Shown piece by piece: positions 1 to 51,438 of a stretch of 51,438 nt of DNA. The stretch's first letter is position 1, and each line of letters opens with the position of its first letter. The DNA is from Algibacter sp. (GTDB lineage Bacteria > Bacteroidota > Bacteroidia > Flavobacteriales > Flavobacteriaceae), in NCBI RefSeq assembly GCF_029245835.1, contig NZ_JAQWOO010000081.1, forward strand, positions 1-51,438, written 5' to 3'. A model generated the notes under the pieces. That model saw only the letters and a list, made by a program, of their open reading frames with translations. It was not told the DNA's origin and searched no databases. A program made the translations under genes and the position numbers.

Positions 1-296
1 GTTTCAATTTTTAAAACCGTTCTGTTTTTAGTAACAAAACCAGAAAAAACTGCTGGTGGAATTTGACTAACGGTAAACGTTGGCTCGTCTTGTGGTAAGC
101 CGTAAATGGGTGTTCCAAGCACTTGTCTTATAGCTTCACCAACACGACCATCCCATAAATCATTTTCTGCAACAACAGATACGTTGTTTATTGCTCCAGA
201 GGCATCAGGAAGAAATTTTTTATTAGATTTTTTATCTACACAAGACATTAAGAATATTAAAGCTAATAGCGAAAAAAGAAGCTGTTTCTGTTTCAT
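1..296 (-). CDS. DUF4837-family lipoprotein, N-terminal part (cut by window edge)
   Basis: Reading the minus strand from the ATG at 294-296 gives about 98 residues with no stop before the window edge. It starts with a lipoprotein signal (MKQKQLLFSLLALIFLMSC, lipid-modified Cys at residue 19) followed by a Lys/Asn-rich linker and the sequence NNVSVVAENDLWDGRVGEAI. This matches my memory of DUF4837, a family of flavobacterial lipoproteins of unknown function often found beside the MltD-like transglycosylase gene and pgk, as here. It is probably anchored in a membrane facing the periplasm. The C-terminal part lies outside the window. Family assignment is by recall, not a search. Confidence 0.75.
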   Translation of the reverse strand, partial: MKQKQLLFSLLALIFLMSCVDKKSNKKFLPDASGAINNVSVVAENDLWDGRVGEAIRQVLGTPIYGLPQDEPTFTVSQIPPAVFSGFVTKNRTVLKIE

Positions 297-319
297 AATC
301 TGTTTTAAATTTAATGTAT

Positions 320-1906
320 TTAACCTTTAGCTATTTTTAGTGTTGTTCCAGGTTTTAAATGACTACCACTAATACCGTTCCAATCTTTAATATTTTGAAC
401 AGAAACTCCAGGAAATTTTTGAGAAATGCTCCATAAGGAGTCTCCACTTTTAACTTTATAGTTAATAACTTCTCCCGTAATAGGTTTTGGTTGTGTTGTC
501 GCTTTCGCGGAAGAAATAGCGTTTACATTAGGGGTTCTTGGATAAATCGTTAATCGTTGCCCAATTTTTAAGTTGTTACTTCTTAAGCCATTCCATTTTT
601 TTATATTACTAACTCTAACACCATACAGTCTAGAAATTTCACCTAAATAATCTCCAGATTTTACTCGGTATATTGTTTTAGAATCAGCATTTGTAAACTG
701 GGGCATTGGTTTTTCGCGTTTATCAAATTCTGCTTTGGCAAATGCATAAATTTTAGCTTCGTTATTTACAAATTTACCAACCACATCCAAAGGCAGTCTT
801 AACACATAGTTTTCACCTTTAACATAAGGAATAATATCGAGTTTGTATGACGGGTTTAAGAACTGAAGTTGCTCGATTGGTGTACCTGTTGCTTCTGAAA
901 CTTGATCGAGAGTTATCATTTGTTTTACTCTAATCGTATCGGTTTCAAAATACGCCAATTCTGGTTTGTATTTTTTAAAACCGTGTGCTTCAGCGTACTC
1001 AAAAATATACATATTGGCTAAAAATGCGGGTAAATAGCCTGCGGTTTCACGTGGTAAGTTATGCCGGATATTCCAGTAATTTCTGTAACCTCCAGAACGC
1101 CGAATAGCTTTACCAACATTACCAGGACCAGAATTATAAGCCGCTAGAGCCAAATCCCAATCGCCAAAAATTTTATATAAGCGTGCTAAATATTTGGCTG
1201 CTGCTTCGGTAGATTTTATGGGGTCGCTACGTTCATCAACATAACTGCTAACATCTAGTCCATATTCTTTACCAGTGCCAAACATAAATTGCCATAAACC
1301 TGTAGCACCAACTCTAGAGCGCGCTCTTGGTTTTAATGCCGACTCTACAATTGCCAAATACTTTACTTCTAATGGAATATCATGTTTATCTAACTCGCCC
1401 TCAAACATTGGGAAGTAAAACGCACTTAAGGTTAATAGATTTTGTATTGATTTCCGCCTGTGCTTTAAATAGGATTTTATAACACTTTCCAAAGACGGAT
1501 TATAGGCTACATTAAAAGGTGTTCTAGCGTCTAACGCCTTTAGTCGCGCTTTAAGTGTATCTGTAGCTAATTCTGGATAATCAACAGGTTGGTAATCTAG
1601 CTCTGTAACGGATTTGTAAATCGTATCAAATAAACGGTTACTATACAACTCTTCAAACCAAGCTTCATCAAGTTTTAAAGCAAATTCAAGGTCTTTTAAA
1701 TTGGAGATTGACGTACTATCTGTTTCAGCTTCAATAACCTTAACAGTACGGGTGTTATCTTCAACTGAAGCATCTCTATTAATTGTTTTTTGGACAGATA
1801 TAGTGTCTTTAATTTTATTATTTTGAATAGGAATAGTGTCTTGTAGTTGAGAAAAACAAGTACTTATCTTAAAAAGATATACTATTATAAAAAAACGAAA
1901 AGCCAT
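320..1906 (-). CDS. MltD-like lytic transglycosylase (GH23) with two LysM domains
   Basis: This 528-residue protein should cleave the MurNAc-GlcNAc bond of peptidoglycan without hydrolysis, leaving 1,6-anhydroMurNAc ends. An N-terminal signal (about residues 1-19) is followed by a variable region, then an SLT/GH23 domain (about 165-330). The catalytic Glu is E188 in YLAIVESALKPRARS, followed by the family motifs GATGLWQFM and ALAAYNSGPGNV. Two LysM repeats (about 415-462 and 480-526, each with a YxVKSGDxLxxIS core) close the protein and should hold it on the cell wall. It lies 23 bp downstream of the start of the DUF4837 gene in the same direction. Length and order match flavobacterial MltD-like enzymes. 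Confidence 0.92.
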   Translation of the reverse strand: MAFRFFIIVYLFKISTCFSQLQDTIPIQNNKIKDTISVQKTINRDASVEDNTRTVKVIEAETDSTSISNLKDLEFALKLDEAWFEELYSNRLFDTIYKSVTELDYQPVDYPELATDTLKARLKALDARTPFNVAYNPSLESVIKSYLKHRRKSIQNLLTLSAFYFPMFEGELDKHDIPLEVKYLAIVESALKPRARSRVGATGLWQFMFGTGKEYGLDVSSYVDERSDPIKSTEAAAKYLARLYKIFGDWDLALAAYNSGPGNVGKAIRRSGGYRNYWNIRHNLPRETAGYLPAFLANMYIFEYAEAHGFKKYKPELAYFETDTIRVKQMITLDQVSEATGTPIEQLQFLNPSYKLDIIPYVKGENYVLRLPLDVVGKFVNNEAKIYAFAKAEFDKREKPMPQFTNADSKTIYRVKSGDYLGEISRLYGVRVSNIKKWNGLRSNNLKIGQRLTIYPRTPNVNAISSAKATTQPKPITGEVINYKVKSGDSLWSISQKFPGVSVQNIKDWNGISGSHLKPGTTLKIAKG

Positions 1907-1980
1907 AAAATCTATTCATTAATGAACGCTCTTATGGCTAAAATCGTATTTTTTAGGGGAATTTGAAAACTTATTTTGAG

Positions 1981-3168
1981 TTATTCTAAAATAGCAGCAA
2001 TTCCAGGCAATGTTTTCCCTTCTAAGCTTTCAAGCATAGCACCACCGCCAGTACTTACATAACTTACTTTATTTTCAAAACCAAATTGTTTTACTGCAGC
2101 AACAGAATCGCCACCACCAACTAAAGAAAAGGCTCCGTTTTTAGTAGCTTCAGCAATAGCGTTTCCTAATTCTATTGTGCCGTTAGCAAAACTTTCCATT
2201 TCAAAAACACCTAGTGGTCCGTTCCATAAAATGGTTTTGCTTTGCATAACTACATCATGAAATAATTTAATAGATTTTGGTCCAGCGTCAACACCTTCCC
2301 AACCGTCAGGAATAGCGTTAATATCAACTGTTTGCTTGTTAGCATCATTACTAAAAGCATCAGCAGCTATAGTATCTACAGGAATATGTATTTGTACATT
2401 TTTAGCTTTGGCTTGTTTTAAAATATCTAAGGCTAAAGGCATTTTATCATCTTCACAAATGGAATTTCCAATTTTTCCGCCTTGTGCTTTTACAAACGTA
2501 AATGCCATACCACCACCAATAATTAAATGATCTACTTTATCCAGTATGTTTTCAATAATGGTGATTTTTGAAGATACTTTAGCACCTCCAAGTATTGCTA
2601 AAACAGGCTTTTCTCCTGTTTCCATAACTTTATTGATACTTTCAATTTCTTGAGCTAATAAATTTCCAAAACATTTTTTACCTTCAAAAAACTGTGCTAC
2701 AATAGTTGTAGATGCGTGCGCTCTGTGAGCTGTTCCAAATGCATCGTTTACGTATATATCGCCTAATTTTGATAATTTTTCTGCAAAGTCTTTGTCTCCA
2801 GCAGTTTCTTCTTTATAAAAACGCAAGTTTTCTAATAGTAAGATTTCTCCAGGTTGTAAATTTGCTGCTGCTGCTTCAACATCTGCTCCTATACAATCGC
2901 CAACCGTTTTTACTTCAACACCTAAAATATCTTCTACTTTAGAGGCTATATGTTTTAATGAAAATTCATCTTGAAATCCTTTTGGGCGCCCTAAATGCGA
3001 CATTAAAATACAACTTCCGCCGTCTTCTAAAATTTTGATAATTGTAGGTTTTGCAGATACAATTCTTGTGGCATCAGTCACTTCAAATGTATCATTTAAA
3101 GGCACATTAAAATCTACTCTTATTAAAGCTTTTTTATTTTCGAAATTAAAGTCGTTAAGCGTTTTCAT
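1981..3168 (-). CDS. pgk: phosphoglycerate kinase
   Basis: The enzyme transfers phosphate between 1,3-bisphosphoglycerate and ADP in glycolysis. I chose the start at 3168 ([20 protein letters not shown]); an upstream in-frame ATG at 3204 would add 12 residues that do not look like Pgk and would overlap the proposed -7 element. The 395 residues match the usual length. Visible motifs are RVDFNVP (17-23), the substrate-binding [18 protein letters not shown], the nucleotide-binding [10 protein letters not shown], and the C-terminal GGGDSVAAV with STGGGAMLE. It is cytosolic and complete. Confidence 0.97.
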
Positions 3169-3203
3169 GTATATATGTTTTTGTTTTTTAACTATTTGAA
3201 ACA

Positions 3204-3211
3204 CAAATGTA
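3204..3211 (-). promoter_or_regulatory. -7 element for pgk
   Basis: On the minus strand this reads TACATTTG, an exact match to the Bacteroidota sigma-A -7 consensus TAnnTTTG. It sits 35 bp before the preferred pgk start. No clear -33 TTTG is visible at the usual spacing, so the call rests on one element. Confidence 0.5.
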
Positions 3212-3748
3212 ACTAATTATAAAGCGATAAAAAACGACTTTTTTCACGAAAACGATATAGCTTGAAAAGAAATATTTAATTTTATAATAATACACATCTT
3301 GCATACGGGTTTTATATAGTTGATATTATAAATAGATCTATAAAATTATTACTCAAATCCATTGTTTTACTCAGCTAAAAATTTTCAGCTATCTTCGTTT
3401 AATGTGGGATATAGAACATTGTGAGGAATTTATGATTTTGAACTTAGCCTACATCTTAAAGACTTAAAAATAAATAAGAAACTACTTATAAAAATGTATA
3501 AAATTAATTGCTGTTTTAGTGCTTTAATATATAAGTCGCAGTGCATTTGTAATGGCTAATTTTCTATCGAAAATCTAGCGTGACAAACCACAACTATTCT
3601 TATACCAACCGTTAAACGAACCTCTCCCTAAAAATAAAATAACCTTCAATTTAAAAAATCAAGATAGCAAATAACTACGTTAGGCATTGCAGCGGTATCC
3701 TTTTTAAAACAAGGAAACTATACCCTTTGGTAAATACTAGGATTTAAC

Positions 3749-3814
3749 AGATTGCCACGTCGCTAACTCCTCGCAATGACGTTTAAAAAAAAGAACTGCC
3801 GGCGGGCAGACGCC
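3749..3814. repeat. REP-like palindromic element
   Basis: The first part (3751-3777) is bounded by ATTGC and GCAAT in inverted orientation around CACGTCGCTAACTCCTC. It is followed by a GC-rich near-palindrome, CTGCCGGCGGGCAG, near 3796-3810. Both stand out in this AT-rich DNA and resemble small dispersed repeats I have seen between genes in flavobacterial genomes. Copy number cannot be judged within one window. Confidence 0.5.
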
Positions 3815-3927
3815 CAAATAATCTTAAGAGTTAAATTCCAAATAAAGAAAAACACGATACGTGTTGGGTTGTAAATGTTTTAAAATTTTCATTTCGCTTT
3901 TTGAATTTCAAAATGAAAAAATTCATT

Positions 3928-3935
3928 TACTTTTG
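3928..3935 (+). promoter_or_regulatory. -7 element for holB, nearly leaderless
   Basis: TACTTTTG is an exact TAnnTTTG match ending 5 bp before the ATG at 3941, so transcription may begin at or next to the start codon. A TTTG occurs at 3900-3903, but 24 bp away, a little longer than the usual spacing. Confidence 0.5.
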
Positions 3936-3940
3936 CTTTT

Positions 3941-5095
3941 ATGCTTTTTGAAGATATTTTAGGTCAGAATCACATTAAAAACCACCTCACGCAAAGTGTT
4001 GATAATGGCAGAATACCACATGCGCAATTATTTGTTGGGAATGAGGGTTCTGGGACTTTGCCAATGGCTTTAGCTTACGCGCAGTATATTTTATGCTCGA
4101 ATTCGGGAGGTGAAAATAATACTGGAAATGAAGCTTGTAACCTAAAATTTAAAAACTTTTCGCATCCAGATTTACATTTTGCTTTTCCTGTTACGACTAG
4201 CGATAAGGTGAAAAGTAAACCCGTATCTAGTTTTTATCTTGAAGAGTGGCGCCAACTTTTAAACGAGCAACCTTACGGCAATTTGTTTGATTGGTATAAA
4301 CTCCTTGGTGTTGATAATAAACAAGGGCAAATTGGTGTTGAGGAAGCATTAAACATTGTGAAATCGCTTACTTTAAAATCTTATGAAGGGGGTTATAAAG
4401 TCATGCTCATTTGGATGGCTGAAAAAATGAATACCGCCTGTGCCAACAAGCTTTTAAAACTCATTGAAGAACCGCCAAATAAAACTATTTTTTTGTTGAT
4501 TGCTGAGGATGAGGAACAAATTATAAACACCATAAGATCGCGTTGCCAAATTTTACATTTTCCACCTTTAGCTGAAGATGTTATTAAAGCGGCATTAATA
4601 AAACAGTATAATATTGATATTGGTGTCGCTACGAAAATTGCACATCAATCCAACGGGAATTATAATAAAGCTTGTGATTTGGTGTATCAGGATTCTGAAG
4701 ATATTCAGTTTGAAACTTGGTTTGTTTTCTGGATTCGGAGTGCTTTTAAAGCAAAAGGTAATAAAGCGGCTATTCACGATTTAATTTCATGGAGCGAAGA
4801 TATTGCTAAGACTGGCCGTGAAACGCAAAAACAATTTCTTAATTTTTGTTTGGATTTTTTCCGTCAGGCTTTACTATTAAATTACAATGCTACAGATTTG
4901 GTGTATTTAGAACCTAAAACAGAAACATTTAAAATTGAAAATTTTGCGCCTTTTGTCCACGGAAATAATATTATGGATATTAGCAACGAACTACAAGATG
5001 CTATTTACCATATTGAGCGTAATGGAAATTCAAAAATTATTTTGACAGATTTATCCATTAAATTGACACGATTATTACACAAAAAGGCTGATTAA
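3941..5095 (+). CDS. holB: DNA polymerase III delta' subunit
   Basis: This is the clamp-loader subunit that works with DnaX and delta to load the beta clamp. The 384-residue protein begins FEDILGQNHIKNHL, typical of the DnaX/HolB family. Its P-loop is degenerate (GNEGSGTL, residues 33-40, without the Lys), as expected for delta', which does not hydrolyse ATP. The region KLLKLIEEPP and the SRC arginine-finger motif (TIRSRCQILHFPP, around residue 200) are clear. The DnaX-type zinc-binding region is only partly preserved. It converges with the OmpH-like gene downstream. Confidence 0.9.
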   Translation: MLFEDILGQNHIKNHLTQSVDNGRIPHAQLFVGNEGSGTLPMALAYAQYILCSNSGGENNTGNEACNLKFKNFSHPDLHFAFPVTTSDKVKSKPVSSFYLEEWRQLLNEQPYGNLFDWYKLLGVDNKQGQIGVEEALNIVKSLTLKSYEGGYKVMLIWMAEKMNTACANKLLKLIEEPPNKTIFLLIAEDEEQIINTIRSRCQILHFPPLAEDVIKAALIKQYNIDIGVATKIAHQSNGNYNKACDLVYQDSEDIQFETWFVFWIRSAFKAKGNKAAIHDLISWSEDIAKTGRETQKQFLNFCLDFFRQALLLNYNATDLVYLEPKTETFKIENFAPFVHGNNIMDISNELQDAIYHIERNGNSKIILTDLSIKLTRLLHKKAD

Positions 5096-5165
5096 AATAA
5101 AAAAAGCCATGTCAAAGCAAACTTCAACACAGCTTAATATTTTGATTTACAGTTTGTTAAACTTA

Positions 5166-5690
5166 TTATTTTTTATAATCTGCATTCAACGCTTCTAAAA
5201 CAATTTGTGTTAAATCGCTTTGCTCCTCACCATACATAACGGTTGCAGCGGCGTCACTTGTTCCTAATATATAGTTATAGCCGTTTGTTTTTCCGTAGTC
5301 TTTTACAAAATCTTTTACGTTAACAATAACAGAATCTATTTCTACTTGAAACGCTTGAGTTAGTTGTTGTTGCTCAACTTGCATTTGTTGTTGTAATTGT
5401 TGTTGTTTTTGCTGTAAACCTCCCATTAACGCTTCAGCCTTCTTCATATTACTTCGGGCAATTCTTTGAGCCTCGGCTTGCCCTTTTTGAGCTTCAGCCT
5501 GAAACGCTTGACTAATACTGTCTGCTCGTTTTCTAAAAGCCTCTTCTTTTACTTGAAATGCTGCTTCAACATCTTTCTTTTTTTGATAATCGTTAATTAA
5601 AGTGCCATTATCAACAAAACCAATTTTATTTGGTTTTTCACAAGAAGCGAAAATTAATAACGCTAGTACTACATAAATAATATTTTTCAT
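5166..5690 (-). CDS. OmpH/Skp-like periplasmic lipoprotein
   Basis: A 174-residue lipoprotein (signal ending LLIFASC, lipid-modified Cys17) followed by IGFVDNGTLINDYQ. A long Gln/Ala/Lys-rich coiled coil (about 45-120) then returns to a short C-terminal beta segment. This arrangement matches the Skp/OmpH chaperone family, which holds unfolded outer-membrane proteins in the periplasm. Unlike classical Skp it is lipid-anchored. It stands alone, converging with holB. Confidence 0.85.
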   Translation of the reverse strand: MKNIIYVVLALLIFASCEKPNKIGFVDNGTLINDYQKKKDVEAAFQVKEEAFRKRADSISQAFQAEAQKGQAEAQRIARSNMKKAEALMGGLQQKQQQLQQQMQVEQQQLTQAFQVEIDSVIVNVKDFVKDYGKTNGYNYILGTSDAAATVMYGEEQSDLTQIVLEALNADYKK

Positions 5691-5732
5691 TTGTTTAATT
5701 TTTTTGGTTTGATGCTATTTTTTAAATCCGAA

Positions 5733-5740
5733 CAAAAGTA
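5733..5740 (-). promoter_or_regulatory. -7 element for the OmpH-like gene
   Basis: The minus strand reads TACTTTTG (TAnnTTTG consensus), 43 bp before the ATG at 5690. The -33 element is weak. Confidence 0.45.
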
Positions 5741-5937
5741 ATAAAGTATGTTTTAAAATGAAGTAGAATTACTCTGATTTTAACACATAATGAAACCTTA
5801 TTAAAAAACCAATTAACAATAGTTAATTTCTATCAAAAATAAATGTATTTAAAGCGATTTAAGACACTTTTAAAAAAACAACTAGTGTTTGGGCGTTTAG
5901 TTGAATAAAGAAAGAATGAGCTTGCCGAGAATTAATT

Positions 5938-6831
5938 TTAGCTGTTTTTAATGATATAAATTAAAGAAGAGGCTTCTTTAGAACTCAGCGCTTTTAAATT
6001 TGAAAGCAATCCCATCCAAATGCCTTTTATCGGATTCATTTTTCCGGATTTATATTTTTCTGATAGCATGCTCACATAAAATGAATCAAACCACATGGGT
6101 TTTACTTTTTGAACCCGAAAAGATTGTTTTGAAACTAATTTCGAAATGGAATCTTGATTAAAATGCCAAAGATGTCTTGGCACGTCATAAGCAGCCCAAT
6201 ACTCTTTATAATGTTTTGCATCATAACTTTGATAATTTGGTACTGCAATGATTAAAGTGCCTTTTGGTTTTAATAGTTTTTTAAAGATTGTAATATGGTG
6301 TTCCAAATTAGGCACATGTTCCAACACATGCCATAGCGTAATCACATCAAAGCTATTAGATTCAAAATTTAAAAGATGTTCGGTTTCAAAAACCGAATGG
6401 TTTGTTTTTTTATTAGCAATAGCTCTTGCTTTTTCATTAGGTTCAATACCAGAAACTACCCATTTATTTTGTTGTGCTGTTTCCAAAAAATCGCCTGTTC
6501 CGCATCCTACATCTAACAGATTTTTTTCTTCCGAAGTAAAAGAATTAATTAAATTTAGTTTCTTTTTTAAAGACATACTTCTAACTATATGATATACTTT
6601 TTCGAACAGGTTTCTTTTGGAATCTGTATGGGAAATATAATCTTCGCTTTGGTAATATTCTGGCAATTTATCTGAAGAGGGTTGGGGGATTGTTTCTAAA
6701 AAACCGTATTCTAAATTTTCAATGAGTTCGAATTCCTCTCCTGAAATAGAGTGGTCTTTTACTTTTAAATGAATATGATTTGGATTTTTTTTTGCCACGA
6801 ATTCACTGATTTTTTTTTTAAAAGGATACAA
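5938..6831 (-). CDS. class I SAM-dependent methyltransferase
   Basis: A 297-residue cytosolic protein with a Rossmann methyltransferase core: motif I LLDVGCGTGDF (105-115), an acidic motif II region (VSGIEPNEKA), and FDVITLWHVLEHVPN, which is typical of the Methyltransf_11/Methyltransf_23 groups. An N-terminal extension (about 1-75, with LPEYYQSEDYISHTDSKRNL) is common in cell-surface or glycan-related methyltransferases of Bacteroidota. The substrate cannot be read from the sequence. It has no close operon partner, being followed by about 250 bp of non-coding DNA. Confidence 0.85.
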   Translation of the reverse strand: MYPFKKKISEFVAKKNPNHIHLKVKDHSISGEEFELIENLEYGFLETIPQPSSDKLPEYYQSEDYISHTDSKRNLFEKVYHIVRSMSLKKKLNLINSFTSEEKNLLDVGCGTGDFLETAQQNKWVVSGIEPNEKARAIANKKTNHSVFETEHLLNFESNSFDVITLWHVLEHVPNLEHHITIFKKLLKPKGTLIIAVPNYQSYDAKHYKEYWAAYDVPRHLWHFNQDSISKLVSKQSFRVQKVKPMWFDSFYVSMLSEKYKSGKMNPIKGIWMGLLSNLKALSSKEASSLIYIIKNS

Positions 6832-6866
6832 ATTTACACTTTAAACAATTGAAATTCTACTTTGTC

Positions 6867-6943
6867 TGTCAGAGCTTGTCGAAGACATATTCAAGGTAGC
6901 TTTAGTGTTTTTTATGATACGCTTCGACAAGCTCAGCATGACA
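6867..6943. repeat. inverted repeat of dispersed type (13-bp perfect arms)
   Basis: The arms GAGCTTGTCGAAG (6872-6884) and CTTCGACAAGCTC (6922-6934) are perfect reverse complements, and the outer flanks TGTCA and TGACA extend the symmetry. The whole unit could fold into a hairpin with a 37-nt loop. It lies in the 293-bp gap between mnmG and the methyltransferase gene, with base composition unlike its surroundings. It looks like a REP or MITE-type element common in flavobacterial intergenic DNA. Confidence 0.6.
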
Positions 6944-7043
6944 TTATATTATGCAATTGATACCATAAAACGCTTTCATCCCTAGTTCATCAATATATTC
7001 CTGATCAAGTTCACAATGAGAAAACGAGAAAAATTAAGTTAGA

Positions 7044-7059
7044 TGTTCCACGTGGAACG
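7044..7059. promoter_or_regulatory. parS-like centromere site
   Basis: TGTTCCACGTGGAACG contains the 14-bp perfect palindrome GTTCCACGTGGAAC, close to the ParB-binding parS consensus (TGTTNCACGTGAAACA type). It sits 66 bp beyond the stop of mnmG. A second copy lies on the other side of that gene. Confidence 0.75.
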
Positions 7060-7124
7060 TTTTGCTAATCCAATATTAATTAAACTATATTTTAACTCTA
7101 TCAGATTCCAGTTTCCACAGGAAT

Positions 7125-8996
7125 TTAACGCCCCATATAAACCAACAAAACAGAAATATCGTTAGGGGACACCCCGCTAATTCTTGATGCTTGAGAAACG
7201 GATGTAGGTTGAATTTTTTTCAGCTTTTCTCTTGCTTCAAAACTCATAGACTTAATTTGCGAATAATCAAAATTTGCCGGGATTTTCACGTATTCTAATC
7301 GCGTTAATTTATCTGCATTATTTTTTTCCTTGGCTATATACCCAGCATATTTTACTTGAATTTCTGTTTGTTCAATAACTTCTCTATCTAGATTATGTGC
7401 TTGAATATACGACTCGACACTTTCCACCTTTCTTACATCATCCATCTCAATATTAGGTCTTGCAAATACTTTAAAGAGCTTTCCGGATTGTTTTACAGCT
7501 GCTGATTTTTTAGACTCTAAAATAGGGTTTATAATTTCTGGTTTTACGCTCTGTGTTTCAAAAAAGGAAACAAATTTCTCAGCGGCTTCATGCTTTTCTT
7601 CCATACGTTTTAAACGTTTTTCTGAAGCTAAACCAAGTTCAAATCCTTTTGGTGTTAATCTTTTATCTGCATTATCTTGACGTAACAAGGTTCTATATTC
7701 TGCTCTAGATGTAAACATACGATAAGGCTCTTCTGTACCTTTTGTAATCAAATCATCTACTAAAACACCAATATAAGCTTCATCTCTTTTTAAAGTAAAA
7801 GCCTCTTTTTCTTGAACTTTTAAAGCCGCATTTATACCAGCCATTAACCCTTGAGAGGCGGCTTCTTCATAACCTGTTGTTCCATTAATCTGACCTGCGA
7901 AATATAAGCCATCTACTAACTTGGTTTCTAAAGTATGTTTCAATTGTGTTGGTGGAAAATAATCGTATTCTATAGCATAACCTGGTCTAAAGAATTTCAC
8001 ATGTTCAAAACCAACCACAGAACGCAATGCTTTAAACTGCACATCTTCTGGTAATGATGTAGAAAAACCATTCACATAAACCTCACAAGTATTCCACCCT
8101 TCTGGTTCAATAAACAATTGGTGCTTATCTTTATCTGCGAAGCGATTAATTTTATCCTCTATAGAAGGACAATACCGAGGGCCTAAACTTTTAATTCTAC
8201 CATTAAACATAGGCGACCTATCAAACCCTTCGCGAAGTAAATCATGTACTTCAAGACTTGTATATGTCATGTGACATGAGCGTTGGTTCTCTAATGGCTT
8301 TGTGCTATCTAAATATGAAAATTTTTCAGGGTTTAAATCTCCTGGCTGTTCTACCATTTTAGAATAATCTAAAGATCTTCCATCTACTCTTGGCGGTGTT
8401 CCCGTTTTCATTCTACCAGATTCAAAACCTAAATGAACCAGTTGTTCTGTAATTCCAGTTGCCGCTCTTTCACCTGCTCTTCCCCCTCCAAAATTTTTAT
8501 CGCCAATATGGATTAAACCGTTTAAAAAAGTACCGTTTGTTAAGACAACAGACTTTGCTTTTATTTCAATTCCTAAAGATGTTTTTACGCCTACTACTTT
8601 GTGGTTTTCAACTATTAATCCAGAAACCATGTCTTGATAGAAATCAAGATTAGGTGTGCCTTCTAAAAGTAATCGCCAGTCTTCTGCAAAACGCATTCTA
8701 TCACTCTGCACTCTAGGACTCCACATAGCTGGTCCTTTAGATTTATTCAACATTTTAAATTGAATAGCAGACGTATCAGAAACAATGCCACTATATCCAC
8801 CTAATGCATCAATCTCACGAACAATTTGTCCTTTTGCAATACCGCCCATAGCAGGATTACAAGACATTTGTGCAATATTCTGTAAGTTCATAGTAACAAG
8901 TAATGTTTTGCTACCCATATTCGCGGCAGCGGCAGCAGCTTCACTTCCTGCGTGACCTGCTCCAACAACTATAACATCATAAACCTCGTTAAACAT
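7125..8996 (-). CDS. mnmG: tRNA uridine-5-carboxymethylaminomethyl modification enzyme MnmG (GidA)
   Basis: With MnmE this FAD enzyme installs the carboxymethylaminomethyl group on wobble U34 of certain tRNAs. The start at 8996 (MFNEVYDVIVVGAGHAG) is preferred because the FAD-binding GxGxxG follows at the normal distance; the ATG at 9020 adds eight unlikely residues. The 623 residues match the family. Motifs include SCNPAMGGIAKGQIVREIDALGG, the KTGTPPR motif, and the C-terminal helical domain with GVSPNDISVLLVYMGR. Two parS-like palindromes flank the gene. mnmG often lies near the replication origin, which fits that arrangement. Confidence 0.97.
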   Translation of the reverse strand: MFNEVYDVIVVGAGHAGSEAAAAAANMGSKTLLVTMNLQNIAQMSCNPAMGGIAKGQIVREIDALGGYSGIVSDTSAIQFKMLNKSKGPAMWSPRVQSDRMRFAEDWRLLLEGTPNLDFYQDMVSGLIVENHKVVGVKTSLGIEIKAKSVVLTNGTFLNGLIHIGDKNFGGGRAGERAATGITEQLVHLGFESGRMKTGTPPRVDGRSLDYSKMVEQPGDLNPEKFSYLDSTKPLENQRSCHMTYTSLEVHDLLREGFDRSPMFNGRIKSLGPRYCPSIEDKINRFADKDKHQLFIEPEGWNTCEVYVNGFSTSLPEDVQFKALRSVVGFEHVKFFRPGYAIEYDYFPPTQLKHTLETKLVDGLYFAGQINGTTGYEEAASQGLMAGINAALKVQEKEAFTLKRDEAYIGVLVDDLITKGTEEPYRMFTSRAEYRTLLRQDNADKRLTPKGFELGLASEKRLKRMEEKHEAAEKFVSFFETQSVKPEIINPILESKKSAAVKQSGKLFKVFARPNIEMDDVRKVESVESYIQAHNLDREVIEQTEIQVKYAGYIAKEKNNADKLTRLEYVKIPANFDYSQIKSMSFEAREKLKKIQPTSVSQASRISGVSPNDISVLLVYMGR

Positions 8997-9072
8997 AATT
9001 ACTATTTCTATTAACATCAAAAAGTTTCGACTGGGCGCAACCTGACAGTATTTATAATTTCATTTTCAAAAC

Positions 9073-9090
9073 ATGTTCCACGTGGAACAT
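9073..9090. promoter_or_regulatory. parS-like centromere site (18-bp perfect palindrome)
   Basis: ATGTTCCACGTGGAACAT is a perfect palindrome of parS type. It lies in the 131-bp gap between ybeY and mnmG, about 2.0 kb from the site at 7044. It shares all 14 core bases with that site. Confidence 0.8.
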
Positions 9091-9127
9091 ATGGCAATTT
9101 TGAGATTGCAAATATACGGTGAAATCT

Positions 9128-9544
9128 TTAATTCTGAATTAGGGCTTTTAAGTAGAAGTTTTCCTTGTCTCGCATAAGTTTAGCATCAGCCTCACTTTTA
9201 TCTTTATAACCACAATAATGTAAAATACCATGAATGATTACGCGATGTAATTCATCTTCAAAGGAAACATTAAAATCTTTAGCATTATCAGCCACCCTTT
9301 CAATAGAAATAAAAATATCGCCTTGTAATATTTTTCCCACCGAATAATCAAAGCTAATGATGTCGGTAAGTGTATCATGATTCAAAAATTCCACATTCAA
9401 TTTATGAAGATATTCATCATCACAAAACACATAATTAATGGCCTCTAATTTGAATCCTTCTGAAAAAATCGCATTAACAATCCATTTTGAAATGTGTTCT
9501 TCTGAATCTAATTTAAAATCTGTTTCGTAATTGAAATTAATCAT
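9128..9544 (-). CDS. ybeY: endoribonuclease YbeY (rRNA maturation factor)
   Basis: YbeY is a metal-dependent RNase involved in 16S rRNA 3' maturation and ribosome quality control. With the start MINFNYETDF at 9544 the protein has 138 residues; an ATG two codons upstream (9550) is also possible. The signature reads HGILHYCGYKD (105-115). Two metal-binding His (H105, H109) are present, while the third position, His in E. coli, is Asp or a neighbouring acid here. I believe this is usual in Bacteroidota. The start overlaps the end of the upstream DUF4175 gene (ATGATTAA), which suggests translational coupling. Confidence 0.93.
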   Translation of the reverse strand: MINFNYETDFKLDSEEHISKWIVNAIFSEGFKLEAINYVFCDDEYLHKLNVEFLNHDTLTDIISFDYSVGKILQGDIFISIERVADNAKDFNVSFEDELHRVIIHGILHYCGYKDKSEADAKLMRDKENFYLKALIQN

Positions 9545-12500
9545 TAGCATTTTTGAAATAGTCCTGCACCTTTTTTTTGTAAACTTGCTGCAAAGGTAAA
9601 GCTTGTCTGTTTAATATTTCTGTAGTTTGAAAATATTGTTTTGCAGTAGGTATTTGATTGTTGGAGTTATTATCAAATCTATTTTTGTTGGTTTCAGATT
9701 CGCGTTTATTATCCTCCCCCTGTTCGAAGGTAGCATTCTCTAATTTCATTAATTGATGCTTTAATTCCATCATTTTTTGCAGTGTTTGTTGTGCAAACCC
9801 TTTATTTAATAAATCCAGTTCAATGTCTTCCATTTTCCTAACCAAAGCATCTCCATTGCCTCCTAGACCTTCTTTAGCTAGCTTATCTTGAAGCGCTTGT
9901 CTTAATTGTTGCTGTTTTTGGTAAATTGTATAAAGCAATCCGTTTTGATCTTCATTTGTTCCTTCACCTTCACCCTCAGTTTGCTGACCGTCTTTACCTT
10001 TTTGGTCGCCTTTACCATTACCATCTTTACCTGACTTACCATCTTTACCTTTTTTGCTTTCTTTTTTACCTTCACCTGGTTTTTTGCCTTCGCCTTCTTT
10101 AGGATTTCCTTGTTCCCCCTTTTTCATGCCCGCTTCCATCATCTTATTGAGTTCTTCTTGACTCATAATCATATCTGGTAATTGCATGTCGCCTTCTCCT
10201 CCTTTACCTGCAGACATACTCATGCTTTCCTGCATATTATCTAGCATATTGCTTAAAAAATCAGCAAGATTATTAGCTGCTGTAACCGTAAATTGTTGGT
10301 TGGAAACCCCTTGGTATAATTGATTTTCTGCAAGTAAATCTAATGCTTTATCAATATTATAATATACCTCTGTAATTTCCTTATTAACTTGTTCTGAAAG
10401 TTTAGGCTGACGAAGCGATAGCGAAAATAAACTATCATCAATATGCTCAAAATGCTCTCGTAAATTATTTTGTTTTTTTAGATATGTAGCAAACTTATTA
10501 TTGTTTATTTCAATAGACTTAAATTGATTCATGAGCGCTTCTTGATCAAAAGAAAACAATACGAGGTTATCTAAAATTTGACGTAGTATATCCATGTCTT
10601 CTTGCATTTGCTCACCACCACCAGATTGCATAGCACTTTGCATTTGCTGACTCATTTCCATCATTTTCTTCGCCGCTTTCTTTTGACTTTGCTTTGCGTT
10701 TTCTTGGTTTTGCTTTTTTCGTTCTCCTGATTCTTGTTGCTCTTGTTCAGCACCTTGTTCTTGCTCTTTTTTTTCTAATTCCTCGGATGCCTTTTGTTGT
10801 TCTTTTTGAACTTCTTGTTCATCTAATTTATCTCTAGGAATATCAATTGGTTTTTTCAAATTTTTACTTTCCTTTTCTAAAGCGTCAATTTGTTTTTTGA
10901 AGGCATCAAAGGCTTTATTTAAATCGTCCTGCTTTTCTTTAGTGTTTTCTTTGTCTGGTTTATTTGAAAGCTTCTCTTGATCAATAGCCAATTTCATTAA
11001 ATCTTCCTTAAGCTTTTCTAACTTCTTTTCAATATAAAAGCGCTTAGTTAATTCTAACAATTGCTCTAAACTGCGTTTTTTATTCTTATTCTGCTTAGCA
11101 AGCTCATCAAGCTTTTCAATTAAATCGTCTTGGTTAATTTTCTCTTGAAGCTTTTCTATTTCCTTTAGTAGTTTTTCATCTTTTTTAAGCTTCTCCTCAT
11201 TGTCTTTTAACCGTTCTTTTAATTCTTCTTTAAATTGATCTTCTTTTGGATTTTCCTTTTGAAATTCTTCTAAATTATCTTTTAATTTTTTGTTGAAATT
11301 TTTCATCATTTCATCTTGCTGTTTCTGGCGCTTAAAAAATGATTCTAATTTCTTCTTATCGTTAAAATTTAAACTCGATTTCTCTTTTTGAATTTTGGTT
11401 AACTCTTCAAGTTTCTTCTCTTGCTCATCAAATTTTTCTAAAGACTTATTTAAGTCTTTTATAGTTTCATTTTGTTCTTCTAGCTTCTTTTGTGTTTCTT
11501 CATCCTTAGTGCGTTTTCTATAAGTGAACAAACTACTTTTTGAACTTTTAAAACGATTAACCCTATCATTGTCAGTTACTTGAAAATATAATTCATACGG
11601 AACACCTTCTTCAATATTTAAATTATTAGGAAATGCAGTAATAAAATCTGCAATATTCGAATTTGAAATGGGGATTGATTCAAACTGTTTGTTTTTTTCA
11701 TTTTCAGAAGGATAATACACCAACTGCAGTTTACTAAAACCATAATCGTCGCTAACCTGACCGAAAAAATAAAGGGTTTGTAAGTCCAAACTATCTTTTT
11801 CAACTTTGAGATTGATTTCAGGATATTCATCTTTAACAACAGCAATACTAAATGCTAATTTCTCATAGTCTTTTAGGTTTTCATTACTTGTGCTAAGTGT
11901 ATAGTCATAATTAGAAAAAACCTGCTTAGAAGCTTCAAAAACACCTGCTCTATCTGAGTTAAACCTTAGAGTATCTTTGGCATACAAATTAACGGCATCC
12001 GTAGTTTTCGTTTTTATTAGCCATTTAATTTTCGTGCCTTCTGGAACTAAAGCATTTCCAGTACTTTTTAAGGTTTCGTCTCTCTTTTTAGTATAAGTAG
12101 GGTAGTCTAAAACCATTTCAAAACTCAATAAAGAAGGGGTTTCCACCACATCAATCGTATATCGCTTTGAGGTTACATCGTTGGCAGACAACTGAAATGA
12201 TATGTCTTCTTTTGGAAGCGTAAATACATATTCAAATTCGCCAATTGCCTTTTGTTGCAAAAAATAAGTTTCGTTATTATACGTTATTTGAGCACTTTCT
12301 GGTGTTACCTCGCCAGCTGTTTTTACAATCAGTTTAAAATCTTTATTTTCAATGGCCTTTAAATGATTATTCACCACAAAAAACTGAAATGGGGCAGGGG
12401 GCTCATAAGCCGTTTTATAATGTACAACACGTTTATAGCTGTCGTTAAACCAATCAAAATTTCCTGTAAAAAATGTTAAGAGCAAAATCGCAATAGGGAT

Positions 12501-12971
12501 AGCTGCATACTTTAAATACCCAATATTTTTTTTAAAATTAACCGCTAATTTAAACGGAACGGGTTTTAATTCAAATGATTTCTGCTCAATACTCGCTAGT
12601 AACAATTCCGATTTTTTACTATTTTCATTAAGCTGCAAGACATTCAACAATTTATCATTCACTTCAGGGAAATGTTGTCCTATAATTTTTGATGCCGCCT
12701 TATAATTTATTCCTTTTTGTAGCTTGAATAACTTTGCTAAAGGGATAAAAATAAATTTAATAAGTAACCCTAATTCAACAGCAATAAATAGCCAAAACAA
12801 TACCGTTCTTGAGGATGTATTTAACCATAAAAGATGTTCAACAAACAGAGTAAACAAAAAATACAGCAACCCAATAGCAAAAAACAAAATGGCGCCTTTA
12901 AGCAGCTCATTAGTGTAGTATCGCCTAATGAATGCTTCTAATTTATTTTGTATGGTTTTAAAGTTGCTCAT
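9537..12971 (-). CDS. DUF4175-family large membrane protein with coiled coil
   Basis: A 1144-residue protein with hydrophobic segments near the N-terminus (about 25-45, 52-75, 150-170), then a beta-rich region (about 180-500) presumed periplasmic. A very long Lys/Glu/Gln-rich coiled coil follows (about 505-780), then a Met/Gln-rich helical part and a Gly/Lys-rich repetitive stretch (about 925-1005). This matches DUF4175, known in Bacteroidota but without an assigned function. It overlaps ybeY by a few bases, so the two are probably co-transcribed. The large charged region suggests a structural or scaffolding role, but that is only a guess. Confidence 0.85.
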   Translation of the reverse strand: MSNFKTIQNKLEAFIRRYYTNELLKGAILFFAIGLLYFLFTLFVEHLLWLNTSSRTVLFWLFIAVELGLLIKFIFIPLAKLFKLQKGINYKAASKIIGQHFPEVNDKLLNVLQLNENSKKSELLLASIEQKSFELKPVPFKLAVNFKKNIGYLKYAAIPIAILLLTFFTGNFDWFNDSYKRVVHYKTAYEPPAPFQFFVVNNHLKAIENKDFKLIVKTAGEVTPESAQITYNNETYFLQQKAIGEFEYVFTLPKEDISFQLSANDVTSKRYTIDVVETPSLLSFEMVLDYPTYTKKRDETLKSTGNALVPEGTKIKWLIKTKTTDAVNLYAKDTLRFNSDRAGVFEASKQVFSNYDYTLSTSNENLKDYEKLAFSIAVVKDEYPEINLKVEKDSLDLQTLYFFGQVSDDYGFSKLQLVYYPSENEKNKQFESIPISNSNIADFITAFPNNLNIEEGVPYELYFQVTDNDRVNRFKSSKSSLFTYRKRTKDEETQKKLEEQNETIKDLNKSLEKFDEQEKKLEELTKIQKEKSSLNFNDKKKLESFFKRQKQQDEMMKNFNKKLKDNLEEFQKENPKEDQFKEELKERLKDNEEKLKKDEKLLKEIEKLQEKINQDDLIEKLDELAKQNKNKKRSLEQLLELTKRFYIEKKLEKLKEDLMKLAIDQEKLSNKPDKENTKEKQDDLNKAFDAFKKQIDALEKESKNLKKPIDIPRDKLDEQEVQKEQQKASEELEKKEQEQGAEQEQQESGERKKQNQENAKQSQKKAAKKMMEMSQQMQSAMQSGGGEQMQEDMDILRQILDNLVLFSFDQEALMNQFKSIEINNNKFATYLKKQNNLREHFEHIDDSLFSLSLRQPKLSEQVNKEITEVYYNIDKALDLLAENQLYQGVSNQQFTVTAANNLADFLSNMLDNMQESMSMSAGKGGEGDMQLPDMIMSQEELNKMMEAGMKKGEQGNPKEGEGKKPGEGKKESKKGKDGKSGKDGNGKGDQKGKDGQQTEGEGEGTNEDQNGLLYTIYQKQQQLRQALQDKLAKEGLGGNGDALVRKMEDIELDLLNKGFAQQTLQKMMELKHQLMKLENATFEQGEDNKRESETNKNRFDNNSNNQIPTAKQYFQTTEILNRQALPLQQVYKKKVQDYFKNAND

Positions 12972-13061
12972 GAGTTTGGGGGAAACATCTACAATATTAG
13001 TGTTTCAACTTACTAAACTACAATTTTATTTTTTACAAGGTTCTTAATTAGCTGTTAATTG

Positions 13062-13069
13062 TATCTTTG
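13062..13069 (+). promoter_or_regulatory. -7 element for gltX
   Basis: TATCTTTG is an exact TAnnTTTG match, 17 bp before the gltX ATG at 13087. The -33 element is not obvious. Confidence 0.55.
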
Positions 13070-13086
13070 CGACAAATTTACAAAAC

Positions 13087-14598
13087 ATGACTAAAAACGT
13101 TCGTGTGCGTTTCGCACCTAGTCCAACCGGACCTTTACATATCGGCGGAGTTCGCACTGCATTATTCAATTATTTATTTGCCAAAAAGCATAACGGAACC
13201 TTTATTTTAAGAATTGAAGATACCGACCAAAATCGTTATGTTGAAGGCGCAGAACAATACATTGTTGACGCTTTAAACTGGTGCGGAATGCCATTTGATG
13301 AAGGGCCAAATAAAAACGAAACATTTGGACCTTACAGACAAAGCGAGCGTAAACATTTATACAAACAATATGCCGATGAATTGATTGCTTCTGGCAACGC
13401 GTATTATGCTTTTGATACTGCTGAAACTTTAGATTTTCATAGAAAAGACCACGAAACTAAAGGAAAAACCTTTATTTATAATTGGCATAACCGACTTAAA
13501 TTAACTAATTCTTTATCGCTTAGCGCGGAAGACGTAAAAGCTAAATTAGATGCTGGTGAAGACTATGTGATTCGATTTAAATCACCACAAGATGAAACCT
13601 TACATTTAAACGATATTATTCGTGGCGATATTAAAATCGATACCAATGTTTTAGATGATAAAGTATTGTTTAAAAGTGATGGTATGCCAACCTATCATTT
13701 AGCAAATATTGTAGACGACCATTTAATGGAAATCTCGCATGTTATTCGTGGTGAAGAATGGTTGCCATCTTTAGCATTGCACTATCAATTATATAAAGCA
13801 TTTGGTTGGGAAACACCAGAGTTTGCACATTTACCATTGATTTTAAAACCAACAGGCAAAGGAAAATTAAGTAAACGAGATGGCGATAAATTAGGTTTTC
13901 CAGTATTCCCTTTAGAGTGGACAGACCCAAAAACAAATGCTGTTTCTAGAGGTTATAAAGAAGATGGGTATTTCCCAGAAGCCATGGTTAATTTCTTGGC
14001 CTTTTTAGGTTGGAACCCAGGAACAGAACAAGAAATTTTTAATCTGGATGAATTGATTAAGGCTTTCGATTTGAATAAAGTTCATAAAGCTGGAGCGCGT
14101 TTTGACCCAGATAAAACCAAGTGGTTTAATCATCATTATATGCAAGAGCAAAATGATTATGAATTGGCGGAAGCTTTTAAAAATCATAACTCTGAATTAG
14201 CCGAAATAGATATCAACTACATTGAAATGGTAGTTGCTTTAATAAAAGAACGCGCCACATTTGTTTCAGATTTTTGGGAGTTGAGTCATTTCTTCTTTAC
14301 TGCACCAACATCTTATGATGAAAAAGCATCAAAAAAAGCTTTTAAAGAGGGTACAAAAGCCATTTTATCTGAAGTGATTTTAATAATAAATACTATTGAA
14401 GATTTTTCAGTTGAAAACATGCAAACCAATATTAAAGGTTGGATTACAAGCAACGACATTGGTTTTGGAAAAGTTATGATGCCATTGCGTTTAGCGCTTG
14501 TTGGTGCTTTACAAGGTCCTGATGTGTTTGATATTATGTTTATGATTGGGAAAGCGGAGACAGTTAAACGGATTGAGAAGGTTATAGAAATCTTTTAA
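13087..14598 (+). CDS. gltX: glutamyl-tRNA synthetase
   Basis: The enzyme charges tRNA-Glu with glutamate. The 503-residue class I synthetase has its HIGH-type motif in SPTGPLHIGGVRTALFNYL (about 11-29) and the KMSKS-type loop as GKLSKRDGDKLG (about 258-269). The C-terminal helical anticodon-binding domain ends VKRIEKVIEIF. It is divergent from the DUF4175 gene. A separate glnS is also present in the window, so glutaminyl-tRNA is probably made directly and this enzyme is likely discriminating. Confidence 0.97.
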   Translation: MTKNVRVRFAPSPTGPLHIGGVRTALFNYLFAKKHNGTFILRIEDTDQNRYVEGAEQYIVDALNWCGMPFDEGPNKNETFGPYRQSERKHLYKQYADELIASGNAYYAFDTAETLDFHRKDHETKGKTFIYNWHNRLKLTNSLSLSAEDVKAKLDAGEDYVIRFKSPQDETLHLNDIIRGDIKIDTNVLDDKVLFKSDGMPTYHLANIVDDHLMEISHVIRGEEWLPSLALHYQLYKAFGWETPEFAHLPLILKPTGKGKLSKRDGDKLGFPVFPLEWTDPKTNAVSRGYKEDGYFPEAMVNFLAFLGWNPGTEQEIFNLDELIKAFDLNKVHKAGARFDPDKTKWFNHHYMQEQNDYELAEAFKNHNSELAEIDINYIEMVVALIKERATFVSDFWELSHFFFTAPTSYDEKASKKAFKEGTKAILSEVILIINTIEDFSVENMQTNIKGWITSNDIGFGKVMMPLRLALVGALQGPDVFDIMFMIGKAETVKRIEKVIEIF

Positions 14599-14670
14599 GT
14601 TATTGAAAAACAAGTGTTTATGTTGATAATAAATAATAAAAGTTATTGAGTTTTAAAAATATAAGAGATA

Positions 14671-15204
14671 TTGAAAACTTTATTAATTTTCACACTTTTT
14701 CTGCCATTTTTCTTTTTTTCACAAGAAAAAGAATATATAGTAACCAACAATAATGATACGATCTATGGTAAAGTTATTAGAAGGACTAATTATCTAAATA
14801 CTCGCAAAGTCATTTTTAAAATCAAGGATGAAAATGGAAAGAAAACACGAATAGACCCAAGCGAAGTAAAAACTATTAGGTCAATTAAAGGCTTAGATGG
14901 AAACTGCTACATTACAACGATTTATGGTAAATGGTTTTTAAAAAAAATTATTGATGGAAGAATAAAGGTATACCAATTGATAGATGGTGTGATTATTTTT
15001 GTTTCAAAAGATAATTCTGAAATTGTATCAACAGATGTTGGATGGTTTTTTTCTGGGAAAAAAGCTCACGAACAAATACGACCGTTACTAGAAGATGATG
15101 AAGAGGTATTGAAACAATTTGATTCAATCAGTGGAAATTATAAAAATATAATGTCTGTAATAAAAAAATACAACGAAAATAATAGCAAATTACTTAATGA
15201 TTAA
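14671..15204 (+). CDS. small secreted protein of unknown function
   Basis: A 177-residue protein that appears to start with TTG (no ATG gives a signal peptide). The N-terminus MKTLLIFTLFLPFFFFSQ is a good export signal. The mature part begins KEYIVTNNNDTIYGKVIRR, a pattern I associate with secreted flavobacterial proteins of unknown role, and is beta-rich with a charged C-terminal tail. It is 72 bp downstream of gltX in the same direction and could be co-transcribed. I do not recognise a function. Confidence 0.6.
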   Translation: MKTLLIFTLFLPFFFFSQEKEYIVTNNNDTIYGKVIRRTNYLNTRKVIFKIKDENGKKTRIDPSEVKTIRSIKGLDGNCYITTIYGKWFLKKIIDGRIKVYQLIDGVIIFVSKDNSEIVSTDVGWFFSGKKAHEQIRPLLEDDEEVLKQFDSISGNYKNIMSVIKKYNENNSKLLND

Positions 15205-15259
15205 TATAAAATCAACTTCAAAATAGTTTAAAATTCTAAACATAAGTATCCAGAATTTT

Positions 15260-15943
15260 CTAAAACGAAACCATAGCCCCAAATAACAGCATGGACATAT
15301 TTCCTTTAAAACGAGAATCACCACCAGAAGTATCTATATCTTCACTTTCAAGCTTTTTTAATATATTAGTAGCTCCATAAATATAATGCGCTCTTAGCTT
15401 CACAAATTTAAAACCTGCTGTGATACCTACTGCACCGTTTAAATTAAATTGAGAAATATTACTAATATCTGTCGCCAATAAATTATCATAATTATTAATA
15501 AAATAATCTTCTTGGGCGTTGTCTTCAAATTCTAATCGGCTATTGTATTGCAACATCGGCCCAACATCCAAAGTAACATAACTCCCAGCAAGTTTTACAT
15601 GCATCATTAATGCTAGTTGTGCAGCAAAAAGTTTATAGTCTACAAACTCATTAGTAGTGCTAAACTCTGTTGGTCTACCCAAAATACTAACGGTACTTTC
15701 AGACAAATGTAATCCGTAGCTCATGTTATACCACCTGAACGGAATATCAACCGTAGCGCTAAATCCACCAATAAAACCATCGCCTTCTGTAGTAACAAAA
15801 TTATCTGTAATAAGATTCACTTTGGTAATACCTCCAAAAATACCAATACCATTTACAATATCATATTGTCCTTTTTGAGAAAAACTTTTTGTAACAAAAC
15901 ATATTGATAATGCTACTAATAGGTATAGTTGTATTTTTTTCAT
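15260..15943 (-). CDS. outer-membrane beta-barrel protein (PorT-like size class)
   Basis: A 227-residue protein with a cleavable signal (MKKIQLYLLVALSICFVTKSFS) and alternating amphipathic strands, ending FGAMVSF with the C-terminal aromatic residue expected for barrels inserted by BamA. Strand patterns such as FVDYKLFAAQLALMMHVKL and ITAGFKFVKLRAHYIYG are typical of 8-stranded barrels. The function is not clear. It converges with the preceding gene and shares no obvious operon. Confidence 0.75.
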   Translation of the reverse strand: MKKIQLYLLVALSICFVTKSFSQKGQYDIVNGIGIFGGITKVNLITDNFVTTEGDGFIGGFSATVDIPFRWYNMSYGLHLSESTVSILGRPTEFSTTNEFVDYKLFAAQLALMMHVKLAGSYVTLDVGPMLQYNSRLEFEDNAQEDYFINNYDNLLATDISNISQFNLNGAVGITAGFKFVKLRAHYIYGATNILKKLESEDIDTSGGDSRFKGNMSMLLFGAMVSF

Positions 15944-16019
15944 GCTATTTTAGGGTTAAGTGAACAAATATAACTTAATTTAGTAATTCTTATTTTTTTA
16001 ACTATTTTAATAAAACATT

Positions 16020-16940
16020 ATGAGCTTCATTTACATCCCGTTTATAGTTCTTGGATTATTTATTTTAATCTCATCTTTCTTCGTTGTTAAACAACAAACT
16101 GCCGCCATAATAGAACGTTTTGGGCGTTTTACAAGCATTCGTCAATCTGGTTTACAAATGAAAATTCCCTTAGTAGATCGTGTTGCAGGACGTTTAAGTT
16201 TAAAAATTCAACAATTAGATGTTATCATTGAAACCAAAACCTTAGATGATGTATTTGTTCGCTTAAAAGTTTCAGTTCAGTATAAAGTTATAAAAGATAA
16301 GGTTTATGATGCCTTTTACAAGTTAGATTATCCGCACGATCAAATTACAAGTTATGTGTTTGATGTGGTACGTGCCGAAGTGCCTAAAATGAAATTAGAT
16401 GATGTATTCGTTAAAAAAGATGATATCGCACTCGCTGTAAAAGCAGAATTAAATGATGCCATGTCTGATTATGGTTTTGATATTATAAAAACACTTGTTA
16501 CAGATATTGACCCTGATGCTCAAGTAAAAGAGGCGATGAATAGAATTAATGCTTCTGAGCGTGAAAAAATAGCAGCTCAGTTTGAAGGTGATGCGGCCAG
16601 AATTTTAATCGTTGAAAAAGCAAAAGCTGAAGCTGAAAGCAAGCGTTTACAAGGGCAGGGTATTGCAGACCAACGTCGTGAAATTGCTCGTGGTTTAGAA
16701 GAGTCTGTAGAGGTTTTAAACCGTGTTGGTATAAATAGTCAAGAAGCATCTGCTTTAATTGTTGTGACGCAGCATTATGACACGTTGCAATCCTTAGGTG
16801 AAGAAACAAATAGTAATTTAATTTTATTACCAAATGCGCCGCAAGCAGGAAGTAATATGCTAAACGATATGGTAGCTAGTTTTGCAGCAAGTAACCAAAT
16901 TGGTGAGGCTATGAAAAATGCTAAAAAGAAGGGTGAATAA
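16020..16940 (+). CDS. SPFH/Band-7 (stomatin-like) membrane protein
   Basis: A 306-residue protein with one N-terminal membrane segment (about 3-22), then a Band-7 domain (about 25-190) containing ERFGRFTSIRQSGLQMKIP and the conserved VVRAEVPKMKLDDVF. A coiled coil rich in Ala, Glu and Lys (about 175-225) precedes a Gly/Asn-containing tail. Members of this family form oligomeric membrane microdomains and often act with proteases such as FtsH or an NfeD partner; none is encoded next to it. It ends at a strong terminator. Confidence 0.92.
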   Translation: MSFIYIPFIVLGLFILISSFFVVKQQTAAIIERFGRFTSIRQSGLQMKIPLVDRVAGRLSLKIQQLDVIIETKTLDDVFVRLKVSVQYKVIKDKVYDAFYKLDYPHDQITSYVFDVVRAEVPKMKLDDVFVKKDDIALAVKAELNDAMSDYGFDIIKTLVTDIDPDAQVKEAMNRINASEREKIAAQFEGDAARILIVEKAKAEAESKRLQGQGIADQRREIARGLEESVEVLNRVGINSQEASALIVVTQHYDTLQSLGEETNSNLILLPNAPQAGSNMLNDMVASFAASNQIGEAMKNAKKKGE

Positions 16941-16958
16941 AAAATAATATGTAAAATA

Positions 16959-16997
16959 AGACCTGCTTAGACTTTGAAACCTAACAGGTCTTTTTTT
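16959..16997. terminator. bidirectional intrinsic terminator
   Basis: AGACCTG plus TTAG (16959-16970) pairs with CTAACAGGTCT (16981-16991), with one bulged C, and is followed by a run of seven T. It lies between the convergent SPFH and GNAT genes and should stop transcripts from the SPFH gene. The T-run overlaps the last codon of the opposite gene. Confidence 0.85.
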
Positions 16998-18153
16998 ATT
17001 TAAAAGGATGCCGTTCCTCCCATTTTCGCATAGGATTCATATACTTAACAATCCATTTTAAAACTGTATTTGCAATAAAATTATTAGTATGATTTAAGTA
17101 GATATGCATGGTCTGTGGCTTTGCGCCAATAGAGCTTTTAATCTCCATAGCAGTTCTCGCATAAACAATGCTTTTAAAGCCATTTTCAATACCAAAAGAA
17201 GCCATATTAAAAAGCATATTTAAATACATTTGGTATTCATGTTGTAAAGCTTTGTTGTATCCTAAAAAATAAGTTTCCAAGGTTTTATCATTTAGAATAA
17301 GCGTATAAAAACCAACTAACTCTTCCTTTAAAAACACACCAATAACTTTAAAATTATCTTTTAAGTGAACTTTTAATTGGTAAAAATGGTTCTCTTCAAG
17401 TTTAAACGAATTCACACGAGCATTATCTGAAACGGTTTCATATAAACTAAATATGGTTTTGGAGTTGTTTTTTATGTACTCCGTATTTAATTCCTTATAA
17501 TTAAGATGAGTTGATTTTTTTCTAGCTGTTTTATAACGTCTCCGATACTTTTTATTGAAGGCTGAAATATAATCTTCGGTCTTTTTCCAAGTTTCAGGAA
17601 TAGAAAAAATCATATTAGGCTGTACTTGAACTTTATACAGATTATTAGCTTTAAAAAAGGCTTTGCTTTCATGAATATTATCGTCTTCAAAATAATCCTT
17701 AAAAACAATTATGCGAACTTTTTTATTGAATTTTGCCTTTATTTCTGATATTAAATCATCTAGAACCTTTTCTAATTGATTTAAATAATCATTTTGTGAT
17801 ATGTCGTTTTGGTTAAAATAAATTCCATGCTGTCCGGTATGCATTAAATTCCCAACAACCAATGCGTTTCCTTTTACAATTTTAGAAACTAATTGTTTTC
17901 CAAACTGTTTTAGAGTATTGTTGCTGCTTTTTCTAAAAATATCATCAGCATACATTTGAACGCGTTGCACAATAGCAATACCTACAAGTATTTCACTTTT
18001 AAAAATGCCAATATAATACCCAGAAATATTAGTTGGTAAAGAATTTTCAAGACCTTCTAAAAAGTCCGATTTTAAAAAAATGTCGTTAACAGGAAGTGCA
18101 TCCCATGCTTTTGGAAGTTCCCTTGTATTTCTATAAATTTTATAGTGTATCAA
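16996..18153 (-). CDS. GNAT/FemAB-like acyltransferase-fold protein
   Basis: A 385-residue cytosolic protein with a two-part acyltransferase fold. The second half carries FKVIGVFLKEELVGFYTLIL and ETYFLGYNKALQHEYQMYLNMLF, which resemble the GNAT-type acetyl-CoA fold found in peptidogalycan/FemAB-like proteins. A basic stretch (KKYRRRYKTARKKS) lies in the middle. The acceptor cannot be predicted. It lies downstream of the DUF1761 gene but is separated from it by a terminator. Confidence 0.7.
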   Translation of the reverse strand: MIHYKIYRNTRELPKAWDALPVNDIFLKSDFLEGLENSLPTNISGYYIGIFKSEILVGIAIVQRVQMYADDIFRKSSNNTLKQFGKQLVSKIVKGNALVVGNLMHTGQHGIYFNQNDISQNDYLNQLEKVLDDLISEIKAKFNKKVRIIVFKDYFEDDNIHESKAFFKANNLYKVQVQPNMIFSIPETWKKTEDYISAFNKKYRRRYKTARKKSTHLNYKELNTEYIKNNSKTIFSLYETVSDNARVNSFKLEENHFYQLKVHLKDNFKVIGVFLKEELVGFYTLILNDKTLETYFLGYNKALQHEYQMYLNMLFNMASFGIENGFKSIVYARTAMEIKSSIGAKPQTMHIYLNHTNNFIANTVLKWIVKYMNPMRKWEERHPFK

Positions 18154-18165
18154 TATAAAAATGAA

Positions 18166-18195
18166 AAAGACTGAAAATTACAATTCTCAGTCTTT
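18166..18195 (-). terminator. intrinsic terminator of the DUF1761 gene
   Basis: AAAGACTGA and TCAGTCTTT form a 9-bp perfect stem around a 12-nt loop. On the minus strand the stem is followed by T-rich sequence (CTTTTTCATTTTT), so it terminates the DUF1761 transcript before the GNAT gene. Confidence 0.75.
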
Positions 18196-18221
18196 AAATA
18201 TGTTAAAACTTTACAAAAAGA

Positions 18222-18707
18222 TTATTTCCATCCGCATACAATAGCACCCATAATACCTAAAGTTACAACCCAGTACCCAGCATTAATGACGATATATTTA
18301 CCGCTCTTACGTTCAAATAAAGCATTAGTGCCAATAATTGGTAAGGCCACAAAAAAGCCTGCTAATACACCATGAAGTGCGCCATGTTTATACGTTCTAA
18401 AAGCGTCACCATAGTCAGCCATAAATGCGGTGTAAGATGGTAGCGCTTTGCTAGCATCGCCTCCTATCAAACTCAAAGCGCCTGTTTGATGGATACTCAT
18501 CTGCATCATAGTCATAGCTAATAGAACAGCAAAAATGAAAGCAAGAATAAAAATTTTTGACATGTTTCCACCTTTTATAGCTTCATCTGTCATGCCAGCT
18601 TCTTTCATCCAAGTATTTCCAAACACTTTCGGATTATACCAAATAAAGCCGACAACTAATGCCGAAACTGCTGCAACAAGAATTGCAGGAAAATTTAAAA
18701 AATCCAT
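18222..18707 (-). CDS. DUF1761 membrane protein
   Basis: A 161-residue protein with four hydrophobic segments (about 5-24, 48-68, 107-127, 138-158) and the typical DUF1761 features: an N-terminal ALVVGFIWYNPKVFGNTWMKE and a second half with HGALHGVLAGFFVALP. The family is widespread in Bacteroidota and of unknown function. It is monocistronic, with its own terminator. Confidence 0.85.
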   Translation of the reverse strand: MDFLNFPAILVAAVSALVVGFIWYNPKVFGNTWMKEAGMTDEAIKGGNMSKIFILAFIFAVLLAMTMMQMSIHQTGALSLIGGDASKALPSYTAFMADYGDAFRTYKHGALHGVLAGFFVALPIIGTNALFERKSGKYIVINAGYWVVTLGIMGAIVCGWK

Positions 18708-18813
18708 GTTATTTTAGTTTTAGTTAGTAACTAAATATACAAAAAAATAAATACTACAAAAAATCATTACCGACTAACACTAGCTTAATAAACACATGAA
18801 ACTTAATTGATTT

Positions 18814-20811
18814 CTAAGAAATAGCTTTTGCTTCTTCTACTAACAAGGCATTTTTATCTTCTAAAGCTTTAGCTATAAAATCGTTTATGGCGTCGTTTTT
18901 TTCTAAGCCATTTTTTAATAAAACACCAAGCGTAATCATTGTGATAATACGTGTCCCTGATTTTTTTACTGACGTATTAAACAATGGTTCAACTTCATCA
19001 TAACTTACGTTTTTAGCTAATTTTTGGAGTTCTACTTTAGCTTCAGCTCGTTTATCGTCTGGCAATCTATCATACTTTTTACCATAGGATTTTATTTGCT
19101 CGATAGCAGACCTGTTATTTTGTTGTGGTTGTTTTTGCTGGTTTTGATTTGTGGTTTGTTGCGGCTTAACCTTTGCCCAAGTATCACGCAATCCAACGGT
19201 TTTGTTGAATACTAATTGATCTGAAGTAGAGTCGTCATCAACATTAAAATAGCCTAAACGTTGAAACTGAAATCTGTCTCCTATTTTAGCATCTTTTAAA
19301 CTTGGCTCAACAAAGGCTTCAATAATTTTTAATGACTTTGGATTAATGAATTCCATAAAGTCTTTATCAGGATGACTGTCTGGTGCTTCATCTACAAATA
19401 ACCTGTCGTATTCTCTAACTTCAGCTTTTTCAGCATGGGCAATAGATACCCAATGTAGTGTCCCTTTTATCCTTCGTTCAGTAGCTTCAGAATAGGTGCA
19501 ATGTATTTCAGTAATATGTCCATCAGCGTCTTTTAAAACACTTTCCGCTTTAATGATGTAGGCATTTTTAAGACGCACTTCACCGCCTAGCTTTAATCTA
19601 AAAAACTTATTGCTAGCTTCTTCTTTAAAATCTTCTTTTTCAATGTATAATTCCCGTGAAAAAGGCACTTTTCTAAAGCCTGCACTTTCATCTTCTTGAT
19701 TATTTTCAGCATCCAGCCACTCTACCTTATCCTCAGGATAATTAGTAATTACAAGCTTTACAGGATTTAAAACCGCCATAACACGAGGCGCTGTTTTGTT
19801 TAAATCTTCACGAATACAGAATTCTAAAAGCGATACATCAATAATATTTTCTCGCTTCGCAACGCCAACAGTTTCTACAAATTTTCTGATGGCATTTGGC
19901 GTATAGCCTCTTCGGCGTAAGCCAGAAATTGTTGGCATTCTTGGGTCGTCCCATCCATTTACAACACCATCTTCAACCAATTTAAGCAACTTACGTTTGC
20001 TCATAATGGTGTAACTAAGGTTTAAACGGGCAAATTCGCGTTGCTTTGGCCTTAATTTGTCTGCATCGACAACTTGGTCCAAAAACCAATCATAAAGCTC
20101 TCTGTGAGGCTTAAACTCAAGTGAACATAGCGAATGTGATATTTGCTCTATATAATCGCTCTCACCATGTGTCCAGTCATACATTGGGTATATACACCAA
20201 TCATTAGCTGTTCTGTGATGATGCTTTTTTAAAACACGATACATAATTGGGTCGCGCATTAGCATATTAACATGTTGCATGTCTATTTTAGCGCGTAAAA
20301 TATGCTCACCTTCATTAAACTCACCAGCTTTCATGCGTTCAAATAAATCTAAATTCTCTTCAATACTTCTATTTCTGTAAGGCCCATCAATACCTGGTTG
20401 GGTTGGTGTGCCCTTTTGTTCAGCCATAGCTTCGCTAGATTGAGAGTCTACATAAGCTTTTCCTTCTTTAATTAAATAGACTGCCCAATCGTATAATTGT
20501 TGAAAATAATCTGAAGAAAATAATTCCTTATCCCATTTATACCCTAACCAAGCAATATCTTCTTTTATCGCATCTACGTATTCTTGTTCTTCTTTAGCGG
20601 GATTAGTATCATCAAATCTTAGGTTTACAGGCGCATTATAATACTCACCCAAACCAAAACTAATACCAATGGCTTTAGTGTGCCCTATATGTAAATACCC
20701 ATTTGGTTCTGGAGGAAAACGAAAACGAAGGCTGTTTTTAGACATCCCGTTTGCTAAATCTTCTTCTATAATTTGCTCAATAAAATGGAGTGATTTTCTT
20801 TCTTCAGACAT
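18814..20811 (-). CDS. glnS: glutaminyl-tRNA synthetase with C-terminal helical extension
   Basis: The enzyme charges tRNA-Gln with glutamine. I start it at 20811 (MSEERKSLHFIEQIIEEDL); an ATG at 20856 would add 15 residues unlike the family. HIGH is in PPEPNGYLHIGHTKAIG (about 33-49), and the KMSKS-type loop is TIMSKRKLLKLV (about 266-277). The catalytic core and beta-barrel anticodon domain run to about residue 545. After that comes a Gln/Asn-rich linker (about 548-570) and a helical domain of about 95 residues that the E. coli enzyme lacks. YqeY-like appendages are known on other GlnRS, for example in Deinococcus; this one may be related but is shorter. Confidence 0.95.
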   Translation of the reverse strand: MSEERKSLHFIEQIIEEDLANGMSKNSLRFRFPPEPNGYLHIGHTKAIGISFGLGEYYNAPVNLRFDDTNPAKEEQEYVDAIKEDIAWLGYKWDKELFSSDYFQQLYDWAVYLIKEGKAYVDSQSSEAMAEQKGTPTQPGIDGPYRNRSIEENLDLFERMKAGEFNEGEHILRAKIDMQHVNMLMRDPIMYRVLKKHHHRTANDWCIYPMYDWTHGESDYIEQISHSLCSLEFKPHRELYDWFLDQVVDADKLRPKQREFARLNLSYTIMSKRKLLKLVEDGVVNGWDDPRMPTISGLRRRGYTPNAIRKFVETVGVAKRENIIDVSLLEFCIREDLNKTAPRVMAVLNPVKLVITNYPEDKVEWLDAENNQEDESAGFRKVPFSRELYIEKEDFKEEASNKFFRLKLGGEVRLKNAYIIKAESVLKDADGHITEIHCTYSEATERRIKGTLHWVSIAHAEKAEVREYDRLFVDEAPDSHPDKDFMEFINPKSLKIIEAFVEPSLKDAKIGDRFQFQRLGYFNVDDDSTSDQLVFNKTVGLRDTWAKVKPQQTTNQNQQKQPQQNNRSAIEQIKSYGKKYDRLPDDKRAEAKVELQKLAKNVSYDEVEPLFNTSVKKSGTRIITMITLGVLLKNGLEKNDAINDFIAKALEDKNALLVEEAKAIS

Positions 20812-20911
20812 AAAATAGGTTACTGTGCGGGATGAGCTCAATAAAAACCAACCCATTAAACAAAAATATTGTACAAAATTAGGTAATTTTGCTGACTTAA
20901 ATTGTTTGATA

Positions 20912-21274
20912 ATGGGAATTATAAAAGTTGAAAATATTCGTGTATTTGCGTATCATGGTTGTTTGAAAGAAGAAACTAAAATAGGTAGCGATTATCGGGT
21001 TGATTTAGAGGTTAAAGCCGATTTACAAACCTCAGCAAATACAGATAAACTAACTGATACTGTTGATTATGTGTTTTTGAATCGCGTTATTAAAGAAGAA
21101 ATGGATACTGCTTCTCATTTACTAGAAACTGTGGCTAAACGGATATTAAATAGAATTTTTAATGAAGATACACTAGTTAAAAAAGCAACGGTCTGGGTTA
21201 GTAAACTTAATCCGCCAATTGGTGGTGATGTTGAAAGAGTCACTATAAAAATGACTGATAAACGTAAAAAGTGA
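20912..21274 (+). CDS. folB: dihydroneopterin aldolase
   Basis: FolB converts 7,8-dihydroneopterin to 6-hydroxymethyl-dihydropterin and glycolaldehyde in folate synthesis. The start MGIIKVENIRVFAYHGCL at 20912 gives the normal length of 120 residues; the longer reading frame from 20825 adds non-homologous sequence. Family motifs visible are AYHGCLKEETKIG, the DTVDYVFLN segment, LLETVAKRI with the conserved Glu, and the C-terminal KLNPPIGGDVERVTI. A TAATTTTG -7-like element lies at 20884-20891. It is divergent from glnS. Confidence 0.93.
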   Translation: MGIIKVENIRVFAYHGCLKEETKIGSDYRVDLEVKADLQTSANTDKLTDTVDYVFLNRVIKEEMDTASHLLETVAKRILNRIFNEDTLVKKATVWVSKLNPPIGGDVERVTIKMTDKRKK

Positions 21275-21304
21275 TTTTAAATAAGAAAAAGTCACAATTT
21301 TTTA

Positions 21305-21312
21305 TACATTTG
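21305..21312 (+). promoter_or_regulatory. -7 element for tRNA-Cys
   Basis: TACATTTG matches TAnnTTTG and lies 78 bp before the 5' end of tRNA-Cys. A leader of about 70 nt would have to be removed by RNase P. Confidence 0.45.
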
Positions 21313-21389
21313 CAGCAGATTTTGGCAATCATTTGAAAATCTTGTTTTAGGAGGTTTTTAAATTCCATCTGAAATACTAAAAAAATTAT

Positions 21390-21460
21390 GGCGTCGTGGC
21401 CGAGTGGCTAGGCAGAGGTCTGCAAAACCTTCTACAGCGGTTCGAATCCGCTCGACGCCT
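21390..21460 (+). tRNA. tRNA-Cys (GCA anticodon)
   Basis: A 71-nt cloverleaf. The acceptor stem GGCGTCG (21390-21396) pairs with CGACGCC (21453-21459), followed by discriminator U, the identity base of tRNA-Cys. The D arm carries GAGTGGCTAGGC, the anticodon loop is TCTGCAAAA with anticodon GCA, and the T arm is AGCGGTTCGAATCCGCT. CCA is not encoded. A terminator follows at once. Confidence 0.95.
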
Positions 21461-21461
21461 C

Positions 21462-21494
21462 AAAAGCTTTCAGTTATTCTGGAAGCTTTTTTTT
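21462..21494 (+). terminator. intrinsic terminator after tRNA-Cys
   Basis: AAAAGCTT (21462-21469) and AAGCTTTT (21483-21490) form a stem around a 13-nt loop, followed by a run of T to 21494. Confidence 0.8.
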
Positions 21495-21528
21495 GTTTAA
21501 ATTTTTATAAAAAATTAATTAAAGCGAA

Positions 21529-21576
21529 GCAAAACCTTCAATCTAGATTTTTTTTCGAATCCGTTCGACGCTTCAA
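21529..21576 (+). pseudogene. decayed 3' fragment of tRNA-Cys
   Basis: The sequence begins with the GCAAAACCTTC of the anticodon arm and ends with TTCGAATCCGTTCGACGCTTCAA. The latter differs from the T arm and 3' end of the intact tRNA (and the CAA after it) at only two positions. The variable part between them is replaced by an AT-rich stretch, and the 5' half of the tRNA is missing. It starts 107 bp after the matching point in the functional gene. It is a degenerate partial duplicate and cannot fold as a tRNA. Confidence 0.75.
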
Positions 21577-21650
21577 TGAACATTCAAGTGTTTCTTAAAA
21601 GTCCTTTCTATGATAAATTTTTATAAAATAAAGTATGGTTGAACTTATCC

Positions 21651-22340
21651 TTAAAATTTTTCTTTTATGGGGCTTATTTTTTCCAACTTCTCTTTGTTCT
21701 TCTCATAAGCTTCTGGAAAAAGGCCTTGAACGAATAATAAAATCCCAAAACCTAGTATGACTATAGCAATAACTTTTTTGGTTTTAAAAATGAGCCGTGG
21801 CGTTAATTTCGCTTTAAGCCTTTTGGCAATTACTATTTTAACTAAATCTGAAATAAAATAAGATGCTAGCATTGAAATTATAAAAATGATACCACCATGT
21901 TCTGAAGTTGTTAAAGAATCGCCTAATACAATAAACCCTAGCCAACCTAATAAAACTCCAATATTTATGAAATTAAGGAGAAAGCCTTTAATAAACAGTT
22001 TTCCGTAGTCTTTTTGAATTTCGACTTTATGATATTCTTTTACTATAGATCTGAATGATTTTGATGTTTTTACAAAGGAAATAACACCATAAACTATTAA
22101 TAAAACACCTCCAAAAATTAAAAAACTAGGGTCGTTTCCAATTTTTCCTCTTAAATTATTAGTACTGTAAAAAGCGATGACTATAAAGATAATATCTGCT
22201 AGAATAACACCTAAATCAAATATTAAAGCACTCCTAAACCCTTTTGTTGCACTTGTTTCCAAGAGCACAAAAAATACAGGCCCAATAGTAAAGGCAAGTA
22301 TAATGCCGAAGGGTATGGCTGTTAAAATATCATCAAACAT
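21651..22340 (-). CDS. LysE/RhtB-family exporter
   Basis: A 229-residue inner-membrane protein with about six hydrophobic segments. The N-terminal IPFGIILAFTIGPVFFVLLE has the Gly-Pro pattern diagnostic of LysE/RhtB amino-acid exporters, and the second half repeats it with FLLNFINIGVLLGWLGFIV. The exported substrate cannot be read from sequence. It stands between the tRNA-Cys region and the convergent end of the glucan locus. Confidence 0.88.
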   Translation of the reverse strand: MFDDILTAIPFGIILAFTIGPVFFVLLETSATKGFRSALIFDLGVILADIIFIVIAFYSTNNLRGKIGNDPSFLIFGGVLLIVYGVISFVKTSKSFRSIVKEYHKVEIQKDYGKLFIKGFLLNFINIGVLLGWLGFIVLGDSLTTSEHGGIIFIISMLASYFISDLVKIVIAKRLKAKLTPRLIFKTKKVIAIVILGFGILLFVQGLFPEAYEKNKEKLEKISPIKEKF

Positions 22341-22407
22341 AAGATGTAATACTTTTATACAAAGTAAAGAAATATTTAAAACCTATAGAAGCTTCAACCT
22401 AACAAAT

Positions 22408-22443
22408 AAAAAAAGCGCGTGATATAAAATCATGCGCTTTTTA
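22408..22443 (-). terminator. intrinsic terminator of the T9SS binding-protein gene
   Basis: AAAAAGCGC-GTGAT and ATCATGCGCTTTTT form a long stem with a short AT loop. On the minus strand the stem is followed by a run of T. It lies 25 bp after the stop of the gene at 22468 and marks the end of the glucan locus. Confidence 0.85.
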
Positions 22444-22467
22444 CAAACTTCTAAATAAATTAATAAA

Positions 22468-23847
22468 CTATCTTTTAACTAGCTTTAAGCTACTCATGCC
22501 TTGAGCGGTTTTTACTTGAGCAAAGTATAATCCTGTTTTTAAACTAGAACCATTAATTGTTGCTTCTTTTGTATTTGGCGTTATCGATAATACGCTTTTA
22601 CCTAACACATTAAAAACTGTAATTGAAGTTATATTAGTGGTTTCTGTTTTAACTGTCCAGCTATCTTGTGTTGGGTTAGGAAAGATTTTAAATTTAGCTA
22701 AATTATTATCATCAACACTTGCAGTAGCTTCTGTATAAAAATAGATGTTATCCAAATAAATATCCCCAAAAAGCGGTCCTGCCTGACTAAAGATAAGTTG
22801 TGAAACCTGAGTTCTAGCTGCCGTAGGATTCTCAACAAAATCGGTAAAAAGAGCGTCTATTGAGTGCCATTGGTCAGTAGCTAATCCGTTTACATCAAAG
22901 GCGTCTCTTATGTTAACAGCCCCACCAGCTGAATAATCTTGTACGATAACTTGAAAAATAGAGCCTTCAATTGGTGTACCATTAAAATAAATATCCATGT
23001 GTATGTGTGTAAACGCAGATAAATCTATTGGCTGAACAGCTCCATCAGCAAAATACTGGTTTTGAAAACCACCTCCTGCGAGAGGAGTAATTAATTCTAA
23101 AGTATTGTTAGATTCTACTGTTATACCGTTTAATGTGGCTCCTGCAAAAACTTGAGTCCCGTTTGAAGGTGGAGGAGTGGTATATGCATCGCTATAAATT
23201 GATAAAACATCAGCTTGATCTCTAGCAGGGGTTGTTGCGGCGGTATCTGGAGGACCAGGACAATCTGGACAACCACCTGTACCTCCACAATCTATACCTT
23301 CTTCATCACCATTCATAATGCCATCAGTACACGTGGGTGCAGGATCTGCAACAACTTGAATATCATCTATAGCATAATTTCCATTAGGACCATCTACACC
23401 AGCATCTATAAAAATTCTTAGTTGCGTCATATTTCCAAGAACTCCGGGATTAATAAGAATTGTTTGTTCAGCATCACCAGTTGTTGTAAAAGGTACTTCA
23501 TGGGTACCAGCAGAAGTAGTCAATCTGATTCTGTGCGTACGAACTTCCATTTCGGGTAGCGTAGATAAAGGATCCATTGTAAAACTAATTGTGTTATTTA
23601 GCTCCATTGAAAGATCAACAACATCTCCTCCAGTAAAGTCAATAAAAGCGTTGTCCCATGCTCCTGCATTGCCAAAAAGCTCTAATTTTTCAGTAGTTAC
23701 ATTAATTGTAGCAGCTCCCAAATTAGGATCTGGGTTGGCAGAATCCCATGTGAAGGCCTGTCCAGGATCACTAAAATCTAAAGGCAATGTTTGAGAGTAT
23801 CCAAATGACATAGTCAAAAGGATTAATAATAAAGTAATTTTTTTCAT
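22468..23847 (-). CDS. T9SS-secreted carbohydrate-binding protein
   Basis: A 459-residue exported protein with a signal peptide (about 1-18) and a first beta-sandwich domain (about 20-170) ending in YAIDDIQV, a galactose-binding-like pattern. It also has a Cys/Asp motif CTDGIMNGDEEGIDCGG, commonly seen as a calcium-binding-like linker in flavobacterial proteins. A second CBM-like domain (about 205-375) ends LDNIYFYTE, and a type A T9SS sorting tail (about 385-459, IFPNPTQDSW to SLKLVKR) closes the protein. The second domain is clearly homologous to the C-terminal domain of the interrupted lipoprotein at 45371. It has no hydrolase motif, so it probably binds glucan at the surface or in the medium. 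Its promoter shares two motifs with the main operon. Confidence 0.85.
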   Translation of the reverse strand: MKKITLLLILLTMSFGYSQTLPLDFSDPGQAFTWDSANPDPNLGAATINVTTEKLELFGNAGAWDNAFIDFTGGDVVDLSMELNNTISFTMDPLSTLPEMEVRTHRIRLTTSAGTHEVPFTTTGDAEQTILINPGVLGNMTQLRIFIDAGVDGPNGNYAIDDIQVVADPAPTCTDGIMNGDEEGIDCGGTGGCPDCPGPPDTAATTPARDQADVLSIYSDAYTTPPPSNGTQVFAGATLNGITVESNNTLELITPLAGGGFQNQYFADGAVQPIDLSAFTHIHMDIYFNGTPIEGSIFQVIVQDYSAGGAVNIRDAFDVNGLATDQWHSIDALFTDFVENPTAARTQVSQLIFSQAGPLFGDIYLDNIYFYTEATASVDDNNLAKFKIFPNPTQDSWTVKTETTNITSITVFNVLGKSVLSITPNTKEATINGSSLKTGLYFAQVKTAQGMSSLKLVKR

Positions 23848-23936
23848 AATGAATTGTTTTAATTAATAATTTTTATTGAACTTATTTAGTAATTTCTTAA
23901 ATTTAATGAGGTTTTTTTGATTTTTATTCAAAACGA

Positions 23937-23956
23937 ACCGCAACAAAAAACATACA
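23937..23956 (-). promoter_or_regulatory. shared 20-bp promoter motif, copy B
   Basis: On the minus strand it reads TGTATGTTTTTTGTTGCGGT, 90 bp before the ATG at 23847. It differs by one base from the motif 113 bp before the GH-barrel gene (50133-50152). It includes a TATGTTTTTTG that could serve as a core promoter element or an activator site. Confidence 0.65.
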
Positions 23957-24070
23957 TATCAAAAAAAACAATGTATTGTTACTAATCTTTCAATAAGACT
24001 TGTTTTTATAATGCTTTTAAGCACTTTTATAACATTTCGATATTATTAAAAGTGTTGAGAAAAGGGCGCT

Positions 24071-24091
24071 TGTAGTGGTAATGTAGTGGTA
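24071..24091. promoter_or_regulatory. direct repeat with 11-bp period, copy B (likely operator)
   Basis: TGTAGTGGTA (24071-24080) is repeated exactly at 24082-24091 after one spacer base. The repeat unit of 11 bp is one helical turn, as expected for a regulator binding successive major grooves on one face. It lies 224 bp before the ATG of the T9SS protein gene, and a degenerate copy of the same design lies 239 bp before the GH-barrel gene. The rest of this 424-bp gap (23848-24271) holds no gene I can support. Confidence 0.7.
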
Positions 24092-24271
24092 GAAAATTAA
24101 AACGGAAGGAGTTTTATAAACAAGGACTATGCACTATGAAAAAAAAATTAATAAAATTCAGGAAAAAGAACTCCAACCCTATATTTTTTTTGGTTTTATA
24201 GTAGCACTAAAACTATTATAACATTGTATTTCAATGCCTTAAAAGTTAAAAAAGATACTCCATTGAAACTG

Positions 24272-27200
24272 TTATTTATTAAGATTATATATTGAAATAG
24301 CCTCATTATTATTTGTAACAAAAATTACATTTTTGTTTTCTTTCTTTAAAACCTTAATATCTCTACTATCGTAAGGCAAATTGTATCCACTCTTTATAGG
24401 GTCTATATATTCGAAATTATTATTACCATCTCCAAGAAGTATTGCACCAATACCAGCATCATACCGAGTGGTTTCGACCTCAACACCAAAATGATTCCCT
24501 ACGGTTAGAATGTCCTTGTTTCCATCGCCATTAATATCTATAACCAACGAGGATTTAATAGGTGCTATTTGTAATTGTTTAGGCAATACTTGTCTTTTTA
24601 AAGTACCATTATCGTTAATTAAAAGAATACTTTCGAAGCTTTCTATTTCATAAACTACGGCATCGCTTACTTTATCTTCTGGCAATATATCAACCAAATT
24701 AGAGGATGCAAAACTATGGTAGTCTTTAAACTTTTCTGCCACATAAGGCATTTGTTGGCTCGTACATTCCCGCCCTCTCACGGGCACATAATCATCTTTA
24801 TAAAATTTTGCTAAAACAATATCATTGGTTCCGTTGTTATCAAAATCATTAACATATAACTTAAAAGGATGTTCCTTGGAGGCTTTAAATTTATTATTTA
24901 AACCAAGATTTCCAATAATGTAATCCTCATCTCCATCGTTATCTAAATCACTAGCTGTAATAGACCACCAAATACCCCTAGAATTCTTAAGACCAAAATC
25001 TTCTGACCTATTAATAAATTTTCCGTCTTCATTTTTTAAAACTTCTATATTCATCCATTCGCCAACAATTATAAGGTCGTCATCTTTATCATTATCAATA
25101 TCTGTAAAAACCGCATCTGTAACCATACCCATATGTTCTATACTTGGAGCAGTGTCTTTTACAGATTTTCTAAATTTGCCTTCGTCATTAATAAGAAAAT
25201 AGCTGCTAGGAGGGAAGCCGTATTTTCCAGAGATTAGTCGGGTTCCAACAAAAATATCTAAATCGCCATCTTTATCTATATCCGATACCTTTATACACTG
25301 AGAGCTTTCAAATATATTTGGTAAGGCATTATTACTTTTGGTAAAGTCTCCAGAGCCATTATTAATATACAACCTGTCGTTTAACAACGGGTTTCCTCTT
25401 TTATACTCGCTTCCTCCACTGGTTACATATAAATCTAGGTCTGCATCATTATCTATATCAAAAAAAACGGCTTGTAGGTCCTCAGATGCTTTGTCTAATT
25501 GCCAAGGTTGTGATTTACTCTCCTCAAAAACACCTTTAGTATTTTGAAGGTATAACCTACCGCTTTGTCCAGCAGCACCGCCAATAAATAAATCTTCAGT
25601 ACCATCTGAATTTACGTCTGCGATAGTGGTAAAAGGTCCGTTTTGTGAGACATTATGGGGTAATAAAACCTCTTCCTGATATTCATCGTATTCATTTTCT
25701 ATATGCGTAAAAGTGATTCCAAGATCTGAAGGTTCAATTCTTGATAATATTGACTGAGTGTCGTTTACGTTAGTTGATTTTTCACTTTTTATCGCTTTAG
25801 AGTATTTTGCAGTTATTTCAATATTGGCGCTTATGTCTTTAAATACATTCGTCTTTCCGTCTGGCCAAAAAACTTCTATTTTATCAACTTCTACATCTTT
25901 ACCCAATCCGAAAAACAAACCTGGTTCTACTGAAGATAAATAGCCTCTGGAAACTGTATTTTCCAAAACCTGTATCTTACCATTATGATGAATTTTTGCT
26001 TTTGCCCCATAACCAAATGTGTTGTTTTCTGAGCCTTCTAAAGAAATCTTTAAAAAATTACCTGTTGCTTTGTTTTCATAAACAAAAGCAGACCTTTCCA
26101 TATTATTTATAACAACATCTAAATCGCCATCATTATCTAAATCACCATAAGCCATACCACTAGAAAAACTAGGTGTATCAAAACCCCAGTCTTTGGTCAC
26201 TTTATCAAATTCTAAATTTCCTTTATTTTTATAAATATAATTTGAAAGCGGAACAGAAGGGGCCTGTTTTGACATAGCAAAAAAATCTTGTGACCCTGTT
26301 TCTAGTTTTTCATTTATTATGGTTAAAAAATCATTATTCCTCACGTCCTTTTTAACGCCATTGGATATCATAATATCTTTTAATCCATCGTTATCCATAT
26401 CCACTAATAAGCCTGCCCAACTCCAATCTGTTTTCGCGATTCCTACCATGTTTGATATATCAGAAAAATTCTTACCATTCGTGTTAATTTGCAAGGTATT
26501 TGTCATATACTGATGATGCCCGCCAAGATCAACCATTTGATTAAATTTTTCTGAACTCATTGAGCCCATATTGGTTTTAGACCTGTAATGATCTGCAGCA
26601 GCCATATCTAAAGTAATTAAATCTGTAAATCCGTCATTATTAACATCGCCAGTATCTGTACCCATGCTAAACTGTGAAATATGTTTTAGCTTATCATTAA
26701 TAACATTTTTAAATGTCCCATCACCATTGTTATAATACATGAAATCGGGTCCATCATAATCGTTGGAAACATATAGATCTACCCAACCATCATTGTTAAA
26801 ATCGGAAGCACTAACACTTAATCCATAAGCTAATTCACGAGATATACCTGCTTGCTTAGATACATCGTAATACTTTCCATTCTCATTTTTATATAATTTA
26901 TCTGAATAATAAATTTCGCGCTCTTTAGGAATATTAATATAACGCATGTACAATCTTGCATCTGGAAGCTGATTGACTTGATACATATCTAAGTCGCCAT
27001 CATTATCCATATCAAAAAACACGGCTTGTGAAGAAAAACCGGCATCAGCCAATCCATAAGCCATAGCAGATTCTGTAAATGTAAGATCTTGATTATTGAT
27101 ATATAGTTGATTTTTTCTGTCGTCTGGAACCATAGACTCTCCATTTCTGCTAACATATATATCCAGATAACCATCTGAATTTACATCTGCCATAGTAACA

Positions 27201-27574
27201 CCCCAAGACCAACCAGAATTTCTTGCCGCTCTAGATTTTTTGGTGATATCTTCAAACTTAAAGTCGCCTTTATTTAAATATAACCTATCTGATACTTGGT
27301 TTCCACAGAAAAAAATATCTGATAATCCGTCGTTATTAATGTCGCCTATCGCTACTCCTGCACCACTATAAATTTGATTGTAGTATAAATGATTTACTTT
27401 TTGTGACTCCTTAATTGCATTATTAAAATCAATTCCTGTTTTTTCAGAATCAAGCAATGCAAAGCCTCCTTTAAGTGTTTCTGGGTGAAGATCTCGAGAT
27501 GGACCACTTTCACAAGAAACCGTTAAAATAAATAGAAAAAAACTTATTTTAAAATAAACAGAATTTATATTCAT
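24272..27574 (-). CDS. FG-GAP/VCBS and ASPIC-UnbV repeat lipoprotein
   Basis: A 1100-residue lipoprotein (signal ending LFILTVSC, Cys21) built from many calcium-binding FG-GAP/VCBS repeats with the pattern DxNxDGxxD (for example GDINNDGLSDIF, ADVNSDGYLDIYVS, FDMDNDGDLDMY). The middle (about 520-590) carries an ASPIC/UnbV domain (NTFGYGAKAKIHHNGK, VDKIEVFWPDGKTNVF), and a second series of repeats follows. Such beta-propeller proteins are frequent at Bacteroidota polysaccharide loci and probably bind glycan or protein at the surface; no catalytic role is evident. It is 175 bp downstream of the last GH17 gene. Confidence 0.88.
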   Translation of the reverse strand: MNINSVYFKISFFLFILTVSCESGPSRDLHPETLKGGFALLDSEKTGIDFNNAIKESQKVNHLYYNQIYSGAGVAIGDINNDGLSDIFFCGNQVSDRLYLNKGDFKFEDITKKSRAARNSGWSWGVTMADVNSDGYLDIYVSRNGESMVPDDRKNQLYINNQDLTFTESAMAYGLADAGFSSQAVFFDMDNDGDLDMYQVNQLPDARLYMRYINIPKEREIYYSDKLYKNENGKYYDVSKQAGISRELAYGLSVSASDFNNDGWVDLYVSNDYDGPDFMYYNNGDGTFKNVINDKLKHISQFSMGTDTGDVNNDGFTDLITLDMAAADHYRSKTNMGSMSSEKFNQMVDLGGHHQYMTNTLQINTNGKNFSDISNMVGIAKTDWSWAGLLVDMDNDGLKDIMISNGVKKDVRNNDFLTIINEKLETGSQDFFAMSKQAPSVPLSNYIYKNKGNLEFDKVTKDWGFDTPSFSSGMAYGDLDNDGDLDVVINNMERSAFVYENKATGNFLKISLEGSENNTFGYGAKAKIHHNGKIQVLENTVSRGYLSSVEPGLFFGLGKDVEVDKIEVFWPDGKTNVFKDISANIEITAKYSKAIKSEKSTNVNDTQSILSRIEPSDLGITFTHIENEYDEYQEEVLLPHNVSQNGPFTTIADVNSDGTEDLFIGGAAGQSGRLYLQNTKGVFEESKSQPWQLDKASEDLQAVFFDIDNDADLDLYVTSGGSEYKRGNPLLNDRLYINNGSGDFTKSNNALPNIFESSQCIKVSDIDKDGDLDIFVGTRLISGKYGFPPSSYFLINDEGKFRKSVKDTAPSIEHMGMVTDAVFTDIDNDKDDDLIIVGEWMNIEVLKNEDGKFINRSEDFGLKNSRGIWWSITASDLDNDGDEDYIIGNLGLNNKFKASKEHPFKLYVNDFDNNGTNDIVLAKFYKDDYVPVRGRECTSQQMPYVAEKFKDYHSFASSNLVDILPEDKVSDAVVYEIESFESILLINDNGTLKRQVLPKQLQIAPIKSSLVIDINGDGNKDILTVGNHFGVEVETTRYDAGIGAILLGDGNNNFEYIDPIKSGYNLPYDSRDIKVLKKENKNVIFVTNNNEAISIYNLNK

Positions 27575-27601
27575 GCCATTAGTTTTATATAAATTGAAGA
27601 C

Positions 27602-27620
27602 ATTTCATTTAAAATGAAAT
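27602..27620. repeat. short palindrome before the FG-GAP gene
   Basis: ATTTCATTT and AAATGAAAT flank a single A, 28 bp before the start codon of the FG-GAP protein. It may be an operator or a leader hairpin; it lacks the T-run and GC-rich stem of a terminator. Confidence 0.35.
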
Positions 27621-27749
27621 TATTTTACTAAAAATATGAAATTCTATATCTTTATGTAAAGAATAAAAAAAAAGATTCGAATAACTTACAAAAACGAGCT
27701 TTGGATGAAAATTTAAACAAAAGAAGGCTCTTTTTTTAATTTAGATGGT

Positions 27750-28634
27750 TTAAAATTTTAATTTTTCATCTTTATCCCATAAACCCCAATAAGCACCAAC
27801 ATCACCTTCTGCGCCTACTTTCCATGATTCATCAAAAGATGAAAAATAAAACATATCAATATCATCTGCAGAAGACCATACTTGTGAATTTATAAAATAT
27901 TTCAAAGCATTTTTATGTGAGGGTACAGCGCCTTGAAGTCCTTCGCCAAACGAAGGCCATCCTGTTTCGGTAATAATGACCTTTTTCCCATGTCCAGCGT
28001 CTTTTGCTTGATTATACATATCACGCATATAAACTAATGCGTATTCCTGACTACAACCTTCCCAATACGGGTAACAATTAGCCAAAATAACATCGCAAGC
28101 TTCGGTAATTCTTGGTCTGTGGCTAAACTCATAATAAGCGTCTACATAACCCATAGGAATTTCTGGAATGGCTTCTTTAACTTCATACATAAAAGCCAAT
28201 AGCTCATCTTCTGTTAAGTCATTTCTATACATCACTTCATTCCCTACAGCAGCAATATCTACATAACCCTCCTTTGCTAACTTTATTAGTCCTGCTATTT
28301 CTTTTTTATTAATCTCTGCATCATCACCTAACCAAGCGCCAACCAAAGTTTTAATACCAAACTCTTTGGCAATTCTAGGGATAGCCTCATTTCCATCTGT
28401 ACAAGAAAAAGATCGAATCCATTTTGTATAGGGTTTAATAATTTTCATTCGACGCCTAATCTGTTTCTCGGTAATTTGTTCACCCGGTTCTTGACCCTCT
28501 TCATAAGGGCTAAAACATAAGCCATGCATCCCGCCTTTTAATACTCTTTTGAAAAGGTTATTTAGCCCTTTGGAGGTTTTATTATCTAAATTTAATCCTG
28601 CTAAAGATTTTATCCTATCTTCTCTATACGACAT
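27750..28634 (-). CDS. leaderless (cytosolic) GH17 beta-1,3-glucanase-like enzyme
   Basis: A 294-residue GH17 (beta/alpha)8 enzyme. The acid/base is E133 in AAVGNEVMYRNDL and the nucleophile is E223 in IITETGWPSFG; both match GH17 spacing. The N-terminus MSYREDRIKSLAGLNLD has no signal peptide or membrane segment, so it should act in the cytosol on imported beta-1,3-gluco-oligosaccharides. It starts 2 bp after the stop of the MFS-GH17 fusion gene and is closely similar to that protein's C-terminal domain and to the enzyme at 31238. Hydrolysis is the simplest role, although some GH17 enzymes are transglycosylases. Confidence 0.88.
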   Translation of the reverse strand: MSYREDRIKSLAGLNLDNKTSKGLNNLFKRVLKGGMHGLCFSPYEEGQEPGEQITEKQIRRRMKIIKPYTKWIRSFSCTDGNEAIPRIAKEFGIKTLVGAWLGDDAEINKKEIAGLIKLAKEGYVDIAAVGNEVMYRNDLTEDELLAFMYEVKEAIPEIPMGYVDAYYEFSHRPRITEACDVILANCYPYWEGCSQEYALVYMRDMYNQAKDAGHGKKVIITETGWPSFGEGLQGAVPSHKNALKYFINSQVWSSADDIDMFYFSSFDESWKVGAEGDVGAYWGLWDKDEKLKF

Positions 28635-28636
28635 AA

Positions 28637-30991
28637 TTAGCTGTATTTTGGTTTTTCATTTTTATCCCATATTCCCCATCGCTGTCCAACATCGCCTTCA
28701 TGATGTACTTTCCAAGACTCATCAAACGAAGAAAAATAAAACATACCTATATTATTCTCTTGAGCCCAAGATTTCGCTTTTATAAAGTATTTCATGGCGT
28801 TTTCCTTTGAAGGTACTGCGCTATTTGTACTATCCCCTTTATTTGGCCAACCTGTTTCAGAAATAATAACTTGTTTCCCATTGGCTAAGCTTTTTGTAAA
28901 GGTATACATTTGCTTTAAATACGCCAATGACTTGTTTATATCACAACCTTCCCAAAATGGGTAACAATTCACTAAAATTATGTCACAAGCCTCTATAAGT
29001 TTTGGATGGTCATTATATTGATAATATGCATCCACATAACCGACAGGAATATCTGGTAATGCCTTTTTTACTCTATAGATGTAAGCCATTATTTCATTTT
29101 CAGATAAATCATTTCTAAGCAAAACCTCATTACCAACCACTGCAATATCTACATGTCCATTTTTTGCCAAATCAATTAACGCTTTTATCTCCACTTCGTT
29201 TTTGGCTTTATCCTTTCCAATCCAAGCACCAACCATTGTTCTTATGCCGCTTTTATGAGCGACAATTGGAATAAACTCGTTCCCATCAGTACAAGAAAAA
29301 GAACGTACCCATTTGGCATAAGGCCTAATAATTTCCATTCTTTGATGTATTTGATTTTCTGATAGTTGATCTCCAATATTCTGATCTTCTAGGTATGGAC
29401 TAAAACATAACCCGTGTAAGCCATTATTTAAAGTATCTTTAAACAAACTTTTTATTTCAGCTTGTGATTTTGAAGAGAAATCTATATCGTTATCTGAATC
29501 TAGTTCTATATTTGAATAGGATAATAACTTGTCTATTTGATAATATGATGACACCTCTGGTATAATAGCTTCTTGACGTGTATCAATTTCAGCGCGTATT
29601 TCATGAGCACGTTCTTCTGTAATATCATAATTTCGCATCACATACATGGCAAGAAGCGTTCCTATCATGGGAAAAAAACAAAAGAAGGCATGAAGTCCAT
29701 CAACCGCAGATTGTTGATCTGTAGTAGCCAGGTCTGGATTAAATCCAACAATAGCAATAATAAGTCCACTCAATCCTCCTGCAATTGCAAAACCCACTTT
29801 AACCATCCACCAGTAAATCGCGCCAAATATACCTTCTCTTCGTAAACCCGATCTTAATTCATCAATATCGATAACATCAGCAGTCATGGACATCATTATG
29901 GTAAATAAGCTACCTATTCCGAAGGAAAAAAATGGAAGTGCAATAATATACAACCATGGTTTACCTGGAACAAAAAGAAACCATAGCATGACGTACCCTA
30001 TAACCGAAATTGCCTGAGATACCATGAACGCTTTTTTCTTTCCCATAACCTTAGACATGCGAGCGACAACTGGTATAACAAGAAATGTAGTCCCCAATGC
30101 TCCCAAAAACCCAAATAATGACACCCAAATACCGCTAGCAGCAGCATCGCCATTAAACAGTTTATATACAATGACAAAAAAAGTAAGTGCTGCAACGGTA
30201 TTAAACGCATTATATACTAAAAATGTAGCGGCACACAATTTTCTAAATTCCTTAATTTTCAATGCCTCTTTAACAGTTGTATAGAAAATCTTCTTCAAAC
30301 TTCGAACAACATCCATAAAGCTCAAGGGCTCAAAATCCTCATTTAAGGTAGACTCACTTTTAATGAATATTGCAGGAACCATGGCACATATGGCACAGGG
30401 TATAGCAACCCATACTGCCAATTGCCTCACCGCTATTTCTGCAGACGGGAACCATTCTGGATCATACATAATAATCCAAAATAAAGGCGCTATAACCCAA
30501 GCCCATTGCCCAATCCACTGAGCAATAGCCATGATATTGGTACGTTCATGAAAGTCATCACTCATCTCGTAGCCCATGGCCACGTAGGGCACACTAAAAA
30601 TGGTAAGTCCTAAATAAAAGACAACAGACCACAAAAAGAAATACCAAAAATTGAATTGTAAGGAATTTCCCCTAAAAAGTTGCCACATAAATATGTATGC
30701 AATACCCATCACCAATCCTCCAATTAAAACATATTGCCTTCTTCGGCCCCATTTTGATTTTGTGTTATCTGAAATATAACCCATTATTGGATCTGTGATG
30801 GCGTCAAATATTCTTGGAAAAAAATATACAAGAGCCCACATCCACCCGGGAAAACCAAGGTCTTGTACTAACACTACCATAAAAATACTTAGTATAGCAG
30901 GAAACATTTGGTTGGCAAGCATACCCACTCCAAAAGCAACTTTCTGCCCAAAAGGAACTTTGTTTTTTGAAGCCGTATTAATTGTTGACAT
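28637..30991 (-). CDS. MFS (GPH-type) sugar symporter fused to a GH17 domain
   Basis: A 784-residue fusion. Residues 1 to about 465 form a 12-TM GPH-type (glycoside-pentoside-hexuronide:cation) symporter with the signature DAITDPIMGYISDNTKSKWG (63-82) followed by RRR. A linker of about 60 residues (containing EERAHEIRAEIDTRQEAI) leads to a full GH17 domain (about 530-784) with acid/base E622 in VGNEVLLRNDL and nucleophile E712 in IISETGWPNKG. With 12 TM segments both termini face the cytosol, so glucan oligosaccharides would meet the hydrolase as they enter. The symporter half resembles the separate symporter at 32906, and the GH17 half resembles the leaderless enzymes on either side. Frame is continuous, with no stop at the join. 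Confidence 0.9.
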   Translation of the reverse strand: MSTINTASKNKVPFGQKVAFGVGMLANQMFPAILSIFMVVLVQDLGFPGWMWALVYFFPRIFDAITDPIMGYISDNTKSKWGRRRQYVLIGGLVMGIAYIFMWQLFRGNSLQFNFWYFFLWSVVFYLGLTIFSVPYVAMGYEMSDDFHERTNIMAIAQWIGQWAWVIAPLFWIIMYDPEWFPSAEIAVRQLAVWVAIPCAICAMVPAIFIKSESTLNEDFEPLSFMDVVRSLKKIFYTTVKEALKIKEFRKLCAATFLVYNAFNTVAALTFFVIVYKLFNGDAAASGIWVSLFGFLGALGTTFLVIPVVARMSKVMGKKKAFMVSQAISVIGYVMLWFLFVPGKPWLYIIALPFFSFGIGSLFTIMMSMTADVIDIDELRSGLRREGIFGAIYWWMVKVGFAIAGGLSGLIIAIVGFNPDLATTDQQSAVDGLHAFFCFFPMIGTLLAMYVMRNYDITEERAHEIRAEIDTRQEAIIPEVSSYYQIDKLLSYSNIELDSDNDIDFSSKSQAEIKSLFKDTLNNGLHGLCFSPYLEDQNIGDQLSENQIHQRMEIIRPYAKWVRSFSCTDGNEFIPIVAHKSGIRTMVGAWIGKDKAKNEVEIKALIDLAKNGHVDIAVVGNEVLLRNDLSENEIMAYIYRVKKALPDIPVGYVDAYYQYNDHPKLIEACDIILVNCYPFWEGCDINKSLAYLKQMYTFTKSLANGKQVIISETGWPNKGDSTNSAVPSKENAMKYFIKAKSWAQENNIGMFYFSSFDESWKVHHEGDVGQRWGIWDKNEKPKYS

Positions 30992-31237
30992 AATTTATTG
31001 TTGACATAATTTAATATTAGTTAATTGACATTTGTTTTTTATAGTATTGAATACAAAACATTTAAAAATCGGACATTACCGTTTTATATAATCGACTTGT
31101 TTGTAGTACAAAATGAAAACTTAATTTAATTTTTTTGCTTTTGAAAGCCACTACAACACATGTCCAACAATCTTATAATAAAAAAATTGCAATAAAAATT
31201 AAATTTGAAGGTTTTTGCTTTTAATCTGAATTAGCCC

Positions 31238-32152
31238 TTAGAACTTTAAGTTCTCATGTTTATCCCAAAGTCCCCAATAAGCACCAACGTCACCTTCATC
31301 TCCAGTTTTCCAGGATTCGTCAAAAGATGAAAAATAAAATATTGGGATATCATTATCCTTGGTCCATTTAACGGTATCTATAAAATATTTCATAGCAGCG
31401 TCTTCAGAAGCTATAGCACCATCGAGACCTCCGCCTTCACTTGGCCAGCCTGTTTCGGTAATAATAATAGGTTTCCCTTGAGCGGCATCTACAACAGAAC
31501 CATACATAGCCTGCATATGTCCTAAAGCATACTCGATAGGACAGCCTTCCCAGTAAGGATATAAATTTGCCAAAACAACATCTGTACTCTCAACTAGAAT
31601 AGGATGTCTTGAAAATTCGTAATAGGCATCTACATAGCCTACCGGAATATCTAATCCCGTTAAAGCATCTTTAACTCGATTAATATACCCGACTAATTCT
31701 TCTAAAGTCAAATCGTTGCGATATAGCACTTCGTTACCAACAGCAGCAACATCCACGTGGCCTGCTTTAGCAAGTGCAATTAACCCTTCTATTTCCCTTT
31801 CGTTATCGTCTTTATCATCACTAAGCCATGCTCCAACCAAGGTTTTAAGACCATGCTTTTTTGCCATAATTGGTACATATTCATTTCCTTCAATACATGA
31901 AAACGATCGGATAGCGCCCACATAAGGTTTTAATATTTTAATACGTTGCTCAACTTGTTCCATACTAATATCATCCCCCGGAGATTGTCCTTCCTTGTAC
32001 ATACTAAAGCATATACCATGAAACCCATCTTGCATCGTTTTATGCCATAATGCTTTTAACTCTTCTAACGAATAATCAGAAAGGTTTATCCCTTGAGTAG
32101 CTATTTGACTGTGTCCACTTCGTTTATAATATGACTCTTCTCTATAAGACAT
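31238..32152 (-). CDS. leaderless (cytosolic) GH17 beta-1,3-glucanase-like enzyme
   Basis: A 304-residue GH17 enzyme with acid/base E141 in AAVGNEVLYRNDL and nucleophile E233 in IITETGWPSEG. The N-terminus MSYREESYYKRSGHSQ is polar, so the protein should stay in the cytosol. It is one of three similar GH17 modules in this part of the locus; a 246-bp gap without a gene separates it from the downstream MFS-GH17 gene. It probably shortens imported beta-1,3-glucan oligosaccharides alongside the phosphorylase. Confidence 0.88.
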   Translation of the reverse strand: MSYREESYYKRSGHSQIATQGINLSDYSLEELKALWHKTMQDGFHGICFSMYKEGQSPGDDISMEQVEQRIKILKPYVGAIRSFSCIEGNEYVPIMAKKHGLKTLVGAWLSDDKDDNEREIEGLIALAKAGHVDVAAVGNEVLYRNDLTLEELVGYINRVKDALTGLDIPVGYVDAYYEFSRHPILVESTDVVLANLYPYWEGCPIEYALGHMQAMYGSVVDAAQGKPIIITETGWPSEGGGLDGAIASEDAAMKYFIDTVKWTKDNDIPIFYFSSFDESWKTGDEGDVGAYWGLWDKHENLKF

Positions 32153-32240
32153 TTTTTAATATTTTATTTATATGATTTTATAATTATCAAATTGACAACT
32201 TGATTCTTGAATAATGCGTTAATAATAAGGCTACCTGACT

Positions 32241-32858
32241 CTAAAAAACTCCTCTACAATTTTTTCTTGCATATATTTTTATTCTATCTACCTCTTTTGC
32301 TCCAGTTGGTATTTCTTCAAGTTGTAATCCAGGATAGTTTTCTTCTTCCTTCCATTTTGCTATAGTGTTACTGAAAAATGATGACGCTTCTGAATTTGCT
32401 TCATAAATAATCAAATCATAAGCTTCACCTTTATCGCCTCCGAAACGTGTCACAACTTGCCATTCTCCATCTCTTTTGTAAGAGGTGTTGGTGTGATCTG
32501 ATTGTGGGTAATAACGGTCGTCTGTTGGGCGAATCAACACCCAAATATCATTTTCATTGGACTCAGGGTAAACGCCCATTGTTAAAATCCTACAATCCAC
32601 AGAATCTTTATCCACCGGAGAAACAACTTTTACAGAATTTACTGGTCCGCTAATCTTTAACTTATTTCCAGTTGAAACTTGTTCAATTTGAGTATTATAA
32701 TTAACAAAATCTGACGAATAGCTCCCATATATCATCATTAAAACACCAAGGATTCCCAAAGGTATCACTAGCTTACCTGAGCTACTTTTTTTACTAGCTA
32801 GTAGTGCAATTAAGATAAATAAAACTCCTATTATTAATATTATTATTTTGGCTGACAT
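32241..32858 (-). CDS. two-TM membrane protein of unknown function in the glucan locus
   Basis: A 205-residue protein with two hydrophobic segments (about 4-20 and 30-47) separated by a short Lys/Ser loop, then a soluble domain of about 150 residues. The soluble part contains LKISGPVNSVKVVSP, NDIWVLIRPTDDRYYPQS and DGEWQVVTRFGG, a beta-rich pattern that may be a small sandwich fold. It lies between the MFS symporter gene (47 bp away) and a GH17 gene (88 bp away) in the same direction, so it is probably part of the same operon. I do not recognise the family; an accessory of the symporter is possible but unproven. Confidence 0.75.
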   Translation of the reverse strand: MSAKIIILIIGVLFILIALLASKKSSSGKLVIPLGILGVLMMIYGSYSSDFVNYNTQIEQVSTGNKLKISGPVNSVKVVSPVDKDSVDCRILTMGVYPESNENDIWVLIRPTDDRYYPQSDHTNTSYKRDGEWQVVTRFGGDKGEAYDLIIYEANSEASSFFSNTIAKWKEEENYPGLQLEEIPTGAKEVDRIKIYARKNCRGVF

Positions 32859-32905
32859 CTTACTTTTTTTTTAGTTATTTAAATCTATTTAACTATGTAT
32901 CATTG

Positions 32906-34336
32906 TTATAACACGCCTCTTCTTTCTTCTAATTGAGCCTTGATATCTTTTGCTCTTTCTTCAGAGAGACTGTATTTCCACATAATCCATATAGCCAAAC
33001 CAGCTGTAACAACAGGTATAACTATATCTGCAATTCTTAATTTTGTCATGGTATCCACTGTCTGTGTAGCCGCATTCCCGTCAAATCCAATAAGCTTTAA
33101 TACCAAACCTCCTAAAACAAGGGCTAATCCTTGACCAAGTTTTACAACCCACCAGTATAATGCACCAAAAGTACCCTCTTTCCTTGGCATGCCGTTAACG
33201 AGTTCATCTAAATCACAAACATCGGCAGTCATACTCATCATTAGAGTAAATAAACTTCCTAAGCCAAATGACATTAGAGGTATTGGAATAAAAGAAAGCC
33301 AAATATTATCTGGAGTAAAAGCCCACCACTTCATAGCATAGCCAACTATAGAAAGAGCAGTTGAAATAATGAAAGCCTTCTTTTTTCCCCATTTTTCAGC
33401 CATTTTTGATACAATTGGAATCACTAAAAACGCTGAAACCAATGCTCCAATAGAGCTAAACCAAGCTGGCCATGTTGATGTGGCTTCATAGCTTCCATTA
33501 AAAATATAAAAAACAAAAATGAAAAAACTGAAGGAAGCCACAATTTGATACCCGTTAAATATTAAAAAAGTAGCACCACATAATTTCATAAAAGGTTTGT
33601 TTTTTACAGCCTCTTTTATACTCACTAATAAATCTTTTAAATTAGTAAATACCGTCTTAAAACTTAATTTCTTTCTATTGCCCATATTAGCAGAATCCAT
33701 ACCTCTACAAAAAATAGCTGGTAAAAGTCCTAGAAATAGACAAGCGATTCCAACATACATCGCCATTGTTCTCACGCCTTCGGCTTGATTGCTGAAAAAA
33801 CTTGGATCAGCAATAATTACCCAAAACCAAGGGACAATTACCCAAGCTAGAAGACCTACTGTTTGCGAAAATGCCATTAAACGTGTTCTTTCATTATAAT
33901 CAGAAGTCATTTCGTAGCCTAAGCCAACCAGAGGTGTAGCAAACATGGTATTTCCAATAAGAAAAACCATTGACATAATTAGAAAGTACCAAAAATTATA
34001 ATCTGCTGAATTATTTTCATCAAGTTGCCAAAGAAGTACAAACGTAATGGCACTTAAAATACCTCCAACTAAGATATACGGTCTACGTCTTCCCCATTTA
34101 GAACTTGTATTATCCGAAATAAATCCCATAATTGGGTCGGTTACCGCATCAAAGAATCGTGGTAATCCACCTAAAAGTCCTGCCAGAAATGGATCCATCC
34201 CAAAAGCTGTTAGCAAGAAAAACATGAAGAACCCTAATGCTCCAGGATATAAGTTCAAAACCAAATGGCCCGCTCCAAAAGCTGCTTTTTGACCAAGTGG
34301 TACTCTGTTTGCTGTGGTTGTTTTTACATTTGGCAT
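32906..34336 (-). CDS. MFS (GPH-type) beta-glucan oligosaccharide symporter
   Basis: A 476-residue 12-TM protein of the GPH symporter type, with the signature DAVTDPIMGFISDNTSSKWG (63-82) followed by RRRPY, and the second-half motif LMSMTADVCDLDELVNG. It should carry oligosaccharides, or glucose-containing disaccharides, across the inner membrane with a cation. The substrate is inferred from the neighbouring GH30, GH17 and phosphorylase genes. It starts 26 bp after the GH30 gene and is paralogous to the transporter half of the fusion at 28637. Confidence 0.88.
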   Translation of the reverse strand: MPNVKTTTANRVPLGQKAAFGAGHLVLNLYPGALGFFMFFLLTAFGMDPFLAGLLGGLPRFFDAVTDPIMGFISDNTSSKWGRRRPYILVGGILSAITFVLLWQLDENNSADYNFWYFLIMSMVFLIGNTMFATPLVGLGYEMTSDYNERTRLMAFSQTVGLLAWVIVPWFWVIIADPSFFSNQAEGVRTMAMYVGIACLFLGLLPAIFCRGMDSANMGNRKKLSFKTVFTNLKDLLVSIKEAVKNKPFMKLCGATFLIFNGYQIVASFSFFIFVFYIFNGSYEATSTWPAWFSSIGALVSAFLVIPIVSKMAEKWGKKKAFIISTALSIVGYAMKWWAFTPDNIWLSFIPIPLMSFGLGSLFTLMMSMTADVCDLDELVNGMPRKEGTFGALYWWVVKLGQGLALVLGGLVLKLIGFDGNAATQTVDTMTKLRIADIVIPVVTAGLAIWIMWKYSLSEERAKDIKAQLEERRGVL

Positions 34337-34362
34337 AATTTAAATTTTTAGTTAGTTTCGAT

Positions 34363-35850
34363 TTATTGAATCACAATAGTTTGAATCGCTTTATCATCTA
34401 TTGAAAACTCTACTTGTTTCTCATTTAATGATAGGTTTATAGTTTTTGGGGTTTCTGTTTCGTTAAAGGCAACAACTACAGTTGTTCCGTCAGGATTAAT
34501 AGCTGCTGTAACCATAAGGTCATCGTCGGTATTATCTACCCCAATAACTTTAGCGCCTGGTCTTATAAATTTACTAAAATGAGCCATCGTATAATAAATA
34601 GGGGTAAAGTAAACTTCATCCTTATCTGGATCTACTATTATCGGAGCTACACACCAGTTTTTAAACCAGTTTGGACCACCTTGTCTGTCTAATACCATAT
34701 TCCAATCTACCCAACCATCTACCCAATTATTTAGGCATCCAATAATATCTCTGGCGTAGCGATTAACAGGAGCGTATTTGGGATGTAAATGTTTTTGATC
34801 TTCTGGAGCCCAATCCCAACCCCAATCAGTAGCTTCTTTACTCCAGTACCAAGCATCCTCTTTCCATTTTGGTATTTCAGAATCTACACAAGCTTCTGTT
34901 TGAATTAGAAGTTTATTCGGCGCTTTATTATGCGCGTTTTGCAATTCATTTGGATAAATTTCGAAGGTACTATCATACCAATGAATGGCTGTTCCGTCAA
35001 AATACTTTGAAGTTGCTTCATTTTTATACATAGAATCAACCCAATCTTTTAAATGTGCCCGGTTTTGATCGAATCCTAAAATGATCTTATCACCTTTACC
35101 ATCTGCCTCAAGCTTTGGTCCTAAATGATGTTGTACAAAGTTTGTCATTTCATCGGGTGTATAATGCATACTTTCCCAATTATTCCCATTACCCATAGGC
35201 TCATTTTCAACTGTAAACCCCCATATATCAATGCCTTCTGCTTTATAAGCGTCAAGGTATTTTGAAAAGAATAAGGCCCAAGTATCATAATATTCTGGAA
35301 GTAACTTACCACCAACCCAACTGTTATTGTCTTTCATCCAAGGCGCAGCTGTCCATGGTGATGCAAAAATTTTAAAGCCATCTTCAGAAACGGCCATGGC
35401 GTCTTTTATCATCGGAATAAGATCGTCTTTATCTTCCTGAATGGTAAAATGTTCTAAATCCTTGTCGCCTTCAACAGGTGCATAAGAATAATTTGAAACG
35501 GAAAAATCGCAAGAATTCATATGTGTTCTTGTAAGCGAATATCTTGCGCCATCCTTAGCAAAATAAGCTTTCAAAATGGTATCTCTGTTTTCTTTACTTA
35601 GCTTGTTTAATAAGTAAGCAGACGATTCGGTAAAAGCACCACCAAAACCTGTTATTGTTTGTAGTGTTTCTTCTGGTTTTAACTTTATAGCTGTTTTGAC
35701 TTCTAAATTTTGAAACTCCGTCAATTTAGTAAGCTTATTACCACTAGCCGAAGTTTCATAAACTTCAACCACGAGTGTTTTATCCTCATTGTTACAACTC
35801 ATCATAATTACAGTTACTATGACTAACATTATATATTCTAAATTCTTCAT
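34363..35850 (-). CDS. GH30 lipoprotein (likely beta-1,6-glucosidase on laminarin branches)
   Basis: A 495-residue lipoprotein (signal ending TVIMMSC, Cys19) with a GH30 (beta/alpha)8 domain and the associated beta-sandwich. The acid/base is E217 in GFTVENEPMGNG and the nucleophile is E319 in LLIQTEACVDSE. The conserved TGFGGAFTESSAYLL lies at about 67-81. GH30 enzymes from marine Formosa strains remove beta-1,6-linked glucose side chains of laminarin, and the gene context fits the same role. It lies between a GH17 lipoprotein gene (20 bp upstream) and the symporter gene. Cellular side is probably periplasmic or surface. Confidence 0.9.
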   Translation of the reverse strand: MKNLEYIMLVIVTVIMMSCNNEDKTLVVEVYETSASGNKLTKLTEFQNLEVKTAIKLKPEETLQTITGFGGAFTESSAYLLNKLSKENRDTILKAYFAKDGARYSLTRTHMNSCDFSVSNYSYAPVEGDKDLEHFTIQEDKDDLIPMIKDAMAVSEDGFKIFASPWTAAPWMKDNNSWVGGKLLPEYYDTWALFFSKYLDAYKAEGIDIWGFTVENEPMGNGNNWESMHYTPDEMTNFVQHHLGPKLEADGKGDKIILGFDQNRAHLKDWVDSMYKNEATSKYFDGTAIHWYDSTFEIYPNELQNAHNKAPNKLLIQTEACVDSEIPKWKEDAWYWSKEATDWGWDWAPEDQKHLHPKYAPVNRYARDIIGCLNNWVDGWVDWNMVLDRQGGPNWFKNWCVAPIIVDPDKDEVYFTPIYYTMAHFSKFIRPGAKVIGVDNTDDDLMVTAAINPDGTTVVVAFNETETPKTINLSLNEKQVEFSIDDKAIQTIVIQ

Positions 35851-35870
35851 ATGATTATTTTAATGTTCTC

Positions 35871-37172
35871 CTAGTTTTGACTAGCATGCCATTCTTCAGT
35901 AGTTGGGGGCACTTCAACGTCTTTCATTAAGGCTTCCTTATCGCCATTATACGTTTTTATTATTGTATTTCCATTTCTTGTTAATCCTTTAAATGTTCCT
36001 TTATCTACTTCATCCCAAAGTACATATTTTGCTTTCCCATCAACAGTGAATAACCCAAAATGCTTTTCAGAATTTCCAGAATTATCACCACCTTTCCAAG
36101 GTTCGTCAAATCCTTCGAAGTAAAAACATGACATTCCAGCTTCGTTAGTCCAGTCTCTCATGTGTTTATAGTAAAGTGCTTCTTTATACTCATCGCAAGC
36201 TTTCGATCCAGTAGTTCCATAGTGCCCAGAAGAAAAACTTGCCCATCCCGTTTCTCCAATATGAATTGGTTTATTGACACCAAGACTTTCCATATATTTC
36301 TTTACGTTATTAGTTTGCATCATAGCATAATTCTTGGCTCTCAACATGCAGATTTCAATTTTTTCCATATCCGTTTTACCTTCCAAACCTTCTTGATTTA
36401 ACCAAAATTCTGGCTGATAATGTGTGTCATGCATAGGGTAAGTATGAACCGAAAGAAAATCTACTGTTTTGATTAATTTATTTAAATCTTCCACATGGTA
36501 TTCTTCGCCACCGCCGCCCCAGGATGCAAAATTATCTGAACTTGTAATCCATAGATCTTTAGATAGTTTGTCTTGTTTTTTCAATTCTTGAAGATGATTA
36601 ACCCATTTTAAAATAATCCATGGTTCTACATAATAACTGGCAGCCCATTTAACCATAGCCTCGTTACCTACGGCAATAACTTTTACGATATCTGGATATT
36701 GATTTGCTAATGCAACCGTTTTTTCAATTTGCGGTTTATTATCCTCACTTTCTTCATTATGAATAGGTTCTTGATCTGTCCATGCATTTTTACAATCTAT
36801 CCAAGCACCAAGCATTACATACATTTCAAAACTTGGATCTTTCTGTTTTAACTCACTAATAGCTTTTAACAGATTTTCGGCTTGTGGTAAATGCACTTTA
36901 TAGGTTCTAACAACTCTAATCCCTAAAGCATATAAAATTTTCATATCCTCTTTTAGCTCTTCTAGTGTTGGTTCAATACTATGGTCAGGATACCTGTAGC
37001 CCCCATAAGACATTGCTAAATATTCAGAATTTCCTAAAATATCTTTTGCTGTTAATTGCTCTTTTTCAACTACTTGATTCACAGTATTCTTTTTAACTTT
37101 ATCACAAGACCATGCTAAGCAGATTAAAAAAATAAGCATGCCCTTTTTTATAATTGATACGTAGTTTTTCAT
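35871..37172 (-). CDS. GH17 lipoprotein, long form
   Basis: A 433-residue lipoprotein (signal ending LICLAWSC, Cys23) of GH17 type. The acid/base is E171 in IAVGNEAMVKWA and the nucleophile is E307 in PIHIGETGWASF. The core begins DILGNSEYLAMSYGGYR. It is longer than the cytosolic GH17 enzymes, with extra loops around residues 180-290 and a C-terminal tail. It should act in the periplasm or at the surface on beta-1,3-glucan. It starts 2 bp after the end of a close paralogue (37175), so the pair arose by tandem duplication. Confidence 0.9.
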   Translation of the reverse strand: MKNYVSIIKKGMLIFLICLAWSCDKVKKNTVNQVVEKEQLTAKDILGNSEYLAMSYGGYRYPDHSIEPTLEELKEDMKILYALGIRVVRTYKVHLPQAENLLKAISELKQKDPSFEMYVMLGAWIDCKNAWTDQEPIHNEESEDNKPQIEKTVALANQYPDIVKVIAVGNEAMVKWAASYYVEPWIILKWVNHLQELKKQDKLSKDLWITSSDNFASWGGGGEEYHVEDLNKLIKTVDFLSVHTYPMHDTHYQPEFWLNQEGLEGKTDMEKIEICMLRAKNYAMMQTNNVKKYMESLGVNKPIHIGETGWASFSSGHYGTTGSKACDEYKEALYYKHMRDWTNEAGMSCFYFEGFDEPWKGGDNSGNSEKHFGLFTVDGKAKYVLWDEVDKGTFKGLTRNGNTIIKTYNGDKEALMKDVEVPPTTEEWHASQN

Positions 37173-37174
37173 AA

Positions 37175-38395
37175 TTAAAAGTTTATAGCAGTTTCCATTC
37201 TATGAGGAGGAGGAACAACTTCAGACAGTAAATCGTCTTTATTACCATTATAGGTCTTTGTTATTGATTGTCCATCTCTAGTTAGACCTTTAAAAACACC
37301 TTTATCCACCAGATCCCATATAGCATATTTAGCCTGACCTATTAGGTTAATTAATCCAAAATGATTTTCAGAACCTAATGGATTTTCTGCATCTTTCCAT
37401 TGTTCATCAAATGCTTCAAAATAAAAACAGGAAATCATTTCTTTATTAGTCCACTCTCTCATCAATTGATAATATCTACCAGATTTATATTCATCTGCAG
37501 CTTTTGATCCATCAGCACCATAATGTTCATTAGAAATAGTTGCCCACCCTGTTTCACCAATATGAACTGGTTTATTTATGCCTAATCGTCTCATATAGTT
37601 TGCAACTCCATCAAATTGTTGTTGAGAAAACAATAAAGCACGTTGCATTGCAGCCTCTACTTTTTCAACATCAGATAGCATGACCTCTTCATCTGGAACT
37701 AACCAAAAGGCGGGATTATAGTGTGAATTATGCATGGCGTAGGTATGCATAGATATATAATCTACAGCTCTTATAAGATTATTTAAATCTTCTGTGTGAT
37801 ATTCTGCATCCCCTCCGCCCCATGATGAAAAATCATCTGAACTGGTTATCCATAAATCCTTAGGAAGCTGTCCTTTTTTCTTTAAATCCTGTAGATGGGT
37901 TACCCATTTTAAAATAACACTAGGCTGCACAAAATAACTCGTTGCCCATTTTACCATAGCCTCGTTACCAACGGCAATCACTTTTACGATATCTGGATAT
38001 TGTTTTGCTAAAGCTATAGCCCTAGCTATTTCTCCTTTATTTTGCTCACTTTCAATCTCATGATTTGGCTCTCTGTCTGTCCATGCGTTTTCACAATCAA
38101 TCCAAGCACCTAACATCACATACATTTCAAAGTTTGGGTCTTCTTTTTTCAACTCGCTAATAGCCTTCAATAGGTTAGGAGCTTGTTGTAATTGTACATT
38201 ATAAGTTCTTAAAATCTTAACCCCCATGGCTGCTAAGATTTTCATGTCTTCTTTAAGCTCATTTAAAGTAGGTTGAACATTACGCGTTTTTTTACGATAG
38301 CCTCCATAGGACATCGCTAAATAATTAGGGTTTCCTAAAATATCGGCAGCTGTTATTTGTTTTTCGGCTTTTGGCTTTTCGTTACGTCCTTGCAT
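37175..38395 (-). CDS. GH17 enzyme, long form, with an apparently lost lipoprotein signal
   Basis: The ATG at 38395 gives 406 residues of GH17 type, paralogous to the lipoprotein encoded next to it. The acid/base is E145 in IAVGNEAMVKWA and the nucleophile is E281 in PVHIGETGWATI. The N-terminus MQGRNEKPKAEKQ has no signal. In-frame codons upstream read ETKYNILTILLL before MQGR, which looks like a lipoprotein signal whose Cys has become Arg (CGT for TGT) and whose start has become ATA. The enzyme may therefore stay in the cytosol, or use an unusual upstream start. The core is intact. Confidence 0.85.
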   Translation of the reverse strand: MQGRNEKPKAEKQITAADILGNPNYLAMSYGGYRKKTRNVQPTLNELKEDMKILAAMGVKILRTYNVQLQQAPNLLKAISELKKEDPNFEMYVMLGAWIDCENAWTDREPNHEIESEQNKGEIARAIALAKQYPDIVKVIAVGNEAMVKWATSYFVQPSVILKWVTHLQDLKKKGQLPKDLWITSSDDFSSWGGGDAEYHTEDLNNLIRAVDYISMHTYAMHNSHYNPAFWLVPDEEVMLSDVEKVEAAMQRALLFSQQQFDGVANYMRRLGINKPVHIGETGWATISNEHYGADGSKAADEYKSGRYYQLMREWTNKEMISCFYFEAFDEQWKDAENPLGSENHFGLINLIGQAKYAIWDLVDKGVFKGLTRDGQSITKTYNGNKDDLLSEVVPPPHRMETAINF

Positions 38396-38446
38396 TAATA
38401 ATAATATTGTGAGTATATTGTACTTCGTTTCTATTTGATTTTGTTT

Positions 38447-41400
38447 CTATTTTATTATTGAAACTACAATTTTATTTACTTCGCCTTTTCTCTCAAAAAG
38501 TGACTTTGAAACCTCAGTATCCAAACTTATAGCATCAGATTTTGCTCGTTTCCCATCATTAAAAACAACTTCCAAACCGTTTGCATCTGACAATTGATAA
38601 ATGATTGGTACTTGACAATAAGTAAAACATAATGAATTTGCGTCCAATACCATCTCTTGCTCTTCCTTAGCTACATTTGTAAAACGGAATGTTGAAGGCG
38701 TTTGTAAAAACTCCTTAGTTTGTAATAAACTTGGTTTAAACCCTAGCTTTCCATCTTGAACAAATATGCCTAATTCTCCAAATCTGCTTAACACATCTTC
38801 TTTAACTTGTCCAGTCATTCCTGGCTGTTGTGCGCCTTTGGTAGCTGGTGTATGCGAATAAGGGTCGGTTGGTATTGCGCCATATAATTCTGGTGATTTA
38901 TGAACCCCAATACCTGCGTTAATTTCGTAATAATGGTCTAATAATCTACCTATTACATCATCGCTTTCATTGCTGTTTATGGCTCTCAAACAATTCTCTT
39001 GAACGGCCAACAATAACTTAGATACCATGTGCCAGTAAATAGAGCCTAAACCTTCATAACCAAAAAATGTTCCTGAACGACCTGTAAAAGATTTATGATC
39101 AAAAATAGCTTCAAAGGTTTGAAGTAATAATTCCGTTTCAGATTCAACTAAAGATTTATAAGACTCATCTAGATTACTTAATGCGTCTTTTAGACTATTG
39201 GCATTATTAAAATTACCGTTAAAATGATAATTCCCGTTAACATCTTTTTCAATAATTTGCCTGTTACCCGCAGCAACTAATTTTTTAAGAAGTTCTGATT
39301 GATTAACTTTATCTGAAGAAATATTGTTCTTTTCATCAAACCTTGGTAAGTCTTTATTTGGATACAAAATATAACTATACTGGTCCGCTCTAAACAACGC
39401 ACTACTTTTTAATCCGTCTAATAAATTTAAAGCTTGAATAGGAGAGAGGTAGCCGGCGCTTAACACCGCTACTTGACCTTCTAACATTTCTGATAAATAA
39501 GATATAGAAACAGCAGCATCACTTTTAACAGTCATTATGTTATAGGCATGATACATATTATCTTCACGCTTATTGGCATTAATACTGTGTTCTAAATAAG
39601 CTTTAGTTACTTCTATGAAACTAGAAATAGCCTCTAGCTTTAATTCCGATTTACCACTAGAAAACCCATTGTTATATATGGTTTCTCTGTATATGCTTCC
39701 AGCTTTTCCTAAACCATCAAGAACTGTTTTACGGTCTTTATCTGAAATGTTTCCTGCTAAAATATTAGCGTTACCTTGAAGTGTAGCAACTATCTCATTA
39801 AAGAAAATCGCTAATTCTTGAGAAACCTGAACCTCTTTAGTTTCTGCTTTTTTAACAATACCTTCAAAGAAATTTAAAAACCTGTAGATGTAATATAATG
39901 TGACCATAGATACACCATTACCTACTAAAGCATTGTTAGCGTCATTCCATTCTGGGCGTTGCGTATTTAACCAAATACCACCTTCTGGAATAAAGTTTGA
40001 AATTTTTGAAAGTACTGTTGCCAATAACTTTTCAACTAAATTAACCTTATAGGTATTTGATTTTTGGTCTAGTAATAAGGCACCATCAGCTCCTAATTTA
40101 GCCCTTCTTTCGTTAATTTTATGATCTAAATCATGATCAAAATCAATCGTATCTTTTGGGTTTTTTAAAGTATCCGCGTAGCTTTTAATTCTGTAAGGTA
40201 CATTAGCGTATACAAACATATTCTGGTTGAAACGTTTCCCTAAAGTGTTCGGGTAGTGGTCTTCTATAAATTCTAAGAATTTTAAGAGATAAATAATTTG
40301 ATGGTCGCCCCAATAACCAATATAAGACCATGGGTCGTTTTCTTCAATAATTTCCCAATCGAAACCATCTTTTGTTACACGATAAGGGTTATAACCATCA
40401 AACGTTGTTGCGTTTAAAAACTTATGAATCATCCCTTCAATATATTCAGGATAAGCGTGTGCTAAAGCTTCCCAATTCTGAAAAATATCACGCCAATTTC
40501 CTTCGTAATCCAAAATTTTAGAACCATCAACTTCACTTTGTGTGTTAATTGAAAACTTGTTCCAAGGTCTACTAGGATCGCCGTGTCTTCTACTAAATTT
40601 CAACGGTAAATATTCAAAACATAAGCGTTGAAAGTCAAGATTATCATCTTGCTCTGCTAAGTCTTTAAGTGATTTTAAACTAAAGGTGTCTTTTAAAGCA
40701 TTTAATACGGCTCCTTTTTGAGCAAACACCTGATTATTGGCCTTACTTATGTACTTAATAAAATCTGATTTTTCAATAGTATAGGCATCATCAAAAATAC
40801 CACCACGCATAATGTTAAATAGTGTATTAGAGAAATGTCTTGTATTAATAAGCGCATCTGCTGTAAGCTGTAATCCATCTGAGGCACCCGTTAAATCAAT
40901 TAAATTTGCTGTTCCTGCATCGATATCTTTTTGAACTCGATTTGATAAATCTTTATCTTTTTTAATAATTTCTGAAATCTGAACAACATCTGAAATAGAC
41001 TGATTTAAATTGGCCACAAACATCCAATTGTTTTGATGTCCTGCCTCAAGTTCTACAGTTGAAGATATGAAATAAGCGCCTTTTTCTGCTTTAACATCAA
41101 CTTCTTGAAACACGCTTTCGCCTCTTCTAAAATCATTTAATTGAGAAGAAGATAATAAATACGTTGGGTTTTTTAAACCTGAAGACCAAACAATATTAGA
41201 TTTTAATGATTCACTTGGTTCTGCTTTATCAACAATAACAGCACTTAAAGCGTAAATCCCTAAACCAACTTCAGCTTGTAGCTCATTCTTTTTATAAGCA
41301 TCAACCAAGTTACTTCTGTTGTTTTGTAAATCTGAAGTTACTGTAGCGGGTAATATGTTTTGTAAACCATCAAGCACTGTAACTGTAACTTTAGAATCTG

Positions 41401-41902
41401 TACTGTTTATTAAAGTGGCCTTTTTTATAAAGCCAAATTCGCTACTAGAATTCCATTGATACCTGTAGGTTAAACCTAAATCGAGGTTATTTTCTTCAAA
41501 TACCACTTTATTTCCGTATACATTTTTGTAAAGGTTTGTTTGTGTTTTATAGGTTCCCATTTGGCGGATTGAAAACGGTTCCCAAATCTGAGTTTTCCCA
41601 TTTAAATGGACTTGAAAAATAGCTTTACTACCTGTAGTTTCAGCCATTTCTGTTATTTTATCATCCGTATAATATGGAAATAATGAAAATTCAGCATTTT
41701 TTCGTCCTGCAGTCAAACCCCCGTTACTTGATATAAACATCCAGTGATTAGAATCACTAACAATGCTCATAAAAAATGGGCGCATTTTATCGCTGTTGGA
41801 AATCTTATAAAAAGATTCATTATCAAAAGTAACTAGTTTTCCCGTTATTTTTTCTGAAAGCTCTGTAGCTATCTCTTCAGATTTTAAAATTGGTTGGTTC
41901 AT
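38447..41902 (-). CDS. GH149/GH94-like beta-1,3-oligoglucan phosphorylase
   Basis: A 1151-residue protein without a signal peptide, so cytosolic. The N-terminal beta-sandwich contains HWMFISSNGGLTAGRKNAEF, and an (alpha/alpha)6 domain contains SYIGYWGDHQIIYLLKFLE and RPEWNDANNALVGNG. D654 in the latter is at the place of the catalytic acid of GH94-type phosphorylases. Length and context (GH16, GH17, GH30) point to GH149, whose bacterial members cleave beta-1,3-glucan oligosaccharides with phosphate to give glucose-1-phosphate. It begins after a strong terminator-like hairpin. GH94 or a related inverting phosphorylase is the alternative; a disaccharide phosphorylase would be shorter. Confidence 0.7.
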   Translation of the reverse strand: MNQPILKSEEIATELSEKITGKLVTFDNESFYKISNSDKMRPFFMSIVSDSNHWMFISSNGGLTAGRKNAEFSLFPYYTDDKITEMAETTGSKAIFQVHLNGKTQIWEPFSIRQMGTYKTQTNLYKNVYGNKVVFEENNLDLGLTYRYQWNSSSEFGFIKKATLINSTDSKVTVTVLDGLQNILPATVTSDLQNNRSNLVDAYKKNELQAEVGLGIYALSAVIVDKAEPSESLKSNIVWSSGLKNPTYLLSSSQLNDFRRGESVFQEVDVKAEKGAYFISSTVELEAGHQNNWMFVANLNQSISDVVQISEIIKKDKDLSNRVQKDIDAGTANLIDLTGASDGLQLTADALINTRHFSNTLFNIMRGGIFDDAYTIEKSDFIKYISKANNQVFAQKGAVLNALKDTFSLKSLKDLAEQDDNLDFQRLCFEYLPLKFSRRHGDPSRPWNKFSINTQSEVDGSKILDYEGNWRDIFQNWEALAHAYPEYIEGMIHKFLNATTFDGYNPYRVTKDGFDWEIIEENDPWSYIGYWGDHQIIYLLKFLEFIEDHYPNTLGKRFNQNMFVYANVPYRIKSYADTLKNPKDTIDFDHDLDHKINERRAKLGADGALLLDQKSNTYKVNLVEKLLATVLSKISNFIPEGGIWLNTQRPEWNDANNALVGNGVSMVTLYYIYRFLNFFEGIVKKAETKEVQVSQELAIFFNEIVATLQGNANILAGNISDKDRKTVLDGLGKAGSIYRETIYNNGFSSGKSELKLEAISSFIEVTKAYLEHSINANKREDNMYHAYNIMTVKSDAAVSISYLSEMLEGQVAVLSAGYLSPIQALNLLDGLKSSALFRADQYSYILYPNKDLPRFDEKNNISSDKVNQSELLKKLVAAGNRQIIEKDVNGNYHFNGNFNNANSLKDALSNLDESYKSLVESETELLLQTFEAIFDHKSFTGRSGTFFGYEGLGSIYWHMVSKLLLAVQENCLRAINSNESDDVIGRLLDHYYEINAGIGVHKSPELYGAIPTDPYSHTPATKGAQQPGMTGQVKEDVLSRFGELGIFVQDGKLGFKPSLLQTKEFLQTPSTFRFTNVAKEEQEMVLDANSLCFTYCQVPIIYQLSDANGLEVVFNDGKRAKSDAISLDTEVSKSLFERKGEVNKIVVSIIK

Positions 41903-41952
41903 TAATCTATTTATTTTATTAGGTTTTTTTAACCCTTAATGCACAATTTATG

Positions 41953-41990
41953 AAAAAGGCTAGCTAGTACAAATACACGCTAGCCTTTTT
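41953..41990. terminator. strong hairpin between surface and cytosolic sections
   Basis: AAAAAGGCTAGC (41953-41964) and GCTAGCCTTTTT (41979-41990) are perfect 12-bp arms, with T-runs in both directions. It lies after the PKD lipoprotein gene and before the phosphorylase gene, all on the minus strand. It should end most transcripts of the surface section and reduce, or separate, expression of the genes beyond. Confidence 0.9.
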
Positions 41991-42025
41991 ATTCTACTTA
42001 AATTATATAATTACCTCTTGTTGGA

Positions 42026-44422
42026 TTAAGGAGCTGCTTTAAGAGATACATTATCTATGTAAACAGTGCCTGTAGTTGTAGAGCCACCACCTATTAGCTC
42101 TATCAATAGCGACATACCTCCATCAACATTGGCTGCTGAGGTGAAAGGTAAAGTTTTAGTTGTCCATGCGCTTGAAACATTACCTTCTCCAGCTATAAGA
42201 TTATGCCTCACCGCCCCAGTTCCTGAGTTTTCTGCTGATTCAGAAAAGGTTGCTGCATTCAATATTGAGCCATTAGCAACAGGATCATTAACATCTGCTC
42301 TAATATCAAAAGTTACAACATAATTAGTATTTGGTTGAATAACTCCAACACCAAAACGTGTTTGCTTGATACCAGGGTTACCTCCTGGAGCAGTTTTTAC
42401 TCTTACGGAGTTGCTTCCACCATTGTTTACGTCTGTTACAATCTCAGAGGATGTGCCAGCCTGAATCTGAATAAGCTCCCAACAATCTGCATTTGCTTCA
42501 AAATCACCATCAACAATGAATTCACCTGCAGCTGGAGCAGGACAATCGCCAGTGCCACCACCACCGCCACCGCCGCCGGTACCACTGTTTAATTTTAAAT
42601 CATCGAAATAATAGGTGTTTGTGCTTGCAGTTGAAATATCAAAGAATATTACAATCTTATCATACTTACCACTATCAGCGGCACCAAAAGGAATCGTAAG
42701 CTCTTCCCATTCGTTTGTTTTGGTAGTACTTGTTGTAGATTCTCTATCGCCTGAATTGACAGCTCCTTCTGTTGATTTATCTTCTAGTTTTAAAGTTACT
42801 TTATAACCAGACTGAGGAGAAAATACTTTTATTGTGAAATTATCTCCATCTGCAAACGTAAATTTATCAGCAAAATCTAATTGTAGATTATCCCAAGGCT
42901 GTACATTCGATTTTGTTACTTTACCTACTTTACATGAATTGTTTGCGGTTGCACTAAAATCTGGGTTATCCACATACTCATAGGTTACATTATCTTGGAA
43001 AAATTTACCATCAGTCCCCTTTGTAGGTATAGTACCAGGGTCAGTCGCAAACGTTAAGTCTAAGTCTGCTGCGGTTAGTGATTGAGGTGCATCTGCAACA
43101 CAATTATCGCCACCGCCGCCGCTAGTATTTAATTTTATATCATCAATATAATACACGTTGGTATTTGCATCTCCTTGTAAATCAAAGAATATTACCATTT
43201 TATCATATTTACCGCTATCTACTGCATTAAACGGAATTGTAAGCTCTTCCCATTCGTTAGTTTTAGTAGTCTGAGTTGTAGATAATACATCTCCTGAATT
43301 AACAGCGCCTTCGGTTGTTTTATCTTCTAACTTCATTGTTACGTTATAGCCTGAAACCGGAGAATACACTTTTATTGTGAAATTATCTCCATCTGAAAAC
43401 GTAAATTTGTCGTCAAAATTAATTTGTAAGTTATCCCAAGGCTGCACACCCGATTTTGTTACTTTACCAACTTTACAAGATCTGTTAGCATCCGTAGAAC
43501 CATCTGGATTATCGGCATATTCATAAGTTACATTGTCTTCACTTACAGAAGAAATACCACCTCCTGCAATTGCCGGATCGCTTAAAAACGTAATGTTAAG
43601 ATCTGCAACGTTTAAAGACTCTTCTGTTTCTGGCGTACAAAGTGGAGCAGGAGTTTCAATTTGCATCACATCATCCATATAAAACGTACCCGATGCTGTA
43701 CCAAATCCATCAACAAATAACACTAATTTTGAGTATGAGGTTGTTTCAGAAAAACTAAACAAAAGTTCTTCCCATCCACTACCAGTATGGCTTACAATTA
43801 CATCTGAAGTAGATGACGATCCTTCCTCTAGTTTTAATAAAATATCTACCGCAGCGTCTGCCCAAAAATTCATTTTAATAGTTCCTCCTGTTGCTAAATT
43901 GATAGCTGAACCTAATTCAAAAAATATACCTTCAAAGGTCGCACCACTATTCGTTATAGCACCTACTTTAGAGGCTACACTGTTTGAGCCACCAGGAGCG
44001 GGGTTATCAACTACTGCAAAAGAAGTACCATCAAAAGCCGTTGGCTCATATACGGTATTTGCGCCATCAAAAGTGATTGGCAATGTGGCTATTTCAGGAA
44101 TTAAAATGGTTATCTCATCTTGAAACGTATCTGAAGATCCAGAAACGGCAGACGCCTTTAAAACAACGGTATAAGTACCATTTTGGTAAGCCTTAACAGG
44201 GTTAATGAGTGTAGAGCCGCTTTGATCTCCAAAATCCCAAGTATAATTTGTGGCGTCTGTTGATAGATTAATAAAAGTTACCACCCCTGTATCTGCATTA
44301 AGAGTATACGTAAAGCCTGCAAGAACTTTTGGTAAATTCGTGTCATCCTCTTCGCAACCTATAAAGGTTATAGCCAAGATTAAAATTGAAATCTGTTTAA
44401 ATGTTCTGATTAATTTTTTCAT
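42026..44422 (-). CDS. PKD/CBM surface glycan-binding lipoprotein
   Basis: A 798-residue lipoprotein (signal ending ITFIGC, Cys23, then an acidic EEDD export-type signal). A PKD domain (about 35-105, NYTWDFGDQSGSTLINPV) is followed by a first CBM-like sandwich (about 110-258), two tandem CBM repeats of about 181 residues (from residues 262 and 441), a Gly-rich linker (about 612-625), and a last CBM (about 627-798, ending VYIDNVSL). It has no catalytic motif. PKD-containing binding lipoproteins occur in laminarin loci of marine flavobacteria, and this one probably captures glucan at the surface. It ends before the hairpin at 41953. Confidence 0.85.
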   Translation of the reverse strand: MKKLIRTFKQISILILAITFIGCEEDDTNLPKVLAGFTYTLNADTGVVTFINLSTDATNYTWDFGDQSGSTLINPVKAYQNGTYTVVLKASAVSGSSDTFQDEITILIPEIATLPITFDGANTVYEPTAFDGTSFAVVDNPAPGGSNSVASKVGAITNSGATFEGIFFELGSAINLATGGTIKMNFWADAAVDILLKLEEGSSSTSDVIVSHTGSGWEELLFSFSETTSYSKLVLFVDGFGTASGTFYMDDVMQIETPAPLCTPETEESLNVADLNITFLSDPAIAGGGISSVSEDNVTYEYADNPDGSTDANRSCKVGKVTKSGVQPWDNLQINFDDKFTFSDGDNFTIKVYSPVSGYNVTMKLEDKTTEGAVNSGDVLSTTQTTKTNEWEELTIPFNAVDSGKYDKMVIFFDLQGDANTNVYYIDDIKLNTSGGGGDNCVADAPQSLTAADLDLTFATDPGTIPTKGTDGKFFQDNVTYEYVDNPDFSATANNSCKVGKVTKSNVQPWDNLQLDFADKFTFADGDNFTIKVFSPQSGYKVTLKLEDKSTEGAVNSGDRESTTSTTKTNEWEELTIPFGAADSGKYDKIVIFFDISTASTNTYYFDDLKLNSGTGGGGGGGGTGDCPAPAAGEFIVDGDFEANADCWELIQIQAGTSSEIVTDVNNGGSNSVRVKTAPGGNPGIKQTRFGVGVIQPNTNYVVTFDIRADVNDPVANGSILNAATFSESAENSGTGAVRHNLIAGEGNVSSAWTTKTLPFTSAANVDGGMSLLIELIGGGSTTTGTVYIDNVSLKAAP
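42554..43639. repeat. tandem intragenic duplication of a 543-bp CBM unit
   Basis: Two adjacent units of 543 bp (181 codons) in the PKD lipoprotein gene are highly similar, for example the AAGCTCTTCCCATTCGTT segments at 42698 and 43241. Both encode a CBM-like domain with DGDNFTIKV and KTNEWEELTIPF. Confidence 0.85.
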
Positions 44423-44435
44423 TGTCGTTTTTTTA

Positions 44436-45338
44436 TTAGTTGTTACTTCTTTTGTATACTCTTACATAATCTACGAGCATGGATTGAGGAAATATTTCGT
44501 CGCTGTCCGGATTTCCAGGAAATGCACCACCAACAGCTAGATTAAGAATAATGTAATAAGGCTTATTAAATACCCATTCGCCTAACTCTCCAGTTAAATT
44601 GGCAGGTGTTACGTTAAGATCGGCAGGTGTTATTTGATTATATAATACATCGTCTACATAAAAATTTATATAGTCTGGACCCCATTCAATACCAAATATG
44701 TGGAATCCATTATCTATTCGCTCCTCTAAATCGTAACTTTTTGTGATTTGTCCTTGAGGAAGCGTTAAGCCTGAATACCCCGGGCCATGAACTGTTCCGC
44801 TAATAGACGTTGGCTCATCCCTTCTATATTCCATAATGTCAATTTCTCCGCATAACGGCCAATTTGAATCGAGTTGCTCTCCAACATCCTCGCAATCTGC
44901 TCCGAGTAACCAAAAGGCTGGCCATAAACCTGAACCAGACGGAACTTTTATTCGCGCTTCGAAACGCCCATACTGTTGTTCAAACAACCCTTTAGTAGAA
45001 AGTCTCGCCGAAGTAAAGGTGGCATTTTGAAAGTCTTCTTTCTGTGCCGTAATAAGCAACATCCCATTTTGTACCGATACATTTTTAGAACGATCTGTAT
45101 AAGACTGTAGCTCATTATTTCCCCATCCGTCAAAACCCGTTCCAGTATCGTAACCCCAAATGGCAGGATTTGGAACACCATCAACATCAAACTCGTCTGC
45201 CATAACAAGTACGTTAAAAGTTGTCACTGTTTGTTTCTCATCTGTTTCACAACTATAGATAACTAAAACCGCTACCAATAGAAAAGACATAAAGAGTAAG
45301 GTTTTTTCCTTTATTTTATATGTTTTTGTTTTATTCAT
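44436..45338 (-). CDS. GH16 endo-beta-1,3-glucanase (laminarinase) lipoprotein
   Basis: A 300-residue lipoprotein (signal ending VLVIYSC, Cys30). The GH16 jelly roll has the catalytic motif GEIDIMEY with nucleophile E165, D167 and acid/base E170, and the preceding SGSGLWPAFWLLG typical of laminarinases. The C-terminus is PQSMLVDYVRVYKRSN, as in GH16 beta-1,3-glucanases, and there is no extra binding module. It should be surface-exposed and cut internal beta-1,3 bonds of laminarin. It lies 13 bp before the PKD lipoprotein gene and 32 bp after the interrupted binding protein. Confidence 0.93.
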   Translation of the reverse strand: MNKTKTYKIKEKTLLFMSFLLVAVLVIYSCETDEKQTVTTFNVLVMADEFDVDGVPNPAIWGYDTGTGFDGWGNNELQSYTDRSKNVSVQNGMLLITAQKEDFQNATFTSARLSTKGLFEQQYGRFEARIKVPSGSGLWPAFWLLGADCEDVGEQLDSNWPLCGEIDIMEYRRDEPTSISGTVHGPGYSGLTLPQGQITKSYDLEERIDNGFHIFGIEWGPDYINFYVDDVLYNQITPADLNVTPANLTGELGEWVFNKPYYIILNLAVGGAFPGNPDSDEIFPQSMLVDYVRVYKRSNN

Positions 45339-45370
45339 CTTTTTATTTTTTGAATTTTATATTATCTAAC

Positions 45371-46825
45371 TTATTCCTTATAGAAGTAAATATTATCTAG
45401 TATGAAGTCTGGACCGCCTGCTAAAATTAGTGCTCCCAAATTGTTCTTTTGAGTAGCAAGTCCCGCATCTAACGGAATATCTATAGATGTCCATGATCCA
45501 ACTGCTAATCCATTTGCATCAAACCTTTTATCTTTATCATCACCATCAGGATTACCGGTAAAAACATTCGTTTCTATTTCGCCATTCGCTCCTACATCCC
45601 TTATTTGTATATTAACATTGGTACCCGCATTTTCTGTATAAATATCAATATGCAAATGTGTTAACGTCGAGGCGTCTATTGTGCTATCGAAAATAATGCC
45701 TGTAAAATTATTATTTGTATATGCCTGCACCTGTTGACCAGTTGACCCTAATTCAGTTGTTTGTGTTGTAGAGCCGCCAAAACCGGGACTAAAATTACTA
45801 GTAGTAGCAGGGGTATAGGCATCACTATAAATAGACTTAACATCTATTGCTGGTCGGGTTGGAACTGGAGCAAGGTCTAACCCTCCACTCGAAGTGATAG
45901 TTAATGAGCCCTCTGCTTTAATTCCAGATAGCGCAGCTGTTATTTCTGCTGTACCCTCACCAATAATACTTACAATCCCATTCTCATCAACAATAGCAAC
46001 ATCGGTATTAGATGATGAAAAATCAAAATACCTAGGAGCAGCGTTAACTACAACATCTAGTCCATTAATATTATATTTTGGCTGTAAGCCCGATGCCGCA
46101 AGATTAATTTCACTTCCTGTAAATGTTTGTACTTCCGCATCTTCTCCTCCCAAAATAATCGGTCTTGGTTGAGACACCGATCCTAAATTTTCAAATTTAA
46201 GTTCGTCTATCCAAAAGGTAAATCCCATACCACCAGTACTTTGAGATCCTGCAGAGAAAAGAAACATCCCTCTTTCTTGTACTAATTTAGAAGGATCAGG
46301 AATTGGAATAACATATTTTTTCCACGTTGTAGATAGCTGAATATTTTGCAAGCTCGTAGCATACTTGTCTCCAACAAAACCTTCTGGAAAATCATCGCCA
46401 AACGTTGTGCCAAAACCAACATCCCCAACTGTTGCTGTTGTAGTGCCTTTTGCCCAAAACGTAAGGGCATTATACCTAGTTAAATCTCTTCACTCTCCGC
46501 GATCTCTAAAAATACCCCCTATATAAGTTCCGTCAGGATCTGTATCCGAAGGAACAGCAATTCTGATAGATGTTGTGCCTGCATAAATATCCTTATTACT
46601 CACACCAAAGCCTTCCGTATTAGCGCCCGTTGCAGGATCAAACGACACAAAGAATTGATCGGTAAGTCCAACAGGATTATCAGTAAATATTTCGGCATTG
46701 CTTGGAAATGTAGCAAAAACCGCTTCATCAGATAGTTCTCTATCACAACTCACTACCATAGTGAGTATGCAGCCAAGAATAGCTGTTATTTTTGTATATG
46801 TAAATTTTATGTTTTTCATTTTCAT
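45371..46825 (-). pseudogene. glycan-binding lipoprotein with an in-frame TGA
   Basis: One continuous frame of 485 codons, broken only by a TGA at 46490-46492 (codon 112, in the context DRGE-stop-RDLTRYNALTFWA). It starts with a lipoprotein signal (VVSC, Cys27). A CBM-like domain (about 35-210) contains the TGA; a Big_2-type Ig domain (about 218-315) and a C-terminal CBM-like domain (about 330-484, ending FILDNIYFYKE) follow. The C-terminal domain is homologous to one in the T9SS protein at 22468. The intact form would be a surface glycan-binding protein. Either a one-base nonsense mutation or a sequencing error is present. Confidence 0.8.
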
Positions 46826-46831
46826 CTTATT

Positions 46832-49800
46832 TTATTTACCAATATTGATGTGTACATAGGTTCTAATCTCCCATTCGCTTCCGTTACCAAATCCAACTGG
46901 ACTTGCTAGAGGAATTGCTGGAACTGCGCCAGCTGGAGCTGCAATAGGTGAATACCTAGGTGAATTTTGATCTAACGATCGCCACGAGCCACGGATACCT
47001 ATCTTAGTATCTGGAAGAATAAACCAATCTGGTTTTCCTATTGATGTTGAAATATCAATAATGTTTTGAACTGGAAATGTGAGGTTAAAATCGCGGTGGT
47101 AATCAAAAGGTCCCCAATCGTTAACCTTGAAACCATAGTCAATTTTCCAATTGTTATAAATCATTTTAAAGTTTCCACCAAAGCGTTCTATAGTTCTATC
47201 GCTATCACCATTCGCTTGAGCATTCCCACCATAAAAGTTTGCAATAATTCCTAAATCTCTATTTACTTTAGAAACAACACGAGAACTTATTTCCCAAAGG
47301 TCTTGTCGTGGTGCAGATTGTCCGAACGGAGCAAAAGTACGATTGGCTAAAAACCCTATGGCTGCATCTTGTGCTGTAGGATGATGACGGTACACAAAAC
47401 CTAGGTTAAACGCAATTTTTGCATCCTCCGCACGGTCGTTATCCCACTCATAAAAAAACGATCCTGGTGTGGGGTCAAAAGTTAAAAGTAACTCCCCAGC
47501 TGTTGTTTCTCTGTTACCTCTAACAGCGAACGGATCGCTTATAAAGTTCCTTAATCTTCCAGGAGCACCTATATCGTTAGGCATTGGTGCTACTAAAGGT
47601 TTTTGCCAAAGGAAGTTTGGTGCAATTTGCCATTTTCCTGTGCTTACTGTAAAACCGGTAAGTACATTGGTTTGGTTACCACTTCCTGAATCCTTAAGTT
47701 TCCACCCTGTAAATGTCATTGTCGCATCAGCACCTCCATTAGCTACTAAGCCCATATAAGCACCTTGAGCGTACCAATTAAACCTTCCTTTTTGATACGT
47801 TATTTTTGCTTTTGCACCCCAGTTGTCATCTGAATTTATTTTATCTTGGTAAACCACATAATTACCTGATTCGCCAGTGACGTCTTGAAACGAACTCCCA
47901 TTTAATGGACTACCTCCCCAAATACCACCTATTAAAAAATCAAAAGCTCCAAATTCTCTTTCAAGAGCTATAGTAGCGCGTTCTGTAGGCCATCCCGGAA
48001 TCACACCACTACGAACCTGATTAGCATTAAGAATCCTTTGTCCGTTTGCATCGAAATTTAAGCCTGTATCTAAGTCTCTATGATAGATACCAGTTACGTC
48101 CCAATGATTTAATTTTGTTCTATACTTTAAAAGTACGGTTGGATTTGCTCCCCACCATAATTGTGGGCCAAATGCTGCCTTAAACCCATCTAAAGACCCT
48201 TTTCCATCAACCTCCATGCCTAATATCTCACCATTATAGATATCTAAGTTAGGGCCATAATTAGCTTCCGGATATAAACCGAAAAAATCGCCCTCATACT
48301 GCCAATGGTAATGTCCTGTTCTATAAAAACCTCTTACATCTGCATGTTTTGAGTTCCATTCAAACTCTGCGTTATAAACTCTTACTCGATTATTATCTGT
48401 TATAACAATTTCTTCACCGTTTGCATTTACTACCGTTATAGGGGTGCCAACACTTTCGTAAAAAATCTGATCAATAGGGTTTTGCGCTACGTTACCAAGT
48501 ACATTAAAGTTAACTTCTGCCCTCATATTCGAAGTTGGGTTTCCTTCAACACCTATATAATAAGACTGCATATGATCAAACCCCAATTGGTTTGGAAAGT
48601 CTTCAGTATCTGGATCAGCAGTATTTGGAGTTGTTATTAAACTTCCCCCTGTATTAAATGTTGAAAACTCAGCTCTGAAATTACTAAGTCTAATTTTATC
48701 TGAGCCATCTCCTTTTAAAGCTGCTTTATCGCCACGTGCTTTTAAAACCGCATCCATAAGTTGAATGTTACTAAAATGATTTTCAACAAACGCTGCATCA
48801 ACGCCTTCAGCATAAGGGTTTAATTGATGTGCTTCTTTTAAGGCGTAATAAGCGGCACGTGGATATAATTCGTAAAGTCCTCTAGAACTAGTTGGTCCTT
48901 TTGCACATATACCAAACCACTCTTCGTTCATATTGTTTTCGCCAGGTGCTAAATCAATAGAATAGCCACCATTAGCCCATGATGCGTTCGTGTCGTGCAA
49001 ATCGGCATTCTCTCTATCATCAAAACCAAATTTCCACCAGCCATCACTAAACTGAAATGTAAAACCTCCTAAAGAGTTATTTGCTTTTCCTAATCCAGCA
49101 GCATTTTGATAAATCTCCTTCCAGTTCTCAACCATATAATAGGCCTGAGCTTTTTGGTCTTCTTTACCCTCAATAGCATTAAAAGCATCAGCTCCAAACT
49201 CAGTAAACATAATTGGCTTGTTAAGCTTTTCTTTCACAACGTCAAACATGTCTGTAAACGACGCTCCACGATAAGAATTCACCCCATATATATCTACATC
49301 TTTACATTCTTCTGCGATAATATCAATAAACAAAACGTCACCGTTACATATAGCAACGGGATGCGAAGGATCCATTTCTTTTATCATTTTAGAAACTTCG
49401 TTCATCAACCTATACATTGGTCGTCCACGACTTTCTCCTATAAAATTTATTCTTCCTTCATCATCTGGAAAATCCTCAGTTTCCGCACCTGCCCAAAACA
49501 AACCATAATTGTTTTCGTTACCTAATAAATAAAGCAGTAAACCCGGTGTATCTTTATACCCTTCTACCAAATCTTTCATATCTGTCACCAACTGATCTTT
49601 TGTAGTTGGGTCATCATAAATAGTAACGGGCGTCCATGCACCATTAATAGTTAAACCATATCGACCAAAAGAATGATTAAGCATGGTATAGATACCGTAG
49701 TTTTCGTAGATATACTTAATCCATCTTGCTGGAACTCCAGTGTATTGGCGTATTACATTAACATTCATATTCTTTAACAAAGACATTTCTGTGTCAAGTC

Positions 49801-50020
49801 CTGCCTTGATAACATCATCTGATTTGTTCCAAAAATTGGCATTAACAGTATTTGTTCCAATTGGGATAAAATCCCAATTCATACCATTAATTATAAAATC
49901 CTCTCCATTGACAACTAATTTCATGCCGTCTGCATTACTTACAACTTCTACTTTATTTGCCTGCGCAAAAGAGAATGTTGTAAATAATAAGAGTAATAAT
50001 CTTAGAAAATTGTTTTTCAT
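46832..50020 (-). CDS. glycosidase (TIM barrel) fused to an outer-membrane beta-barrel
   Basis: A 1062-residue exported protein (signal about 1-19). Residues about 22-405 form a clan GH-A-like (beta/alpha)8 domain, most like the GH2 TIM-barrel group. Candidate catalytic residues are acid/base E169 (LLGNENNYGLFW) and nucleophile E274 (MFTEFGADAFN). A short helical link leads from about residue 445 to amphipathic strands rich in Tyr, Trp and Asn to the end (WEIRTYVHINIGK), typical of a large outer-membrane barrel. The enzyme would thus be held on the membrane by its own barrel. It is the first gene of the main operon, with no SusC/SusD next to it. The GH family is uncertain; the two-part architecture is clear by reading. 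Confidence 0.85.
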   Translation of the reverse strand: MKNNFLRLLLLLFTTFSFAQANKVEVVSNADGMKLVVNGEDFIINGMNWDFIPIGTNTVNANFWNKSDDVIKAGLDTEMSLLKNMNVNVIRQYTGVPARWIKYIYENYGIYTMLNHSFGRYGLTINGAWTPVTIYDDPTTKDQLVTDMKDLVEGYKDTPGLLLYLLGNENNYGLFWAGAETEDFPDDEGRINFIGESRGRPMYRLMNEVSKMIKEMDPSHPVAICNGDVLFIDIIAEECKDVDIYGVNSYRGASFTDMFDVVKEKLNKPIMFTEFGADAFNAIEGKEDQKAQAYYMVENWKEIYQNAAGLGKANNSLGGFTFQFSDGWWKFGFDDRENADLHDTNASWANGGYSIDLAPGENNMNEEWFGICAKGPTSSRGLYELYPRAAYYALKEAHQLNPYAEGVDAAFVENHFSNIQLMDAVLKARGDKAALKGDGSDKIRLSNFRAEFSTFNTGGSLITTPNTADPDTEDFPNQLGFDHMQSYYIGVEGNPTSNMRAEVNFNVLGNVAQNPIDQIFYESVGTPITVVNANGEEIVITDNNRVRVYNAEFEWNSKHADVRGFYRTGHYHWQYEGDFFGLYPEANYGPNLDIYNGEILGMEVDGKGSLDGFKAAFGPQLWWGANPTVLLKYRTKLNHWDVTGIYHRDLDTGLNFDANGQRILNANQVRSGVIPGWPTERATIALEREFGAFDFLIGGIWGGSPLNGSSFQDVTGESGNYVVYQDKINSDDNWGAKAKITYQKGRFNWYAQGAYMGLVANGGADATMTFTGWKLKDSGSGNQTNVLTGFTVSTGKWQIAPNFLWQKPLVAPMPNDIGAPGRLRNFISDPFAVRGNRETTAGELLLTFDPTPGSFFYEWDNDRAEDAKIAFNLGFVYRHHPTAQDAAIGFLANRTFAPFGQSAPRQDLWEISSRVVSKVNRDLGIIANFYGGNAQANGDSDRTIERFGGNFKMIYNNWKIDYGFKVNDWGPFDYHRDFNLTFPVQNIIDISTSIGKPDWFILPDTKIGIRGSWRSLDQNSPRYSPIAAPAGAVPAIPLASPVGFGNGSEWEIRTYVHINIGK

Positions 50021-50132
50021 AGTTTCACTTATTTTGAGTTGTTCGTTTAATTAGTAAGCTTTGTTAGGTAAAAACTTTGGGGAAAGACTTTTGTTAAAAA
50101 TACCTTAAAACATTACGAATTAAATAAAAAAT

Positions 50133-50152
50133 ACCTCAACAAAAAACATACA
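50133..50152 (-). promoter_or_regulatory. shared 20-bp promoter motif, copy A
   Basis: On the minus strand it reads TGTATGTTTTTTGTTGAGGT, 113 bp before the ATG of the GH-barrel gene. Copy B lies before the T9SS protein gene. Confidence 0.65.
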
Positions 50153-50258
50153 CTGCTAAAAAACACCCCTATTTTTGACAGAATAGCAATATCAATAGGG
50201 TTTAATTCCCATATTATTTATTAAAGAACACTTATTTAAATTTCAATATTTTATATAA

Positions 50259-50279
50259 TGTTGTGGTATTGTATAGGTA
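50259..50279. promoter_or_regulatory. direct repeat with 11-bp period, copy A (likely operator)
   Basis: TGTTGTGGTA and TGTATAGGTA are spaced by one base, giving an 11-bp period and the same orientation as the better conserved copy at 24071-24091. The repeat lies 239 bp before the GH-barrel gene. The rest of this 489-bp gap (50021-50509) holds no gene. Confidence 0.6.
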
Positions 50280-50509
50280 TAATACTTTAATGTTGTGTTT
50301 GTTTTTTTGAATGTTTATATTATAGAACATTGTATAAGGTCATAAATGTTATTTTTTTGAAAAAAATTAATGTTAATCTAAATAAATTGTTAAAAAATAT
50401 TTCTATTCAAGACTAAACTTGAAAGCACAATAACTACATCATTGAAATTATAAGTATCTTTATGAATTAGTTATGATTGCAAGGTTCCACTTTTTAAAAA
50501 TTAATAATA

Positions 50510-51211
50510 ATGGATTACAAAAAAATAAAACAAGAATTTTGGGAAAAGGGGTATGTTATTTTTGAAGCGTTCTTTCCCGAAGACCTGATGGACCAATATC
50601 AACAAATTAATCTAGATCATTTCCGATTGAATAAAGGTTGGGAACACACTAATGATTATATCACTAAATCTCAAAATGAAGTTATTCCATGGTTCCCATA
50701 TCAAGAAGGTAAGCCTTATTTTGATGACATTGATAAAGACGACACATTTAACAAAATAACTGATGCCATTTTAGATAATAAATGGGAGAATTTATATTGC
50801 ATGATGATGTTTTCCAAAGCAGGTAGTATAGGTCAGGCTTGGCATCAAGACTGTCCGCCAGAAAATTCAAAAATGTACAATTTGAATAGATTAGTATATA
50901 CGCATGATATTACTGAAGACACAGGAGGCGCTATTGTAATTATGCCTGAAGCACACAAAGCAGGGGTTTTACCAGTAGGGGTACCCCATGAGGATATAGA
51001 AGGTCAAGTGGTTTATAGACCTCAAAAAGGTACTGTAATATTTTTACATGGGCATTGCTTTCATAGGGTTATGCCTGTAAAAGAGGATAGAGTATCTTCT
51101 AATTTTAGAGCAGTCCCTTTAGGTGTACCAGAAGACATAACGGATATTTGTGTCTATAGAAACATGCGTTATAAATTTTCAACTGAAGAAATAATTGAAG
51201 AACGCTTTTAA
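50510..51211 (+). CDS. PhyH-type Fe(II)/2-oxoglutarate dioxygenase
   Basis: A 233-residue cytosolic protein of the phytanoyl-CoA dioxygenase family. The iron-binding HxD is H112 and D114 in GQAWHQDCPPE, and the distal His lies in FLHGHCFHRVMPV (H182 or H185). An Arg in the following VSSNFRAVPLG could bind 2-oxoglutarate. The start MDYKKIKQEFWEKGYVIFE is typical of the family. It is divergent from the glucan locus and may share control sequence with it, but a role in glucan use is not evident. The substrate is unknown. Confidence 0.85.
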   Translation: MDYKKIKQEFWEKGYVIFEAFFPEDLMDQYQQINLDHFRLNKGWEHTNDYITKSQNEVIPWFPYQEGKPYFDDIDKDDTFNKITDAILDNKWENLYCMMMFSKAGSIGQAWHQDCPPENSKMYNLNRLVYTHDITEDTGGAIVIMPEAHKAGVLPVGVPHEDIEGQVVYRPQKGTVIFLHGHCFHRVMPVKEDRVSSNFRAVPLGVPEDITDICVYRNMRYKFSTEEIIEERF

Positions 51212-51330
51212 AGAAAATTAAATAAATCGATGACTTCATACAAAGGTTTGGTGTGCATAAGAACGCCATAACTTGTGTTATCTCTTAATTGGTTTCAAAT
51301 AGGCAGTATCTCATAAACTGTGTAAGTTTT

Positions 51331-51365
51331 AAAATCTCAGGTTAATATTTAGCCTGAGATTTTTT
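51331..51365 (+). terminator. hairpin before the transposase gene
   Basis: AAAATCTCAGG and CCTGAGATTTTT form a stem of 10-11 bp around an 11-nt AT loop with a T-run. It could stop read-through from the upstream gene into the transposase, as is common at the ends of insertion sequences. Confidence 0.7.
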
Positions 51366-51393
51366 ATTTATTAATTTTAAATTTTACACATTT

Positions 51394-51438
51394 ATGAAAC
51401 CAGAAGATTTATTGAACGAAGATTTTTTAAAGCAATTT
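51394..51438 (+). CDS. IS256-family transposase, first 15 codons
   Basis: The ATG at 51394 begins MKPEDLLNEDFLKQF and is cut by the window edge. This N-terminus matches my memory of Bacteroidota IS256 transposases of the MutA/Tra-like type. Too little is present to see the DDE residues. Confidence 0.6.
   Translation, partial: MKPEDLLNEDFLKQF

Follow-up and report, generated by a model that had tools for sequence, protein, structure and literature searches.

A predicted glycosidase-outer-membrane barrel fusion protein in a laminarin locus of Algibacter sp.

The fusion gene and its neighbours

The window, a stretch of 51,438 nucleotides, contains on its reverse strand a single uninterrupted open frame of 1062 amino acids, in which a predicted glycosidase is followed by a predicted outer-membrane beta-barrel. 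Gln20, just after the signal peptide, is near-invariant in the alignment. No adjacent SusCD pair is present on the contig, of which 1.4 kb remain upstream of the gene. The parts of the gene are as follows.

46832..50020 (-), whole gene, 1062 aa: signal peptide, predicted GH-A TIM barrel, hinge and predicted outer-membrane barrel of about 24 strands
49964..50020 (-), signal peptide, residues 1-19, without a lipobox Cys (by eye and alignment)
48731..49951 (-), predicted clan GH-A (beta/alpha)8 glycosidase domain, residues 24-430 (Pfam, model, Foldseek)
49514..49516 (-), Glu169, predicted acid/base, in Asn168-Glu169 after beta4 (model and alignments)
49199..49201 (-), Glu274, predicted nucleophile, at the end of beta7 (model and alignments)
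48695..48730 (-), hinge and end of the last helix, residues 431-442 (pLDDT below 50 at 435-440)
46844..48694 (-), predicted outer-membrane barrel of about 24 strands, residues 443-1059 (beta moment, model, Foldseek, conservation)
46835..46882 (-), amphipathic C-terminal strand, residues 1047-1062, modelled as a strand at 1047-1059 (beta moment, model)

The neighbouring genes lie on the same strand.

45371..46825 (-), Ig-like lipoprotein gene, likely glucan-binding, downstream of the fusion gene; a single frame interrupted by a stop codon in this assembly
44436..45338 (-), GH16 lipoprotein, likely a surface endo-laminarinase, its place being presumed (Pfam, NCBIfam)
42026..44422 (-), PKD/MAM lipoprotein, likely glucan-binding (Pfam)
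38447..41902 (-), GH149 1,3-beta-glucan phosphorylase (NCBIfam, 1815.6 bits, cut-off 1150)
34363..38395 (-), two GH17 genes and one GH30 gene (Pfam)
28637..34336 (-), MFS_2 transporter, 205-aa open reading frame without a Pfam match, GH17, and MFS_2-GH17 fusion (Pfam)

The Ig-like lipoprotein gene is intact in a relative (L031). No signal peptide is seen by eye in the GH149 protein, the GH17 at 37175-38395 falls slightly short of its Pfam threshold (26.4 bits against 28.2), and the MFS-GH17 fusion gene occupies 28637-30991. Together, GH16, GH17s, GH30, MFS and GH149 make up the content of the Formosa or variant B laminarin locus, as its composition is given in the available text of two reports (PMC13188888; PMC6298971). 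Among 80 named loci, with incomplete loci counted as misses, GH16 is matched in 74, GH149 in 56, each of two GH17 queries in 52, GH30 in 30 and MFS in 11. North Sea laminarin loci contain a highly expressed "GH0", according to a further report (PMC10108472), and this may or may not correspond to the fusion gene.

Two predicted halves

The original prediction, a glycosidase followed by its own barrel, is upheld by structure prediction and conservation. An AlphaFold2 model of the fusion protein has a mean pLDDT of 81 at an effective alignment depth of about 4 (62% identity); an initial fold from 12 close homologues, with a mean pLDDT of 50, was set aside. As pTM is only 0.57, the model does not fix the mutual placing of the two halves. 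The fold search that had been proposed as a check matches the halves separately, the best match being a GH158 endo-laminarinase (E 8.4e-13) and the barrel matches BtuB, MOMP, PfeA and OccAB3, with modest target-normalised TM-scores (0.52 for GH158, 0.35 for BtuB3; rmsd 15-18 A).

The enzyme half is predicted by the model to have the clan GH-A fold, the TIM barrel beginning no more than about 45 residues past the signal peptide. In GH2 enzymes, N-terminal sugar-binding and Ig-like domains precede the TIM barrel. The fusion protein shares with GH2 the TIM-barrel domain PF02836, which scores 31.7 bits in the first half (curated cut-off 21), but the other GH2 domains are unmatched in a Pfam search, the NCBIfam GH2 equivalogs fall far under their cut-offs (34.3 of 1284 bits), and a large barrel is added. 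A plain GH2 label was rejected because no GH2 model other than that of the TIM barrel matches. The single annotated copy encountered, from Bacteroides finegoldii, is called "GH2 TIM barrel-domain protein", and its barrel half goes unmentioned.

Glu169 and Glu274, which had been named as plausible catalytic residues from the sequence, occupy in the model the positions of the catalytic pair of clan GH-A, and the features of a retaining glycosidase of this clan (the barrel, Asn-Glu after beta4 and Glu at beta7) are all found in model and alignment. An alignment of 104 sequences shows no variation at Asn168, Glu169, Glu274, Asn248, Tyr250, Trp328 and Trp329. Similarly, in the available text on GH158, the acid/base lies after beta4 and is preceded by Asn, the nucleophile lies after beta7, and the TIM barrel is followed by a C-terminal Ig-like domain (PMC7157763). 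BuGH158 and GH158(Pro), clan GH-A endo-beta-1,3-glucanases of beta-1,3-glucan loci, resemble the enzyme half in fold, at 13-14% identity in the structural alignment. Unlike GH158, which has the Ig-like domain and no barrel, the fusion protein has the barrel and shows no Ig-like sheet between residues 323 and 430, after the TIM barrel, in the predicted structure. The fold and the locus suggest that the fused glycosidase would act on beta-1,3-glucan.

The C-terminal half is modelled as about 24 antiparallel strands with the geometry of an outer-membrane barrel, beginning near residue 443, where 445 had first been suggested, and ending in the anticipated amphipathic strand. Short connectors (median 2) alternate with long ones (median 28.5), although one "periplasmic" connector has 21 residues. 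Hydrophobic alternation, scored as a beta moment above 0.45, is seen in 26% of 10-residue windows, compared with 10.6% in shuffled versions of this half (sd 2.7, maximum 20.0, 300 shuffles); the glycosidase half reaches 5.5%, below its own shuffle mean of 11.2%. Strand 1 is nearly without alternation (0.09) and strand 19 has little (0.34). With the signal peptide seen by eye, the strand pattern, the connectors and the C-terminal strand expected of an outer-membrane beta-barrel are present in the prediction. Soluble beta-sandwich domains, which would have counted against a barrel, are rejected for this half on the beta-moment alternation, the model and Foldseek.

In the libraries searched, the barrel half falls outside known sequence families, and Pfam, PDB-sequence and viral-structure searches found no close relative. 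The window's own C-terminal half gives no Pfam match and no PDB match in a profile search, each at E 10, and one of three relatives' C-terminal halves searched in Pfam gives DUF6882 at E 0.078, below its cut-off.

In barrels generally, the outward positions are usually the most variable. Here inward-facing strand residues are conserved at 0.803 and outward-facing ones at 0.695, a difference matched by none of 5000 random parities. Conserved charges are numerous among the inward-facing residues, given which the barrel interior could be closed. Some outer connectors are near-invariant (567-600, 0.91; 619-627, 0.95; 970-980, 0.96) and others variable (650-679, 0.47; 1017-1046, 0.58); overall, at 0.718, they are not above the barrel (0.734).

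Distribution of the fusion

In one scan, at least 566 stretches were confirmed to encode proteins related to the query; as its patterns sat in the glycosidase half, these need not all be fused, and the 80 that were kept match the query nearly end to end. Homologues with the same two-part architecture, for which a search had been suggested, were found in two overlapping surveys. Among 296 genomes, 31 of which gave any match, all 27 full-length barrel matches sit in frames of 1046-1084 aa, and the relatives align with the query over both halves. The 149 family genomes contain 30 full-length barrels; in 28 the frame is at least 1033 aa long, frame length being the measure of fusion here, and the two exceptions are a frameshift within the glycosidase part and a contig edge.

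The retrieved members covering more than 950 query residues number 128, or 116 after thinning at 95% identity, the window's own copies included, and pairwise identity in the 104 aligned rows goes down to 51%. On this breadth, a chance fusion or an assembly artefact is rejected. The same fusion is carried by more than 100 related bacteria and is no rare oddity; the gene is found in beta-1,3-glucan loci of Flavobacteriia, Saprospiraceae and one Bacteroides.

Topology and candidate role in glucan uptake

The predicted even strand count and the short connectors on the C-terminal side would place the start of strand 1 in the periplasm. Counted back from a periplasmic C-terminus, the strands would leave the glycosidase in the periplasm, barring a threading to the outside as in autotransporters. 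On this topology, the fusion protein may be an outer-membrane glycan-uptake protein of the laminarin locus, in which a selective barrel and a hydrolase at its periplasmic mouth couple cutting to import, a reading to which we give about an even chance. The GH16 enzyme would produce laminarin oligosaccharides outside, the large substrate-selective barrel would admit them, and the N-terminal glycosidase would cut them as they emerge at the periplasmic mouth; hydrolysis might thereby keep the inward gradient steep and prevent products from leaking back. Of the two functions first envisaged, feeding products through its own pore fits the strand order better than a surface enzyme that anchors itself.

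That second function, in which the glycosidase is threaded out through a barrel serving mainly as an anchor and cuts laminarin outside, is rather unlikely here. It draws on type Va autotransporters such as EstA and NalP, an esterase and a protease that, in the available text, are brought outside by a 12-stranded barrel (PMC6555100). These share with the fusion protein the order of N-terminal enzyme and C-terminal outer-membrane barrel in one chain, so that the initial statement that no characterised enzyme is known to be so arranged needs qualifying, though their barrel has 12 strands. GH158, the nearest fold, comprises endo-laminarinases, and the viral structure library gives a weak autotransporter match (rank 5, prob 0.51); the C-terminal half, however, has no autotransporter match in Pfam at E 10, and its predicted strands are about 24, not 12. 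A helix at 421-436, directly before strand 1 in the model, could occupy the lumen as in autotransporters, but it looks like part of the enzyme, because pLDDT in the block 421-430 (about 86-94) is near the level of the glycosidase fold and the break follows only at 435-440. In addition, a GH16 lipoprotein is already present in the locus, and the conservation of inward residues and of some loops is unlike what we would expect of a mere anchor.

The N-terminal domain might also be a hydrolase serving export, with the barrel as a channel that releases or trims self-made glucan. In Pel, cellulose and alginate export, hydrolase and outer-membrane channel are separate proteins. In PgaA and BcsC, an N-terminal domain in the periplasm precedes a C-terminal barrel, the order predicted here. 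The locus genes that were scanned serve catabolism or transport (GH149, GH17, GH30, GH16, sugar symporters), and there is no glycan synthase among them, which makes export very improbable. Certain glycosidase folds have become binding modules, and the fused domain could likewise have ceased to be an enzyme and bind glucan as a cap or plug on the pore; we regard this as highly doubtful given the seven invariant residues, the putative catalytic pair among them.

Uptake through the barrel would differ from uptake by SusCD. Like SusC, the fusion protein has a large predicted outer-membrane barrel within a glycan locus, and Foldseek matches it to TonB-dependent receptors; SusC, however, holds a plug domain in a 22-stranded barrel, and the plug and CarboxypepD_reg-like domains found in the SusC of one relative (L070) are both unmatched in the fusion protein in Pfam. 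Of 61 loci, 18 have SusC and SusD upstream of the fusion gene, and a second beta-glucan locus exists in the window's genome (SusD, two GH16, GH30, a sugar transporter and GH3). Both observations would suit a barrel that is an accessory or anchor beside a TonB-dependent transporter in a SusCD-centred complex. This arrangement seems improbable, as upstream SusCD was not found in 43 of the 61 loci, none is listed in the Bacteroides finegoldii stretch, and the best match in the window's genome to one relative's laminarin-locus SusC is 37% identical (for the other SusC matches, the surroundings covered were an end of C4 and an end of C26). Because of the second SusD-bearing locus, the fusion protein is not claimed to be the cell's only glucan importer.

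Should glucan enter through the barrel, this would be a widespread, so far undescribed and testable mode of uptake, which predictions of glycan use relying on SusCD alone would miss; no description of a glycosidase joined in one protein to an outer-membrane barrel was found in the part of the open-licence literature covered. More tentatively, such proteins might form a separate class of importer, a self-contained pore whose own glycosidase at the periplasmic mouth drives uptake by cutting, without a SusD lid or TonB, and which serves beta-1,3-glucan loci without SusCD. With the MFS-GH17 protein, both membranes would then be crossed by transporter-glucanase fusions. For FbGH17b, the MFS-GH17 fusion of Formosa laminarin loci, coupling of cutting and uptake has been proposed in the available text (PMC6246565). 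It resembles the fusion protein in joining a transporter and a beta-1,3-glucanase (the specificity being presumed here) in a single chain; FbGH17b, however, is an inner-membrane protein with a C-terminal GH17, whereas the fusion protein is predicted in the outer membrane and carries a different GH-A enzyme at its N-terminus.

Architecture of the fused protein

The fused gene at 46832-50020 (-) is one unbroken ORF of 1062 aa. By eye, residues 1-19 look like a Sec signal peptide lacking a lipobox cysteine. A clan GH-A TIM barrel spans residues 24-430, as indicated by Pfam PF02836 (31.7 bits; cut-off 21), the structural model and local sequence similarity to GH2 beta-galactosidases and GH158. Sequence alignments pair Asn168-Glu169 with Asn-Glu in a GH2 enzyme and Glu274 with Glu in the 'TEFG' stretch of GH158(Pro). 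Both glutamates are invariant in 104 aligned sequences and are placed by the model just after beta4 and at the end of beta7, respectively, as are E137 and E220, the catalytic residues given for BuGH158 in the available text (PMC7157763).

An AlphaFold2 model built from a 104-sequence alignment (mean pLDDT 81, pTM 0.57; mean pLDDT 50 with 12 sequences) bears out the original prediction of a glycosidase joined to an outer-membrane barrel. Foldseek searches of the PDB with the whole model gave two classes of matches: GH-A enzymes, with the GH158 laminarinases 9p26 (E 8.4e-13) and BuGH158 6pal (E 3.1e-12) at the top and further GH-A enzymes among the matches, and outer-membrane barrels, i.e., BtuB3 8p98 (E 2.5e-9), Campylobacter MOMP 5ldv (E 1.4e-8), PfeA and OccAB3. 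TM-scores were modest, at 0.52 for GH158 by target length and 0.35 for BtuB3, and rmsd was 15-18 A. In a viral structure library, a porin ranked first (E 2.0e-7), a GH5 enzyme second and an autotransporter domain fifth (probability 0.51). The window's barrel half gave no Pfam match at E 10, and a barrel-half profile gave no PDB match at E 10. A test that does not depend on the model showed more hydrophobic alternation in the C-terminal half than in any of 300 shuffles, and less in the GH half than its own shuffle mean. Of the 23 family insertion sites in the barrel, 19 fall in long connectors. The folds of both halves are already known, as are transporter-CAZyme fusions in principle.

Side of the enzyme and role of the barrel

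The protein is most likely to work as a selective outer-membrane pore, at the inner mouth of which a beta-1,3-glucan hydrolase would be held. The DSSP string of the model contains 24 strands, excluding two short hairpins within loops. Connectors following even strands have 2, 3, 6, 2, 2, 2, 2, 21, 2, 2 and 9 residues, and those following odd strands 19, 37, 34, 9, 30, 29, 26, 31, 28, 7, 11 and 30 (medians 2 versus 28.5; Mann-Whitney p 9e-5, the even/odd division itself resting on the model). In outer-membrane barrels, short turns and the C-terminus are periplasmic, which would put the enzyme, and the beginning of strand 1 after it, on the periplasmic side as well. This strand order strengthens the earlier suggestion that products are fed through the protein's own pore, and weakens that of a self-anchoring surface enzyme. 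Alternatively, the enzyme could be threaded through the lumen in an autotransporter-like manner; this is less likely because, in the model, confidence in the helix ahead of strand 1 is nearly that of the enzyme and breaks down only beyond the helix, at 435-440.

Mean conservation of strand positions is 0.803 for inward-facing and 0.695 for outward-facing residues, a difference reached by 0 of 5000 random parity assignments. Outer connectors overall (0.718) are near the barrel mean (0.734); five of them (567-600, 619-627, 757-782, 808-838 and 970-980) exceed the enzyme mean of 0.766 and carry conserved aromatic residues, and others (461-479, 509-545, 650-679, 705-733 and 1017-1046) are variable. 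This pattern, compared within the fused family alone, is consistent with a selective pore but is not proof of one, because barrels in general vary most at outward positions. As such a pore, the GH-barrel would be an outer-membrane counterpart of the MFS_2-GH17 protein, which joins transporter and enzyme at the inner membrane and is known from Formosa (PMC6246565, available text). If transport is shown, the fused protein would represent a new class of importer.

The laminarin locus and SusCD

The locus in the window runs in the order GH-barrel, Ig-like lipoprotein, GH16, PKD lipoprotein, GH149, two GH17, GH30, MFS, GH17, MFS-GH17 and GH17, and includes or adjoins the following genes.

50510-51211, short phyH-like gene upstream of the fused gene
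45371-46825 (-), conserved Ig-like lipoprotein gene directly downstream, interrupted by a single in-frame stop roughly a quarter of the way along
28637-30991 (-), MFS_2 sugar symporter with a fused C-terminal GH17
24272-27574 (-), 1100-aa FG-GAP/ASPIC-UnbV protein at the far end of the locus

The lipoprotein is intact in a relative's laminarin locus (L031); the in-frame stop reflects either an assembly error or recent decay.

Among 80 named loci, searched with flanks of up to 10 kb and with shortened loci scored as misses, neighbours included the lipoprotein N-part (77) and C-part (76), GH16 (74), GH149 (56), two GH17 queries (52 each), PKD (31), GH30 (30), MFS (11) and MFS-GH17 (3). Where at least 8 kb upstream was present (61 loci), a regulator was found upstream in 58, with a Y_Y_Y domain in the tested copy, and SusC plus SusD in 18 (two query pairs). 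The locus is of the laminarin type reported for Formosa and Muricauda. The upstream 'GH2 beta-glycosidase' listed in the Muricauda paper (PMC13188888, available text) is probably the fused gene, because one of the paper's contigs, SGIU01000001.1, is our locus L047, where GH16, GH17s and GH30 accompany the fused gene; the available part of the paper makes no mention of an outer-membrane barrel.

Against the SusC of L031, the window's genome gives at best a distant match (37%). Because only 1.4 kb of the contig remains upstream of the fused gene, SusCD could lie past the phyH-like gene. A different contig of this genome carries a second beta-glucan locus (L169, G000:C54:30000-48570), which encodes SusD, a PKD protein, a 1792-aa GH16 protein, GH16, GH30, a sugar transporter and GH3. 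That contig stops just past SusD, with no SusC in the stretch seen; the fused protein may therefore supplement SusCD uptake rather than replace it.

In Bacteroides finegoldii (L141; NZ_OY725931.1, 11867-22903), the fused gene occurs with GH16 and bglX, flanked on one side by a DUF6377 gene and on the other by hypothetical, GH16, fimbrillin, hypothetical and bglX genes; no SusCD is among the genes listed in the 29-kb stretch around it, whose gene table is incomplete. The presence of rpsA and a valine-tRNA ligase gene suggests that NZ_OY725931.1, labelled a plasmid, may be a misnamed chromosome piece.

Distribution of the fused gene and free relatives

One scan of genome contigs, with patterns taken from the GH half, confirmed at least 566 stretches encoding relatives; 80 were kept, and those beyond need not be fused. 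Full-length relatives occur in 11 of 59 other genomes (set of 60 relatives). Of 296 Bacteroidota genomes, 31 matched the barrel profile at E 0.01. In 27 of these, among them the genome of the window, the match covers the full-length barrel, and every such barrel lies in a frame of 1046-1084 aa (a TAA is counted in one row, for which a separate reading gives an unbroken 1048-aa ORF); the other four have partial or weak matches. Within the window's family, a survey overlapping the former in some genomes, 32 of 149 genomes matched, with 30 full-length barrels, 28 of them in frames that measure 1033 aa or more; the exceptions are G605 (frameshift) and G687 (contig edge). The frameshift in G605, a single-contig genome, lies inside the GH part at about 6940-6975 of L171 (G605:C1:1620000-1632000). 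Plasmid records add Persicobacter and B. finegoldii.

A full-length profile, run at E 0.001 on 294 genomes in the class of genome G109, matched 21. Eight of the matches extend end to end and three are cut; most others cover the GH half alone and lie in frames of 409-525 aa, with internal stops counted in some rows. No stand-alone full-length barrel gene was seen in these genome surveys, and the GH half seems to have free relatives. Three loci (L013, L015 and L020) encode stand-alone proteins of 334-347 aa, with a lipobox by eye and 30-39% identity to the fused enzyme half, possibly its free form; the fusion is absent from two of the three genomes bearing them.
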